Shown piece after piece: positions 1-45,569 of a stretch of 45,569 nt of DNA; position 1 is the first letter of the stretch; every line of letters starts with the position of its first letter. The notes under the pieces are model-generated. The model searched no databases and was not told the origin of the DNA. It worked only from the letters and a program-made list of their open reading frames with translations. Location: NCBI GenBank assembly GCA_017540265.1, contig JAFYBJ010000005.1:1-45569 (forward strand), read 5' to 3'. Position numbers and translations under genes: made by a program. This stretch comes from Lachnospiraceae bacterium. Its GTDB lineage: Bacteria; Bacillota; Clostridia; Lachnospirales; Lachnospiraceae.

Positions 1-28
1 GTTCGTTCGTTCGTTCGTTCGTTCGTTC
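1..28. repeat. Tetranucleotide tandem repeat (GTTC)7 / (GAAC)7
   Basis: Seven perfect copies of GTTC run from the window edge, so the array may be longer than seen. On the minus strand the GAAC copies lie inside a reading frame that is open from an ATG at 97-99 to the edge (33 codons, ending in NERT repeats). A second in-frame ATG at 64-66 has AAGAGG nine bases upstream. A 4-bp unit changes the frame when copy number changes. That open frame is too short to be significant alone, and no product is claimed. Confidence 0.85.
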
Positions 29-96
29 AGGATTTTATTTTCTGTAAAAATTCTTGTAAAGCACATTTCAGAAAACCTCTTATCTTCTCTTACTTT

Positions 97-122
97 CATC
101 CGGATACTTTTATATCCGGATG
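97..122 (-). terminator. Hairpin downstream of the glycan operon, possible terminator
   Basis: A perfect 10-bp inverted repeat, CATCCGGATA and TATCCGGATG, is separated by a 6-nt loop and sits 24 bases beyond the stop codon of the last operon gene. Its position suits a transcription terminator. However, no U-tract follows on the minus strand, so it could instead be a 3' stabilising hairpin or a structure upstream of the next gene. Confidence 0.45.
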
Positions 123-146
123 CCGATGATATTGTTTTTCATTATA

Positions 147-1862
147 TCATACTTCTCTAATATGAACCTGCCTTGGAATATACGACTCCATATCCAGGAT
201 AAAGCTTCCGTCCTCTTTCTTTTCAAAGCCCAGGGATTCATACAGGTCCTTTACCATGCCGTTTTTCTTTGTGGGGATATATTCACCTTTAAGATATTTA
301 AAGCCGACCTTTTTCCCTGTCTCCACTGCTTTGTTTAATATAAAGGATTCCACGCCGCGTTTAAGCACTCTGCAGCTCATAAGAAGCGTGTCTATGAACA
401 GGGTATCCTCTTCTTTTTTCATGATCATCACGCTGATGAGCCCGTGATCCCCGAAGCGGTCTTTTAACTTAAAATAAAGGGTGATATATGAGGGCTCCTC
501 TGCTATACGTCTTATATCTTCTGCCGAATACCTGACAGTTCTTAGATTAAACTGATTTGACCTTAGTGTAAGCTCTGATATCCTGGGGATATTAAAATCA
601 TCAAAAGCCGCCGCATATCCTTCCATATCAAGACTTTCAAGGTATTCATCATAATCCTTAAAATTGTCCCTTTCCTTAACGCGAAGCGTCTCCTCCCTGT
701 ACTGCCTTGTCCTTGATTCATTCTCTCCGCCGTATCCCGCAGCCTCAAAAAGTCCGGACTGCTTTAAGAAAGAAAGATAAAGCGCCGGATCCTCCGGAAG
801 CTCAGGCACGGTCACTTCGGGAAGAAAGCTCCTTACAAGCTCTCTCTCAAAAGGATTGTCATCTAAAAATACCATGCTGTCAAAGCCGATATTAAGTATC
901 TCCTGTATCTTTTTAATATTGGATGCCTTATCTTCCCAGTTTGCGATAAAGCAGGCTATATCATCGCTCTTAAGCACCATATCCGGATGCTTTATAAAAG
1001 GCTCCATTGCCTTATCTTCATCATTCTTTGAGCATACGGCAAGTATGATGCCCCTGTTCTTTAATTCCTTAAGGAAGCGCTGTACATCCTTATAGGCCCT
1101 GCCTGTACCAAGCTCACCAAGCTCTATGCCTGATAAGCCGTCATCACCTATCACGCCGCCCCAGAGCGTACCGTCAAGATCGAGTATCACGCATTTTTTT
1201 ACATTGCCCTTAAGGACAGATATCTTACGGGCTGCAAGCTCTGCAACTTCAGGAAGAGCCTCCATTGAATAAGGCAGGCGTGCCGCATACCATAATTTAT
1301 CATCTTTAAACACGGACCTTCCAAACTTCTCCAACAATCCCTGGATCTCTAGGATATGGACATTACCCCTCTTTAATGCTTCATCTGCAAGAAGGGATTT
1401 AAGCTTTCTTGTCTGATAAAGGAAGCTTGCAGGAAGCATCCCCGAAAGGCTTCCGTAAACACCGTCGTCATCCTCTGTAAATCCGGTCTGGATGAGCTTT
1501 GCATCTTTTAAAGAAAGGGCTTTATCCCAAAAAACCTTTATCTCTTCAAAATGCCTTAGCGCAAAATTCTCCTTATCTTCCTCACGGCAGTATGCATCGT
1601 AGAGCTTTTCAATGCATAGTATAAGGATGATAAACTGCGGCTCATGCAAAAATAAACCGGAACCCAGATCGAAAAGCTCGGCGCTTACGGAATCGTATTC
1701 AGCCTCATATATATCAGCATTGATACCTTTAAGTGAAAGAGCCCCCTTTATTGCTGTCACAAGGTGCTGCGTGGCGCAGTCGCCTGCAAGAGATATCCTT
1801 ATATCTTCAGGCTGATCCGAAGCCTTTTTTGCTGCTTTTTTCAGTTCAAGAAATGAAGCCAT
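147..1862 (-). CDS. FkbH-like HAD-IIIC protein with GNAT-like C-terminal domain
   Basis: 571 aa. The central HAD motif DLDGTLWGGVIGDDG (Asp228, Asp230) is diagnostic of the FkbH family. It is followed by the CSKND segment (motif II) and FLDDNPFERE (motif IV). The last ~140 residues, including FGDHGLIS, resemble the acyltransferase-like domain usual in this family. Characterised FkbH proteins take a glyceryl unit from 1,3-bisphosphoglycerate and load it on an acyl carrier protein. The start is supported by TAGGAGAG just upstream, which overlaps the stop of the preceding MBOAT gene. The pairing with MBOAT suggests activation and transfer of a small acyl group to the glycan, but no carrier protein gene is visible in the window. 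It is the last gene of the operon. Confidence 0.85.
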   Translation of the reverse strand: MASFLELKKAAKKASDQPEDIRISLAGDCATQHLVTAIKGALSLKGINADIYEAEYDSVSAELFDLGSGLFLHEPQFIILILCIEKLYDAYCREEDKENFALRHFEEIKVFWDKALSLKDAKLIQTGFTEDDDGVYGSLSGMLPASFLYQTRKLKSLLADEALKRGNVHILEIQGLLEKFGRSVFKDDKLWYAARLPYSMEALPEVAELAARKISVLKGNVKKCVILDLDGTLWGGVIGDDGLSGIELGELGTGRAYKDVQRFLKELKNRGIILAVCSKNDEDKAMEPFIKHPDMVLKSDDIACFIANWEDKASNIKKIQEILNIGFDSMVFLDDNPFERELVRSFLPEVTVPELPEDPALYLSFLKQSGLFEAAGYGGENESRTRQYREETLRVKERDNFKDYDEYLESLDMEGYAAAFDDFNIPRISELTLRSNQFNLRTVRYSAEDIRRIAEEPSYITLYFKLKDRFGDHGLISVMIMKKEEDTLFIDTLLMSCRVLKRGVESFILNKAVETGKKVGFKYLKGEYIPTKKNGMVKDLYESLGFEKKEDGSFILDMESYIPRQVHIREV

Positions 1863-1871
1863 CCGTCTCTC

Positions 1872-3302
1872 CTAAAAAATATAATATGCAAAACCTGCCG
1901 CACTCCTGTCGCCCTTTGCGATATATATTATCAATGCAACAAACAGATAAGCTGCCCATCTTAAGGGAAGCGGGAATGACATGCTCTTTTTTATAAGATC
2001 CTCTCCCCTGTACAGACAGATATCATTAATAAGTATTATAAGCGCAGGCAGCGCTATCAGAAAAATATCATAAATATTATTGTACATGAACATCGAAAGT
2101 GCATGTATATCCGCAGCTGAAAAGATATTTCCTATCATGGTAAAACTATCCGATATGGTAGCAGGACGGAAAAGCATGAATGAAAAAGCAGTTAGTAAAA
2201 AAGTCCTGCATATCCTTAAAGCATCCGCGGCTTTACTCTTTGAAAAACGTCCTGTCTTATCATTGCACTTATCGTACAAAGGCTTTAAGAATTCCGAGAT
2301 GATTATCACTGCACCGCAGAACCAGTCATAGCAAAGGTAGTTCATATCAAAGCCATGCCATAATCCTATAAGTGTCCAGTTAAGCGTAAGGGCAAGGCAG
2401 GTAGGAAGCGTATTCATAAGGTATCTGTTTTTCTTTTTCTTAAAATGCGTCCTTATGGCTGAAAGCGGCTTAGACCGCAATGCGGGATAAAAAACATAAG
2501 ACTTAAACCAGAGCCCCAGTGACATATGCCAGCGTCTCCAGAATTCAGCCATGCTCTTTGAGGCAAAGGGAACATTGAAATTCTCCCGTATCCCGATATT
2601 TAACATTTTTGAAGCGCCCACTGCCATATCCATATATCCGGAAAAATCGGCATAAAGCTGCACGGAATAAAGTAACATGACAAATACCACAGTAAAACCG
2701 TGATATCCGGAAACATCCGAAAATACGGGATCCACAATATATCCTATCCTGTCCGCAAGGACTAACTTCTTAAGAAGTCCCAGCACAAAACGTCCCGCAC
2801 CTTCCCTGGCATTTTCATAGGAAAAAGACTTTCCCGCAAACAATTCTCCGAGAAATTCTTCCGTATCCTCAAAAGGGCCCTGAAGCACATGCGGAAAATA
2901 TGCCGTGTAAATATATACTTTCAAAGGATTCTTAAGGGGCTTTATGCTTTCCCTGTAAACCTCCGTCACATATGACATGCACTGCAGGGCGTAGAATGAA
3001 AAACCAAGGGGCATGATAAATGAAAGGGCCGGCAGACGCATAAGCCCCATAAGAAACAGTGTAAGCAGCACATACGAAAGGATAAGCACGGACTTTTTCC
3101 CGCTCTTTTCAATGAGAACAGCCGCCCCCCAGGCAAGAAGCGACATCGCACAGAGCATGAAAAAGGCAGGCAGCCCGCAGGATGCATAAAAATATGCGGA
3201 TGCGGGCACCAAAAGCATCCATTTATATTTTTGCGGCAGCAGATGATAAACGATAAATACCGCCGCAAAAAAATATGCAAATTCCAAGGTGGTAAAAGTC
3301 AC
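1872..3302 (-). CDS. MBOAT family O-acyltransferase (DltB/AlgI/PatA type)
   Basis: 476 aa and strongly hydrophobic, with many membrane segments. The family block SMAEFWRRWHMSLGLWFK is present near the middle. The catalytic-His region GLWHG follows about 60 residues later. Such proteins move acyl groups onto extracytoplasmic polysaccharide or teichoic acid. The coordinates use a GTG start directly abutting the TAA of the previous gene; the nearest purine-rich stretch is AGAGAGG, 13 bases upstream, so this start is less certain. Nine bases separate its stop from the FkbH-like gene. The likely job is O-acylation of the exported glycan; the acyl donor is unknown. Confidence 0.85.
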   Translation of the reverse strand: MTFTTLEFAYFFAAVFIVYHLLPQKYKWMLLVPASAYFYASCGLPAFFMLCAMSLLAWGAAVLIEKSGKKSVLILSYVLLTLFLMGLMRLPALSFIMPLGFSFYALQCMSYVTEVYRESIKPLKNPLKVYIYTAYFPHVLQGPFEDTEEFLGELFAGKSFSYENAREGAGRFVLGLLKKLVLADRIGYIVDPVFSDVSGYHGFTVVFVMLLYSVQLYADFSGYMDMAVGASKMLNIGIRENFNVPFASKSMAEFWRRWHMSLGLWFKSYVFYPALRSKPLSAIRTHFKKKKNRYLMNTLPTCLALTLNWTLIGLWHGFDMNYLCYDWFCGAVIIISEFLKPLYDKCNDKTGRFSKSKAADALRICRTFLLTAFSFMLFRPATISDSFTMIGNIFSAADIHALSMFMYNNIYDIFLIALPALIILINDICLYRGEDLIKKSMSFPLPLRWAAYLFVALIIYIAKGDRSAAGFAYYIF

Positions 3303-4715
3303 TTAGGAAAACAAGCCTCTCTTTCTTAACTGAAGGCCTACGGTAAGTATGAGATTTACAACTATCCCGCAGATAATGACCGCAACGATCAAATTTCTCT
3401 GCCACTTCTTTTTAAGGGGAAGCAGCTCATTTATCATCATATAGGAATCCCCTAAGAATGCAAAATACATAAATATAAGCACCCTGTGCCAGGAAGCAAA
3501 CATGGTTGGGGAAAGCATAAGGGCCATCCTTACGGCAAAACCTGTTCCCAGACTGTAAACAGACACAAGCCTCTTTTCCGTTTCGGGAAAAATATGCCAC
3601 AAAGTATATACAGCTGCAGCTATATATATCACAAGCCCCGCAAGCTCTGATATCTGGACAAAGGCAGTTCCCGCATCTTTTATGAATATCGAAGGTGTCG
3701 TAAAATCATAATTTGTCTTGTGTCCGATAATAAAATCCTTAACAAAATATACCGCAGTAAAGATCACATCTATGCAAAGAGGAAGCACTACAGCACACTT
3801 TAAACCTTTTGCCTTTACTCCTTTCTTTATCCTCTCCCTTCCCAAAAGGAACAAAAGAAGCGAGAACATAAAGAATATCACATCCGGTATCATCACAAAG
3901 TGCTCAAAGACAAAAACAGAACAAAGCCTTAATTTATCAAGTATCGTAAGATCAAAAAACTCCGGCATCCAGTTTGCCGCTTCCATCTCTGTCCTGGCTC
4001 CGTTTCCCGGAGCCGTAAGCGCAAATATGATACCAAAGATTCCTATGCAGAAAACCGTAAGTTCAAGCCAGAAACTCTTTTTTTTATGAGTCCCTGACTT
4101 TTCACCCTTCCTGTTTCCCGTGATGATAAAGTACAGGATAAGCCCGAAGGATAAAAACGTAACTGCCGCCGACTGCTCACAATTTGCGGCAAATACAGCT
4201 GTGATAAGCGAAAGCCTCACAGTAAGATCCGATACCTTTTCGCCCCTGTATCTCCTTAATGCTACGGAAAGCGTATAAAGAAAAGCTGCAAGCGGCCAGA
4301 TATAATTTAGGCTTGTGCATATCCAGCCTGCAGAACCCATATGCATATAGGGATAGCATGCAAAAAGCAGAAAGATAAGCCAGTTCTTTTTATCATGCCT
4401 GTCTATACCAAATACCGATGCTGCCGAATAAGCAAGCAGCATGCATATTAACGTATCGCATATCTGCCAGACTATAAAGGGCTTCTGTACAAAAGTAAAC
4501 AGAAATGCCTCGGAAAGGACTCTGGATGAATCTGTCCTGTATCTTTCAAGCAAAAGTTCAGAAAGCGGCTCCCCTTCGCTTATTATCTTAAAGAATGAAT
4601 CATCATTTGTGAAAGCCGCAAAGGTAAGATGCATCGCAAAAAAGAACAGGCCGGTAAATGCCAGCATGAAAAATCTGTGATCCGTGATCTTTTTACTGTT
4701 CTTTTCTTCCATCAT
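3303..4715 (-). CDS. Polytopic membrane protein, DUF6056-like (possible GT-C glycosyltransferase)
   Basis: About 470 aa with many hydrophobic segments. Early features are a TM segment, the acidic TNDDSFF loop, then conserved-looking aromatic stretches such as GWICTSLNYIWPLA and FAANCEQSA. This layout (acidic dyad after TM1, N-Y-W-P in a later loop) resembles DUF6056 and GT-C-like modification enzymes; that assignment is from pattern memory. I chose the ATG at 4713-4715, which forms an ATGA overlap with the preceding stop and has AAGGGA close upstream. A longer reading from 4739 lacks a good ribosome site. A second ATG at 4710-4712 is equally possible. Confidence 0.6.
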   Translation of the reverse strand: MMEEKNSKKITDHRFFMLAFTGLFFFAMHLTFAAFTNDDSFFKIISEGEPLSELLLERYRTDSSRVLSEAFLFTFVQKPFIVWQICDTLICMLLAYSAASVFGIDRHDKKNWLIFLLFACYPYMHMGSAGWICTSLNYIWPLAAFLYTLSVALRRYRGEKVSDLTVRLSLITAVFAANCEQSAAVTFLSFGLILYFIITGNRKGEKSGTHKKKSFWLELTVFCIGIFGIIFALTAPGNGARTEMEAANWMPEFFDLTILDKLRLCSVFVFEHFVMIPDVIFFMFSLLLFLLGRERIKKGVKAKGLKCAVVLPLCIDVIFTAVYFVKDFIIGHKTNYDFTTPSIFIKDAGTAFVQISELAGLVIYIAAAVYTLWHIFPETEKRLVSVYSLGTGFAVRMALMLSPTMFASWHRVLIFMYFAFLGDSYMMINELLPLKKKWQRNLIVAVIICGIVVNLILTVGLQLRKRGLFS

Positions 4716-5725
4716 CTGTCCCTTGTGGTAAGCTTCCATTTAAGCCCGTGATAAAGGTGAATCGGCCTTTTTACCACATCAAGAGCCTTTTTTACTTTCA
4801 TGGCATCCTTAAGTTTCTTCTGATAATCCATGCCAAGATAAACCATACTGCGTCTTTTTGCCTTTTCCTTATCCTGGTCAAATATATTTTTCAGGAAATC
4901 ATCTATATAATCCTCCCTAAGGGCGATATCGGCCTGAGAGCCCTCAAGCACGGCAGGAGCCTTTATCATCTTTAAGAAAGCTTCCTCATCATTATCTATC
5001 CGCTTTATCTCTTCTATGAGCGATTCCGGATCCTTAAAGAGATTTCCGTTTATAAACGACTCGGGATTAAACTCCTCCGCTATCCTTTCACTTCCCATAT
5101 ATATGGGGATAGTATCACCGGCAAAAGCCTGGAGTATCTTTTCTGTCGTATATCCGCTCATTGCGGAATTTTCAAAAGCAAGGGTAAATCGGTAATCCTT
5201 CTCAAAGGCGATCTTGTCCTTTACGGGACCCCCCACGTTATTCCTGTACTTTCCGCCGGAATCCACTTTTTTATATTCGGAGAGCTTTAAATAAATGATA
5301 TCCCTCTCACCCATGGCAAAAGGATTGGATACGACCCGGTTACAGAATTTCTTTTTTGACAGATAGTATTCATCCGAAAAGGTGTGTTTCTTTAAGGCCG
5401 GTTCTATCTCCTTTTCCCGGTCGTAAAGTGCATAATGCGGGAGTCTCATATACCGGTCTTCAAAATCAATATAATGAAAACCAAAAGCATAATCATAAAG
5501 GTTAAAATCAGGAATGATATTCTCTCCCGTATAGAATATCTTAACGCAGTGTGTATATTTAAAATGCTCCGTATCGGAAAAAACGCTGCAGAAAACATAA
5601 TCCGGATCATCTGCTATCTCAACATCGTAATAAAGCTTTAACCTGTTATAAAAATAATTATCAAGCGGGTCAAAATCCTGCCAGAAGCCGGCATAATTCA
5701 GTTTTATCTTTTTCCTCACACTCAT
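4712..5725 (-). CDS. GT10 fucosyltransferase-family glycosyltransferase
   Basis: 337 aa. The C-terminal half carries the GT10 signature: YRFTLAFENS, then GYTTEKI, then IPIYMGS and FNPESFI. In bacterial and eukaryotic alpha-1,3/4-fucosyltransferases these segments bind GDP-fucose. No membrane segment is seen, so it should act at the cytoplasmic face. Its start overlaps the preceding stop as ATGA and has GGTGGAG upstream. No GDP-fucose synthesis genes (Gmd, GMER) are in the window, so the donor must come from elsewhere or be another sugar nucleotide. It sits beside the polymerase, as repeat-unit transferases often do. Confidence 0.85.
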   Translation of the reverse strand: MSVRKKIKLNYAGFWQDFDPLDNYFYNRLKLYYDVEIADDPDYVFCSVFSDTEHFKYTHCVKIFYTGENIIPDFNLYDYAFGFHYIDFEDRYMRLPHYALYDREKEIEPALKKHTFSDEYYLSKKKFCNRVVSNPFAMGERDIIYLKLSEYKKVDSGGKYRNNVGGPVKDKIAFEKDYRFTLAFENSAMSGYTTEKILQAFAGDTIPIYMGSERIAEEFNPESFINGNLFKDPESLIEEIKRIDNDEEAFLKMIKAPAVLEGSQADIALREDYIDDFLKNIFDQDKEKAKRRSMVYLGMDYQKKLKDAMKVKKALDVVKRPIHLYHGLKWKLTTRDR

Positions 5726-6867
5726 TTATTCTCCACCTTTTTTTCACCGTTTTTCAATTCATACAGACCTATACCGATACACATAAGCCACAGACAGTTC
5801 TTGTTAAAATACGGAAGATAACTCTCAGCAAGAGCATAGCCCGTGATGCCCGTAAGCATAAGAAGCCCGCCCCTGTTGCGTTCCTTATAAAGCAGATAAG
5901 CAATAAGGACTGAGACCAGTGCCAAAAGCGCCACAAATATCACGCCCTCGGAATAAAGCGCATTTGAAAAGCCCATCTCGGAAAGCACCAACCCGCTCCT
6001 TCTGCCAAATAAAGTGGGAACAGCCGACTCAAAAAGCCTCTTTGTATTAAGCAGCCTGCCTGTTGTAAGGACATTCAATTTTTCAAGAAAAGTATCATCT
6101 CTCCCATAACGGATCCTCGGAAATGGAACAAAAGCAAAGATGATCACAAATGCTATCTGAAGAAATGTTATCCCTGCGGCACAGGCAAAAAGCAGCCTGT
6201 CATATATGAGCTTCTTAATAAAAGCAGCTCCCAGTGCAAGAATACCCACAATGATAAGCGCGGCGGCCGCCATCTTCGAACCCGAAAGTATGATAAATCC
6301 CCCGCATATCATTATATCCGCAAGTATAAGCAAAATCTTTTTCTTTCCCTCCGTATATCTGAATATCACATATAGAAGCAGAAGAAATTCCCTGAACATA
6401 AAAAGTGCAAAACCATTGGGATGATAAAAACCGAAGCACCATCTCAGCTCTCCGTCAAGGCTTCTGTACTGACCGGTAAGTGTAAGAGTATTGTGTATAC
6501 CCAAAGCCGCAAGGAATCCCGTATAAATGAGTAAGAACCCGTTTCCCGCGCAGAAAACCGCCACTGTCTTATCCCTGTCCTTATCACGCCCCGCAAGTAT
6601 GGCAAATATCACCCGAAGTATCAGCGCCGAATGCTGGTAACGGAATGCCGCAATCCCATATGCCCCAAGCAGCATAAACGGCAGCGCATCTTTTTTAATA
6701 TTCATTGAGCTTAAAATGGATATGGCAAAAAAGACCATTCCTACCGCAATGATCTCCTTTTCATGATACCAGCCGAAGGCATATCCCGAAGGCATAACGT
6801 ACAGCTCGCACAGTAGTCCCATGCAAAAAGCCACAGCCGAAATTTTTTTCCTGAATTCAGGTTTCAT
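5722..6867 (-). CDS. Wzy-like polysaccharide polymerase / O-antigen ligase-family membrane protein
   Basis: About 381 aa and hydrophobic throughout. It has a periplasm-type loop containing the GFYHPNGFA motif, typical of Gram-positive polysaccharide polymerases, and SGSKMA later. It probably joins lipid-linked repeat units outside the membrane. The start at ATG 6865-6867 gives a 10-bp overlap with the ABC transporter gene. A longer frame from 6948 would overlap that gene by 92 bases and looks unlikely. No strong Shine-Dalgarno is seen, so translation may be coupled. It is the only clear polymerase candidate in the locus. Confidence 0.7.
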   Translation of the reverse strand: MKPEFRKKISAVAFCMGLLCELYVMPSGYAFGWYHEKEIIAVGMVFFAISILSSMNIKKDALPFMLLGAYGIAAFRYQHSALILRVIFAILAGRDKDRDKTVAVFCAGNGFLLIYTGFLAALGIHNTLTLTGQYRSLDGELRWCFGFYHPNGFALFMFREFLLLLYVIFRYTEGKKKILLILADIMICGGFIILSGSKMAAAALIIVGILALGAAFIKKLIYDRLLFACAAGITFLQIAFVIIFAFVPFPRIRYGRDDTFLEKLNVLTTGRLLNTKRLFESAVPTLFGRRSGLVLSEMGFSNALYSEGVIFVALLALVSVLIAYLLYKERNRGGLLMLTGITGYALAESYLPYFNKNCLWLMCIGIGLYELKNGEKKVENK

Positions 6868-8677
6868 CCTTTTTTCCGGAACCGTCCGTAAGGAGCATTT
6901 CTTCCGACAGCACCTCAGATCTGTCTTTAAGAGCCGCCTTTCCCCCATTCACCTCATATATCAGATCACAGTTTCTTATCGTCGATAACCTGTGTGCAAC
7001 GATTATAAGAGTCTTCGCTCCGTGCAGCGAATCTATCGCTTCCATGACAGCTGTCTCGGTTTCGGTATCAAGCGCGCTTGTCGCCTCATCAAGAACAAGT
7101 ATTTCCGGATCTTCATAAAGCGCCCTGGCTATGGCGATCCTCTGCCTCTGTCCGCCGCTCATGCGCACTCCGCGCTCCCCGACTTCAGTATCCAGTCCGT
7201 CTTTAAGATGCCTTACAAAATCTGCAAGCTGGGCACCTTCCAGGGCCTTCCATACCTTTTCTTCATCAATCTCATCTTCATAAATACCGAAGGCAACATT
7301 ATTCTTTATCGAATCATCTGTAAGATATACACTCTGGGGAACATATCCTATTATCTTTGCCCATGCAGGGAGATTTTCATATACATCCGTCCCATCCGAC
7401 TTTATATGCCCCTTAACAGGCTTAAGCAGACCGAGTATCGAATCCGCAAGAGTGGTCTTTCCTGCACCGGAAGGTCCTATAAAAGCTACAGACTGCCCCT
7501 TCTTTATGGTAAGGCTTAAATCTTTAAGAACATCATCTTCACCCGTGGGATACTTGAAGCTTATATTGTCAATTGAAAGCTCCTTTTCAAATTTTAAAGG
7601 TACATAATTATCTTTATCGACATGCTTTACCCTGTAAAGTTCCGTATCCTCCAAAAGCTTTAACATATCATAAGTGGCATCAAGCCTGGGTCTGTGATAG
7701 AGCACCTGGTTTAAAGCGTTTGTAAGTCTTCCTACCGCAGGGAAAAGCCTGAAGCTGGATACTGCCATCACGGCAACTTTCGTGATCACCTCAGCTATGC
7801 TGTCGGAGGTATTTATCCTTATAAGCACAATACCTATAAGACCGCCCACGCAAGCCATTTCGTATATATAGCTCGGAATGCTGTTTAAGAATCCGTTTCT
7901 TCTTGCCGCCCTTGTACTGATATAACTGGCATCCTCATAGCTCTTTGAAAAATATTCCTGACGGTTCATCACCATGATCTCTTTGATGCCGTTAAAAGCC
8001 TGATTTAAATACTGATACATCTTTGTATCATATTCGGCACCCAGCCTTCCGAAATATTTCACAAGCCCCTTAAGGCCGAAAAATATGACACACATGCATA
8101 CACCGAGGATCCCCACAAGTGAGATCGCGATAAGCGGATCAAGGGTCACAAGATATATTGCGATGACACCCACGGTAAAGGCTTCGCATAAGATCCGGAA
8201 AAGATGAATAAATACGGCAAATACGCCCTCCGCATCCTGCCTTATGCTCCTTAAGAGCAGCGCGGAATTAACCTCAAGATGAAAAAGATACGAGCTGTTT
8301 AAGTAAGTCTTTTCCATCTTTATTGAAATATCCCTCTGAACACTTGTGGAATACCATGACTGCATGTATGAGGAGAACATTAAATACAGGTTTTTTATGA
8401 TATATACCACGATAAGACATAAGCCCAGTACCGTTACTGTCCTTAAGCTTCCGGGCTCAGTAAGGTTAAACGGCTCCTTAAGGTATTCATAGTACCATTT
8501 CCCTCTAAGATCCTCAGGCTGCATTATGGCCTGTATGAACGGGAGCACCGCAGATACTCCGAGGAGCTCGAAAAACGAGCCTATCATACCTATACTCATA
8601 ACAAGAAAATACTGTCGTTTCTGTTTTGCGGTAAGTATACGGTTTAATTTATTTAATATATCCTTTAATGCCTTCAT
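6857..8677 (-). CDS. PglK-like ABC transporter, fused membrane and ATPase domains (copy 1)
   Basis: 606 aa. Residues ~20-330 form the transmembrane domain and ~365-600 the ATPase. Walker A GPSGAGKTT is at 401-409, the signature MSGGQ at 506-510, Walker B ILVLDE at 526-531, and the switch histidine is His562. The N-terminus, with FFELLGVSAVLPFI, matches the pattern of PglK/MsbA-like exporters that flip lipid-linked oligosaccharides. It starts in an ATGA overlap with AAAGGA upstream and lies directly before the polymerase gene. It is a paralogue of the 16476-18209 product. Probable role: flipping a lipid-linked repeat unit. Confidence 0.85.
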   Translation of the reverse strand: MKALKDILNKLNRILTAKQKRQYFLVMSIGMIGSFFELLGVSAVLPFIQAIMQPEDLRGKWYYEYLKEPFNLTEPGSLRTVTVLGLCLIVVYIIKNLYLMFSSYMQSWYSTSVQRDISIKMEKTYLNSSYLFHLEVNSALLLRSIRQDAEGVFAVFIHLFRILCEAFTVGVIAIYLVTLDPLIAISLVGILGVCMCVIFFGLKGLVKYFGRLGAEYDTKMYQYLNQAFNGIKEIMVMNRQEYFSKSYEDASYISTRAARRNGFLNSIPSYIYEMACVGGLIGIVLIRINTSDSIAEVITKVAVMAVSSFRLFPAVGRLTNALNQVLYHRPRLDATYDMLKLLEDTELYRVKHVDKDNYVPLKFEKELSIDNISFKYPTGEDDVLKDLSLTIKKGQSVAFIGPSGAGKTTLADSILGLLKPVKGHIKSDGTDVYENLPAWAKIIGYVPQSVYLTDDSIKNNVAFGIYEDEIDEEKVWKALEGAQLADFVRHLKDGLDTEVGERGVRMSGGQRQRIAIARALYEDPEILVLDEATSALDTETETAVMEAIDSLHGAKTLIIVAHRLSTIRNCDLIYEVNGGKAALKDRSEVLSEEMLLTDGSGKKDET

Positions 8678-10035
8678 ACTTTTCCTTTCGACAGATAAGC
8701 ATCCTTAAGCTTAAGCGCCATCATCATAAGCGATATATAAAATAACGGCATGTTGTATATCATATATCTTGACTGGCAGAAAATAAGAGCTGCCGTCACC
8801 CCCACGTTTGATATGATGAGCAGCAATACGAATCCTGCCATGCATTGCGCATCTTCGGATACTTTTCCGGTAATGCATATGACCAGGAGGATAATATATA
8901 AAACGTACAGTATCCCGGCAAATATATTGATGATCCCGCCCCTGTGAGCAATGGAATTTATCATCCCCGTAAGCAGGGAAGCTGCATATATTTTAAGATA
9001 TCGAGGCGCATTGGCCTTAAGAAGGCTCTTTACCATCACCGAACTTAAACGGTCAGCCTCTATCTGGGCTTCCAACCCCGGCGCAGCTCCGTGGGCTGTG
9101 GCATATTCTTCAAAAAGATCCTTGGTTGTATCAAGGGTTATGAGATCATAATGATCCTCATAGTGCACCGCAAGCCCTTCCCAGTCTTTAGGCGCATAAG
9201 CGATATTGCTCTCACTTTTATCTGTCTCATCCATCACAATGCAAAAAAGCTCACGAGCTCCCTCTTCTTTAATGAGAGCCGCATCTTCCTTATCCGCCAC
9301 ATATAAACTGGTGGTAAGCACAAGGTTCATATCCCTGGTATTCTGAACAAACTCACCTCTTAAGCAGAAATTGTAGATTCTCGTAATGCAGACTGCCAAA
9401 GCTGCAGCCATTACGGATATCACCACTGCGGCAAGTGTCCTTTTCAATACCGTCTTTAAGCTAAAACGCCTGATCCCTGTCACGAACACAGCTGCGGTAA
9501 AGGCAATAAATAAAACCGCCATCTGTTTCCTTATATCCATCATTAGTGCCGCGAGCAATAAAGGCAGTATAAAACTCTTTATATTACCGGAATATAAAGC
9601 CCTTAAGCTTAAGGTAAAGAAGATGATCCACAATGACATCGTAAGCCCTTCGGTCATTATATTCACCGGATAGACCGCACCTCTTTCAGAGGCAAAACGT
9701 GTGAGGAGAGCAGTACCCGCATGTACAAGCCAGATGAGATATTCCACAGATTTCCCGCATCCAAGTCTTTTCGTAAGATACCCGGTGCTCATAAACACGG
9801 CATATCCCGCAAGCAGGCACTGGATAAAGGCTACCGCATAAAGATATATGTCCTCTTTAAATACAGCTCTTAATGCAGCAAGAAACAGCGGATAGAGCGG
9901 CTCCCTGGCAGGTATCATCTCTATGTACCCCCTGCTGTCGGATCCCAGATAAACCCCGTCCGCAAACAGAAATATCAGATAAAAAGCCATGCAGCACAGG
10001 CATTCAATGATCTTTTGCTTCTTGCTTCCTGTCAT
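8674..10035 (-). CDS. Polytopic membrane protein, GT-C glycosyltransferase-like
   Basis: About 453 aa. After the first membrane segment comes the acidic loop GSDSRGY, followed by REPLYPLF; later segments include VNIMTEGLTMSLW, and QSRYMIYNMP lies near the C-terminus. The acidic residue after TM1, a mid-protein TE and a C-terminal RY next to a helix recur in GT-C enzymes that use polyprenyl-phosphate sugars. The neighbouring GT2 at 10004-10945 could supply such a donor. The start is uncertain: ATG at 10035 overlaps the upstream gene by 32 bases and has AAGGAG 13 bases upstream, while a GTG at 10065 or an ATG at 9990 are alternatives. Confidence 0.6.
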   Translation of the reverse strand: MTGSKKQKIIECLCCMAFYLIFLFADGVYLGSDSRGYIEMIPAREPLYPLFLAALRAVFKEDIYLYAVAFIQCLLAGYAVFMSTGYLTKRLGCGKSVEYLIWLVHAGTALLTRFASERGAVYPVNIMTEGLTMSLWIIFFTLSLRALYSGNIKSFILPLLLAALMMDIRKQMAVLFIAFTAAVFVTGIRRFSLKTVLKRTLAAVVISVMAAALAVCITRIYNFCLRGEFVQNTRDMNLVLTTSLYVADKEDAALIKEEGARELFCIVMDETDKSESNIAYAPKDWEGLAVHYEDHYDLITLDTTKDLFEEYATAHGAAPGLEAQIEADRLSSVMVKSLLKANAPRYLKIYAASLLTGMINSIAHRGGIINIFAGILYVLYIILLVICITGKVSEDAQCMAGFVLLLIISNVGVTAALIFCQSRYMIYNMPLFYISLMMMALKLKDAYLSKGKV

Positions 10036-10945
10036 GCAGCCTGTAAAGCTCCTTTTCAAAATCACGCCTTGCAGCAGTCACCATATCCGAAAGGATCATC
10101 CCGGAGAAAAAACTCTGCAGCGCCGCAAGGGCGATAAAACCGCTTACGATAAGGGTCGGCATATTCTCAACCAGATGTGTTTCAAGGAAACGTGAAAACA
10201 CCCATAAGAACATGACCGCTGCCACCACTAACATAAGCGCCGCAAGGGTTGAAAAAAATCTGAAAGGCTTATAATTCTTATAAAGCCTTATTATCGTTGC
10301 TATCACTTTAAAACCATCGGGAAGGGTATTTAACTTACTCACGCTTCCTTCGGGTCTGTTTCTGTATTCCACGGGAACATTTTCAATTATCATCTCGTTG
10401 AATACGGCATGAATGGTCATCTCCGTTTCTATCTCAAAGCCCCTTGAAAGCACGGGATAGCTTTTAACAAATTCGTAGGAAAGTGCCCTGAAGCCGGTCA
10501 TTATATCCTTGATATCGCTGTCAAAAAGGCTGTTGATGGTCTTTCTCACAAGGCTGTTTCCGAAATTATGAAACGGTCTTTTATTCTTTGTAAAATAGGT
10601 TGAAGAAAGCCTGTCGCCAACCACCATATCGGCGCCGCCTTCAAGCACAAGCCTTGCCATTTCAGGCGCTGCTTCCATGGGATAAGTATCATCTCCGTCA
10701 ACACATATATAACACAGGGCATTTATTTCCTTAAACATCCTGCGCAGTACATACCCCTTACCCTGCCTGGGCTCCCTTCTTACAACCGCTCCCGCCTTCC
10801 GTGCCACTTCTGCGGTGGCATCTGTGGAATTATTGTCATAAACATACACAACCGCATCCGGAAGAGCCGCAAGAGAATCCTTAACAACCTTTTCTATTGT
10901 CTTTTCCTCATTGAAGCAGGGTATCAGAACCGCGATCTTATCCAT
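10004..10945 (-). CDS. GT2 glycosyltransferase with C-terminal membrane anchor (polyprenyl-phosphate sugar synthase type)
   Basis: 313 aa. The GT-A domain begins with IPCFNEEKTI, continues with DNNSTDAT and contains the metal site CVDGDDTYP. It is followed by MTGFRALS and two hydrophobic segments in the last ~90 residues. This is the architecture of DPM1/GtrB-like enzymes that place one sugar on undecaprenyl phosphate. Its start overlaps the preceding stop by one base (TGATG). Being next to a GT-C-like gene suggests a donor/acceptor pair. The sugar cannot be read from the sequence. Confidence 0.8.
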   Translation of the reverse strand: MDKIAVLIPCFNEEKTIEKVVKDSLAALPDAVVYVYDNNSTDATAEVARKAGAVVRREPRQGKGYVLRRMFKEINALCYICVDGDDTYPMEAAPEMARLVLEGGADMVVGDRLSSTYFTKNKRPFHNFGNSLVRKTINSLFDSDIKDIMTGFRALSYEFVKSYPVLSRGFEIETEMTIHAVFNEMIIENVPVEYRNRPEGSVSKLNTLPDGFKVIATIIRLYKNYKPFRFFSTLAALMLVVAAVMFLWVFSRFLETHLVENMPTLIVSGFIALAALQSFFSGMILSDMVTAARRDFEKELYRLHDRKQEAKDH

Positions 10946-11349
10946 CAGTCTTTAACCCCCACAAATTTAAGGAATTCATCATAATCCCTTATATAATCGG
11001 ATTCATCGTAATACTTTGATGCAAAGACAACTATCACCGCATCATCGGTAAAATCCGACATCTCTCTCCACATATTATTTGCAATATATACGCCCTCATA
11101 GGGATTGTCCAAAACCAGGCTCTCCCTTTCCCAGCCGTTATCAAGAGTCAGACGAAAGGATCCCCTGACGCACACTAAGAGCTGTTCAAGGCTTTTATGC
11201 GCATGCTTTCCTCTTATCACGCCCTTTCTTGTATCAAAAAAGTAATATACCCTCTTTATCTCAAAGGGTACATCTCTCATCTCTTCAAGTGATACAAGGC
11301 TTCCCCTGTCATCACCGTGTCTCTGAAGTCTGTAGGTCTTTATCTCCAT
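10945..11349 (-). CDS. fdtA: FdtA/WxcM-like cupin, dTDP-4-oxo-6-deoxyhexose 3,4-ketoisomerase
   Basis: 134 aa, the usual length of the family. Conserved FdtA features are visible in order: RGSLVSLE near the N-terminus, PFEIKRVYYFFD, the catalytic-type histidines in RGKHAHK (His49 and His51), and EMSDFTDDAVIVV. The C-terminal YDESDYIRDYDEF matches the family closely. These enzymes move the keto group of dTDP-4-oxo-6-deoxyglucose from C4 to C3, the step before C3 transamination to Fuc3N or Qui3N. GGAGAG lies seven bases before the ATG. No FdtB/QdtB-type 3-transaminase is nearby; the only transaminase in the locus (33021-34154) is C4-specific by its motifs. Confidence 0.85.
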   Translation of the reverse strand: MEIKTYRLQRHGDDRGSLVSLEEMRDVPFEIKRVYYFFDTRKGVIRGKHAHKSLEQLLVCVRGSFRLTLDNGWERESLVLDNPYEGVYIANNMWREMSDFTDDAVIVVFASKYYDESDYIRDYDEFLKFVGVKD

Positions 11350-11352
11350 CCG

Positions 11353-12165
11353 TTATCTCTCCGTATGCTTCAAAAGCCATCTGACGGTGCCCTTATACAG
11401 CCCGTCCTTTTCTTCTAACAGTTTCCTTCTCATAGTCATAAGGTCATCATATATAAGCGGGTTTATCTCGCCCGTGGATACGCCGTCTCCGCAGCCATGC
11501 TCCACCAATACCCTGTTCGTAAAGGCTATCTTCTCACCGCTTTTAAGCAGTTTTATCACAAAAGGGAAATCCTCGAGCAGCCTGTAATCCTCATCATAAA
11601 AACCGTACTTTTCGAATATATCCCTTCTCTCAAAGCTGGAACACCCGCTTATGAGGTTTCTCTTTGTTATCATGCGGTTCATCAGAAGTTTCGGAAAAAA
11701 TCTCAACAAAAGCCCAGTAAACGCATAGGGCCTTATCTTCTTATGATCCTCATACACATCAAGACGCCTTGATGTGATATAAAGTGCACCGCTTTTTTTA
11801 AACAATTCCACAGCTTCGCTTACGCTTGTCGCTGATGCAAAAAAATCTCCCGGACAGCAGCTCATAAGATAACGGCCTGACGCTTTTTTATTTATAAGAT
11901 TTAAATGTTTTACGGTTCCCAGATTTTCATGTTCCGGAAGGAGTTCCGCACGGTAAAGCTTCTTTCCGGCCCTTTCCGCCTCCTTAAGCATAAACTCCCT
12001 GTCGGCTCCCGGCGTGCCGTCATCACTTATGATAAGCTCTATCGGTGAATAGTCCTGAGCCATAACGGAATCGACAGTCTTCTTAAGCTTATCGATATTT
12101 TTATAGGTCATCACCCTTACCGTTACCAGCTCTTTTACCTTTTCTTCCTCACTCATCATCCGCAT
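11353..12165 (-). CDS. GT2 family glycosyltransferase
   Basis: 270 aa, soluble GT-A fold. The opening TVRVMTYKN is a variant of the GT2 start, followed by SDDGTP. The usual DXD position reads SCCPGDFFA, keeping only one acidic residue there, so metal binding should be checked. LLEDFPFVIKLLKSG matches the C-terminal ED region of GT2 enzymes. The ATG at 12165 has AAGGGAAG upstream and overlaps the preceding gene by 17 bases; ATGs at 12159 and 12156 are alternatives. It probably adds one sugar to the lipid-linked chain in the cytoplasm. Confidence 0.8.
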   Translation of the reverse strand: MRMMSEEEKVKELVTVRVMTYKNIDKLKKTVDSVMAQDYSPIELIISDDGTPGADREFMLKEAERAGKKLYRAELLPEHENLGTVKHLNLINKKASGRYLMSCCPGDFFASATSVSEAVELFKKSGALYITSRRLDVYEDHKKIRPYAFTGLLLRFFPKLLMNRMITKRNLISGCSSFERRDIFEKYGFYDEDYRLLEDFPFVIKLLKSGEKIAFTNRVLVEHGCGDGVSTGEINPLIYDDLMTMRRKLLEEKDGLYKGTVRWLLKHTER

Positions 12166-13177
12166 AATCCGAATCTTCCCTTGAGATGCATTCCGGTATT
12201 TTTAAGCTTCCCGCTTCCTTCCATACCTCAGCATCGGATTCGTCATAAGTTAGTTTCCTTACGTGGTACTGCACATCCTCTATAAGCTTTCTGTTTGCAG
12301 AAAGCACATCTCCAAGCATCCCTATCACGATAGTTACAAAACCTATGATCATTAACGTGCAGGCCAGTATAAGTGACTGGATATGACCGCTCGCCTGGTG
12401 TTTGAAATAGTATGTCAAAAAGTTTATACCAATGCCGAAACCGATAAGGAAAGGTATCGATCCCAGTATTGACAATACCGCCAGGGAACGGTACATAAGT
12501 AACGCTCTTAGAATGGTAAGCATAGATCTCTTTACATATCCGCCCATGCTCCCGAAAAGTCTTGATTTTCTAAGCTCCGGATTTGTGCGTATCGGTACGC
12601 TTGTAATAGCCATCTTATTTCTGCCGGCCTGCACTATGGTCTCAAGAGTGTAGGTATATTCATTGACAACATTGATGTGCATGGCAGCTTCTCTTGAAAA
12701 TGCCCTGAAGCCTGAAGGTGCATCCGGTATGCCTGTCTTGGAGGCTTTTCTCACCACCCAGCTTCCGAAATGCTGAAGCTTCTTCTTAAGCCATGAAAAA
12801 TGCGGCGTATCATCTATGGGCCTTTCTCCTATGACAATATCCGCCCTGCCCTCAAGTATAGGCTTTACAAGCTTCTCTATATCCTCGCCGCAATACTGAT
12901 TGTCCGCATCCGTATTAACGATGATATCGGCCCCATAGGAAAGCCCCGCTTCTATACCTGCCATAAAAGCCTTCGCAAGCCCCTTATTGCGCGTAAAGCT
13001 TACAATGTGGTTTACCCCCCAGGCTGCGGCAACCTTTACGGTATCATCAGTACTTCCATCATTGATTATCATATATTCGATCTTATCGATCCCGTCTATC
13101 TTTTTGGGCAGATCGTTTAAAGCTATCTCAAGGGTCTCAGCCTCATTGTAGCAGGGTATCTGTATGATGAGCTTCAT
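12149..13177 (-). CDS. GT2 glycosyltransferase with two C-terminal TM segments (polyprenyl-phosphate type)
   Basis: About 342 aa. The GT-A domain has IPCYNEAETL, INDGSTDDT, the DXD motif NTDADNQY and PSGFRAFS. Two hydrophobic segments follow at ~235-300, then a charged tail. It resembles DPM/GtrB-like synthases and is paralogous in layout to the 10004-10945 product. I chose ATG 13175-13177: it has GAGG nine bases upstream. The ATG 15 bases earlier directly abuts AAGGAGG, leaving no spacer. The GT-C-like gene just upstream (13182-15257) is a natural partner for the lipid-phosphate sugar it would make. Confidence 0.8.
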   Translation of the reverse strand: MKLIIQIPCYNEAETLEIALNDLPKKIDGIDKIEYMIINDGSTDDTVKVAAAWGVNHIVSFTRNKGLAKAFMAGIEAGLSYGADIIVNTDADNQYCGEDIEKLVKPILEGRADIVIGERPIDDTPHFSWLKKKLQHFGSWVVRKASKTGIPDAPSGFRAFSREAAMHINVVNEYTYTLETIVQAGRNKMAITSVPIRTNPELRKSRLFGSMGGYVKRSMLTILRALLMYRSLAVLSILGSIPFLIGFGIGINFLTYYFKHQASGHIQSLILACTLMIIGFVTIVIGMLGDVLSANRKLIEDVQYHVRKLTYDESDAEVWKEAGSLKIPECISREDSDYADDE

Positions 13178-13181
13178 ATCT

Positions 13182-15257
13182 TCAGTCCTCATCCTCCTTA
13201 TCAGCTATGTAAAGCACCACCGGCGTTTCAAGCTCCACAACCTTTGCAGGATAGGGAGATATGAAATATTCATAATTTTCCTCATAGGAAGAGCCTCTTG
13301 CAACACCCCTGTATACTTCCCTGAGGCCTTTTATGCTGTCATTTATCCTTCCCATATCGTAGGAGAAGATAAAAACATTTTCATGATCTTTTGAATATTT
13401 GCGAAGCTGGTTATTCAGCCTGTCTTCATCCACAAAATAAACATCTGCTCCCGTAAGGGCCTTAAGCGGCATCCAGTATACCTTATGCTCGTCATATCCC
13501 TGTGAATTGATAAGGAGAGCATCTTCATCCGTTATACAGCTTTCAAGACTCTTTAAAACCTCAAACCTGCTGTAGGTAAGATCCTTTTCCTTAAACAGGA
13601 TTGAGGAAAGAAGGAGCATGGGAACAGTGCCCGCGATCACGATACCAATGGTTGCACGCGGATTCATCCGTTCAAGCATATATCCCGCTATAAGAGGTAA
13701 GAGCATGATGATCACTGCCAGATAACGGGTATAGTAATAAAAATAATATATCTGCGGGATAACCCCGAGACAATATATGATCAGCATGTAAAGAAACGAA
13801 AACGTAAGTGTGGCAAAATATCTGTCCTTAAGATATTCGGGAGCCTTACGGATAATGGCGGCAACCGACAAAGGAAGGAGCACATAAGAAGACATCTGAA
13901 GGACCGCCATTACAGACATCCTCTTTCTTTCCAGATCCTCTCCAAGATTTATACCCTGTATGATAAAGAGTATGAGCAGGATAACAAAGATCACCGCAAG
14001 AACAGGACGGGCTATGCGTCCGGGCGTCCCCTTCTTTTTCTTTGCGCTCCTGTATGCCCTTACTATCAGTGAATTATTCTTTCTGACAGAAAGCACGACT
14101 GCACAGACAGCGCATATTACTGCTGCCCATGCAACATAATTCTTCACGTTGAAATCAGCGATCTTATACCCGGTCTTATAATATATGCCTCCAAGATTAT
14201 GCATCATATAGTCTTCCGCAGTATCCTGCATCATGAAGAACCCGCATACATAGGAAGCTAAAAGAATGATCAGTGCCTTCAGATATCCACCGTGCCTTGT
14301 ACGGATGTAATTTGAGAAATATATGATAACAAACATCGGCATGAGCATCGTGCTTATGATATGGAAAAAGCAGCCTGCTGCCAACGGTATCACGGATACA
14401 AAGGTAACACGGCGTTTCGTCCCTTCCGAAAGCAGCTCAAAGAAAAGTGCAAGGAAAGCGGCAAATATCATATCCGGAAGCATATTCCTGGAATTCCAGA
14501 TTATAACCGGGCTCAATGCCGCAAGTGCAGCTGCTGTTGTCCTGTACCAGGGAGCAAATCTGATATTATCTGCGATAAGCCATATTGAGGAGATAAGTAT
14601 GAGATAGGCTATGGCATTTGCAAGCCCCATATATTTAAGACCAAAGGCTTTTCCAAAAAGAGCGAGCAATGCGGGATATGTGCTGATACCGTGAAATACT
14701 CCTCTTACTTCTTCAAGCTCGGAAAAATCCTCTTCTGCATAATCATCCTCTGTATAATAACCGTCAAGCTCGGAAAGATTTTTTATATATATACCGCGTT
14801 CCCATTCATTGTTTATATCCGCGATCTCTCCCATGCTAACCGTATTGCTCTCAACGCCTCCCATATAGAACATGGCTCTGGCCTGATAAGCACCGGAATC
14901 CTGTCCCATGAAGTAAAGGCCTTCTCTTCCCTGCATTGCCAGAAGGAAAGAAATAACAAGAACTATAACAAGCGGTATATACTGCTTAAGATTATTTATC
15001 CTGACCGAAGGAAGCCCCTTTACCCAGAAAATGCTTAAAAGCACATCCATCACAAGAAGAAGAACCGCTGTTAAAGATGCTGCCCCGTCTATGGAAAAAG
15101 CATCCTTCCAGATATAAAAACCGGCTGTTATGACATAAAACGAGAGATAAAAACCAACGCCTGTCACAAGTATCTTGAAAAGATCATTCTTTCTGTATAC
15201 TGCTGCCGCCATATATACGGCAGCAAACATTCCCACCGCAAACCAAACCGCTGTCAT
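13182..15257 (-). CDS. Large polytopic membrane protein, GT-C glycosyltransferase-like
   Basis: 691 aa with many hydrophobic segments and a large loop. The motif GQDSGAYQARA follows an early membrane segment and fits the acidic catalytic loop of GT-C enzymes, as does RNMLPDMIFA further on. The last ~150 residues form a mostly soluble domain. The start overlaps the preceding stop as ATGA. Such proteins usually transfer a sugar from a polyprenyl-phosphate donor on the outer face of the membrane. The adjacent membrane-anchored GT2 (12149-13177) is a plausible donor maker. The exact family is not identified. Confidence 0.65.
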   Translation of the reverse strand: MTAVWFAVGMFAAVYMAAAVYRKNDLFKILVTGVGFYLSFYVITAGFYIWKDAFSIDGAASLTAVLLLVMDVLLSIFWVKGLPSVRINNLKQYIPLVIVLVISFLLAMQGREGLYFMGQDSGAYQARAMFYMGGVESNTVSMGEIADINNEWERGIYIKNLSELDGYYTEDDYAEEDFSELEEVRGVFHGISTYPALLALFGKAFGLKYMGLANAIAYLILISSIWLIADNIRFAPWYRTTAAALAALSPVIIWNSRNMLPDMIFAAFLALFFELLSEGTKRRVTFVSVIPLAAGCFFHIISTMLMPMFVIIYFSNYIRTRHGGYLKALIILLASYVCGFFMMQDTAEDYMMHNLGGIYYKTGYKIADFNVKNYVAWAAVICAVCAVVLSVRKNNSLIVRAYRSAKKKKGTPGRIARPVLAVIFVILLILFIIQGINLGEDLERKRMSVMAVLQMSSYVLLPLSVAAIIRKAPEYLKDRYFATLTFSFLYMLIIYCLGVIPQIYYFYYYTRYLAVIIMLLPLIAGYMLERMNPRATIGIVIAGTVPMLLLSSILFKEKDLTYSRFEVLKSLESCITDEDALLINSQGYDEHKVYWMPLKALTGADVYFVDEDRLNNQLRKYSKDHENVFIFSYDMGRINDSIKGLREVYRGVARGSSYEENYEYFISPYPAKVVELETPVVLYIADKEDED

Positions 15258-16423
15258 TTTACAATTTCCTCATATATATCCTCTATGCCGCCCACAAAGG
15301 CTTCATAGGTAAATCTCTTCTCCGGGATATTTCTGTATACGCTCATATCCCCTTCGCCTGCTTTTTTTAATATTTCAGCCAGTTCCTTCTCATCTCCGCT
15401 CTTAAATACAGCGCATTCTCCAAAAACAACCTCAGGCAGGGATCCCGCATCGCTGCATATGAGCTTTGCCCCGCTCTGACATGCTTCAAGAGCGGAAAAC
15501 CCGAAACCTTCCGTAAGTGAAGGAACCACCACAGCATCCGCCTGCTTTATTGCCGCCGCTAACTGCTCTCTCTTAAGAGATGGCCTGATCTTTACCACAT
15601 CACCTAATCCATAAGCCTTCATCTCTTTTATGAAAGCTTTTCTTAAATCCGCAGGTTCCGCTCCGAGTATAAAGCAGAATCTTACACCTGACGGAAGCTC
15701 TCCGTTATCCTTTAAGAGCTTTAGAGCCTTTTCAAATACCTGTATCCCCTTTGTCTTTCCGGGTCTGCCGTAATAAAGGAATATCTTTTCCCTTTTGACT
15801 CCGAAATATTTCCTCAGAGAAAACGACTCATCCGTATTGCCGCCCATACCGGTCTCATTTGCGGGATATACACGCCTTATGCCTTTCCTTTTTCCTGCAA
15901 ATGTCTTTATATCCTTCGCAGTGGCATCGGATACAGCATGGTAGATGTCAAAATGCTGCCTGCTGGTATACTGCTCTACCGCAAAATATATGCAGGCCTT
16001 ATACCAGACATCCGTCATAAACCACTTGACCCCTCTCATCTCATGGATGGTGATCACTGAAGGCTTTCTGTATTTTTTTGCCAGGGCGCTCACACCGGGA
16101 GAGGTGGTAAATGTGGATGTGTGAACCACATTACACCATTTTATATGCCTTTCCATATCCTTTCGTCTGGGAAAAGGATGCCCGAACATGGATTTCCACG
16201 GACAATACCACACCTTGATGCCGTCAAATTCCATTTTCCCCTTATAGCCGTCCACTTCTTCGGCTACAACATGCACCCTGTGTCCCTTCTTTGCAAGGGC
16301 AACCGCAAGATCATAAAAAAGCTTCTCGGCACCTCCTACATAGGGATAAAAGTGCGGAAGTATAAAAGCGATCTTTAACCGCCTTCCGGATATCTTATTT
16401 TCATTACTAGATACTGTGTCCAT
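15254..16423 (-). CDS. GT4 family glycosyltransferase
   Basis: 389 aa, GT-B fold. The N-terminal acceptor domain has PYVGGAEKL, as in many GT4 proteins. The C-terminal donor domain has YYGRPGKTKG and the EX7E element EGFGFSALE. No Shine-Dalgarno is present before the ATG; instead a promoter-like -10 box lies nine bases upstream, so the transcript may be nearly leaderless. It is separated from the upstream ABC gene by 52 bases, one of the few real gaps in the operon, and begins a tightly coupled run down to 147. Confidence 0.85.
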   Translation of the reverse strand: MDTVSSNENKISGRRLKIAFILPHFYPYVGGAEKLFYDLAVALAKKGHRVHVVAEEVDGYKGKMEFDGIKVWYCPWKSMFGHPFPRRKDMERHIKWCNVVHTSTFTTSPGVSALAKKYRKPSVITIHEMRGVKWFMTDVWYKACIYFAVEQYTSRQHFDIYHAVSDATAKDIKTFAGKRKGIRRVYPANETGMGGNTDESFSLRKYFGVKREKIFLYYGRPGKTKGIQVFEKALKLLKDNGELPSGVRFCFILGAEPADLRKAFIKEMKAYGLGDVVKIRPSLKREQLAAAIKQADAVVVPSLTEGFGFSALEACQSGAKLICSDAGSLPEVVFGECAVFKSGDEKELAEILKKAGEGDMSVYRNIPEKRFTYEAFVGGIEDIYEEIVK

Positions 16424-16432
16424 AATCGCTTA

Positions 16433-16461
16433 ATGATACCACATATGCATATTTATGTAAA
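16433..16461 (-). promoter_or_regulatory. Internal sigma-A-type promoter before the GT4 gene
   Basis: On the minus strand, -35 TTTACA (16456-16461) and -10 TATCAT (16433-16438) are separated by 17 bases, and TGG before the -10 gives an extended TGn element. Each hexamer matches consensus at five of six positions. Only nine bases lie between the -10 and the ATG at 16423, so the predicted start site leaves a leader of about three bases. Confidence 0.6.
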
Positions 16462-16475
16462 CGTGCAGTCCTGTT

Positions 16476-18209
16476 TCACTCAGACGACCTGCTTATCTTT
16501 CCGTCTTCCACCGTAAAGCGCATATCACATTCTTCCACAGTCTTAAGACGGTGCGCTATTATCACCATTGTCTTTTTCCCTTTTAAGGAATTAATGGCAT
16601 CCATCACAGCCGCTTCGGTTTCATTATCCAGAGCGCTTGTAGCCTCATCAAACACCAGGAGTTCAGGATCGTTATATAAAGCCCTGGCGATGCCTATCCG
16701 CTGCCTCTGGCCGCCGGATATACGTACTCCCCTGTCTCCAAGCACCGTATCAAGGCCTTCGGGAAGAGATTTTACAAAATCATAGAGCTGGGCTTCCTTA
16801 AGGACTTCCCATATGCGCTCCTCGTCAGATTCCTCAGGCCGCAGTCCGAAAGCCACATTCTCCCTGATCGAAGAATCAAGCATATATATGTTCTGGGCTA
16901 TATATCCGGTATTACGCAGGTACAAAGGCATATCCGTTCTGATATCCTTTCCGTCCGCATACACGCCGCCTGCTTCCGGCATGAGCAGTCCCAAAAGGAT
17001 ATCAACAACTGTTGTCTTTCCCGAACCGGAGGGTCCTGTGATGCCTATGCTCTTCCCCACCTGGATCTCAAGTGAGGCATTATCAAATATATATTTCTCT
17101 GTCCCCGGATACTTAAAGCGTATATTTTTGAGTTCGATGGAGCTTTTTATTGACATGCGCTCCTTTCCATCCGGAAGATCAGTATCTCCGAGCTCTTTTA
17201 TATGGAGATTATCACAGACAAGATTGAGTGATGACTCATAATATGCGATATTTGCCAAATGGGTAGATATACGGTTTATTCCCGGCATCAGACGCACCGC
17301 AGCCATAGCAAATGCCGAAAGTTCCGGAAGCATCGGCTTCATGTCTATCCCCTTTTCAACACAGATGAGCATATAAACAAGGGCGCCTGACATGCAGGCA
17401 AGCTCTATTCCGAGTCTGGGCGCATTCGAAAAGACCGTATATTTTCTGTTTGCTTCGGCAAGGCTCTTATAGCTTTCCGAGAATTCCCTTAAAAAGAAAT
17501 GTTCCTTTACGGCAACCTTTACATCCTTTATGCCAAATACCCCCTGCTGCATCCATTTCATGGCCTCAACCTGCTTGTTTACCCTTTTTGTTCCAAGCTT
17601 CCCGAGGGCCGGTCTTATCAGAAAAACGATAAGTAAAAGCAGCAAAAACATGACAGCACCTATGAACAGTGTCATCTTTACATTGACTATAAGCAACAGC
17701 ACGGCAAGGCAGAGCACTACCGCACCCTCCGTCACAAGATACATGACCTCCTGAAGGAGTATGAATACATGGGGTATATCCTTATTAACACTCTGAAAGA
17801 TGGCATTGACATCAGCATTGAGATAGAATTCATACGGTCTGTTTAAATAATCTCCGAATACCCTTTTGGATGTTCGGCTCTCCAGCCCCGTAACATAACG
17901 CGACTGAAGGAAAGATAAGAACAGCATATAGAGATTCTTTACCACGTAAACAGCAATGGCTGCTATGAGCACAAGTCTGACAAAGCTCTTTTCATCCGAG
18001 ATATCAAGGCCCGCAGAAGACATAAACCATATAACATATTTATTGGTCATGAGTTCTTCAGGCATTACAACGGCAGAGATTATGGGAACAATAACGGAAA
18101 CCCCCAGAGTTTCAAATACGGCGCTTATGAATACAAGCACCATAAGCCCCATAAACTGCCACTTCTGCTTCTTATCAAGCAGCTGTCTTAAACGTCTGAA
18201 TACATTCAT
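16476..18209 (-). CDS. PglK-like ABC transporter, fused membrane and ATPase domains (copy 2)
   Basis: 577 aa from the chosen start. The transmembrane domain covers ~1-325 and the ATPase ~355-577. Walker A GPSGSGKTT is at about 392-400; the signature ISGGQRQR, Walker B LLVFDEATSAL and switch AHRL follow. The N-terminus FETLGVSVIVPII mirrors copy 1 (6857-8677), so the two are paralogues. I chose ATG 18207-18209 because GGAG lies 11 bases upstream; the frame extends to a TTG at 18236, which lacks support. It is probably a flippase for a second lipid-linked glycan or intermediate. It opens the left half of the locus and has its own promoter. Confidence 0.85.
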   Translation of the reverse strand: MNVFRRLRQLLDKKQKWQFMGLMVLVFISAVFETLGVSVIVPIISAVVMPEELMTNKYVIWFMSSAGLDISDEKSFVRLVLIAAIAVYVVKNLYMLFLSFLQSRYVTGLESRTSKRVFGDYLNRPYEFYLNADVNAIFQSVNKDIPHVFILLQEVMYLVTEGAVVLCLAVLLLIVNVKMTLFIGAVMFLLLLLIVFLIRPALGKLGTKRVNKQVEAMKWMQQGVFGIKDVKVAVKEHFFLREFSESYKSLAEANRKYTVFSNAPRLGIELACMSGALVYMLICVEKGIDMKPMLPELSAFAMAAVRLMPGINRISTHLANIAYYESSLNLVCDNLHIKELGDTDLPDGKERMSIKSSIELKNIRFKYPGTEKYIFDNASLEIQVGKSIGITGPSGSGKTTVVDILLGLLMPEAGGVYADGKDIRTDMPLYLRNTGYIAQNIYMLDSSIRENVAFGLRPEESDEERIWEVLKEAQLYDFVKSLPEGLDTVLGDRGVRISGGQRQRIGIARALYNDPELLVFDEATSALDNETEAAVMDAINSLKGKKTMVIIAHRLKTVEECDMRFTVEDGKISRSSE

Positions 18210-18244
18210 TCTTAAATAAACTCCATATGCACACAATCTCTAAC

Positions 18245-18274
18245 ATTTTAGCATATTTACGGGTATAATGTCAT
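18245..18274 (-). promoter_or_regulatory. Promoter for the left-half operon (ABC transporter onward)
   Basis: On the minus strand, -35 ATGACA (18269-18274) and -10 TAAAAT (18245-18250) are 18 bases apart, with TGC giving an extended -10. The leader to the ATG at 18209 would be ~30 nt and includes GGAG. The -35 overlaps a plus-strand TATAAT (18264-18269) and an inverted repeat CGGGTA/TACCCG around 18260-18287, so divergent transcription may be coordinated here. Confidence 0.55.
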
Positions 18275-18289
18275 TTTTTTACCCGCCAT

Positions 18290-18318
18290 TTGCGGCATCG
18301 TCCCTGCTGTGTTATATT
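18290..18318 (+). promoter_or_regulatory. Promoter for the plus-strand acetyltransferase gene
   Basis: -10 TATATT (18313-18318) has TGT just before it (extended -10) and TTGCGG 17 bases upstream as a weak -35. Only seven bases separate the -10 from the ATG at 18326, so the predicted first base is at or next to the start codon. A second candidate -10, TATAAT at 18264-18269, would give a ~50-nt leader, but that leader has no Shine-Dalgarno sequence. Confidence 0.45.
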
Positions 18319-18325
18319 ATCTGTC

Positions 18326-18868
18326 ATGGATAAGGAACTTAAAAAACTGATCGCCTCCGACCTTAAACGGATCGGTAAGAAAAACTGTCTGGGCCTCCTT
18401 CCGGAGCAAAAATATCTTGTGCTCTGGAGAAAGGCATCTTTTTACTTTAAAAAAGGCGGATTTTTAAGAAAATGGTACGGCATAAGACTTGATGCTGCCA
18501 TGAGACGGACTTTTATCGAACTTCCAAGAGAAGTTAAAGCAGGATATGGTATTTACCTCGGCCACTCCGGAAACCGCGTGATACATCCGGATACCGTACT
18601 TGGCAATAACATAAATATAGCCTCGGGAGTAAACATCGGCATGACAAACCGTGGAAATAAAAAAGGAACTCCCGTCATAGGAAACGATGTCTGGATAGGA
18701 ACAAATGCCGTGATAGTCGGAAATATAAAGATAGGCAACGACGTGCTCATAGCCCCCGGCGCATATGTTAATACTGATATACCGGACCACAGCATAGTCA
18801 TAGGGAATCCTGCGGTGATAAAGCCTGCAGAACATGCAACCGAAGGATATATAAATAATAAAGCTTAG
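18326..18868 (+). CDS. Left-handed beta-helix (hexapeptide) acetyltransferase, CysE/serine-acetyltransferase-like
   Basis: 180 aa. A helical N-terminal region of ~75 residues precedes hexapeptide repeats: IHPDTVLGNNINIASG, then VIGNDVWIGTNAVIVG and KIGNDVLIAPGAYV. It ends with the typical IVIGNPA. Such proteins in polysaccharide loci O- or N-acetylate sugars using acetyl-CoA. It is the only plus-strand gene in the window. Its stop is three bases from the stop of the convergent GT gene, with no terminator between. The ATG at 18326 is preferred over a TTG at 18290; neither has a Shine-Dalgarno sequence. Confidence 0.8.
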   Translation: MDKELKKLIASDLKRIGKKNCLGLLPEQKYLVLWRKASFYFKKGGFLRKWYGIRLDAAMRRTFIELPREVKAGYGIYLGHSGNRVIHPDTVLGNNINIASGVNIGMTNRGNKKGTPVIGNDVWIGTNAVIVGNIKIGNDVLIAPGAYVNTDIPDHSIVIGNPAVIKPAEHATEGYINNKA

Positions 18869-18871
18869 GTT

Positions 18872-20089
18872 TCAGCTTTCAAACGCGGCGCAGAGCTTTT
18901 CTTTTATCTTATCCTTCGCGTAAACTTCTTTCCTCAGGCGCCCATACTCTTTATGTATGGCAGCCGCCTCTTCTTTCTTCATCTTTAATCTTTCATCCGT
19001 AAGCGCATTCATTGAAGAAAACGAAAGTCCGGGTATATAGTTGCCTTCAAGTACCGCTCCGTAGCTTAGTGCAATGGTGTCCGCAAACACAGCTTCCTGC
19101 AATACCCCTGAGGTCTGCGACGAATACTGGTCCGGTGCATAGGGTAAAAGCGCATACTCCGCAGCTGATAAAAGTGCCGTATATGATTCCCGTGAAAGAT
19201 AAACATCACAGACGCATACATTTTCTGCCGCTGCTTCCTTTAGTCGTTTATATCTTTCTTTGTCATAAAAACGTCCGGCGATCAGCAATGGATAAGCATT
19301 CTTTGAAAAGACCTCCACAGCCTCTTCAAGCTTCTTTTCCGGATTCATGGTTCCCGCGCATATGGCAAAACCCGACGTGCCGTATTTTCCGATAAACTCT
19401 TTTATCTCTTCCGGTTCATCCCCGTAAAGGATCTTTCCCTCCAGGATCCTCTCTGCGGCAGTCTTATACATCTGCTCCTCATAAGCATAATCCGGTATGA
19501 ATATATGCTCTGCATTTTTAAATTCAAAGGAAGGCCCCGTGGATATTATCAGCTTTGCCTTCTTTGTGGCAGCTTCAAATATGCGCTGTTTTATGCCTGA
19601 AAACCGGCCGTTCTTTCCCGCCTTAAACCCTTCCATGAAGGTTGTGGCATATATCTCTTTTCCATGTGTTCCCGCAATGAAAAGATAGAGCCAGAAATAG
19701 TATTCGGTATTAAAGAACCACAGCTTGTCCGCACCGGCATTTTTTAACGCCGCTCTTATGTTAGCAAACATATAAAGCTTATTCTTTATCCTGTCCGTAA
19801 AGCTTTTGTTCTTTTCCATATTTATGGAATACGGAAGCCTGTGAAGTCTTTTCTCCTCAGATGCTTTCTTAAGCATGGCTTCATTTCTGCCCTGCTTTAA
19901 GGCTGTCTTAAGTATCACCCCGGGGATAAAGCATTCTGCAATAAAGTCATCATCAACATATGCGAGATATTCCGCAAAAACCTTAGGTGCATGCCCTACC
20001 GCATCACCGTTCTTATCATGCCTTCCCTGATATTCCACAAGGGCTATCTTATTTTTTTCGGAAGTAACGCTCATTAATAAAGATACCAC
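18872..20089 (-). CDS. GT-B fold glycosyltransferase, GT4-like
   Basis: 405 aa. The C-terminal half reads like a GT4 donor domain: FAICAGTMNPEKKLEEAV, PLLIAGRF, ENVCVCDVYLSRE and the weak SQTSGVLQEAVF segment in place of a full EX7E. The N-terminal half has no clear motif. The GTG at 20087-20089 has AAGGGA five bases upstream and is preferred; an ATG at 20074 forming a TAATG overlap with the previous stop is an alternative. This is the last gene of the right-half run, and its 3' end converges on the plus-strand acetyltransferase. Donor and acceptor are unknown. Confidence 0.7.
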   Translation of the reverse strand: MVSLLMSVTSEKNKIALVEYQGRHDKNGDAVGHAPKVFAEYLAYVDDDFIAECFIPGVILKTALKQGRNEAMLKKASEEKRLHRLPYSINMEKNKSFTDRIKNKLYMFANIRAALKNAGADKLWFFNTEYYFWLYLFIAGTHGKEIYATTFMEGFKAGKNGRFSGIKQRIFEAATKKAKLIISTGPSFEFKNAEHIFIPDYAYEEQMYKTAAERILEGKILYGDEPEEIKEFIGKYGTSGFAICAGTMNPEKKLEEAVEVFSKNAYPLLIAGRFYDKERYKRLKEAAAENVCVCDVYLSRESYTALLSAAEYALLPYAPDQYSSQTSGVLQEAVFADTIALSYGAVLEGNYIPGLSFSSMNALTDERLKMKKEEAAAIHKEYGRLRKEVYAKDKIKEKLCAAFES

Positions 20090-21126
20090 TTAAGTCCCTT
20101 GTCATAGGTTTCAAGAGCCTTTGCAAGCGCCGTGCTGCTTACAAGCGCGGCAGCCGCAGCAGTCCTGTTTGCAGCTCTTGCCTCGGGATCCTTAAGGATC
20201 TTGGGGGCAAGTATATCTATATCCTTCTTTACGCGTGCCTTAAACTCTTTATCCGTGATGCAGGCCCCCTCTGAAAGTATCTGTGCGCAGCAGGAAAAAT
20301 GCCTTGAATAAGCAGCCTGTATACAGGAAGGATACTGTTTCTTTATGAAGGCGATCATCTCACGGCTGTGTCTGTAATATGCTAAGTTCCTGCTTTCCCT
20401 TGTGGAATTCATCGTATTGGAATTCCTGTGATAATAATTGTAAAGCTTCTTATCGGAGCGCACTATCCCGTCTGCAGCAGCAAAAAGTCTGTAAATAACT
20501 GCCATATCCTCTGCCTGTTCTCCTTCGGGGAATCTTATATCATTCCATAAACTTTTATTTGTGATCATCCCCCAGGGGACGCTAAGGAACCCCTCCTGGT
20601 AAAGCAGTGCTTTTAAACCGGTATCCCCGGAATAATAATTAAACTGGGGCGCGGACGCTTTATTGATATAGGGTTTTGCCTTTCCTTTTACAAAGCCTGC
20701 AGCAGCCCGAAGGTTCTTCTTTAGCGTATCCTCCCCGTCCTTTGAACCTGCCTCGGGATAAATGTTATTATGAGCACAGACCGCTATATCGCTTTCAGTT
20801 GAAAACATTAGTGCTCTTAAAGCTGAAAGATACGTTTCCTCCACCGTATCGTCGCTGTCAACAAATGAGATGAGCTCTCCTTTAGCAGCCTCTATCCCTT
20901 TATTCCTTGCTGCCGCAGCGCCGCGGTTTTCAGTCTTTATATATCTTATGCGTTTATCTCTGTCCGCATATTCTTTTACGATATCGCCGCTCCCGTCTTC
21001 AGATCCGTCATCTATTATGATGATCTCAAAATTATCATCATCCTGGACCATAAGGCTCTCAAGGCAATCTGAAATATATGCCGATGCATTATATACCGGT
21101 ACTATTACGCTTATCATTTTACTCAT
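20074..21126 (-). CDS. GT2 family glycosyltransferase
   Basis: 350 aa. Classical GT2 elements are present: VIVPVYNASAYI, IDDGSEDGS, AAAARNKGIE and the DXD site FVDSDDTV, with GEQAEDMAVIYR near the expected catalytic region. The C-terminal third is helical and typical of capsule GT2 proteins. ATG 21124-21126 is chosen because GGAGGTGAT, close to a perfect Shine-Dalgarno, lies just upstream; a GTG at 21135 is too near that site. The start overlaps the preceding gene by 8 bases. It should act in the cytoplasm on the growing lipid-linked chain. Confidence 0.85.
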   Translation of the reverse strand: MSKMISVIVPVYNASAYISDCLESLMVQDDDNFEIIIIDDGSEDGSGDIVKEYADRDKRIRYIKTENRGAAAARNKGIEAAKGELISFVDSDDTVEETYLSALRALMFSTESDIAVCAHNNIYPEAGSKDGEDTLKKNLRAAAGFVKGKAKPYINKASAPQFNYYSGDTGLKALLYQEGFLSVPWGMITNKSLWNDIRFPEGEQAEDMAVIYRLFAAADGIVRSDKKLYNYYHRNSNTMNSTRESRNLAYYRHSREMIAFIKKQYPSCIQAAYSRHFSCCAQILSEGACITDKEFKARVKKDIDILAPKILKDPEARAANRTAAAAALVSSTALAKALETYDKGLKWYLY

Positions 21127-21895
21127 ACATATCACCTCCGTGAGAATTCACATATGCAGCCATTTCGGCATAGTCCTTAAACTCCTTACTCCAGCCATGT
21201 ACCGCATAGGGGGCATGGCCCGCATCTATCGCAGCCTTTATCCCGTATTCAAGGGAAAAAGCTCTTCCGTTTTCCACATCGGAAAGCTTAAAATCCTTAT
21301 CCTCAAGCCCCGCAACAGCAAAGAAGATATCCTCGCTCCTGTACCAGTAAAGCTTTCTCCAGGCTTCTTTTTTTAAAAGCTTCCTGCAGGCTTCTGTCTT
21401 TCTTAAGCAAAAGCCCCCATTGCCCATGCTTATCCCTTTTCCTCTTTTTTTAAGGAGCCTTATGCCGTCTTTTTTCGTGATGACAGCCTCCCAGATATTT
21501 CTCTCCGGCTCCCATGGAGCTCCTGTAAGATCATATCCTTTTTCAATGAATTCGTGGAGCTTATCCTCTTTTGATAAAAGCGCCGCATCCGGCTGGGCTA
21601 TCAGCATATATTCGTATTTTTTAAAAGCCCTGTAAAAGAGATCCGAGAGCATCAGTTTATTATAACCCTTTGTCCCTTTGAAAAAACTGTCGGGAAACCT
21701 CTTTATAAGAGCATCCGGGTATGCATCCGTATAACGCTTCATATCAAGGCTCTTAGGAACGATAAAATATTTATCCTCCGTGAATACTTTGAAATATGCA
21801 TTAACGGCTGCCGCTTCGTCTTTATCAAAAAAATCCTTATAGGCGGGTATCACTATGCAGCAGGATATATTTTTTTTATTTTGCATGTGCTCCAT
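21119..21895 (-). CDS. DUF5672-like putative glycosyltransferase
   Basis: 258 aa. The pattern GYNKLMLSDLFYRAF, then YEYMLIAQPDAAL, then GYDLTGAPW and MGNGGFCLRK matches the DUF5672 family, which occurs in glycan loci and looks like a GT-A nucleotide-sugar transferase. No membrane segment is visible. The ATG at 21895 has GAGG six bases upstream and overlaps the preceding GT4 gene by 20 bases. A transferase role is inferred from context; members have little biochemical characterisation that I know of. Confidence 0.7.
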   Translation of the reverse strand: MEHMQNKKNISCCIVIPAYKDFFDKDEAAAVNAYFKVFTEDKYFIVPKSLDMKRYTDAYPDALIKRFPDSFFKGTKGYNKLMLSDLFYRAFKKYEYMLIAQPDAALLSKEDKLHEFIEKGYDLTGAPWEPERNIWEAVITKKDGIRLLKKRGKGISMGNGGFCLRKTEACRKLLKKEAWRKLYWYRSEDIFFAVAGLEDKDFKLSDVENGRAFSLEYGIKAAIDAGHAPYAVHGWSKEFKDYAEMAAYVNSHGGDMYE

Positions 21896-23021
21896 AATAA
21901 TCCTCTATGATCTCCACCGTCCGGTCCCATGAAAAACGTTCTGCTTCTTTTTTTATGTTTTCCTTAAAGCCTTCAGCCATATCCTCCTTAAAGAAACGTG
22001 TGACCGCTTCCGCTAACGCCTTTTCATTTTCAGGCGGTACTATAAGACCGGTCTTGTTATCCTCTACAGCCTCCGGCAGCCCTCCCACGTCTGTTGCTAT
22101 CACCGGCACTTCAAAGCCGAAAGCTATCTGCACTATAGCCGACTGGGTAGCTGATATATAAGGACATACATTTACATCCGCTGACGCAAAATAGGGTTCC
22201 ACTTCGGCATCCGGAACATATCCGTCACGTATGACAAAACGTTCCGGCGCAGCACTTTTTTCAATGAGCGCCATGTATTCTTCTTTTGAATTTCCGAAAT
22301 CACCGACTATATATATCTTTGCCTCCGGCAGATCCTTAAATATCCTGTCTGCTGCAAGGATCAGATACTTAAGGCCTTTGTATTTTCTTACCAGACCAAA
22401 GAACAGTATCATCTCCTCGTCTTCGGGAATATTTAAACGCCTTCGCCCCTCTGTCCTGTCCATGCCCGTAAGCTTAAAAGCATTATAGGTCGGCAGAAGA
22501 GTGCGTTTATATTCCATTCCGGGAAGTATCCTTTTCAGATCGGCCTCATCCTCTTTTGAATGAAGTATGCAAAAATTCCCCTTTTTTAATGTTCCTTTTG
22601 TAAGAAGTGTATCCGCAAAAAAACGCTCATGCGGAAGCACGTTATGACAGACAAAAATAACAGGCATCTTCTTTTTAAGCCCGTTTAACATAAACTGATA
22701 GCAGGGAGCAAAATACGGATGCCACCACTGGACTATGCAAAGATCTGCGTCAAGCTTCTTTAATCCCTTATTCATAAAAAGCCAGTTAAAAGGATCTGCG
22801 GTATTTATTGCAAAACCCGCATCCTCTATCTCAAAAGTCCTGTTGCCGTAATCCTTCTGCTCTTTTTTAAAAAGGAATTTCGGATACTGAAGTGAATATG
22901 AGATGGTCTCCACCTCATATTTTTTTGACAGTGCCTTTACAAGCAGGCCGGTATAATGTGATATTCCGCCTTTATACGGGTATACCGGACCTATAACGGC
23001 AATTTTCTTTAACATCTTCAT
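21876..23021 (-). CDS. GT4 family glycosyltransferase
   Basis: 381 aa. The N-terminal domain has PYKGGISHYTG and the middle VCHNVLPHE. The donor domain has FFGLVRKYKGL, YIVGDFG and QIAFGFEVPVIATDVGGLPE, where the usual EX7E first Glu is replaced (SAIVQIAFG region). Start and preceding stop overlap as ATGA. It is the first of four consecutive GT4-type genes (21876-26429), each probably adding one residue to the repeat unit. Confidence 0.85.
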   Translation of the reverse strand: MKMLKKIAVIGPVYPYKGGISHYTGLLVKALSKKYEVETISYSLQYPKFLFKKEQKDYGNRTFEIEDAGFAINTADPFNWLFMNKGLKKLDADLCIVQWWHPYFAPCYQFMLNGLKKKMPVIFVCHNVLPHERFFADTLLTKGTLKKGNFCILHSKEDEADLKRILPGMEYKRTLLPTYNAFKLTGMDRTEGRRRLNIPEDEEMILFFGLVRKYKGLKYLILAADRIFKDLPEAKIYIVGDFGNSKEEYMALIEKSAAPERFVIRDGYVPDAEVEPYFASADVNVCPYISATQSAIVQIAFGFEVPVIATDVGGLPEAVEDNKTGLIVPPENEKALAEAVTRFFKEDMAEGFKENIKKEAERFSWDRTVEIIEDYYGAHAK

Positions 23022-24178
23022 AAGCTTAATATTTCCTCTAACGCCCTGTCATTCTTTTTTGTATATTCAAGCATAAAGCTCTCCGCTTTTTTTGAAAGCT
23101 CAAGCGCCGCGGCATCATCCCTGATCAGATTTCTTATATAGAGCGCAAACATCTCGGGATCATCCGTTGAAAGCGCAGGTTCCACACCTGCCCTTAAGCC
23201 TCTCATTCCCCTGATCGTTGATACCACAGGTTTAGCATAGGAAAGCGCCTCCGCCATCTTAATATTCAGCCCCGCGCCATGGCGTACGGGATTGATCACA
23301 AGCCTCGCTTCCTCATACAGGGCATCAAGATCCTCTACCCAGCCTCTTTTCTCATAGGCAGGATCATCCGGGATCCTGGAGCATATGGAACCCGCGATCA
23401 CCACCTCAGCTTCCGGGCAGGTCTTTTTTAAGACCGGAAGTATCTCTTCTTTAAAGAATTTAAAGCCCTCGATATTTATGACGTAAGTACTGCCTAAAAA
23501 AAGCACCTTTTTTGAAGAACTGACAGCTGCTTTACAAAGCGGCAGATTTTCCCCTATGGTAAATGTCCTTACGGAAGAAGGAAGCATTTCCTTAAAGAAT
23601 CTTTCCTCTTCATCCTGTATCGCGATCACCGCATCTGCTCTTAAAAGTCCTTTTTTCTCCACATCCTTCTTTAAGGCAAACTCATAATTCCTGTAACCTA
23701 CAGCCTCATATTCCTGTCTCTTTACGGAAGAAACATTGACCGTATCGATCACCTTAACTATTCCCTCCGGTATATTTAACAATGCTGCGGAATTATATAC
23801 GCAGCTTACCCATACCTGGTCGTAGCCTTTATCCTTTATGAAATCAGCCACATGCGCAGGAAGATCGGGATCCACTCTCTCATCCAGTGAAAAATATTTA
23901 AACGCCACCTGGAAATGAAGTATTTCCAACAACTTTCTTATCTTTCTTTTTATGAATACGGGAAAAGACCTTTTCTTATTCCTTATGGAGTAGAAATGTC
24001 CTTCTCCCGCCCATTCTTTCGTAAGAGCGGGATCATCCTCACTGTAAGTATCCAGATAGAGGATATCAACCTCTGCCCCCTTTGCCTTAAGTGAATTGAT
24101 GAGATTGAAATTCCTCTTTCTGTTGCCTCTGTCGATAGGCATTATCACCGTTTCTGTTATAAATAATATCTTTTTCAA
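23018..24178 (-). CDS. GT4-type glycosyltransferase
   Basis: 386 aa. The opening ITETVIMPIDRGNRKR is typical of a GT4 subgroup (PLDRG-like). The donor domain has VLFLGSTYVINIEGFKFF, the RLVINPVRHGAGLNIKMAE segment and LSYAKPVVST. The start is TTG at 24176-24178, with AGGTGAT placed correctly upstream and overlapping the preceding stop as TTGA. A rare start codon could lower its expression relative to neighbours. Acceptor and donor are unknown. Confidence 0.85.
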   Translation of the reverse strand: MKKILFITETVIMPIDRGNRKRNFNLINSLKAKGAEVDILYLDTYSEDDPALTKEWAGEGHFYSIRNKKRSFPVFIKRKIRKLLEILHFQVAFKYFSLDERVDPDLPAHVADFIKDKGYDQVWVSCVYNSAALLNIPEGIVKVIDTVNVSSVKRQEYEAVGYRNYEFALKKDVEKKGLLRADAVIAIQDEEERFFKEMLPSSVRTFTIGENLPLCKAAVSSSKKVLFLGSTYVINIEGFKFFKEEILPVLKKTCPEAEVVIAGSICSRIPDDPAYEKRGWVEDLDALYEEARLVINPVRHGAGLNIKMAEALSYAKPVVSTIRGMRGLRAGVEPALSTDDPEMFALYIRNLIRDDAAALELSKKAESFMLEYTKKNDRALEEILSL

Positions 24179-25278
24179 CGGATCACCTTTTCTGCATATT
24201 CAAGCCATATTGCCGCTATCTTTTCCGGCGTGCATTCCCGCATCTTTTCCGCCCCGTGTCTTCCGAGCTCTTCAGCCTTACCCGGATTTTCAATAAGCTT
24301 GGTAACAGCCGTGCAAAGCTCTCTTTCATCCCCCGGGGTAAACAAAAGCCCCGAATATCCGTCATCTATAAGAGAGGCCGGACCGCCGCAGGGACAATCG
24401 GAAGAAACCGAAGGGATTCCCATGGCCATCGCCTCCATAAGAGCATTGGGCATGCCTTCATATACAGATGAAAGGACAAATACGGAAATATCACTTAAAC
24501 GTTTTTCCAGATCCTGCACATTTCCCATGAATAATATCTTCTCATCAAGCTTATGTCCCTTTACCCATTCCTTAACCTGATGGATCTCATTATCTTCAGA
24601 TCTGTCGCCATAAAGCTCAAGCGTATATTCCGGATGCTTTTTAAGCACCAGCTCAAAGCCTTTTACAAGAGTCATATGATCTTTGGCATACGCAAAACGT
24701 GCGGCATTGGCTATTACGGGGCGCCTTTTTTCAGGCGCTGTAACTTTAAGATATTTGGGCGATACGGGATTCATTATCACCCTGCTTTTTTTTCTTATTT
24801 TTTCCGGAAAAAAATCTGCTGCTTCTTCTGTCTGGAATACGATGCCCGCAGCCTTTGAATAAAGCTTTTCGCTTAAAAGTTTCTGATATACCGAAGCATA
24901 ATAAACCTTGGGATCGTTCCTTACGGATACTATCACCGGTATCCCTGTTTTGTCCGCTGCCATCACTGCCCTGTAATTGGCATTACGGCAGAATGCAAAT
25001 AATACATCCGGCTTCTCCTTAAGTAAGAGTTTCTTAAGATTATCTTTCCTTGCGCGTATCTTACCAAGTCTCTTAAGACTCTCCTGCTTACTTGAAAGCC
25101 CTGCGTCAAGGCGTCTTACACCTTCGGGGAGACTGTATTCTTTTTTGCCTGTCCATTCGGTTGCAATGCTGACATCGATCCCGGCCGCCGCCATCTGGCC
25201 TGCAAGCACGGTCACCACTCTCTCAGCACCTCCTTTTTCAAGGCTGTTTATATGGAACATGACTTTTTTTATGCTCAT
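24175..25278 (-). CDS. GT4 family glycosyltransferase
   Basis: 367 aa. The N-terminal EKGGAERVV and the C-terminal EX7E stretch EGMPNALMEA followed by GIPSVSSDCPCGGP are hallmarks of GalNAc/GlcNAc-type GT4 enzymes such as PglA/PglJ relatives. The start ATG overlaps the previous stop as ATGA and has GGAGGGG four bases upstream, a strong ribosome site. No membrane segment is seen. It likely acts on the undecaprenyl-linked oligosaccharide. Confidence 0.9.
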   Translation of the reverse strand: MSIKKVMFHINSLEKGGAERVVTVLAGQMAAAGIDVSIATEWTGKKEYSLPEGVRRLDAGLSSKQESLKRLGKIRARKDNLKKLLLKEKPDVLFAFCRNANYRAVMAADKTGIPVIVSVRNDPKVYYASVYQKLLSEKLYSKAAGIVFQTEEAADFFPEKIRKKSRVIMNPVSPKYLKVTAPEKRRPVIANAARFAYAKDHMTLVKGFELVLKKHPEYTLELYGDRSEDNEIHQVKEWVKGHKLDEKILFMGNVQDLEKRLSDISVFVLSSVYEGMPNALMEAMAMGIPSVSSDCPCGGPASLIDDGYSGLLFTPGDERELCTAVTKLIENPGKAEELGRHGAEKMRECTPEKIAAIWLEYAEKVIR

Positions 25279-26429
25279 AGGTCCCCTCCCTTCTCAAGCA
25301 GCTCTTCATAAAGCTTTTCAAGCTTCCTTACCGAAGCCTTTATCTCAAAGCCTGCATCGGCAAGAGCACTTATATTATCCCTCCCCCCCCTGTCAGGATA
25401 AGATGCATTTATCTTATCATAAAACCTAAGCGCCTCTGAGGCCCATGCCTCCACGCCTGACGCTAAAGGAAGAGATCTTACAAATTCAGTAACTTCCACC
25501 TCCGGTGTAATGGTATCGGACATCAGCACCGGAAGACCTGAGCTCTGTGCTTCTATGACCGTTCCCGGAAGACCTTCATATCTGGAAGGAAATATCATGA
25601 TATCTCCTGCACTGTAAAATGCTGCGGGGTCGCTTTGCTGTCCCGCAAAGATCACTTTATCGCTTATCCCTTCTTTGGCTGCAAGAGCTTTCATCATAGA
25701 CAGGGTATCTCCGTCTCCGGCAAGCAGCAGGGCTGCATCCTCTCTCTTTGCCGCTATCTCTTTAAATACCTTTAACAGGAATTCATGATTCTTGGCATAA
25801 TGAAAACGTCCCACATGAACGATAACGAAGCGGTCCTTAAGAGAATACCTCTCTCTTATTTCCAGCCCCTTTGCCGCATTATCTGCAGAAGGCTTAAACT
25901 TATCCAGGAAAAAAGCATCCGGTATGATCATCACCTTATCCGCATGTTCTGTTCCGTACACCGCTTTCCCGGCCTCTACGGATACTGCCGCCGCTATATC
26001 ACATTTTTCAAAAAGAGTGCTCCTTAAGCGCTTTGTGAGCCACCCCTTGGGTCCCGGGTCCACTCCGGCGCTCCTTGCGTAAGCCATTGTCACAGGTACA
26101 CCGTTTTTCTTCGCGACCGGCAGATAAATTGATGCCGTGCTGGTAAGGCTGGCCTGGACTATATCTATTTCCTTATGCTCTTTAAAAAAACGGTCCATGG
26201 CTGAGGTGTACTGATGCCAGTTAAAAAAATAAAACCTGGGCACCCGGTATATACTGCTGCCAAGAGAAACGGCTTCAGGCTCATAGTATCCCGGAGGTTC
26301 ATCCAAAAGAAAATCAAAAGAAAAACGTTCTCTGTCTATCTCTCTTGCAATATCCATCATACGGCTCTCGGCGCCGCCCATGGAAAGTCCGCCTATCACC
26401 TGAAGGACAACAATCTTCCCGTCTTTCAC
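25275..26429 (-). CDS. GT4 family glycosyltransferase with internal G8 tract
   Basis: 384 aa. It has SMGGAESRMMDIA near the start, then VHVGRFHYAKNHEFL, and the EX7E element EGLPGTVIEA. It starts at GTG 26427-26429, with GGAGG five bases upstream and a GTGA overlap with the previous stop. The coding strand contains eight consecutive G residues (25383-25390), encoding Arg-Gly-Gly about 35 residues before the C-terminus. A slip there would change only the terminal helix region. Confidence 0.9.
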   Translation of the reverse strand: MKDGKIVVLQVIGGLSMGGAESRMMDIAREIDRERFSFDFLLDEPPGYYEPEAVSLGSSIYRVPRFYFFNWHQYTSAMDRFFKEHKEIDIVQASLTSTASIYLPVAKKNGVPVTMAYARSAGVDPGPKGWLTKRLRSTLFEKCDIAAAVSVEAGKAVYGTEHADKVMIIPDAFFLDKFKPSADNAAKGLEIRERYSLKDRFVIVHVGRFHYAKNHEFLLKVFKEIAAKREDAALLLAGDGDTLSMMKALAAKEGISDKVIFAGQQSDPAAFYSAGDIMIFPSRYEGLPGTVIEAQSSGLPVLMSDTITPEVEVTEFVRSLPLASGVEAWASEALRFYDKINASYPDRGGRDNISALADAGFEIKASVRKLEKLYEELLEKGGDL

Positions 26430-27169
26430 ATTATCCTCCCTACAAAATGCTTTAAAGCCGCCAGGCCATATTCCGTATAATGACCAAACCTTGAACGCGG
26501 CGCCGCATTATACTCAAATAATTCCTCATAACGGCAGAAATGCTCTCCGTGGCATTTTAAAAGCTCTTCATATTCCTTAAAATCTTTTTCCTCCATCATC
26601 CCCGTATGTACGACAAAAGTGGTGATGCCGTTCTTTAAAACTCTGAGTTCAAGACTTTTAAGCAGGGATATTGGAAGAAAAACGAGACCGCCCATGGAAT
26701 AAGGACGTATGCCAAAGCCGTCAGTCACATATTTAAAGCCGCATTTTTTAAGCGCCTTAAGAGATGTCTTATCGAAGGAATGCGCCGGCGCCATGAATAT
26801 GTCCGTATCAAGCCCTTCTCTTTTTAAGCATTCCTTTCCATGCTTTATAAGCTTAAGCTGTTCATCATACTTAAGATCTGCAAATTCCGAATAATCATTT
26901 AAGGGAAATAACCCGCCTTTATCTGATGTATATACATGAAAGCAGCCATGCATGGCTAAAGGATACCCCTTATCTTTAAGCTCCCTTATAAAAGAAAAAT
27001 CCTTATCATCCCTGATCGGCGCCACATCACTGCTCTCATCCCTGTTGTCAGGTATCACACCCAAAAGAGCATTTAAGCCGTAACTTTCAATAAGATCGAT
27101 AAAACGGAAAAACTTTTCCTTATCCATCCCCGGTGTGACATCATCTATTCTTACGGCAATACGTCTCAT
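26426..27169 (-). CDS. DUF2334 polysaccharide deacetylase-like protein
   Basis: 247 aa. The NodB-like fold is shown by the N-terminal RIDDVTPG (Asp9, Asp10), the histidine pair in MHGCFHVY (His74 and His78, spaced as metal ligands) and the later FMAPAHSFD. This is the DUF2334 branch. No signal peptide or membrane segment is seen, so it should be cytoplasmic, as some deacetylases acting on lipid-linked or nucleotide N-acetyl sugars are. It may remove an acetyl group from a GlcNAc-type residue in this glycan. The start and the flanking overlaps are tight. Confidence 0.8.
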   Translation of the reverse strand: MRRIAVRIDDVTPGMDKEKFFRFIDLIESYGLNALLGVIPDNRDESSDVAPIRDDKDFSFIRELKDKGYPLAMHGCFHVYTSDKGGLFPLNDYSEFADLKYDEQLKLIKHGKECLKREGLDTDIFMAPAHSFDKTSLKALKKCGFKYVTDGFGIRPYSMGGLVFLPISLLKSLELRVLKNGITTFVVHTGMMEEKDFKEYEELLKCHGEHFCRYEELFEYNAAPRSRFGHYTEYGLAALKHFVGRIM

Positions 27170-28695
27170 CTGAAATCGTCCAGTCCCGTATCATCCAAAA
27201 ATACTACCATCACCCCGTCTATGATATTTACGGCCCCTTCAGCCGGCCACATAGGCATTTGAGCAAACTCTTCTGAGGCAACGATCTTCTTTTTCTTCTT
27301 TTTCCCTACGCCTCTGTGATCCGTAGCGCAAAACCAGTTCATAGCGGAGATATACGTACTTTCCGATGTGAGAAATTTACCCGAAGAAACGCCAAGCATC
27401 ATGGGAGCACTCTCCACATACTCGGGGATATCGTATGTATTACCGAATATTGCCACATCCATATCCTCCGTATAACCGGGCATGGCTTCCATCCTTGCAA
27501 GTATGCGGTTTATCTCATTCTCGGTATTTTTATTTGCAAGATACATTTTTTCATATGCCTCATTTGATATCACGGCAAAATGAAACACTATAAGAAAGAT
27601 AAAAACATTAAGCACAGGCCTTATGTATTTAACGGCTTTATCCTTTATGTTAAAACGTTCCGCAAGCATAAAAGGAACGATATACACAAAGCACATGCTG
27701 TATCCCATTATCACGGAAAGATATGAAACATCCGGACTTATAAAGAAGAATATATGGGTGGCAACGGGCAAAAGCAGCATAAGTATGCATATGAGGCCTG
27801 CCCGGAGCGGAGCATCCTTTGCTTTTTTCTTAAATAACAAAACAGCACTTAACACGGCTATGATAATAAAAAGCAGCACGTTTGAGATGTTGTAGAATTC
27901 AGGTTTCCACCTGACAAGATAATAACGCGCAAATTCAATATATGAATTCTTAAATGAGCGTATGATCCTTTCCATGGAAAAACCTTTCGAATCCGCGATC
28001 CCCATATAGTTGATCATATCTATCTTAAGAAGCATCATTGAAAGCTTCATGCCGGGAAAATATATAAGAAGCCCCGTCACACCGCAGGCCAGAAAATACA
28101 GGGATTTTTTCAGTATTTCTTTAACACTCTTTTCTGCATCAAGAAGCATAAGGAACAGAACTGTCATAAACAGCACTATCGTTACCGAAAGATATGCCTG
28201 ATAAAATGCAAGGGAAACGGCAAGACATACTCCGCCAAGGGCTGCATGCTTCATGTCATCTTTCTTAAGGGTCACATATGCTGCAGCTACAGCCATGAGC
28301 ATACCGAAAAAATAACCGTCGGCCGTATACATGAATGCAAAAGTGCCGGTAACCGAAGGAACCGCCGCCATCACCGCTGCAAGCAGACACTGCGCGGTCT
28401 TATCCTTTATATCAAATATGCGCCTGACAAGCACAGCCGCCAACGCGATATAAAAAAGAGAAAGCAGGCCTATAAGCCATGTTGCTTCCCTTGCCCCTCT
28501 TGCCTTTTCTACCATCGGCAACAGGAATCTGCCTATTGATACCGTCCAGCTTACGGAAATACTTTCAAGATAATTAAAAGCATCTTCGCAGAAAAATTTA
28601 TTGGTAAGCCTGAAACCGTGTGCCACAAAGCCCGCTATAAGCGCAGACAGAAAAACCCTCCTGTCCGATGCGTCAGCTTTCTTCAGAATTTCCAT
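27166..28695 (-). CDS. GtrII-like (glucosyl transferase II) membrane protein
   Basis: 509 aa with many membrane segments. The early motif WTVSIGRFLLP after an acidic loop (FCEDAFNY) and the later LAFYQAYLSV are characteristic of the Gtr II family, which adds glucose from undecaprenyl-phosphate-glucose to exported polysaccharide. A run of six lysines lies in the C-terminal soluble part. AAAGGAG sits four bases before the ATG. It follows directly after the GtrB-like gene, the usual pairing, and a GtrA domain occurs in the 37071-39065 fusion. Confidence 0.75.
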   Translation of the reverse strand: MEILKKADASDRRVFLSALIAGFVAHGFRLTNKFFCEDAFNYLESISVSWTVSIGRFLLPMVEKARGAREATWLIGLLSLFYIALAAVLVRRIFDIKDKTAQCLLAAVMAAVPSVTGTFAFMYTADGYFFGMLMAVAAAYVTLKKDDMKHAALGGVCLAVSLAFYQAYLSVTIVLFMTVLFLMLLDAEKSVKEILKKSLYFLACGVTGLLIYFPGMKLSMMLLKIDMINYMGIADSKGFSMERIIRSFKNSYIEFARYYLVRWKPEFYNISNVLLFIIIAVLSAVLLFKKKAKDAPLRAGLICILMLLLPVATHIFFFISPDVSYLSVIMGYSMCFVYIVPFMLAERFNIKDKAVKYIRPVLNVFIFLIVFHFAVISNEAYEKMYLANKNTENEINRILARMEAMPGYTEDMDVAIFGNTYDIPEYVESAPMMLGVSSGKFLTSESTYISAMNWFCATDHRGVGKKKKKKIVASEEFAQMPMWPAEGAVNIIDGVMVVFLDDTGLDDFR

Positions 28696-29617
28696 ATATC
28701 TCCTTTATTACATACTGGGGATAAGCATTCATGCAAATATAGAGCCTGCCCACATATTCTCCTATAAGCCCCAGCATTATCATTATCATCCCGCCAAAGA
28801 AAATGAGCACGGCCATTAACGACGAATATCCGAGCATCCTGTCGGGCAGGACAAATTTCTGTATCACAACTATAATTCCGTATATAAAGCCCAGAGCAGC
28901 GGATATGATCCCTAAGCAGGTAGCCACCCTCAAAGGCTTTATTGAAAAAGCCGTAAACCCGTTCATCCAGAGATTTATAAGCTTTGAAAAGGTATATCCG
29001 GATTCACCGATCTCCCTCTTCTTATGCTCAACGTCCACATTTACTATGGATCTCGTGGTTCTGAGAACAAGGCCTATCACATAGGGATAGGAATTCTCGT
29101 AGCGTATCATTTCATTTACGACCATGCGGTTTACGGCAAAATAACTTGAAACAAAAAGATCCTTTGGCTTGCCAAGCATAAACCTTGCCATTTCCTCATT
29201 CATCATCGAACCGAAATTTCTGAATAATGAATGTTTCTTTTTCCCGTATCTGGCATATGCTGCATCCGCCCCGTCTTCTATTGCTTTAATGAGCTTTATG
29301 CTCTCCGAAGGCGGCGTCTGCCCGTCGTCATCAAGGCATATGCATATATCACCCTTTGACTGTCTTAACCCCGCCATAAGCGCAGCATGCTGACCGAAAT
29401 TCCTTGCAAAATCAATCACTGTCACATGATCATCACTGTCACTTATTCTTTTTATGACATTTAAGGTATCATCGGGAGAACAATCGTTTACAAGTATCAG
29501 CTCATAATCAAAGCCTTCAAGCTTAAGCGCCGCCTCTTTAACCTCTGCCGCTACCGACTCTATGGTCTTTTCCGATCTGTAACAGGGGATTATGTAACTT
29601 ATTATCTTCTTTCCCAT
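28673..29617 (-). CDS. gtrB: GtrB-like undecaprenyl-phosphate glycosyltransferase
   Basis: 314 aa. The GT2 domain starts with YIIPCYRSEKTI and has VNDCSPDDT, ARNFGQHAALMAG and the DXD region CLDDDGQTPP. REIGESGYTFSKL and two C-terminal membrane segments with GLIGEYVGRLY complete the ArnC/GtrB signature. It should make undecaprenyl-phosphate-glucose or a related lipid sugar for the downstream GtrII-like protein. AAGGTG lies five bases before the ATG, and the start overlaps the previous stop by one base. Confidence 0.85.
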   Translation of the reverse strand: MGKKIISYIIPCYRSEKTIESVAAEVKEAALKLEGFDYELILVNDCSPDDTLNVIKRISDSDDHVTVIDFARNFGQHAALMAGLRQSKGDICICLDDDGQTPPSESIKLIKAIEDGADAAYARYGKKKHSLFRNFGSMMNEEMARFMLGKPKDLFVSSYFAVNRMVVNEMIRYENSYPYVIGLVLRTTRSIVNVDVEHKKREIGESGYTFSKLINLWMNGFTAFSIKPLRVATCLGIISAALGFIYGIIVVIQKFVLPDRMLGYSSLMAVLIFFGGMIMIMLGLIGEYVGRLYICMNAYPQYVIKEIYGNSEES

Positions 29618-30141
29618 TAAAGCACCTTTTCCATTTTTATCACATCAAGAGGAATGCCCTCCGGCACTGAAGGCATCACCAGATCATCCGTTTTTTCAAA
29701 GCCGTTTCTTTCATAAAGCTTAAGGGCTCCTTCATTATCCGAGAGCACTTTAAGCTCTATCATATGAAGCCCCAGCTCATCCTTTGCATAAGACAGGATA
29801 AGCTTAAGGGCTTCATCCCCATATCCCTTTCCGGACCGGGACTCATCTCCTATGAATATGCCAAATTCCGCACTTTTCCTGTCATTATCTATACGCTGCA
29901 GATATACCGATCCAATGCCGGTTTTATCCTTAAGTTCGATAATAAACTGCTCCGTTGAACCCTTATCCACTTTTTCCCTTATCCACTTAAGATGCCCTTC
30001 TTTTGTAAGGGGAAGCCTGTAAATAAAATGAGACGTGACAAAAGGAGAATTCCGCCATTTAAGTATATTCGCCGTATCGTCTACGGTCATCCGTCTTAGA
30101 TCAATTTTTTTCCCCTCTATGATATCCGTTCTGCTTTCCAT
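29617..30141 (-). CDS. GNAT N-acetyltransferase (RimJ/L or PseH/WecD-like)
   Basis: 174 aa, single GNAT domain. The acetyl-CoA pyrophosphate loop RSGKGYGDEA is clear, with LHMIELKVLSDNEGALKLYERNGFE as the family C-terminal half. The N-terminal ILKWRNSP and EGHLKWI resemble amino-sugar acetyltransferases of the PseH type. With a WecE-like transaminase in the same operon, acetylation of a 4-amino-4,6-dideoxy sugar is a fair inference. AAGGA precedes the ATG by six bases. Confidence 0.8.
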   Translation of the reverse strand: MESRTDIIEGKKIDLRRMTVDDTANILKWRNSPFVTSHFIYRLPLTKEGHLKWIREKVDKGSTEQFIIELKDKTGIGSVYLQRIDNDRKSAEFGIFIGDESRSGKGYGDEALKLILSYAKDELGLHMIELKVLSDNEGALKLYERNGFEKTDDLVMPSVPEGIPLDVIKMEKVL

Positions 30142-30151
30142 TTAAATTCCT

Positions 30152-31822
30152 TTATTCGCCCGGCGCATATATATGATATACGCACCCGTTTTCCTCAATA
30201 TCCTCTATAAGGACGGTCTCATAATCCTCTTTCTTAAAACGCTTTCCAAGATAATGATCCAATTCTTCTTTTTTTAGTCCCACGCCCTCTTTAAGCACAA
30301 ATCTTACGGAAGCTGTCCCGTTCAAAAGTTCTTCCATGTCATTTACATAAAACCGCTTTAATCTGTCCTTAAAGGCCGGTGATCCCGAGGTCCAGCCCCC
30401 GCCGTGCAGCATATTATCCGGGCAGGGATATATCACCGCATCCACATCCGCATAGGTATCCGTCACAAATATTTCCTCCGGATGCCGGGTTACATAAGAG
30501 TATAACACAAGAGGAGCCCTGTTTGCATCCTCAAGGCTTTTCAGGTCTGTTTTGATGCTCCCCGGCAGGGTTAATGCCATAAGTATAACCGGCACGATAA
30601 ACTGCCTTAAATCAGGCCTTTTATGAGAAAACGCGACGGCAATGCCGGAAAGATAAAGTGACACGACAACGCGTTCCGGATAGCGTCCCCTGTATATCAG
30701 ATAGCCGTAAAGAAGAAAGTGCAGGCAGATAAAAGCTGCCAGTTTAACACCACTTATAATATCCTTTTCTTTTACTGCTGTGATAAGCATCATAAGCCAT
30801 GCTATGATAAGAACGAGCACATATACACCATTATCATCCGGAGAAAAAGTCTCCTTTCTTAAAACCCACAGTGTATCCTTTATCTTCTGCCCGGTACTTT
30901 TCCTTTCTTTTTGCGGCACATAGGAAGCCATTTTGTGCATGAGTCTGCCGTCTATCCTTTCATCAAAAGATATGTCATAAGCAGACATGACGGCTAAAAG
31001 ATCCTCATCCACTCCCAGGCTCTCATACAGTGAAAGAGCTTCTTCCTCAGGCCATATGCCGGTATAATCATAGAGTTCAGTCCTGGCATTATTATAATCA
31101 ATATATTCCCTGTAAGATCCTTCCTTCATTGCCGCTCTGTCCGCAAGAAAAAGAACGACAAATACAAAAAGTGCAATAGCAGCTTCCTTTAAAAAATCTT
31201 TTACTCTTTTCTTATCCTCAGCCCTTATGAACACTAAAAGCTTCATCCCTGCGATGACAGATACAAAGGGAAGAAACATTAAAAACACCTGCTCCCTGAT
31301 CTGATCACACAGTATGAGCAATATATATGCCGGTATCCGCTCGTCCCGTTCTTCCGATAAAGACAGTAGAAAAATACCTGTTCCCCCTGCTGCTGCCGCA
31401 ACAAGGGTGTAATGAAGGAAAAGCATATCCTTCAGAAAAAAAGCAAAAAACGCCGCAGCACATATGCACGGGATCACAAATGATCTGAGGTTGAGACCTG
31501 ACGGATCATTTCTTTTTGAAAAATAAAAACAGATAAACAGAAGGCAGATAAGATAAGTACCTTCAAGGAGTATATCGTAAAACTGTATTCCGGGTAAAAA
31601 CCTGTATAAAAGACTTAATAAAAAAGCAAGCGGGACCCGCAGATATATGGTCTTATATTCCGGCTTGCCGGAAAAACTCCCGTCTAAAAGACTTTTTAGC
31701 TGAAGGTCATCGTTTAGTATATAGGCGTGATCCGTTATAAGAAAAGTAAAAAAGAAAAAAACTGCCGGAATAAGAATGGCCGGAACAAGCCCTGCTATCT
31801 TCTTCTTATCAGTCCAAGCCAT
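30152..31822 (-). CDS. Polytopic membrane protein, GT-C-like, function unassigned
   Basis: 556 aa. There are many hydrophobic segments in the first ~430 residues, then a soluble C-terminal domain. After TM1 an acidic dyad occurs in ILNDDLQLK, a position typical of GT-C catalytic loops, and RGRYPERVVVSLY precedes a late segment. I do not recognise a named family. The ATG at 31822 overlaps the preceding GT4 gene by 28 bases and has AAAGGA ten bases upstream. It is one of six large membrane proteins of this kind in the locus. Confidence 0.55.
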   Translation of the reverse strand: MAWTDKKKIAGLVPAILIPAVFFFFTFLITDHAYILNDDLQLKSLLDGSFSGKPEYKTIYLRVPLAFLLSLLYRFLPGIQFYDILLEGTYLICLLFICFYFSKRNDPSGLNLRSFVIPCICAAAFFAFFLKDMLFLHYTLVAAAAGGTGIFLLSLSEERDERIPAYILLILCDQIREQVFLMFLPFVSVIAGMKLLVFIRAEDKKRVKDFLKEAAIALFVFVVLFLADRAAMKEGSYREYIDYNNARTELYDYTGIWPEEEALSLYESLGVDEDLLAVMSAYDISFDERIDGRLMHKMASYVPQKERKSTGQKIKDTLWVLRKETFSPDDNGVYVLVLIIAWLMMLITAVKEKDIISGVKLAAFICLHFLLYGYLIYRGRYPERVVVSLYLSGIAVAFSHKRPDLRQFIVPVILMALTLPGSIKTDLKSLEDANRAPLVLYSYVTRHPEEIFVTDTYADVDAVIYPCPDNMLHGGGWTSGSPAFKDRLKRFYVNDMEELLNGTASVRFVLKEGVGLKKEELDHYLGKRFKKEDYETVLIEDIEENGCVYHIYAPGE

Positions 31823-33024
31823 ATCCCAAGCATCCTTTCTTCCGAAAACCGTGCTGCCAACGCAGGCGCTTTTGACCTGTAGCTTTCATAAAGCTCTGAA
31901 TCAGTAAGGAGTCTTAATACACCGCTAAAAAGATGTTCCTCAGCCTTATCATCCTTTATTTCCAGGAAATTTTCTCCGCCGGCATATTCAAAAGGTCTTG
32001 TGAGTACTCCGAAACGTGCGTATTCCACACCATCAGTCTTATATTCAGGATCCGTATCCGGAGCCAGTATCTCCCTTGCCCCGGAAGGCATGTCTGCCGA
32101 CACCGAAGGCAGCCTGCATGCCGCAGCTTCCGTAAGCACCATGGGAAGACCCTCATAGTCCGAACAAAGCACAAACAAGTCACATAATGCCATATATTTA
32201 AAAGGATTCGAGACATTTCCCGGAGCATATACGTGCGATAAGAGCGAAAGCTTTTCAGCCTCCGAAACTATCCTTTCTCTTTCCGGGCCGTCTCCAAGTA
32301 TCACAAGCCCGGTGTCCTCAAGCCCCTTTTCGTTTCTTATACGTCCAAGCAGCTTTATAAGCCTTTCCTGGCGTTTTACCCTTTCCATCCTGCCCGTGCT
32401 CACTATGAGCTTTTTATGTGCTTTTTTAAATTCAAGAAAATCCGCCGGAAGATCTTCCTTAATAAGCCGTTTTATCTTTCCTGTATCCGAGAAATTATAT
32501 ATGACAGAAAGCTTTTTTAACGGCACTCCAAAATTCTCATGCATATCCTTTTTTGCAGGTTTTGATACCATTACATACCTGTCGGAAAAAGCTGCGATAA
32601 AGCGGTGGAAAAGCCTGTGGGCAAATGTATTCTTTTCATTTACGGAGGGCATCGAATGATATACGCTTATGCAGCGCATCCTGTTCCCTGCCTTTCCGGA
32701 AAGCACATTAACAAGATCGGGACCGTCCAAATGGCTTATGACAGCCGCCGGCTTAAGATCCCTTTTGTATTCGTAAAGCTTCTTTGTCCTTTTTATAACC
32801 GTAAATATGCGGCGTATGAAAGAAGCTTCCCTCTCAGGCTTAAGCTTCATATCCACCAGATGTCCGCCATAAGGGTAAATCACCCCCTCACCGTCAAAAA
32901 GGATATAGTAAACCTCATAGCGGGAAGACAGAGCAAGGCTCATATTTGCTGCCATGCGCTCCGCACCTCCCCCGTATCCGTTCTGTGTGAGGATGATCAG
33001 ATTTTTCTTTTTTGCCGCGCTCAT
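31795..33024 (-). CDS. GT4 family glycosyltransferase
   Basis: 409 aa. It begins with a Lys-rich N-terminus and GYGGGAERMAANM. The donor domain has IVSTGRMERVKRQERLI, VILGDGPERE and the EX7E element EGLPMVLTEA, followed by ACRLPSVSADMPSG. Its start overlaps the transaminase stop as ATGA; no good Shine-Dalgarno is visible, so translation is likely coupled. The sequence is closest in style to N-acetylhexosamine GT4 enzymes, but the donor cannot be fixed. Confidence 0.9.
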   Translation of the reverse strand: MSAAKKKNLIILTQNGYGGGAERMAANMSLALSSRYEVYYILFDGEGVIYPYGGHLVDMKLKPEREASFIRRIFTVIKRTKKLYEYKRDLKPAAVISHLDGPDLVNVLSGKAGNRMRCISVYHSMPSVNEKNTFAHRLFHRFIAAFSDRYVMVSKPAKKDMHENFGVPLKKLSVIYNFSDTGKIKRLIKEDLPADFLEFKKAHKKLIVSTGRMERVKRQERLIKLLGRIRNEKGLEDTGLVILGDGPERERIVSEAEKLSLLSHVYAPGNVSNPFKYMALCDLFVLCSDYEGLPMVLTEAAACRLPSVSADMPSGAREILAPDTDPEYKTDGVEYARFGVLTRPFEYAGGENFLEIKDDKAEEHLFSGVLRLLTDSELYESYRSKAPALAARFSEERMLGIWLGLIRRR

Positions 33025-34154
33025 GAAAAACCGTAAAATTCCTTTACCTTTTTGATGATATACATGTTCTCTTCCTCTGTAAGGGAATAATACATGGGAA
33101 GCCTTGTAAGACGTTCACTTTCTTTTGTGGTATATTCATCCTCTCCGCTAAACCTTCCGAAACGCTTTCCTGCCGGTGCGGAATGAAGCGGGATATAATG
33201 AAATACGGAAAGTATACCGTTTTCCTTAAGAAACGTAATGAGCTTTGTGCGTTCTTCAAAGTCTGCGGCCTTTATGTAAAACATATGGGCATTATGATCA
33301 CAGCCCTCAGGTATCACGGGCAGCTCTATCTTCCCTGCATCCTTAAGCTCCCCAAGTTCCCTGTAATAGGTATTCCATATTTCAAGCCTTCTTTCATTTA
33401 TTTCATCCGCAAGCTCAAGCTGGGCATAAAGATACGCGGCATTCATATCACTGGGAAGATATGAGGATCCCTTGTCGACCCAGGTATATTTATCCACCTG
33501 TCCCCTGAAGAACCTGCTCCTGTCCGTACCTTTTTCCCTTATTATCTCTGCATCCTCGATATACCGTTCATCGCGGAGTATAAGTGCTCCTCCCTCACCC
33601 ATACTGTAATTCTTTGTCTCATGAAAAGAATAGCATCCCATATCTCCGATGGCGCCAAGAGCCTTTCCTTTATAGGAAGACATCACTCCCTGTGCGGCAT
33701 CTTCTATGACGATAAGAGAATGCCTCTTTGCTATATCCATGATCGTATCCATCTCACAGGATACTCCGGCATAATGAACAGGCACTATGGCTTTTGTCTT
33801 TGCAGTGACAGCCGCCTCTATCTTCTGCTCATCTATATTCATGGTATCAGGCCTGATATCCACAAAAACAGGAACCGCACCGCGTAACACAAAGGCATCT
33901 GCCGTAGATACAAATGTGTAAGACGGCATTATCACCTCATCACCTTCCTTTATATCAGCAAGAAGAGCTGCCATCTCCGTTGCATGTGTGCAGGATGTGG
34001 TTAACAGACACTTGGAAGCGCCGGTTTTTTCTTCAAGCCAGGAATTACATTTCTTTGTATATGCGCCGTCACCGCATATCTTCTGGGCTTCTACACATTC
34101 CCTGATATAATCCAGTTCTTTTCCCGTATAGGGCGGTACATTAAAATTGATCAT
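33021..34154 (-). CDS. wecE: WecE/RffA-type dTDP-4-amino-4,6-dideoxygalactose transaminase
   Basis: 377 aa, PLP-dependent DegT/DnrJ/EryC1 fold. Long stretches match WecE: CGDGAYTKKC, EVIMPSYTFVSTA, PDTMNIDE, PVHYAGVSCEMDTIM and EDAAQGVMS. The PLP lysine is Lys181 in SFHETKNYS, followed by EKGTDRSRFFRGQVDKYTW. Known WecE converts dTDP-4-oxo-6-deoxyglucose to dTDP-4-amino-4,6-dideoxygalactose. GGAGG lies nine bases before the ATG. The substrate requires RmlA/RmlB, which are not in the window. A role as the C4 transaminase of a UDP-sugar route beside PseB is possible but less likely from the motifs. Confidence 0.9.
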   Translation of the reverse strand: MINFNVPPYTGKELDYIRECVEAQKICGDGAYTKKCNSWLEEKTGASKCLLTTSCTHATEMAALLADIKEGDEVIMPSYTFVSTADAFVLRGAVPVFVDIRPDTMNIDEQKIEAAVTAKTKAIVPVHYAGVSCEMDTIMDIAKRHSLIVIEDAAQGVMSSYKGKALGAIGDMGCYSFHETKNYSMGEGGALILRDERYIEDAEIIREKGTDRSRFFRGQVDKYTWVDKGSSYLPSDMNAAYLYAQLELADEINERRLEIWNTYYRELGELKDAGKIELPVIPEGCDHNAHMFYIKAADFEERTKLITFLKENGILSVFHYIPLHSAPAGKRFGRFSGEDEYTTKESERLTRLPMYYSLTEEENMYIIKKVKEFYGFS

Positions 34155-35994
34155 TTAACAATTCCTCCAGCATATCCGCAAGGCTTACGCTCTTATATAC
34201 AGTAAAACCTTCATTCTCATAAACAATATTATAGCTTTCTCCAAGCATATATTCCATAAGGGCCATATGCTTAAGTACCGACTCATCATCATCCGTACTT
34301 TTCCTTGAATAACTGTATGTTCCGTTCCCTCCGAAATAATCAGCTTCCTCTGCGGTCATTATTATAAGCGGCTTTTCCTCAGCCTCTGAAAGCTCATCTA
34401 ACTGCGAAGAAAAATCCTCATAGGAAAAACTGCCAAGATCCGGCCAAAGATTGGTCATTGCAGGCTTTATCCCAAGAACATAATTGATCCCGGGTATATT
34501 TCCGTAACATATAAGCGATGTCGCATCCGCAGCATTTTCCCTTACCCAGTCCGTAAGCTCATCGATCGCACTTCCGTTTTCTTCCGTGGTATATATGCCT
34601 TTTAAGGAATTATCACTCTTTATCTTATAATCCCTCGCACCGCCAAACTCAGCATCCCTGAACGTATAGTACAAGCCGAATAACATGGTCTGCATAAGGA
34701 ACACGGCAGCAAACATCACTGTCCAGATATGGTAAAGCACTTTATATTTCCCGTTTCCCGCATCCTTAAGCAGGGAACACATAAGATATGCACTTACCGG
34801 CAGCACATAAAAAAGCCCGTTTATAACGGCAAATATATGATTATTCGTACCTAAGGGCGCGATGATTATCAGAAGGAGCGAAATAAAAGCTGTAAGCCGC
34901 TCTTCCTTATCTGCATTTTTTTTAAAGATAAAGAATAAAAACAACATGGTGGCATAGATCAGATAAACCACGCTAAGCCTGAACACACTGCCGTTGTTTG
35001 TATATTTTGAAGTAAATATGCCCCTTCTGTAAAACCATACAAGAATGACCGCAAGCCCTGCAGTATACAAGGCATAAAGAATGCAGCAGTATTTCCCCGG
35101 TATTTCCTTTGCCTTCATAAACTTCGAAAAGATAAAAGCAGCACATAAAGGGATGATATAGACCAGGGCATAGAGAAGATTCCCGTAATAATTATTCCCT
35201 ATCGTCATTAACATTATCTTAAGGGAATAACCGGAATCCTTATTGCCCGCGGCACCGGTCAAAAGCCCGCTTATCCAGTCATACATAACAAAAATACCGG
35301 AGCCCGCATCCATTCCCGGAGCTTTGATATAAACAAGAAACAACAGGAAAGAAACAGCAAGCCCTGCAAGATACCCCGCTATACACAAGAGCATTGTCTT
35401 TAGAAATAAAGGCTTCTTTTCCTCCTTCCTGTAAAGAAATATTCCGTAAAAGACGGAAAAAACAAGCATCAGTTCCGCGACATTGGATATGCGTACAAAG
35501 GTATTCAAGCCCAGACAGACACCTGCCGCAAAAAAATATATTTCTTTTTTATCCAGGAAGGCAGCAGTTATAAAAAGCACTGCGCCGGTTAAGAAAAAAT
35601 AACTGAGATAATTATACATTATCACACTGGGGCACCAGCATAATCCCAGTGCAGCAGCCAGAGCAGCAGACAGAACAAGCCTGTCCATGCGCTTTCTTAA
35701 AAACAGATAAACCGCAAGCGCACAGGATAAAGGCAGGAGACGGGTAAGAAAATTCATTATTATGAGATTCCCGCCCGATACCCCAAGCAGAGCATGACCT
35801 GCAAGATTTGATACTGCCGTGGCCATATTAAAACTACCTGCCAGCTCCTTCATGAACATATAATTTCCGAGGCTGTAGGTGGTATCAGAAAGATCGGCCC
35901 CTCTCCATATCCCGAAGAATGAAAAAAAGCACAAACATATAATGTAAAAAAACTCAGCCGGCTTTGAAGCCGTGATCTTCTTTAGCTTAGCCAT
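34141..35994 (-). CDS. Polytopic membrane protein, GT-C-like, function unassigned
   Basis: 617 aa, multi-spanning, with a soluble C-terminal ~150 residues. After TM1 comes RGADLSDTTYSLGNY, an acidic loop where GT-C enzymes have their catalytic residue, and later WCPSVIMYNYLSYF. No named family is recognised with confidence. I chose ATG 35992-35994, which has AGGGAG four bases upstream; the frame runs on to a TTG at 36018 that would overlap the epimerase gene by 32 bases. Transfer of a lipid-phosphate sugar outside the membrane is inferred only. Confidence 0.6.
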   Translation of the reverse strand: MAKLKKITASKPAEFFYIICLCFFSFFGIWRGADLSDTTYSLGNYMFMKELAGSFNMATAVSNLAGHALLGVSGGNLIIMNFLTRLLPLSCALAVYLFLRKRMDRLVLSAALAAALGLCWCPSVIMYNYLSYFFLTGAVLFITAAFLDKKEIYFFAAGVCLGLNTFVRISNVAELMLVFSVFYGIFLYRKEEKKPLFLKTMLLCIAGYLAGLAVSFLLFLVYIKAPGMDAGSGIFVMYDWISGLLTGAAGNKDSGYSLKIMLMTIGNNYYGNLLYALVYIIPLCAAFIFSKFMKAKEIPGKYCCILYALYTAGLAVILVWFYRRGIFTSKYTNNGSVFRLSVVYLIYATMLFLFFIFKKNADKEERLTAFISLLLIIIAPLGTNNHIFAVINGLFYVLPVSAYLMCSLLKDAGNGKYKVLYHIWTVMFAAVFLMQTMLFGLYYTFRDAEFGGARDYKIKSDNSLKGIYTTEENGSAIDELTDWVRENAADATSLICYGNIPGINYVLGIKPAMTNLWPDLGSFSYEDFSSQLDELSEAEEKPLIIMTAEEADYFGGNGTYSYSRKSTDDDESVLKHMALMEYMLGESYNIVYENEGFTVYKSVSLADMLEELLNDQF

Positions 35995-37066
35995 AAAACT
36001 CCCTGTACCATGATGCAAATCTTCTAAGCCCGGTCCTTAGATCCGTGGAAGGTTTATAACCATGATCCCTTTCAAGCGCGGAAGTATCCGCATATGTGAC
36101 CGCCACATCTCCCGGCTGCATGGGAAGCAGCTCTTCATGGGCATTTATGTCAAAATCTTCAGTCAGGACTCCTGCCGTTTTTAACTCTTCGGAAAGAATA
36201 TGTACAAAATCCATAAGTCCCACGGGAGAACTGTTGCCTATATTATATAAGGCATAGGGAGGCACCGGCAGACCGTCCTCACCGTTCTTTTTCTCCGGTG
36301 CAGCCTTCATCACTCTGAGCACACCTTCCGTTACATCATCCACATAAGTGAAATCACGCAGGCAGTTTCCGTTATTGAATATCTTTATCTTTCCGCCTTT
36401 TACAAGTGTATCCGTAAAGCCGAAATACGCCATATCAGGGCGTCCCGCCGGTCCGTAAACCGTAAAGAAGCGAAGCCCCGTAGAAGGTATGGAATAAAGC
36501 TTTGAATAAGAATGGGCAATAAGCTCATCAGCCTTTTTGGTTGCGGCATAAAGCGACACCGGCTCATCCGTCTTTGCCTCTACCTTATACGGTATATCAG
36601 GTGAACTTCCATATATGGAAGACGATGATGCATAAACTAAATGTTCCACGCCCGGCGCACCGTTATCATAGGAATGCCTGCAGGCCTCCAGTATATTATA
36701 AAAGCCTGTTATATTGGTCTCTATATATGCATCCGGATTTATGAGCGAATATCTGACACCGGCCTGTGCCGCAAGATTTACCACTACGGCAAAGGGATAC
36801 TTTTTAAACAGCTCATTTATCATATCCCTGTCAGCTATGCTCCCTTTTATAAAATTAAAATCAGAGGATGATGCTTTTACGGCTTCTTCTATAAGCCCCA
36901 GCCTGTATTCCTTTATCTTCACATCATAGTAATCATTCATATTATCGATCCCTATGATATGCATATTATCATCTTCCCCCAGCATGCGAAGCACAAGGGA
37001 AGCGCCTATGAATCCCGCCGCTCCGGTTACCAGAATATATTTATCTTTAAGTTCTATTTTCTGCAT
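35987..37066 (-). CDS. NAD-dependent epimerase, UDP-glucuronate 4-epimerase-like
   Basis: 359 aa, extended SDR fold. TGAAGFIG binds the dinucleotide and YAATKKADE supplies the YXXXK pair. GIDNMNDYYDV, YGPAGRPDMAYF and MQPGDVAVTYADT are typical of UDP-glucuronate 4-epimerases (Cap1J/LpsL group), which make UDP-galacturonate. ATG 37064-37066 is preferred because AAGGGA sits seven bases upstream; a GTG precedes it directly. UDP-glucose dehydrogenase is not in the window. A galacturonate residue would be a natural target for amide formation by an ATP-grasp enzyme, but this link is speculative. Confidence 0.85.
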   Translation of the reverse strand: MQKIELKDKYILVTGAAGFIGASLVLRMLGEDDNMHIIGIDNMNDYYDVKIKEYRLGLIEEAVKASSSDFNFIKGSIADRDMINELFKKYPFAVVVNLAAQAGVRYSLINPDAYIETNITGFYNILEACRHSYDNGAPGVEHLVYASSSSIYGSSPDIPYKVEAKTDEPVSLYAATKKADELIAHSYSKLYSIPSTGLRFFTVYGPAGRPDMAYFGFTDTLVKGGKIKIFNNGNCLRDFTYVDDVTEGVLRVMKAAPEKKNGEDGLPVPPYALYNIGNSSPVGLMDFVHILSEELKTAGVLTEDFDINAHEELLPMQPGDVAVTYADTSALERDHGYKPSTDLRTGLRRFASWYREFYG

Positions 37067-37070
37067 CACT

Positions 37071-39065
37071 TCATCCCTTTTTGAATATCCATAATTTACT
37101 GAAGAAATAATTAAGGATTATCACCACGACTCCTATGATAAGTTTGGCTATAATATCATTCATTATAAGTATGGCTCCGGAGAAAAGTATCTGTTCCACC
37201 ACAAAGGAAAGGACCCTCGCAGCAGTAAAGGCTGCAAATTCCTTCATCACCAGAACAAAGCCATGCTTATCGCTGTGAAAAACAAATATCCTGTTTGTGA
37301 TATATGCAAAGAGCACCGCCGCCACCCAGGCAACGAAATTTGAAAAGTTCTCTCTTGCATAATCATTTGTTATTATACCCTTAAAGAATGAATATGCACA
37401 GAGAACATAAACAAGCCAGTTTATTACTGTGGTAAGACCTCCGGTTATCAGATAATCAAAGGTCTCTTTCTTTGAATAATAGAGCTTTAAGCACATATCC
37501 GCCAATTTCTCGAAGGAGTTGAAAATATATGACCTTATGATATCCACTGTTATTCCTGCAATAAATATAAGTATCAGACTGTATATATATTTCAATATAA
37601 AGTCTGATAAATTTTCCGCTCCCGTAACACCTATCCAGCGAGGCCAGCGGTAGCGGATAAATACATGCTCATGAAGAAGATATACGCCAAGCACATAGGG
37701 AGCTGTTCCCTTTATGAGCTTAGACAGAAATCCTTCTTTGATCTTAATACCCCTGAAGAAATAAACCAGACCGAAAGAGGCGGTGAGCACAAAGATATAA
37801 TTATAAGCTGAAGGCACGGTGATGGCGTAATCATTAAAGGTAGTATCCTTCATAAGTCCCGCAAACAGACCATAGGAGAGGTATGTAAGAAATACGGATG
37901 CAATAAAACATATAAGTCCCCTTCCCTTCTTTTCCATGAAGGCAAGGCCGTATTTTCCGGCATAGGCAGAAGCCAGGTAGAGTATTACAAACCATATAAC
38001 ACCAAGCCCCCTGTCATCGATCAGTTCAAAAGGCATTACGGAACGTCCGATACACCAGAATGCCAGCAGGACAAGAGAAGTCACCCTGTGGGTGCGTTCA
38101 TCCAGATTCTTTATCCCTGCATTTAAAAACGGCATAATAAGATAAAGGATAAAATAAGCTCCCATAAACCAGTAATGCCCGTTCATCACGGGAAGCATCA
38201 TAAACAGGAGATTATAGATATTAAAATACTGAACTATAAAAGTATTATCTCCGTTTAAATATGCATATGCATAAAAACCTGCGCCTATTAAAGCGCTGTA
38301 AAAGAAGATCTGAAGCCAGAGCATCGCGGCATGTCTCAGACAGAAGCGCGACTTATATCCATACATACCTGATATGATCACATAGACGTTCACGCAGGGA
38401 AGGCATGCTGCCTCCAAAAGCCATGGCAATGACTGGAAAGCATTAGGCTTCACTTCAGGAAGATATTCACCTTTCCCGAGAAAATGAAGCGTTATCACCA
38501 TGAGCATGGCAACTATCCTAAGCAGTTCTATGCCTGCCTCTCTCTTATTATCTTTCCTGTTATCTTTCTTTATATCCTTTACATCCGCATCTTCATTCTT
38601 TAATGATTTTACATACAGGAGTTTTTCTTCATCCTCTTTTGCAAGACTGTAACCCAGTCCTTCAAATACTGCTTTTGATGCCGGATTCGAAGTCTTTACA
38701 TACGCACAGAGTTCCTTTATCCCTTCTGCGGCCGCATCCTTTCCAATTTCCTTCTCAACCATGGCAAGTTCTTTTTTTCCTATCCCCTGCCCTCTGAAGG
38801 ATCTGTCCACACTATAGCTTATATAAGCCTTAGACGCATCTTCTTCATCCCTTTCTATGCGTACCTGGCCAAGAGATGCAAAGAAATCCATGCAAACATA
38901 AAGGATCACCGATCCATCATTAAGCTTCTTCTTAAACCACTCATCATGAGCTTCCGGTTTTATTTCTTCCGTGTTGAAAGAAGCCTGCCTCACTTCCGGA
39001 TCGTTTGCCCAGTCAAGATATCTTTTTTTATCACCTTCGTTTGCTTTTCTAAGATATAAACTCAT
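37071..39065 (-). CDS. Three-domain fusion: GNAT, acyltransferase-3 and GtrA-like flippase
   Basis: 664 aa. Residues ~1-155 are a GNAT domain with YLDWANDPEVRQASFN and acetyl-CoA loop RSFRGQGIGKK (88-98); this sub-type is often fused to or next to PseG. A charged linker (~155-176) leads to an acyltransferase-3 domain (~177-515) with ELLRIVAMLMVITLH (Arg183, His194) and about ten membrane segments. The last ~135 residues are GtrA-like: YLITGGLTTVINWLVY, AYITNRIFVF and NYFFSKLWIF. The domains have separate known roles: N-acetylation of an amino sugar, O-acylation, and flipping of a polyprenyl-phosphate sugar. The frame is continuous, and the start is in an ATGA overlap. Confidence 0.85.
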   Translation of the reverse strand: MSLYLRKANEGDKKRYLDWANDPEVRQASFNTEEIKPEAHDEWFKKKLNDGSVILYVCMDFFASLGQVRIERDEEDASKAYISYSVDRSFRGQGIGKKELAMVEKEIGKDAAAEGIKELCAYVKTSNPASKAVFEGLGYSLAKEDEEKLLYVKSLKNEDADVKDIKKDNRKDNKREAGIELLRIVAMLMVITLHFLGKGEYLPEVKPNAFQSLPWLLEAACLPCVNVYVIISGMYGYKSRFCLRHAAMLWLQIFFYSALIGAGFYAYAYLNGDNTFIVQYFNIYNLLFMMLPVMNGHYWFMGAYFILYLIMPFLNAGIKNLDERTHRVTSLVLLAFWCIGRSVMPFELIDDRGLGVIWFVILYLASAYAGKYGLAFMEKKGRGLICFIASVFLTYLSYGLFAGLMKDTTFNDYAITVPSAYNYIFVLTASFGLVYFFRGIKIKEGFLSKLIKGTAPYVLGVYLLHEHVFIRYRWPRWIGVTGAENLSDFILKYIYSLILIFIAGITVDIIRSYIFNSFEKLADMCLKLYYSKKETFDYLITGGLTTVINWLVYVLCAYSFFKGIITNDYARENFSNFVAWVAAVLFAYITNRIFVFHSDKHGFVLVMKEFAAFTAARVLSFVVEQILFSGAILIMNDIIAKLIIGVVVIILNYFFSKLWIFKKG

Positions 39066-40090
39066 TTTCTCAATTCCCTGTATTTAAACAGCAGCACATA
39101 TTTTATAAAGAACAGTATATTGCTCTTTTGCTGCAGCTTTATGAATGAAAGATTTTCCTTATCCGTATATTCTGAAAGATATTTATTATCAAGAAAATCC
39201 GGAAGATTTTCTCTAATGTATCTTTTTATTTCTGCCGTAAAGGAAGGCTTCCTTCCGCGACCCGAATACATGTATGAAAAAAGCGTGGTAACATAGGATA
39301 ATTCAGTGAATCTGTAATCTATCTCTTCTTTATACCTTTCATACAGATCCCTTTTTTTGCATTCCAGGATAAATATCCTTCCGGCTTCCATCCGGTCCCT
39401 GCACTTTTCAACGCTTACGGTATGGGTAGTCGAAGACTGCACTGTAAGATATTTATAAAGAGGTTCGGGCACATATGCGAAATTCTTAAAATACATTGAC
39501 CATAAAGGAGCCGCACAGTTATCTTCATAAAATATATCTTCCGGAAACGAAAGCTCATTATCCTTTATAAGAGACGCCCTGTATATCTTTGTGACCGACG
39601 ATCCTCCCCTGAGTATAAGGCTCTTATGTTTGTCATCGTCGAGCACACCTGTCTGCTCAATGGTATTGTTTGCGACCGGCTTTCCGTTTTTATCCCCGTA
39701 GAAGCTTACCAGTTCATAATCGCAGCCGCATACATCCGCTCCCGTTTCCTCCGCGCATCTTATAAGCTTTTCAAACATAAGAGGATCCGCGTAATCATCG
39801 CTATCCATGAAGCCTATCCATTCGCCGTCTGCAAGCTCCATTCCCCTGTTCCTGGCGCCGCCCTGCCTGTGATTTTCTTTCGAAAGTATTATCTTTAAAG
39901 CACCGGGCCTTATGGCATTAAGGCGCCCTTCGTATTCCTTAAGTATATCAGGGGATGAGTCCGTTGATGCATCATCAACCGCGATGATCTCCATATCCTT
40001 TAAGCTCTGGCCAAGCAGGGAATCAAGACAGTGCTTAAGTCTGTCCCCCTCAGCCATATTATAAACCGGTACTATGACTGAGAGTTTCAT
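39062..40090 (-). CDS. GT2 family glycosyltransferase
   Basis: 342 aa. GT2 elements appear in order: VIVPVYNMAEG, VDDASTDSSPDIL, RQGGARNRGME and the DXD site FMDSDDYADP; FYEDNCAAPLW lies at the expected acceptor region. The C-terminal ~100 residues are helical and end with a hydrophobic stretch rich in Phe, perhaps a membrane-surface anchor. Start and preceding stop overlap as ATGA. It belongs to the capsule/teichoic GT2 type; the donor is unknown. Confidence 0.85.
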   Translation of the reverse strand: MKLSVIVPVYNMAEGDRLKHCLDSLLGQSLKDMEIIAVDDASTDSSPDILKEYEGRLNAIRPGALKIILSKENHRQGGARNRGMELADGEWIGFMDSDDYADPLMFEKLIRCAEETGADVCGCDYELVSFYGDKNGKPVANNTIEQTGVLDDDKHKSLILRGGSSVTKIYRASLIKDNELSFPEDIFYEDNCAAPLWSMYFKNFAYVPEPLYKYLTVQSSTTHTVSVEKCRDRMEAGRIFILECKKRDLYERYKEEIDYRFTELSYVTTLFSYMYSGRGRKPSFTAEIKRYIRENLPDFLDNKYLSEYTDKENLSFIKLQQKSNILFFIKYVLLFKYRELRK

Positions 40091-41112
40091 TCAAACAACA
40101 CCCCGGCTATACGCCCGGCCCCATTGCCATCCACAAGGCGCTTTCCTCTCCTCGCGCATTCCTCTCTTTTTTTCGTATCCTCTGCATAGACTTTTATCAC
40201 GGCTGTCATTCTTTCGTAGAAACCCTCATCCCTCACATCGCCTGCATATTCAAAGATATCTTCATCCAAAAAACCTCTGATATTATCTTTTTGATTATCG
40301 GCAAGGCAGTACATTATCCCGGGCGTTCCCGTTGCGGCAAGCTCATAGAGCGTGGTTCCTCCGGCGCTGATACATATATCTGCAGCTTCCAGCTCACCCT
40401 TAAGCGTCGGTATCTCTGAAAGCACGGTAACACAGGTAAGCCCTTCTGCCTCTTTTTTCAGTTTATCCAGATCCCTGTTAAAGCGTCCGGCAATGAGCTT
40501 TATCTCAAAACCCTTTAAAGGCTCCGTCTTTGATCTCTTTAAAAAGTTCAAAAGAAAATGAGCTTCATCACCACCGCCTGAAAGAACTAACAGCTTTTCC
40601 GCCCGCTTTTTTACAGTTCTTTCTTTATCAATATCGGAAATATACTCCTCTCTCAGAGGCATGTAATCCGGGCCCAAAAGAAGACGGGTATTCTCATATT
40701 CCCTTTCGTAAGGATAAAAATGAGCGCTCATCGAGTAATTGATGAGAATATCCACGGGCCAGATATCTTCATGAAGATCATCGATGTATGCCGTTTTTGT
40801 AAATGAACTTAATCTCCCAAGATAATCATTTGTAACATAATAGCTGTCTATTAAAAGCCTTTTTATATCTCTTTTTTTTATAAGCTCTTCCATCAGAGGA
40901 AGCTCTGATCCAAGATCCTTAAAATCAGTACCCAGCACTACGGTCTCAAATCCCTTTGATTTTGGAAGCTTTGCAGAGCCAATCTCTGCTGTTATAAAAA
41001 CAGCTTCTTTTCCTGCTTTTCTTGCAGCCTCCGCAACATTAAGACACCGCATCATATGTCCGGATGCGGTGACCTCATTTGCTTCTGTACGGATAAAAAC
41101 GGTATCCTTCAT
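40087..41112 (-). CDS. pseG: PseG-like UDP-sugar hydrolase / GT28-like protein
   Basis: 341 aa. The N-terminus with TASGHMMRCLNVA puts His19 where PseG has its catalytic histidine. LLIDSYYVTNDYL, LLLGPDYMPLREEY and SGGGDEAHFLLNFL are also family segments, and the C-terminal half has CISAGGTTLYELAATGTP, the UDP-binding motif. PseG removes UDP from 2,4-diacetamido-2,4,6-trideoxy-L-altrose in pseudaminic acid synthesis. It follows PseB directly, but PseI and PseF are absent, so it may instead act as a hydrolase or transferase in another route. Confidence 0.75.
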   Translation of the reverse strand: MKDTVFIRTEANEVTASGHMMRCLNVAEAARKAGKEAVFITAEIGSAKLPKSKGFETVVLGTDFKDLGSELPLMEELIKKRDIKRLLIDSYYVTNDYLGRLSSFTKTAYIDDLHEDIWPVDILINYSMSAHFYPYEREYENTRLLLGPDYMPLREEYISDIDKERTVKKRAEKLLVLSGGGDEAHFLLNFLKRSKTEPLKGFEIKLIAGRFNRDLDKLKKEAEGLTCVTVLSEIPTLKGELEAADICISAGGTTLYELAATGTPGIMYCLADNQKDNIRGFLDEDIFEYAGDVRDEGFYERMTAVIKVYAEDTKKREECARRGKRLVDGNGAGRIAGVLFE

Positions 41113-41117
41113 ACCCC

Positions 41118-42107
41118 TTAATCCAGATTTGCAAGCCGCTCTCTTATCTCTTCAACAGAGAGCCACTCTGAATTTGAACCGGAGGAATAGGAAAAGCCCT
41201 CAGGCACTCTCTTTCCCGTAGGCGAAGGCATACGTCTGCTGCTCCATACCATCTGCGGATAAATGATAAAATGCTTTTCATATTCATAGGTATTGGGAGC
41301 ATCTTCCACAGTAACCATGATCTCATGGAGCTTTTCACCTTCCCTTATACCGACCTCCGGTTTCTCACAGCCGGGAAGCATAGCCTCTGCCAGATCCGTT
41401 ATCTTAAAGGAAGGTATCTTTGATATAAAAGTCTCACCGCCTTTGGATTCTTCAAGAGCCTTTATCACAAGCTCCACACCTTCTTTTAACGATATCCAGA
41501 AACGTGTCATCCTGAGATCCGTGATCGGGAGAGCCTTCTCACCGTTTTCTATCTTCTGTTTAAAGAAAGGGATAACCGAGCCTCTGCTTCCTGCCACATT
41601 TCCGTAACGGACTATGGAAAAACAAATATCGGAAGGACCTGCATAGGCATTTGCGGCAATAAACAGCTTATCCGAAACCAGCTTGGTTCCTCCGTAAAGA
41701 TTGACGGGATTTACAGCCTTATCCGTAGAAAGCGCCACAACCTTTGAAACGCCTGTATCAAGAGCTGCCTCTATTACATTCATGGCCCCGTGTATATTAG
41801 TCTTTATCGCTTCATTTGGATTATATTCACAAGCCGGCACCTGCTTTAAAGCGGCGGCGTGAATTATATAATCCACACCGTTAAGAGCGCGGCGCAGTCT
41901 GTCACCGTCCCTTACATCGCCTATAAAGAAACGCAGCCTGTCTTTATATTCAGCAAATTCATTCTGCATATTAAACTGCTTGAATTCATCTCTGGAATAA
42001 ATGATAAGCTTCTTCGGATCACCGTGCTCAAAGGCATAACGCACAAAGGCTTTACCAAATGAGCCTGTACCTCCCGTTATAAGTATTGTCTTTCCGTCAA
42101 GTATCAT
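41118..42107 (-). CDS. pseB: PseB-like UDP-N-acetylglucosamine 4,6-dehydratase (5-epimerising)
   Basis: 329 aa, short-chain dehydrogenase fold. TGGTGSFG (11-18) binds NADP. The catalytic Thr-Asp-Lys is at 128-130 in ALSTDKAVNP, with Tyr138 and Lys142 in LYGGTK. SRDEFKQ, FFIGDVRD, HAAALKQVPACEYNP and VRYGNVAGSRGSVIPFF match PseB closely. GEKLHEIM and a YSSGSNSEWL tail follow. Related dehydratases of the FnlA/CapE branch share most motifs. AAGGAG lies nine bases before the ATG, and a palindrome occurs just upstream in the 45-bp gap from glf. Confidence 0.9.
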   Translation of the reverse strand: MILDGKTILITGGTGSFGKAFVRYAFEHGDPKKLIIYSRDEFKQFNMQNEFAEYKDRLRFFIGDVRDGDRLRRALNGVDYIIHAAALKQVPACEYNPNEAIKTNIHGAMNVIEAALDTGVSKVVALSTDKAVNPVNLYGGTKLVSDKLFIAANAYAGPSDICFSIVRYGNVAGSRGSVIPFFKQKIENGEKALPITDLRMTRFWISLKEGVELVIKALEESKGGETFISKIPSFKITDLAEAMLPGCEKPEVGIREGEKLHEIMVTVEDAPNTYEYEKHFIIYPQMVWSSRRMPSPTGKRVPEGFSYSSGSNSEWLSVEEIRERLANLD

Positions 42108-42134
42108 ATTTCTGCACTCCTTCTTTATATTTCA

Positions 42135-42149
42135 ATATCAGTCTGATAT
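42135..42149. promoter_or_regulatory. 15-bp palindrome ATATCAG-T-CTGATAT between glf and pseB
   Basis: Perfect 7-bp inverted repeats flank one base in the 45-bp gap between glf and pseB. The size and symmetry fit a protein operator or a short RNA hairpin. A weak -10 (TATAAA) lies just downstream on the minus strand without a good -35. No regulator is encoded nearby. Confidence 0.35.
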
Positions 42150-42152
42150 GAC

Positions 42153-43274
42153 TTAATCAAGACCAAGGGATTTTGCATCGGCAAGAGCCTCCGCTATCAC
42201 CTTATCCATATCCAGATACTTATACTTTCCAAGCCTTCCGCCAAAGAAAACCTCCGGACGTTCCTTAGCCGCAAGCTCTGTATATTTCTTATACAGCCCG
42301 TTGTTTTTCTCATCATTCATCGGATAGTAAGGCTCATCTCCCGCTTTCCATGTTAAAGGATATTCCCTCGTTATCACAGTCTTTGGATTTATCTCACTGC
42401 CCTGTGCACAGCCAAATTCAAAATGCTTATGCTCTATTATCCTTGTATACGGGATCTCACGCTCCGTGTAATTGACTATCGCGCTTCCCTGATAATTATC
42501 CGTATCAAGTATCTCTGATTCAAATCTAAGGCTCCGGTATTCCAATTCACCGAATCTGTGATCAAAAAATTCATCTATCATTCCGGTAAACACGATACGT
42601 TCCGCAATATTATCAAAACTTTTTCTGTCTGAAAAATAATCCGTACCGGTCTTGAGCTCCAGGCCTTCAAACATCTTCTCCGCTATCTGCGTATATCCGC
42701 CGGAAGGGATCCCCTGGAACGGATCATTGAAATAATTATTGTCATAAACAAAACGGACAGGAAGCCTCTTTATTATAAAAGCGGGAAGTTCCCTGCAATC
42801 ATGCCCCCACTGTTTCTCTGTATAGCCCTTAATAAGCTTCTCGTATATATCCCTTCCGACAAGTGATATGGCCTGTTCCTCAAGATTTGAAGGTTCCTTT
42901 CCGGACATTTCCCTTCGCTGCTCTTCTATCTTTTTCCTTGCTTCTTCAGGCGTCTTTACACCCCACATCCTGCTGAAAGTGTTCATGTTAAAGGGAAGAT
43001 TGTATATCTCATCCTTATATCTTGCTACGGGTGTATTGGTAAAGCGGTTAAACTCCGCAAAACCGTTTATATATTCCCATACTTTTTTATCTGCAGTATG
43101 AAAAATATGAGGACCGTAAACATGTACATTTATCCCCTCGCGTTTTTCGGTATACATATTGCCGGCAATATGATCCCTGCGCTCTATAACAAGAACTTTT
43201 TTTCCGGCTTTCTTCGCGCGATCGGCTATCACACCGGCGTAAAGCCCGGCTCCGACCAAAAGCAGATCATACAT
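42153..43274 (-). CDS. glf: UDP-galactopyranose mutase
   Basis: 373 aa, the usual length. The flavin-binding start LLLVGAGLYAGV is followed by ERRDHIAGN, VHVYGPHIFHT, the substrate region GYTEKQWG, and GIPSGGYTQIAEKM. The C-terminal segment YYPMNDEKNNGLYKKY is diagnostic. The enzyme interconverts UDP-galactopyranose and UDP-galactofuranose, so the glycan probably contains Galf. ATG 43272-43274 is chosen because AAGGAGAG lies seven bases upstream; a GTG immediately before it is less well placed. The start overlaps the HAD gene stop. Confidence 0.95.
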   Translation of the reverse strand: MYDLLLVGAGLYAGVIADRAKKAGKKVLVIERRDHIAGNMYTEKREGINVHVYGPHIFHTADKKVWEYINGFAEFNRFTNTPVARYKDEIYNLPFNMNTFSRMWGVKTPEEARKKIEEQRREMSGKEPSNLEEQAISLVGRDIYEKLIKGYTEKQWGHDCRELPAFIIKRLPVRFVYDNNYFNDPFQGIPSGGYTQIAEKMFEGLELKTGTDYFSDRKSFDNIAERIVFTGMIDEFFDHRFGELEYRSLRFESEILDTDNYQGSAIVNYTEREIPYTRIIEHKHFEFGCAQGSEINPKTVITREYPLTWKAGDEPYYPMNDEKNNGLYKKYTELAAKERPEVFFGGRLGKYKYLDMDKVIAEALADAKSLGLD

Positions 43275-43972
43275 CACTTTGCTCTCCTTATATCCTTTAT
43301 GACAGCATCAAGTCCGTCATAGCTCTTAACATTCTTTGCTTCCCAAAACGCCCTGTTCCTGAAGCCTCTGTTAAGTATAAAAGCCTTATATCCCGTCTTT
43401 GCGGCGAGTTCAAACTCATTTTCAGTATCACCCACTATGAAGATCTCCGCATCCGGATATTCCTTCTTAAGAACTGTTACAGCTTTTTCCTTATCCGCAG
43501 CGGCCTTTGCCGGATCGGCAACTATCACATAATCTGCAAAACCAAGTATGTTAAGTCTCTTTAACTCGCCCTCAAGGCCTCCTCTGTTACGCCTTGCCGT
43601 AAGAAAAACCACACCGCATTCAGAAAAAAACGTATTTAAGAAATTTATGGAATCAGCATAAAGCTTATCCTCCGAAAGATAAATATCCTGCTCAACCTTA
43701 TCCTTCCATTTTTCTGAAATCCTTTTTGCGCAATCCGGTGTAAGCCCCAGAATATCCGTAAGATAATCTCTGCCACTCTTTCCCGACGCCTTATAATCCA
43801 TGAATGAGGCACCGTCAAACTGAGCTTTTATATCATCGGTATACTGAAGTTCCTCATTCCAGAGAAGTTCCTCCATTACAGTAACATGACGACCTGCACT
43901 GTCAATAAGAGTACCGTCCAGATCTGTCACAATTATCCTTTTTTTTAAATAATCTTCCCTGTTGTAGCTCAT
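43274..43972 (-). CDS. HAD-superfamily phosphatase
   Basis: 232 aa. Motif I is TDLDGTLIDS at ~16-25, motif II FLTARRN, and motif IV FIVGDTENEFELA; the cap lies between I and II. This is a Cof/GmhB-like or phosphoglycolate-phosphatase-like soluble enzyme. The gene is coupled to the ATP-grasp gene by an ATGA overlap, suggesting a shared pathway, for example removing phosphate from a small metabolite before or after ligation. The substrate cannot be read from sequence. Confidence 0.85.
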   Translation of the reverse strand: MSYNREDYLKKRIIVTDLDGTLIDSAGRHVTVMEELLWNEELQYTDDIKAQFDGASFMDYKASGKSGRDYLTDILGLTPDCAKRISEKWKDKVEQDIYLSEDKLYADSINFLNTFFSECGVVFLTARRNRGGLEGELKRLNILGFADYVIVADPAKAAADKEKAVTVLKKEYPDAEIFIVGDTENEFELAAKTGYKAFILNRGFRNRAFWEAKNVKSYDGLDAVIKDIRRAK

Positions 43973-44940
43973 CTTACCGTGATCTCCTTATATACCCTGA
44001 GTACCGTCTTTACACTCTCATCATACTCAAGCCAGCCGGGATCTACCATATCATCAAGTATCCAGGCAAGCAATGCTCTCACGACATCAAAGCCTGCAGC
44101 TGCTGAAAGTCCCGTTCCGGCAGCAAGTCTGAGATTTACATCCATAACCAGCCATTCATCCCCGCGTTTTACAAACTGGATATTAAATACCGGCGGAAAA
44201 GGAAGCAGTTCCGTAAAGCGGTTCACAACCGCCTCGATCTGCGGCTCCTTTCTAAACCTCGCCTTTGTACATACACCGCACTTTGCCTCCAGCCTCTCCC
44301 TGACTATGGTATGACATTCAAAGCCGTCATAAAAACACTCGGCCGTGACTTCTTCAAGGACTCCTGCACGGCTCCCAAGCCCTGTACAATCCTGCTGTAT
44401 CACATATTTGTCAAAGTACTTCCGGTCAAGGCGTTTTATATCTGCACCTTTTATGCGCCTTGCTCCCATTGAACCAAAACCGGACTTATCCTTTATGAAA
44501 TATGTTTTATTATCTTTTACATCCTCCGGCGCTATTATCGGGATAGTAGGTATATCACAGCTGTTGCAATAATCGTGGAGCTTTATTTTTTGATTAAGTG
44601 TCCTGGCCGTCCTTACCAACGGTGCGGCTGATTTTATCCCCATTGAGGCAAACTGCTTTAAATCCGCAGCAAAATATGACTGTTCCCAGGGGATAAGCGG
44701 TATGATAGCGTTTATACAGTTGCTTTTAAGTATACGGTACATCTGATCAGCATAGCCCTTACTCTTTACAGGCGGTACCATGATAAAATGATCAGCCAAT
44801 GTCGAAGAAGCCACCAGCTCTTCAGGATTTGTATCTGTTATATAAAGTTCGATCCGGTCATCATAAAAAAGCCTGACCTTTTCTGCGATCTGCCAGGCTG
44901 ACCCAGTCCCTCCGGCTGTTATAAGCAATTTCTTTTTCAT
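43969..44940 (-). CDS. ATP-grasp ligase (CarB/PylC-like)
   Basis: 323 aa. An N-terminal Rossmann-like domain (LLITAGGTGSAW, then YITDTNPEEL) leads into the ATP-grasp fold: TYFIKDKSGFGSMGARR forms the nucleotide-binding loop, and WLVMDVNLRLAAGTGLS is the metal-binding strand with conserved Asp, Asn and Arg. Such enzymes join a carboxylate to an amine using ATP. This is the first gene of the operon. It has no Shine-Dalgarno sequence, and its ATG is seven bases from a consensus -10. An amide decoration of a uronic or amino sugar is a reasonable guess. Confidence 0.85.
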   Translation of the reverse strand: MKKKLLITAGGTGSAWQIAEKVRLFYDDRIELYITDTNPEELVASSTLADHFIMVPPVKSKGYADQMYRILKSNCINAIIPLIPWEQSYFAADLKQFASMGIKSAAPLVRTARTLNQKIKLHDYCNSCDIPTIPIIAPEDVKDNKTYFIKDKSGFGSMGARRIKGADIKRLDRKYFDKYVIQQDCTGLGSRAGVLEEVTAECFYDGFECHTIVRERLEAKCGVCTKARFRKEPQIEAVVNRFTELLPFPPVFNIQFVKRGDEWLVMDVNLRLAAGTGLSAAAGFDVVRALLAWILDDMVDPGWLEYDESVKTVLRVYKEITVR

Positions 44941-44947
44941 GCTATCT

Positions 44948-44977
44948 ATTATACTGTAAAAAGCCCTGTTATTACAA
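44948..44977 (-). promoter_or_regulatory. Main promoter of the glycan operon
   Basis: On the minus strand a perfect -10 TATAAT (44948-44953) lies 18 bases from -35 TTGTAA (44972-44977). An imperfect inverted repeat CCTGT...ACAGG (44965-44983) spans the -35 and could be an operator. Seven bases separate the -10 from the ATG at 44940, so the transcript should begin at or one base before the start codon. Confidence 0.65.
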
Positions 44978-45009
44978 TACAGGAAGCATTTTTTGACTGC
45001 TATAATGAT

Positions 45010-45037
45010 AAGACCCCCCGCATATGCGGAGGGTCTT
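45010..45037 (-). terminator. Terminator of the surface-protein gene
   Basis: The stem AAGACCC...GGGTCTT with an inner CCGCATATGCGG palindrome forms a nearly perfect 28-base hairpin (one mismatch), 23 bases beyond the surface-protein stop. The following bases on the minus strand (ATCATTATAG) are AU-rich but not a pure U-tract. It separates that gene from the glycan operon. Confidence 0.75.
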
Positions 45038-45060
45038 GTATTACACTAAATCATGGTATA

Positions 45061-45569
45061 TCAGATACTCATCTCTTCCTCTTTTTTCTTTACCGCAAGA
45101 AGTGCCAGTCCTGCAAGTACGCCTATTGCTGCAAATACTGCAGATGCGGTCTCATTCACACCGGTTCCGGGAACACTGTCAAGTCCGCTTCCGGGTGCGC
45201 TTGCCCATACGCTTTCGGTATAGCTGAGGAATTCGCCTTCATCGTCAAATACTGCTGCACGGATCACATAACCTTCATCGCTTTCCTTTACAACGTATTT
45301 GTTGTTATTCTCACCGATTATGTTCTCCCAGTTGTCGCTGGTATCATCAGAAGCCTTCCTCTGCCACTGATAAACATCCTTATCTTCGCTTCCGCTGTTG
45401 TCACTGTCATCGGAAGATGTCTTTATTACATCGCCCTTCTTTGCCTTCTTCTTTGCGGCAGGTGTAGGTGTGGCAGTGGGCGCTGCGGTAGGTGTAGGCT
45501 CAGCCGTAATGACCGTGGTATCCGTAGGCGCAGGCGTTGCCGTAGGTGCCGGCGTAGGTGTGGGTGTGA
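45061..45569 (-). CDS. C-terminal part of a sortase-anchored surface protein (partial)
   Basis: The frame is open to the right window edge, so the N-terminus is missing; about 168 codons are present. In order they show a Thr-Pro/Ala repeat linker, a Lys-rich stretch, and an Ig-like module with YQWQRK and KYVVKESDEGYVIRA. An LPXTG-like sorting motif VPGTG follows, then a hydrophobic helix and the positive tail KKKEEEMSI. This is the architecture of a wall-anchored protein. A GTG at 45267 is internal and not the true start. It is read in the same direction as the glycan operon but closed by its own terminator. Confidence 0.85.
   Translation of the reverse strand, partial: TPTPTPAPTATPAPTDTTVITAEPTPTAAPTATPTPAAKKKAKKGDVIKTSSDDSDNSGSEDKDVYQWQRKASDDTSDNWENIIGENNNKYVVKESDEGYVIRAAVFDDEGEFLSYTESVWASAPGSGLDSVPGTGVNETASAVFAAIGVLAGLALLAVKKKEEEMSI

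Follow-up and report, generated by a model that had tools for sequence, protein, structure and literature searches.

A GNAT–AT3–GtrA fusion protein conserved across one Lachnospiraceae genus: parts, relatives and a proposed role

The fusion gene and its surroundings

The window analysed here, a stretch of 45,569 nucleotides, is one whole contig of an assembly that is 73% complete and comprises 67 contigs. Positions 37071–39065 form a single unbroken minus-strand reading frame with an ATG start that encodes 664 amino acids; the plus strand is closed by stops. The initial annotation had described one continuous frame joining three domains, and both the frame and the domains are present, but on the minus and not the forward strand. 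Three Pfam matches, each above its gathering cut-off, agree with the proposed identity and order of an N-terminal GNAT acetyltransferase, a membrane acyltransferase-3 (AT3) domain and a C-terminal GtrA domain, and the junctions placed earlier near residues 160 and 525 both lie in the gaps between these matches. The start of the fusion overlaps the end of the upstream GT2 gene by 4 bases (ATGA), and the gene downstream begins 1 base beyond the fusion end. The parts of the fusion and the neighbouring genes are as follows.

37071..39065, minus: GNAT-AT3-GtrA fusion gene, 664 aa (Pfam; same architecture across the genus)
38649..39059, minus: GNAT domain, residues 3-139, PseH-like N-acetyltransferase (PF13302 Acetyltransf_3, 48.4 bits, cut-off 25.4)
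38541..38615, minus: charged GNAT-AT3 linker, residues about 151-175, of variable length (relatives' alignment)
37560..38537, minus: AT3 membrane acyltransferase domain, residues 177-502, with R183-x10-H194 (PF01757 Acyl_transf_3, 79.8 bits, cut-off 31)
37083..37454, minus: GtrA lipid-sugar flippase domain, residues 538-661 (PF04138 GtrA_DPMS_TM, 54.3 bits, cut-off 26.1)
41118..42107, minus: PseB 4,6-dehydratase (TIGR03589, 524.6 bits, over cut-off)
40087..41112, minus: PseG-type nucleotide-sugar hydrolase (TIGR03590, 156.3 bits, over cut-off)
39062..40090, minus: GT2 glycosyltransferase, overlapping the fusion start (domain match and 4-base overlap)
35987..37069, minus: NAD-dependent sugar epimerase/dehydratase, directly downstream of the fusion (PF01370)
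34141..36018, minus: multi-TM protein, putative outside (GT-C-like) glycosyltransferase (14 TM peaks; D45 conserved after TM1)
33021..34154, minus: WecE-type 4-amino-4,6-dideoxysugar transaminase (TIGR02379, 648.6 bits, over cut-off)
30152..31822, minus: multi-TM protein, putative GT-C-like, with conserved N-D-D after TM1 (TM peaks and conserved residues)
29617..30141, minus: second, standalone GNAT, a sugar N-acyltransferase (TIGR03585, 89.3 bits, just below the cut-off of 93.1)
28673..29617, minus: GtrB/ArnC-type polyprenyl-phosphate glycosyltransferase (PF00535; best NCBIfam match ArnC PRK10714, 187 bits, below the cut-off of 529)
27166..28695, minus: GtrII-type membrane glycosyltransferase, GtrC role (PF14264, 152 bits)
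16476..18236, minus: PglK-like ABC exporter, whose homologue often stands ahead of GtrA-AT3 outside the genus (PglK model, 364 bits, below the cut-off of 1000)

Neither multi-TM protein (34141..36018 and 30152..31822) matches any NCBIfam family, or any Pfam family above its cut-off; acidic motifs after TM1 occur in GT-C enzymes. Candidate partners of a Gtr system, the GtrB-type GT2 at 28673 and GtrII at 27166, are encoded ~7-10 kb from the fusion. Because this ArnC/GtrB-type GT2 stands beside GtrII, and because GtrA is matched two times in the window genome (73% complete), once in the fusion and once in a frame of 365 aa, it is plausible that the fused GtrA serves as the flippase of a Gtr-type system. 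A further standalone GtrA lies by the fusion in 15 of 35 genomes of the genus, so that the fused copy need not be the sole flippase; none lies by the fusion in the window genome.

Conservation within the genus and relatives outside it

AT3 and GtrA share one frame in 34 of the 35 genus genomes, 28 of which carry a full or shortened GNAT in addition; the sole exception, G414 (72% complete), gave no fusion match. All three domains are present in full in 23 of the 34. GNAT is shortened in five (G405, G406, G411, G422 and G426), broken by a frameshift in one (G401) and absent from five (G397, G400, G425, G399 and G423). The triple fusion is carried by the records of Lachnospiraceae bacterium NK4A179, XPB1003 and NC2008, none of which bears a metagenome-bin label in its title, and the AB2028 record, likewise without this label, has the fusion without GNAT. 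Most of the remaining fusion-bearing records are marked as bins, several of them from rumen or gut. Genus-wide conservation and the records not marked as metagenome-assembled rule out an assembly error or a frameshift artefact. The initial annotation had considered that relatives might show three separate genes and an artefact at this place; separate genes do occur in other genera, but within the genus the fused frame is conserved. We regard the fusion as a new combination of known parts that is real and conserved in the genus, its function being inferred.

Among 26 aligned fusions, identity to the window protein reaches down to 37%. Where estimable, dN/dS amounts to ~0.02-0.21 per domain, the GNAT of G401 aside (27 pairs that share 70% AT3 identity or more, a set that excludes the window protein, whose nearest relative is at 58%, and in which dS is near or above 1 in many pairs). 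For GNAT, values of 0.33-0.60 are confined to pairs that include the frameshifted G401; the shortened GNAT gave 0.08-0.11 in four pairs, and two further pairs were saturated. By this measure every domain is under purifying selection in close pairs. In a tree of the AT3-GtrA part, in which several branches are long and G401 was entered as full, all 34 fusions fall on one side of a branch with 100/100 support and 12 separate-gene rows on the other, and GNAT was lost at least two times and shortened at least two times.

The two joints of the protein differ. The stretch between GNAT and AT3 (residues 143-180), with its K- and E-rich linker, varies from 16 to 56 amino acids among 24 rows. Between AT3 and GtrA (508-538), by contrast, 32 of the 34 rows have 31 residues and the other two have 24. 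Since GNAT is dispensable and AT3 and GtrA are kept together in 34 of 34 fusions, the AT3-GtrA pair is likely to be the functional core.

Outside the genus, no full fusion was found in the sampled genomes of the family (397), order (392), class (391) and phylum (398); these four samples overlap in part, include a few genus genomes, represent Bacillota-level relatives and had at most three candidates scored per genome. Among these Bacillota genomes the full fusion was found only inside the genus, and it was not met as a common, known architecture. Three long GtrA frames that were opened (L253-L255) held no AT3 or GNAT match, and the long frame of G847 (L252) gave a 356-aa AT3. The frames opened are part of a longer list, which also includes a 985-aa GtrA frame in G125. 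A scan of 84,980 species genomes with alignment A1 and two peptide patterns yielded, among the matches listed (80 of 327 confirmed stretches, 78 loci), at least 26 loci with the three domains in one frame, all of them within L132-L163. Six phage and 43 plasmid records matched, none covering 80% of the query.

Other Lachnospiraceae encode AT3 and GtrA separately, often as neighbours, within a surface-glycan operon, a typical order being exporter-GtrA-AT3-34141-WecE-30152-GNAT(29617)-GtrB. We compared 72 of 74 outside-genus AT3 loci, L184 and L189 having given no AT3 gene; the loci stem from two source searches and may include duplicates. The gene after AT3 is a homologue of 34141-36018 in 54 of the 72, and the gene before it encodes an ABC exporter 22 times, GtrA 19 times and a GtrB-like protein 11 times and is unassigned 15 times, with five edge or single cases; GtrA is undercounted here where the gene caller dropped it, as in L187, L190 and L205, where the tblastn match spans GtrA. 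Many outside loci show AT3 without an adjoining called GtrA. Gene order is reversed between the two settings, GtrA-AT3 outside the genus and AT3-GtrA within the fusion, so the fusion did not arise by simple loss of a stop codon. Other joined genes were met as well: G196 has AT3 fused to a 34141-like protein, L180 has AT3 inside a frame of 975 aa, L249 has GNAT fused to PseI, and PseF is joined in one case to PseI and in another to a PLP-dependent decarboxylase.

Key residues and pathway context of the domains

The AT3 part shows 10 and the GtrA part 4 hydrophobic peaks in alignment-averaged hydropathy at a threshold of our own choosing. A weak 15th peak lies at residue 63, inside GNAT. Because the number of predicted helices is even (10 plus 4), both ends of the protein, and hence GNAT, would be cytosolic. 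Arg183 and His194 are kept in all 34 fusion rows with the same spacing as Arg14 and His25 of OafB, from which an R-x10-H motif in TM1 is known (PMC9833829). No model for an SGNH domain matched the fusion protein in Pfam, and GtrA takes the place of C-terminal partner. For GtcA, the portion of PMC7389260 available lists eight residues conserved in more than 99% of homologues (A65, N69, V73, F74, F91, R95, K121 and N132) and reports R95 and N132 as essential and the substitutions A65S, N69A and V73A as harmless. By spacing, these correspond to A587, N591, V595, F596, F613, R617, K641 and N652, present in 34 of 34 rows; the one spacing difference, of two residues in the stretch 95-121, is an indel visible in the alignment. 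Another seven GtcA sites are highly conserved; five of them are kept in all 34 rows, whereas 17 rows have T at the T31 site and 16 have N at the N35 site. With their key residues intact, AT3 and GtrA both look active.

The fused GNAT had been called PseH-like, and much of its gene context fits this description, with PseB and PseG adjoining, but it scores far below the cut-off of the PseH model TIGR03585 (28.8 versus 93.1 bits). We do not claim PseH membership, as the score stays below this equivalog cut-off. None of the model's matches across the 35 genomes of the genus rises above it, and the standalone GNAT at 29617, at 89.3 bits, scores higher on the model than the fused one. The acetyl-CoA loop of the GNAT in the window protein reads RGQGIG and is variable among relatives. 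A PDB search with the A1 fusion profile returned two chains, 3eo4 ('Uncharacterized protein MJ1062') and 1yr0, both aligned to GNAT. With GNAT alone, 21 chains were found up to an E-value of 5, the best at 0.0046; almost all are acetyltransferases, and none is named PseH.

Pse-type genes accompany most of the distant homologues. In nine of ten distant loci (GNAT-only matches of the class and phylum searches) GNAT lies within ~6 kb of PseI- and/or PseG-type genes, L251 being the one without such neighbours. Three of four family-level loci also have Pse genes: the order is PseB-PseF-PseI-GNAT-PseG-PseC in G268 and PseF-GNAT-PseG in G233, and in G196 GNAT is itself fused to PseG. The fourth, in G031, lacks Pse genes in its vicinity. 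Some of the distant GNAT clusters may make legionaminic-type sugars. Of the 35 genus genomes, 33 have PseI, 30 PseB and 27 PseG at scores over the respective cut-offs. Because homologues and genus genomes show this Pse-type gene context, the fused GNAT is probably an enzyme of nonulosonic-acid synthesis, the simplest assignment being the PseH step.

A link between loss of GNAT and loss of the Pse pathway was tested and found no support: all five GNAT-less genomes keep PseI over its cut-off together with a PseG match, and three keep PseB over its cut-off. Three of these five (G397, G400 and G425, forming one clade) hold a standalone GNAT relative of 35-39% identity, and G415 holds one of 40%; none of the four copies stands in a Pse setting. 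In G399, G423 and the five genomes with a shortened GNAT, no standalone relative was found except for matches of 24-26% of the 29617 type. That a standalone GNAT replaces the lost fused one is suggestive only.

A proposed role and its alternatives

From domain content and gene neighbourhood, we propose as the probable reading that the protein is an assembly-line fusion for glycan decoration outside the cell, encoded among the surface-glycan genes of a single Lachnospiraceae genus. GtrA, the 4-TM part, would flip an undecaprenyl-phosphate (Und-P)-linked sugar to the outer leaflet. This Und-P-sugar might be made by the ArnC/GtrB-type enzyme at 28673-29617, a candidate with GtrII adjoining and the WecE-type transaminase and second GNAT near; the GT2 enzymes at 10004-10945 and 12149-13192 are possible alternatives. 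AT3, the 10-TM part, would take the acyl group of acetyl-CoA through the membrane and place it on that sugar or on the receiving glycan, as family knowledge suggests, and the 34141-36018 protein probably transfers sugar outside, beside AT3. Since the AT3-GtrA junction is short and nearly constant in length, acylation and flipping would be expected at the same membrane spot. The N-terminal GNAT, cytosolic on its flexible tether, most likely N-acetylates in the synthesis of a nonulosonic (pseudaminic-type) acid and would be a co-located passenger, not a direct relay, helping to make another sugar of the same glycan. Several observations weigh against this reading: the low PseH score of the fused GNAT, GNAT relatives outside a Pse setting, the incomplete conservation at the T31 and N35 sites, the reversed gene order, the further standalone GtrA copies, the AT3 loci that lack an adjoining called GtrA, the GtrA-independent enzyme of Salmonella described below and the lack of a family match for both GT-C-like proteins.

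A tighter connection between the two membrane domains, in which AT3 acylates the Und-P-sugar during or right after its flip by GtrA and the flip becomes one-way or only the acylated sugar is passed on, appears unlikely to us. Its basis is the pairing of AT3 and GtrA in 34 of 34 fusions with a near-constant junction, together with a GtrA, GtrB-like or exporter gene adjoining AT3 in 52 of the 72 outside loci. Two systems may serve as analogies: TmaT of Corynebacterium, whose acetylation is described as promoting trehalose lipid transport (PMC8698533, in part), and MprF, which combines synthase and flippase in one chain (PMC8131360, in part). Against this stand the occurrence of AT3 without a called GtrA adjoining, and once joined to a 34141-like protein, and the acylation outside the cytoplasm by the best-characterised AT3s covered in the available text of PMC9558356. 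Furthermore, the Salmonella enzyme GtrC-BTP1, an AT3-SGNH acetyltransferase from a gtr operon, acetylates without GtrA or GtrB according to the part of PMC4413052 at hand, and so AT3 need not depend on GtrA. The coupling of sugar acylation to flipping suggested by the initial annotation fits the intact AT3 and GtrA residues and the frequent position of AT3 by flippase or exporter genes; it is a reasonable hypothesis, and unproven. It is similarly doubtful that AT3-GtrA would represent a new class of machine, in which O-acylation of the Und-P-sugar is mechanically coupled to flipping, the tethered GNAT is optional and the relatives form a two-protein complex.

The fusion could instead be neutral or driven by expression, with independent parts whose joining fixes stoichiometry only. 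Same-pathway fusions do recur (GNAT-PseG, GNAT with PseI, AT3 with the 34141-like protein, PseI-PseF), and GNAT has repeatedly been lost or shortened, but retention of AT3-GtrA in one frame in every fusion, down to 37% identity among those aligned and across a junction of nearly fixed length, makes this quite unlikely. Least credible, and in our view highly improbable, is a relay in which GNAT N-acylates a sugar that AT3 then O-acylates. The AT3-only enzyme Lag1 acetylates legionaminic acid (PMC9558356, as far as available), so that a nonulosonic acid is a possible shared substrate. The channelling from N- to O-acylation that had been put forward, however, sits poorly with a GNAT that 11 of 34 fusions either lack or carry in shortened or broken form and that is tethered to AT3 by a linker of variable length. 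If GNAT is the PseH step, the order of the pathway also weighs against it: the PseH product must pass PseG, PseI and PseF before any membrane step, and nonulosonic-acid donors are CMP-sugars, not Und-P-sugars.

With AT3 and GtrA naturally joined throughout the genus, a candidate partner is named, and both activities, along with any coupling of the two, become open to assay on a single chain; the natural GNAT-less fusions are ready controls. The initial annotation knew of no described protein with the order GNAT-AT3-GtrA, and none turned up in the open-access papers searched. The kinds of AT3 protein named in the portions of PMC9558356, PMC12423673 and PMC7448272 available are AT3-only, AT3-SGNH, AT3-racemase and the animal NRF-AT3. 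Neither PMC9558356 nor PMC12423673 uses the term 'GtrA' in its main text, and PMC7448272 does so a single time, where it remarks that F2GtrC is functionally unrelated to GtrABC. In the part of PMC13390465 available, acyltransferase 3 and GtrA are separate proteins of one cluster.

Each part of the fusion has counterparts in known systems. As in the AT3-SGNH O-acetyltransferases OafB and OatA, its AT3 domain has R-x10-H and 10 TM helices and is predicted to transfer an O-acyl group across the membrane, but it is followed by a 4-TM GtrA in place of SGNH and preceded by an extra GNAT. VanT, an AT3-racemase, and F2GtrC and OafB of gtr operons likewise present an AT3 with a fused partner or a gtr-operon AT3; unlike the fusion, they have no GtrA in the chain, and the gtr-operon enzyme needs no GtrA or GtrB (PMC4413052, in part). 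The GtrA domain resembles GtrA/GtcA of three-component Gtr systems in its eight >99% residues, its 4 TM helices and the presence of GtrB-like and GtrII proteins in the same window, and differs in being the C-terminal part of an acyltransferase; proteins of the GtrA type probably form dimers (PMC8035078). With PseH, the fused GNAT shares the family and, for most of the homologues examined, a Pse-type cluster, whereas its score falls below the PseH model cut-off and it is joined to membrane domains. MprF, finally, offers an analogy for a lipid-modifying transferase joined to a flippase in one chain, although its domains are unrelated and its lipid is a different one.

Shortened and disrupted acetyltransferase domains

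Five loci encode fusions of the GNAT-AT3-GtrA type with a shortened acetyltransferase, in which the C-terminal half of the GNAT domain is gone:

L070:14460-16361
L071:12331-14226
L072:13799-15703
L073:13064-14968
L090:8537-10405

In pairs among L070-L073, the GNAT remnant displays dN/dS values of 0.08-0.11 in four of six cases, indicating purifying selection, while the other two pairs are saturated; L090 belongs to no close pair (at least 70% AT3 identity). The remnant perhaps serves a structural role. In the metagenome copy from genome G401 (L079:12415-14256), a frameshift breaks the GNAT part, which may be an assembly error.

Transferases, flippases and exporters of the cluster

The following features of the window accompany the fusion:

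147-3302, MBOAT acyltransferase adjoining an FkbH-like protein
6857-8677, ABC exporter
16476-18236, ABC exporter of the same type, PglK-like
18290-18868, (+), hexapeptide transferase
27166-34154, compact module of a WecE-type transaminase, GT4, multi-TM protein, GNAT, ArnC/GtrB-type GT2 and GtrII
30152-31822, large multi-TM protein, conserved N-D-D after TM1
34141-36018, (-), large multi-TM protein, conserved D after TM1

Pfam and NCBIfam searches of the last two proteins returned no family above cut-off. Both types are common members of the operon, and they are possibly undescribed GT-C-like transferases. The module at 27166-34154 resembles a pathway in which an Und-P-linked N-acyl-4-amino sugar is made and transferred on the outside. 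The MBOAT and hexapeptide transferases add acylation genes to the same cluster, and its two ABC exporters perhaps serve two lipid-linked oligosaccharides. An extra standalone GtrA gene lies near the fusion in 15 of the 35 genus genomes (G397, G398, G400, G403, G407, G408, G410, G413, G415, G418-G421, G424 and G425).

L195, labelled Muribaculaceae, has a Lachnospiraceae-type operon and is nearly identical to L181 in the tree; L170, labelled Gastranaerophilales, encodes an AT3 and a homologue of the 34141-36018 protein that are Lachnospiraceae-like. Both are possibly mis-binned contigs.

Other joinings of the pathway parts

Fusions in other combinations, the last three of them in nonulosonic-acid pathways, are encoded at these loci:

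L094:6246-10638 (another genus), GNAT-PseG (524 aa), then directly AT3 joined to a 34141-like protein (947 aa)
L107:6591-8486, PseF with a PLP-dependent decarboxylase
L109 at 7783, PseI-PseF
L249 at 4971, GNAT with PseI

At L094 the same parts are joined in an alternative manner.
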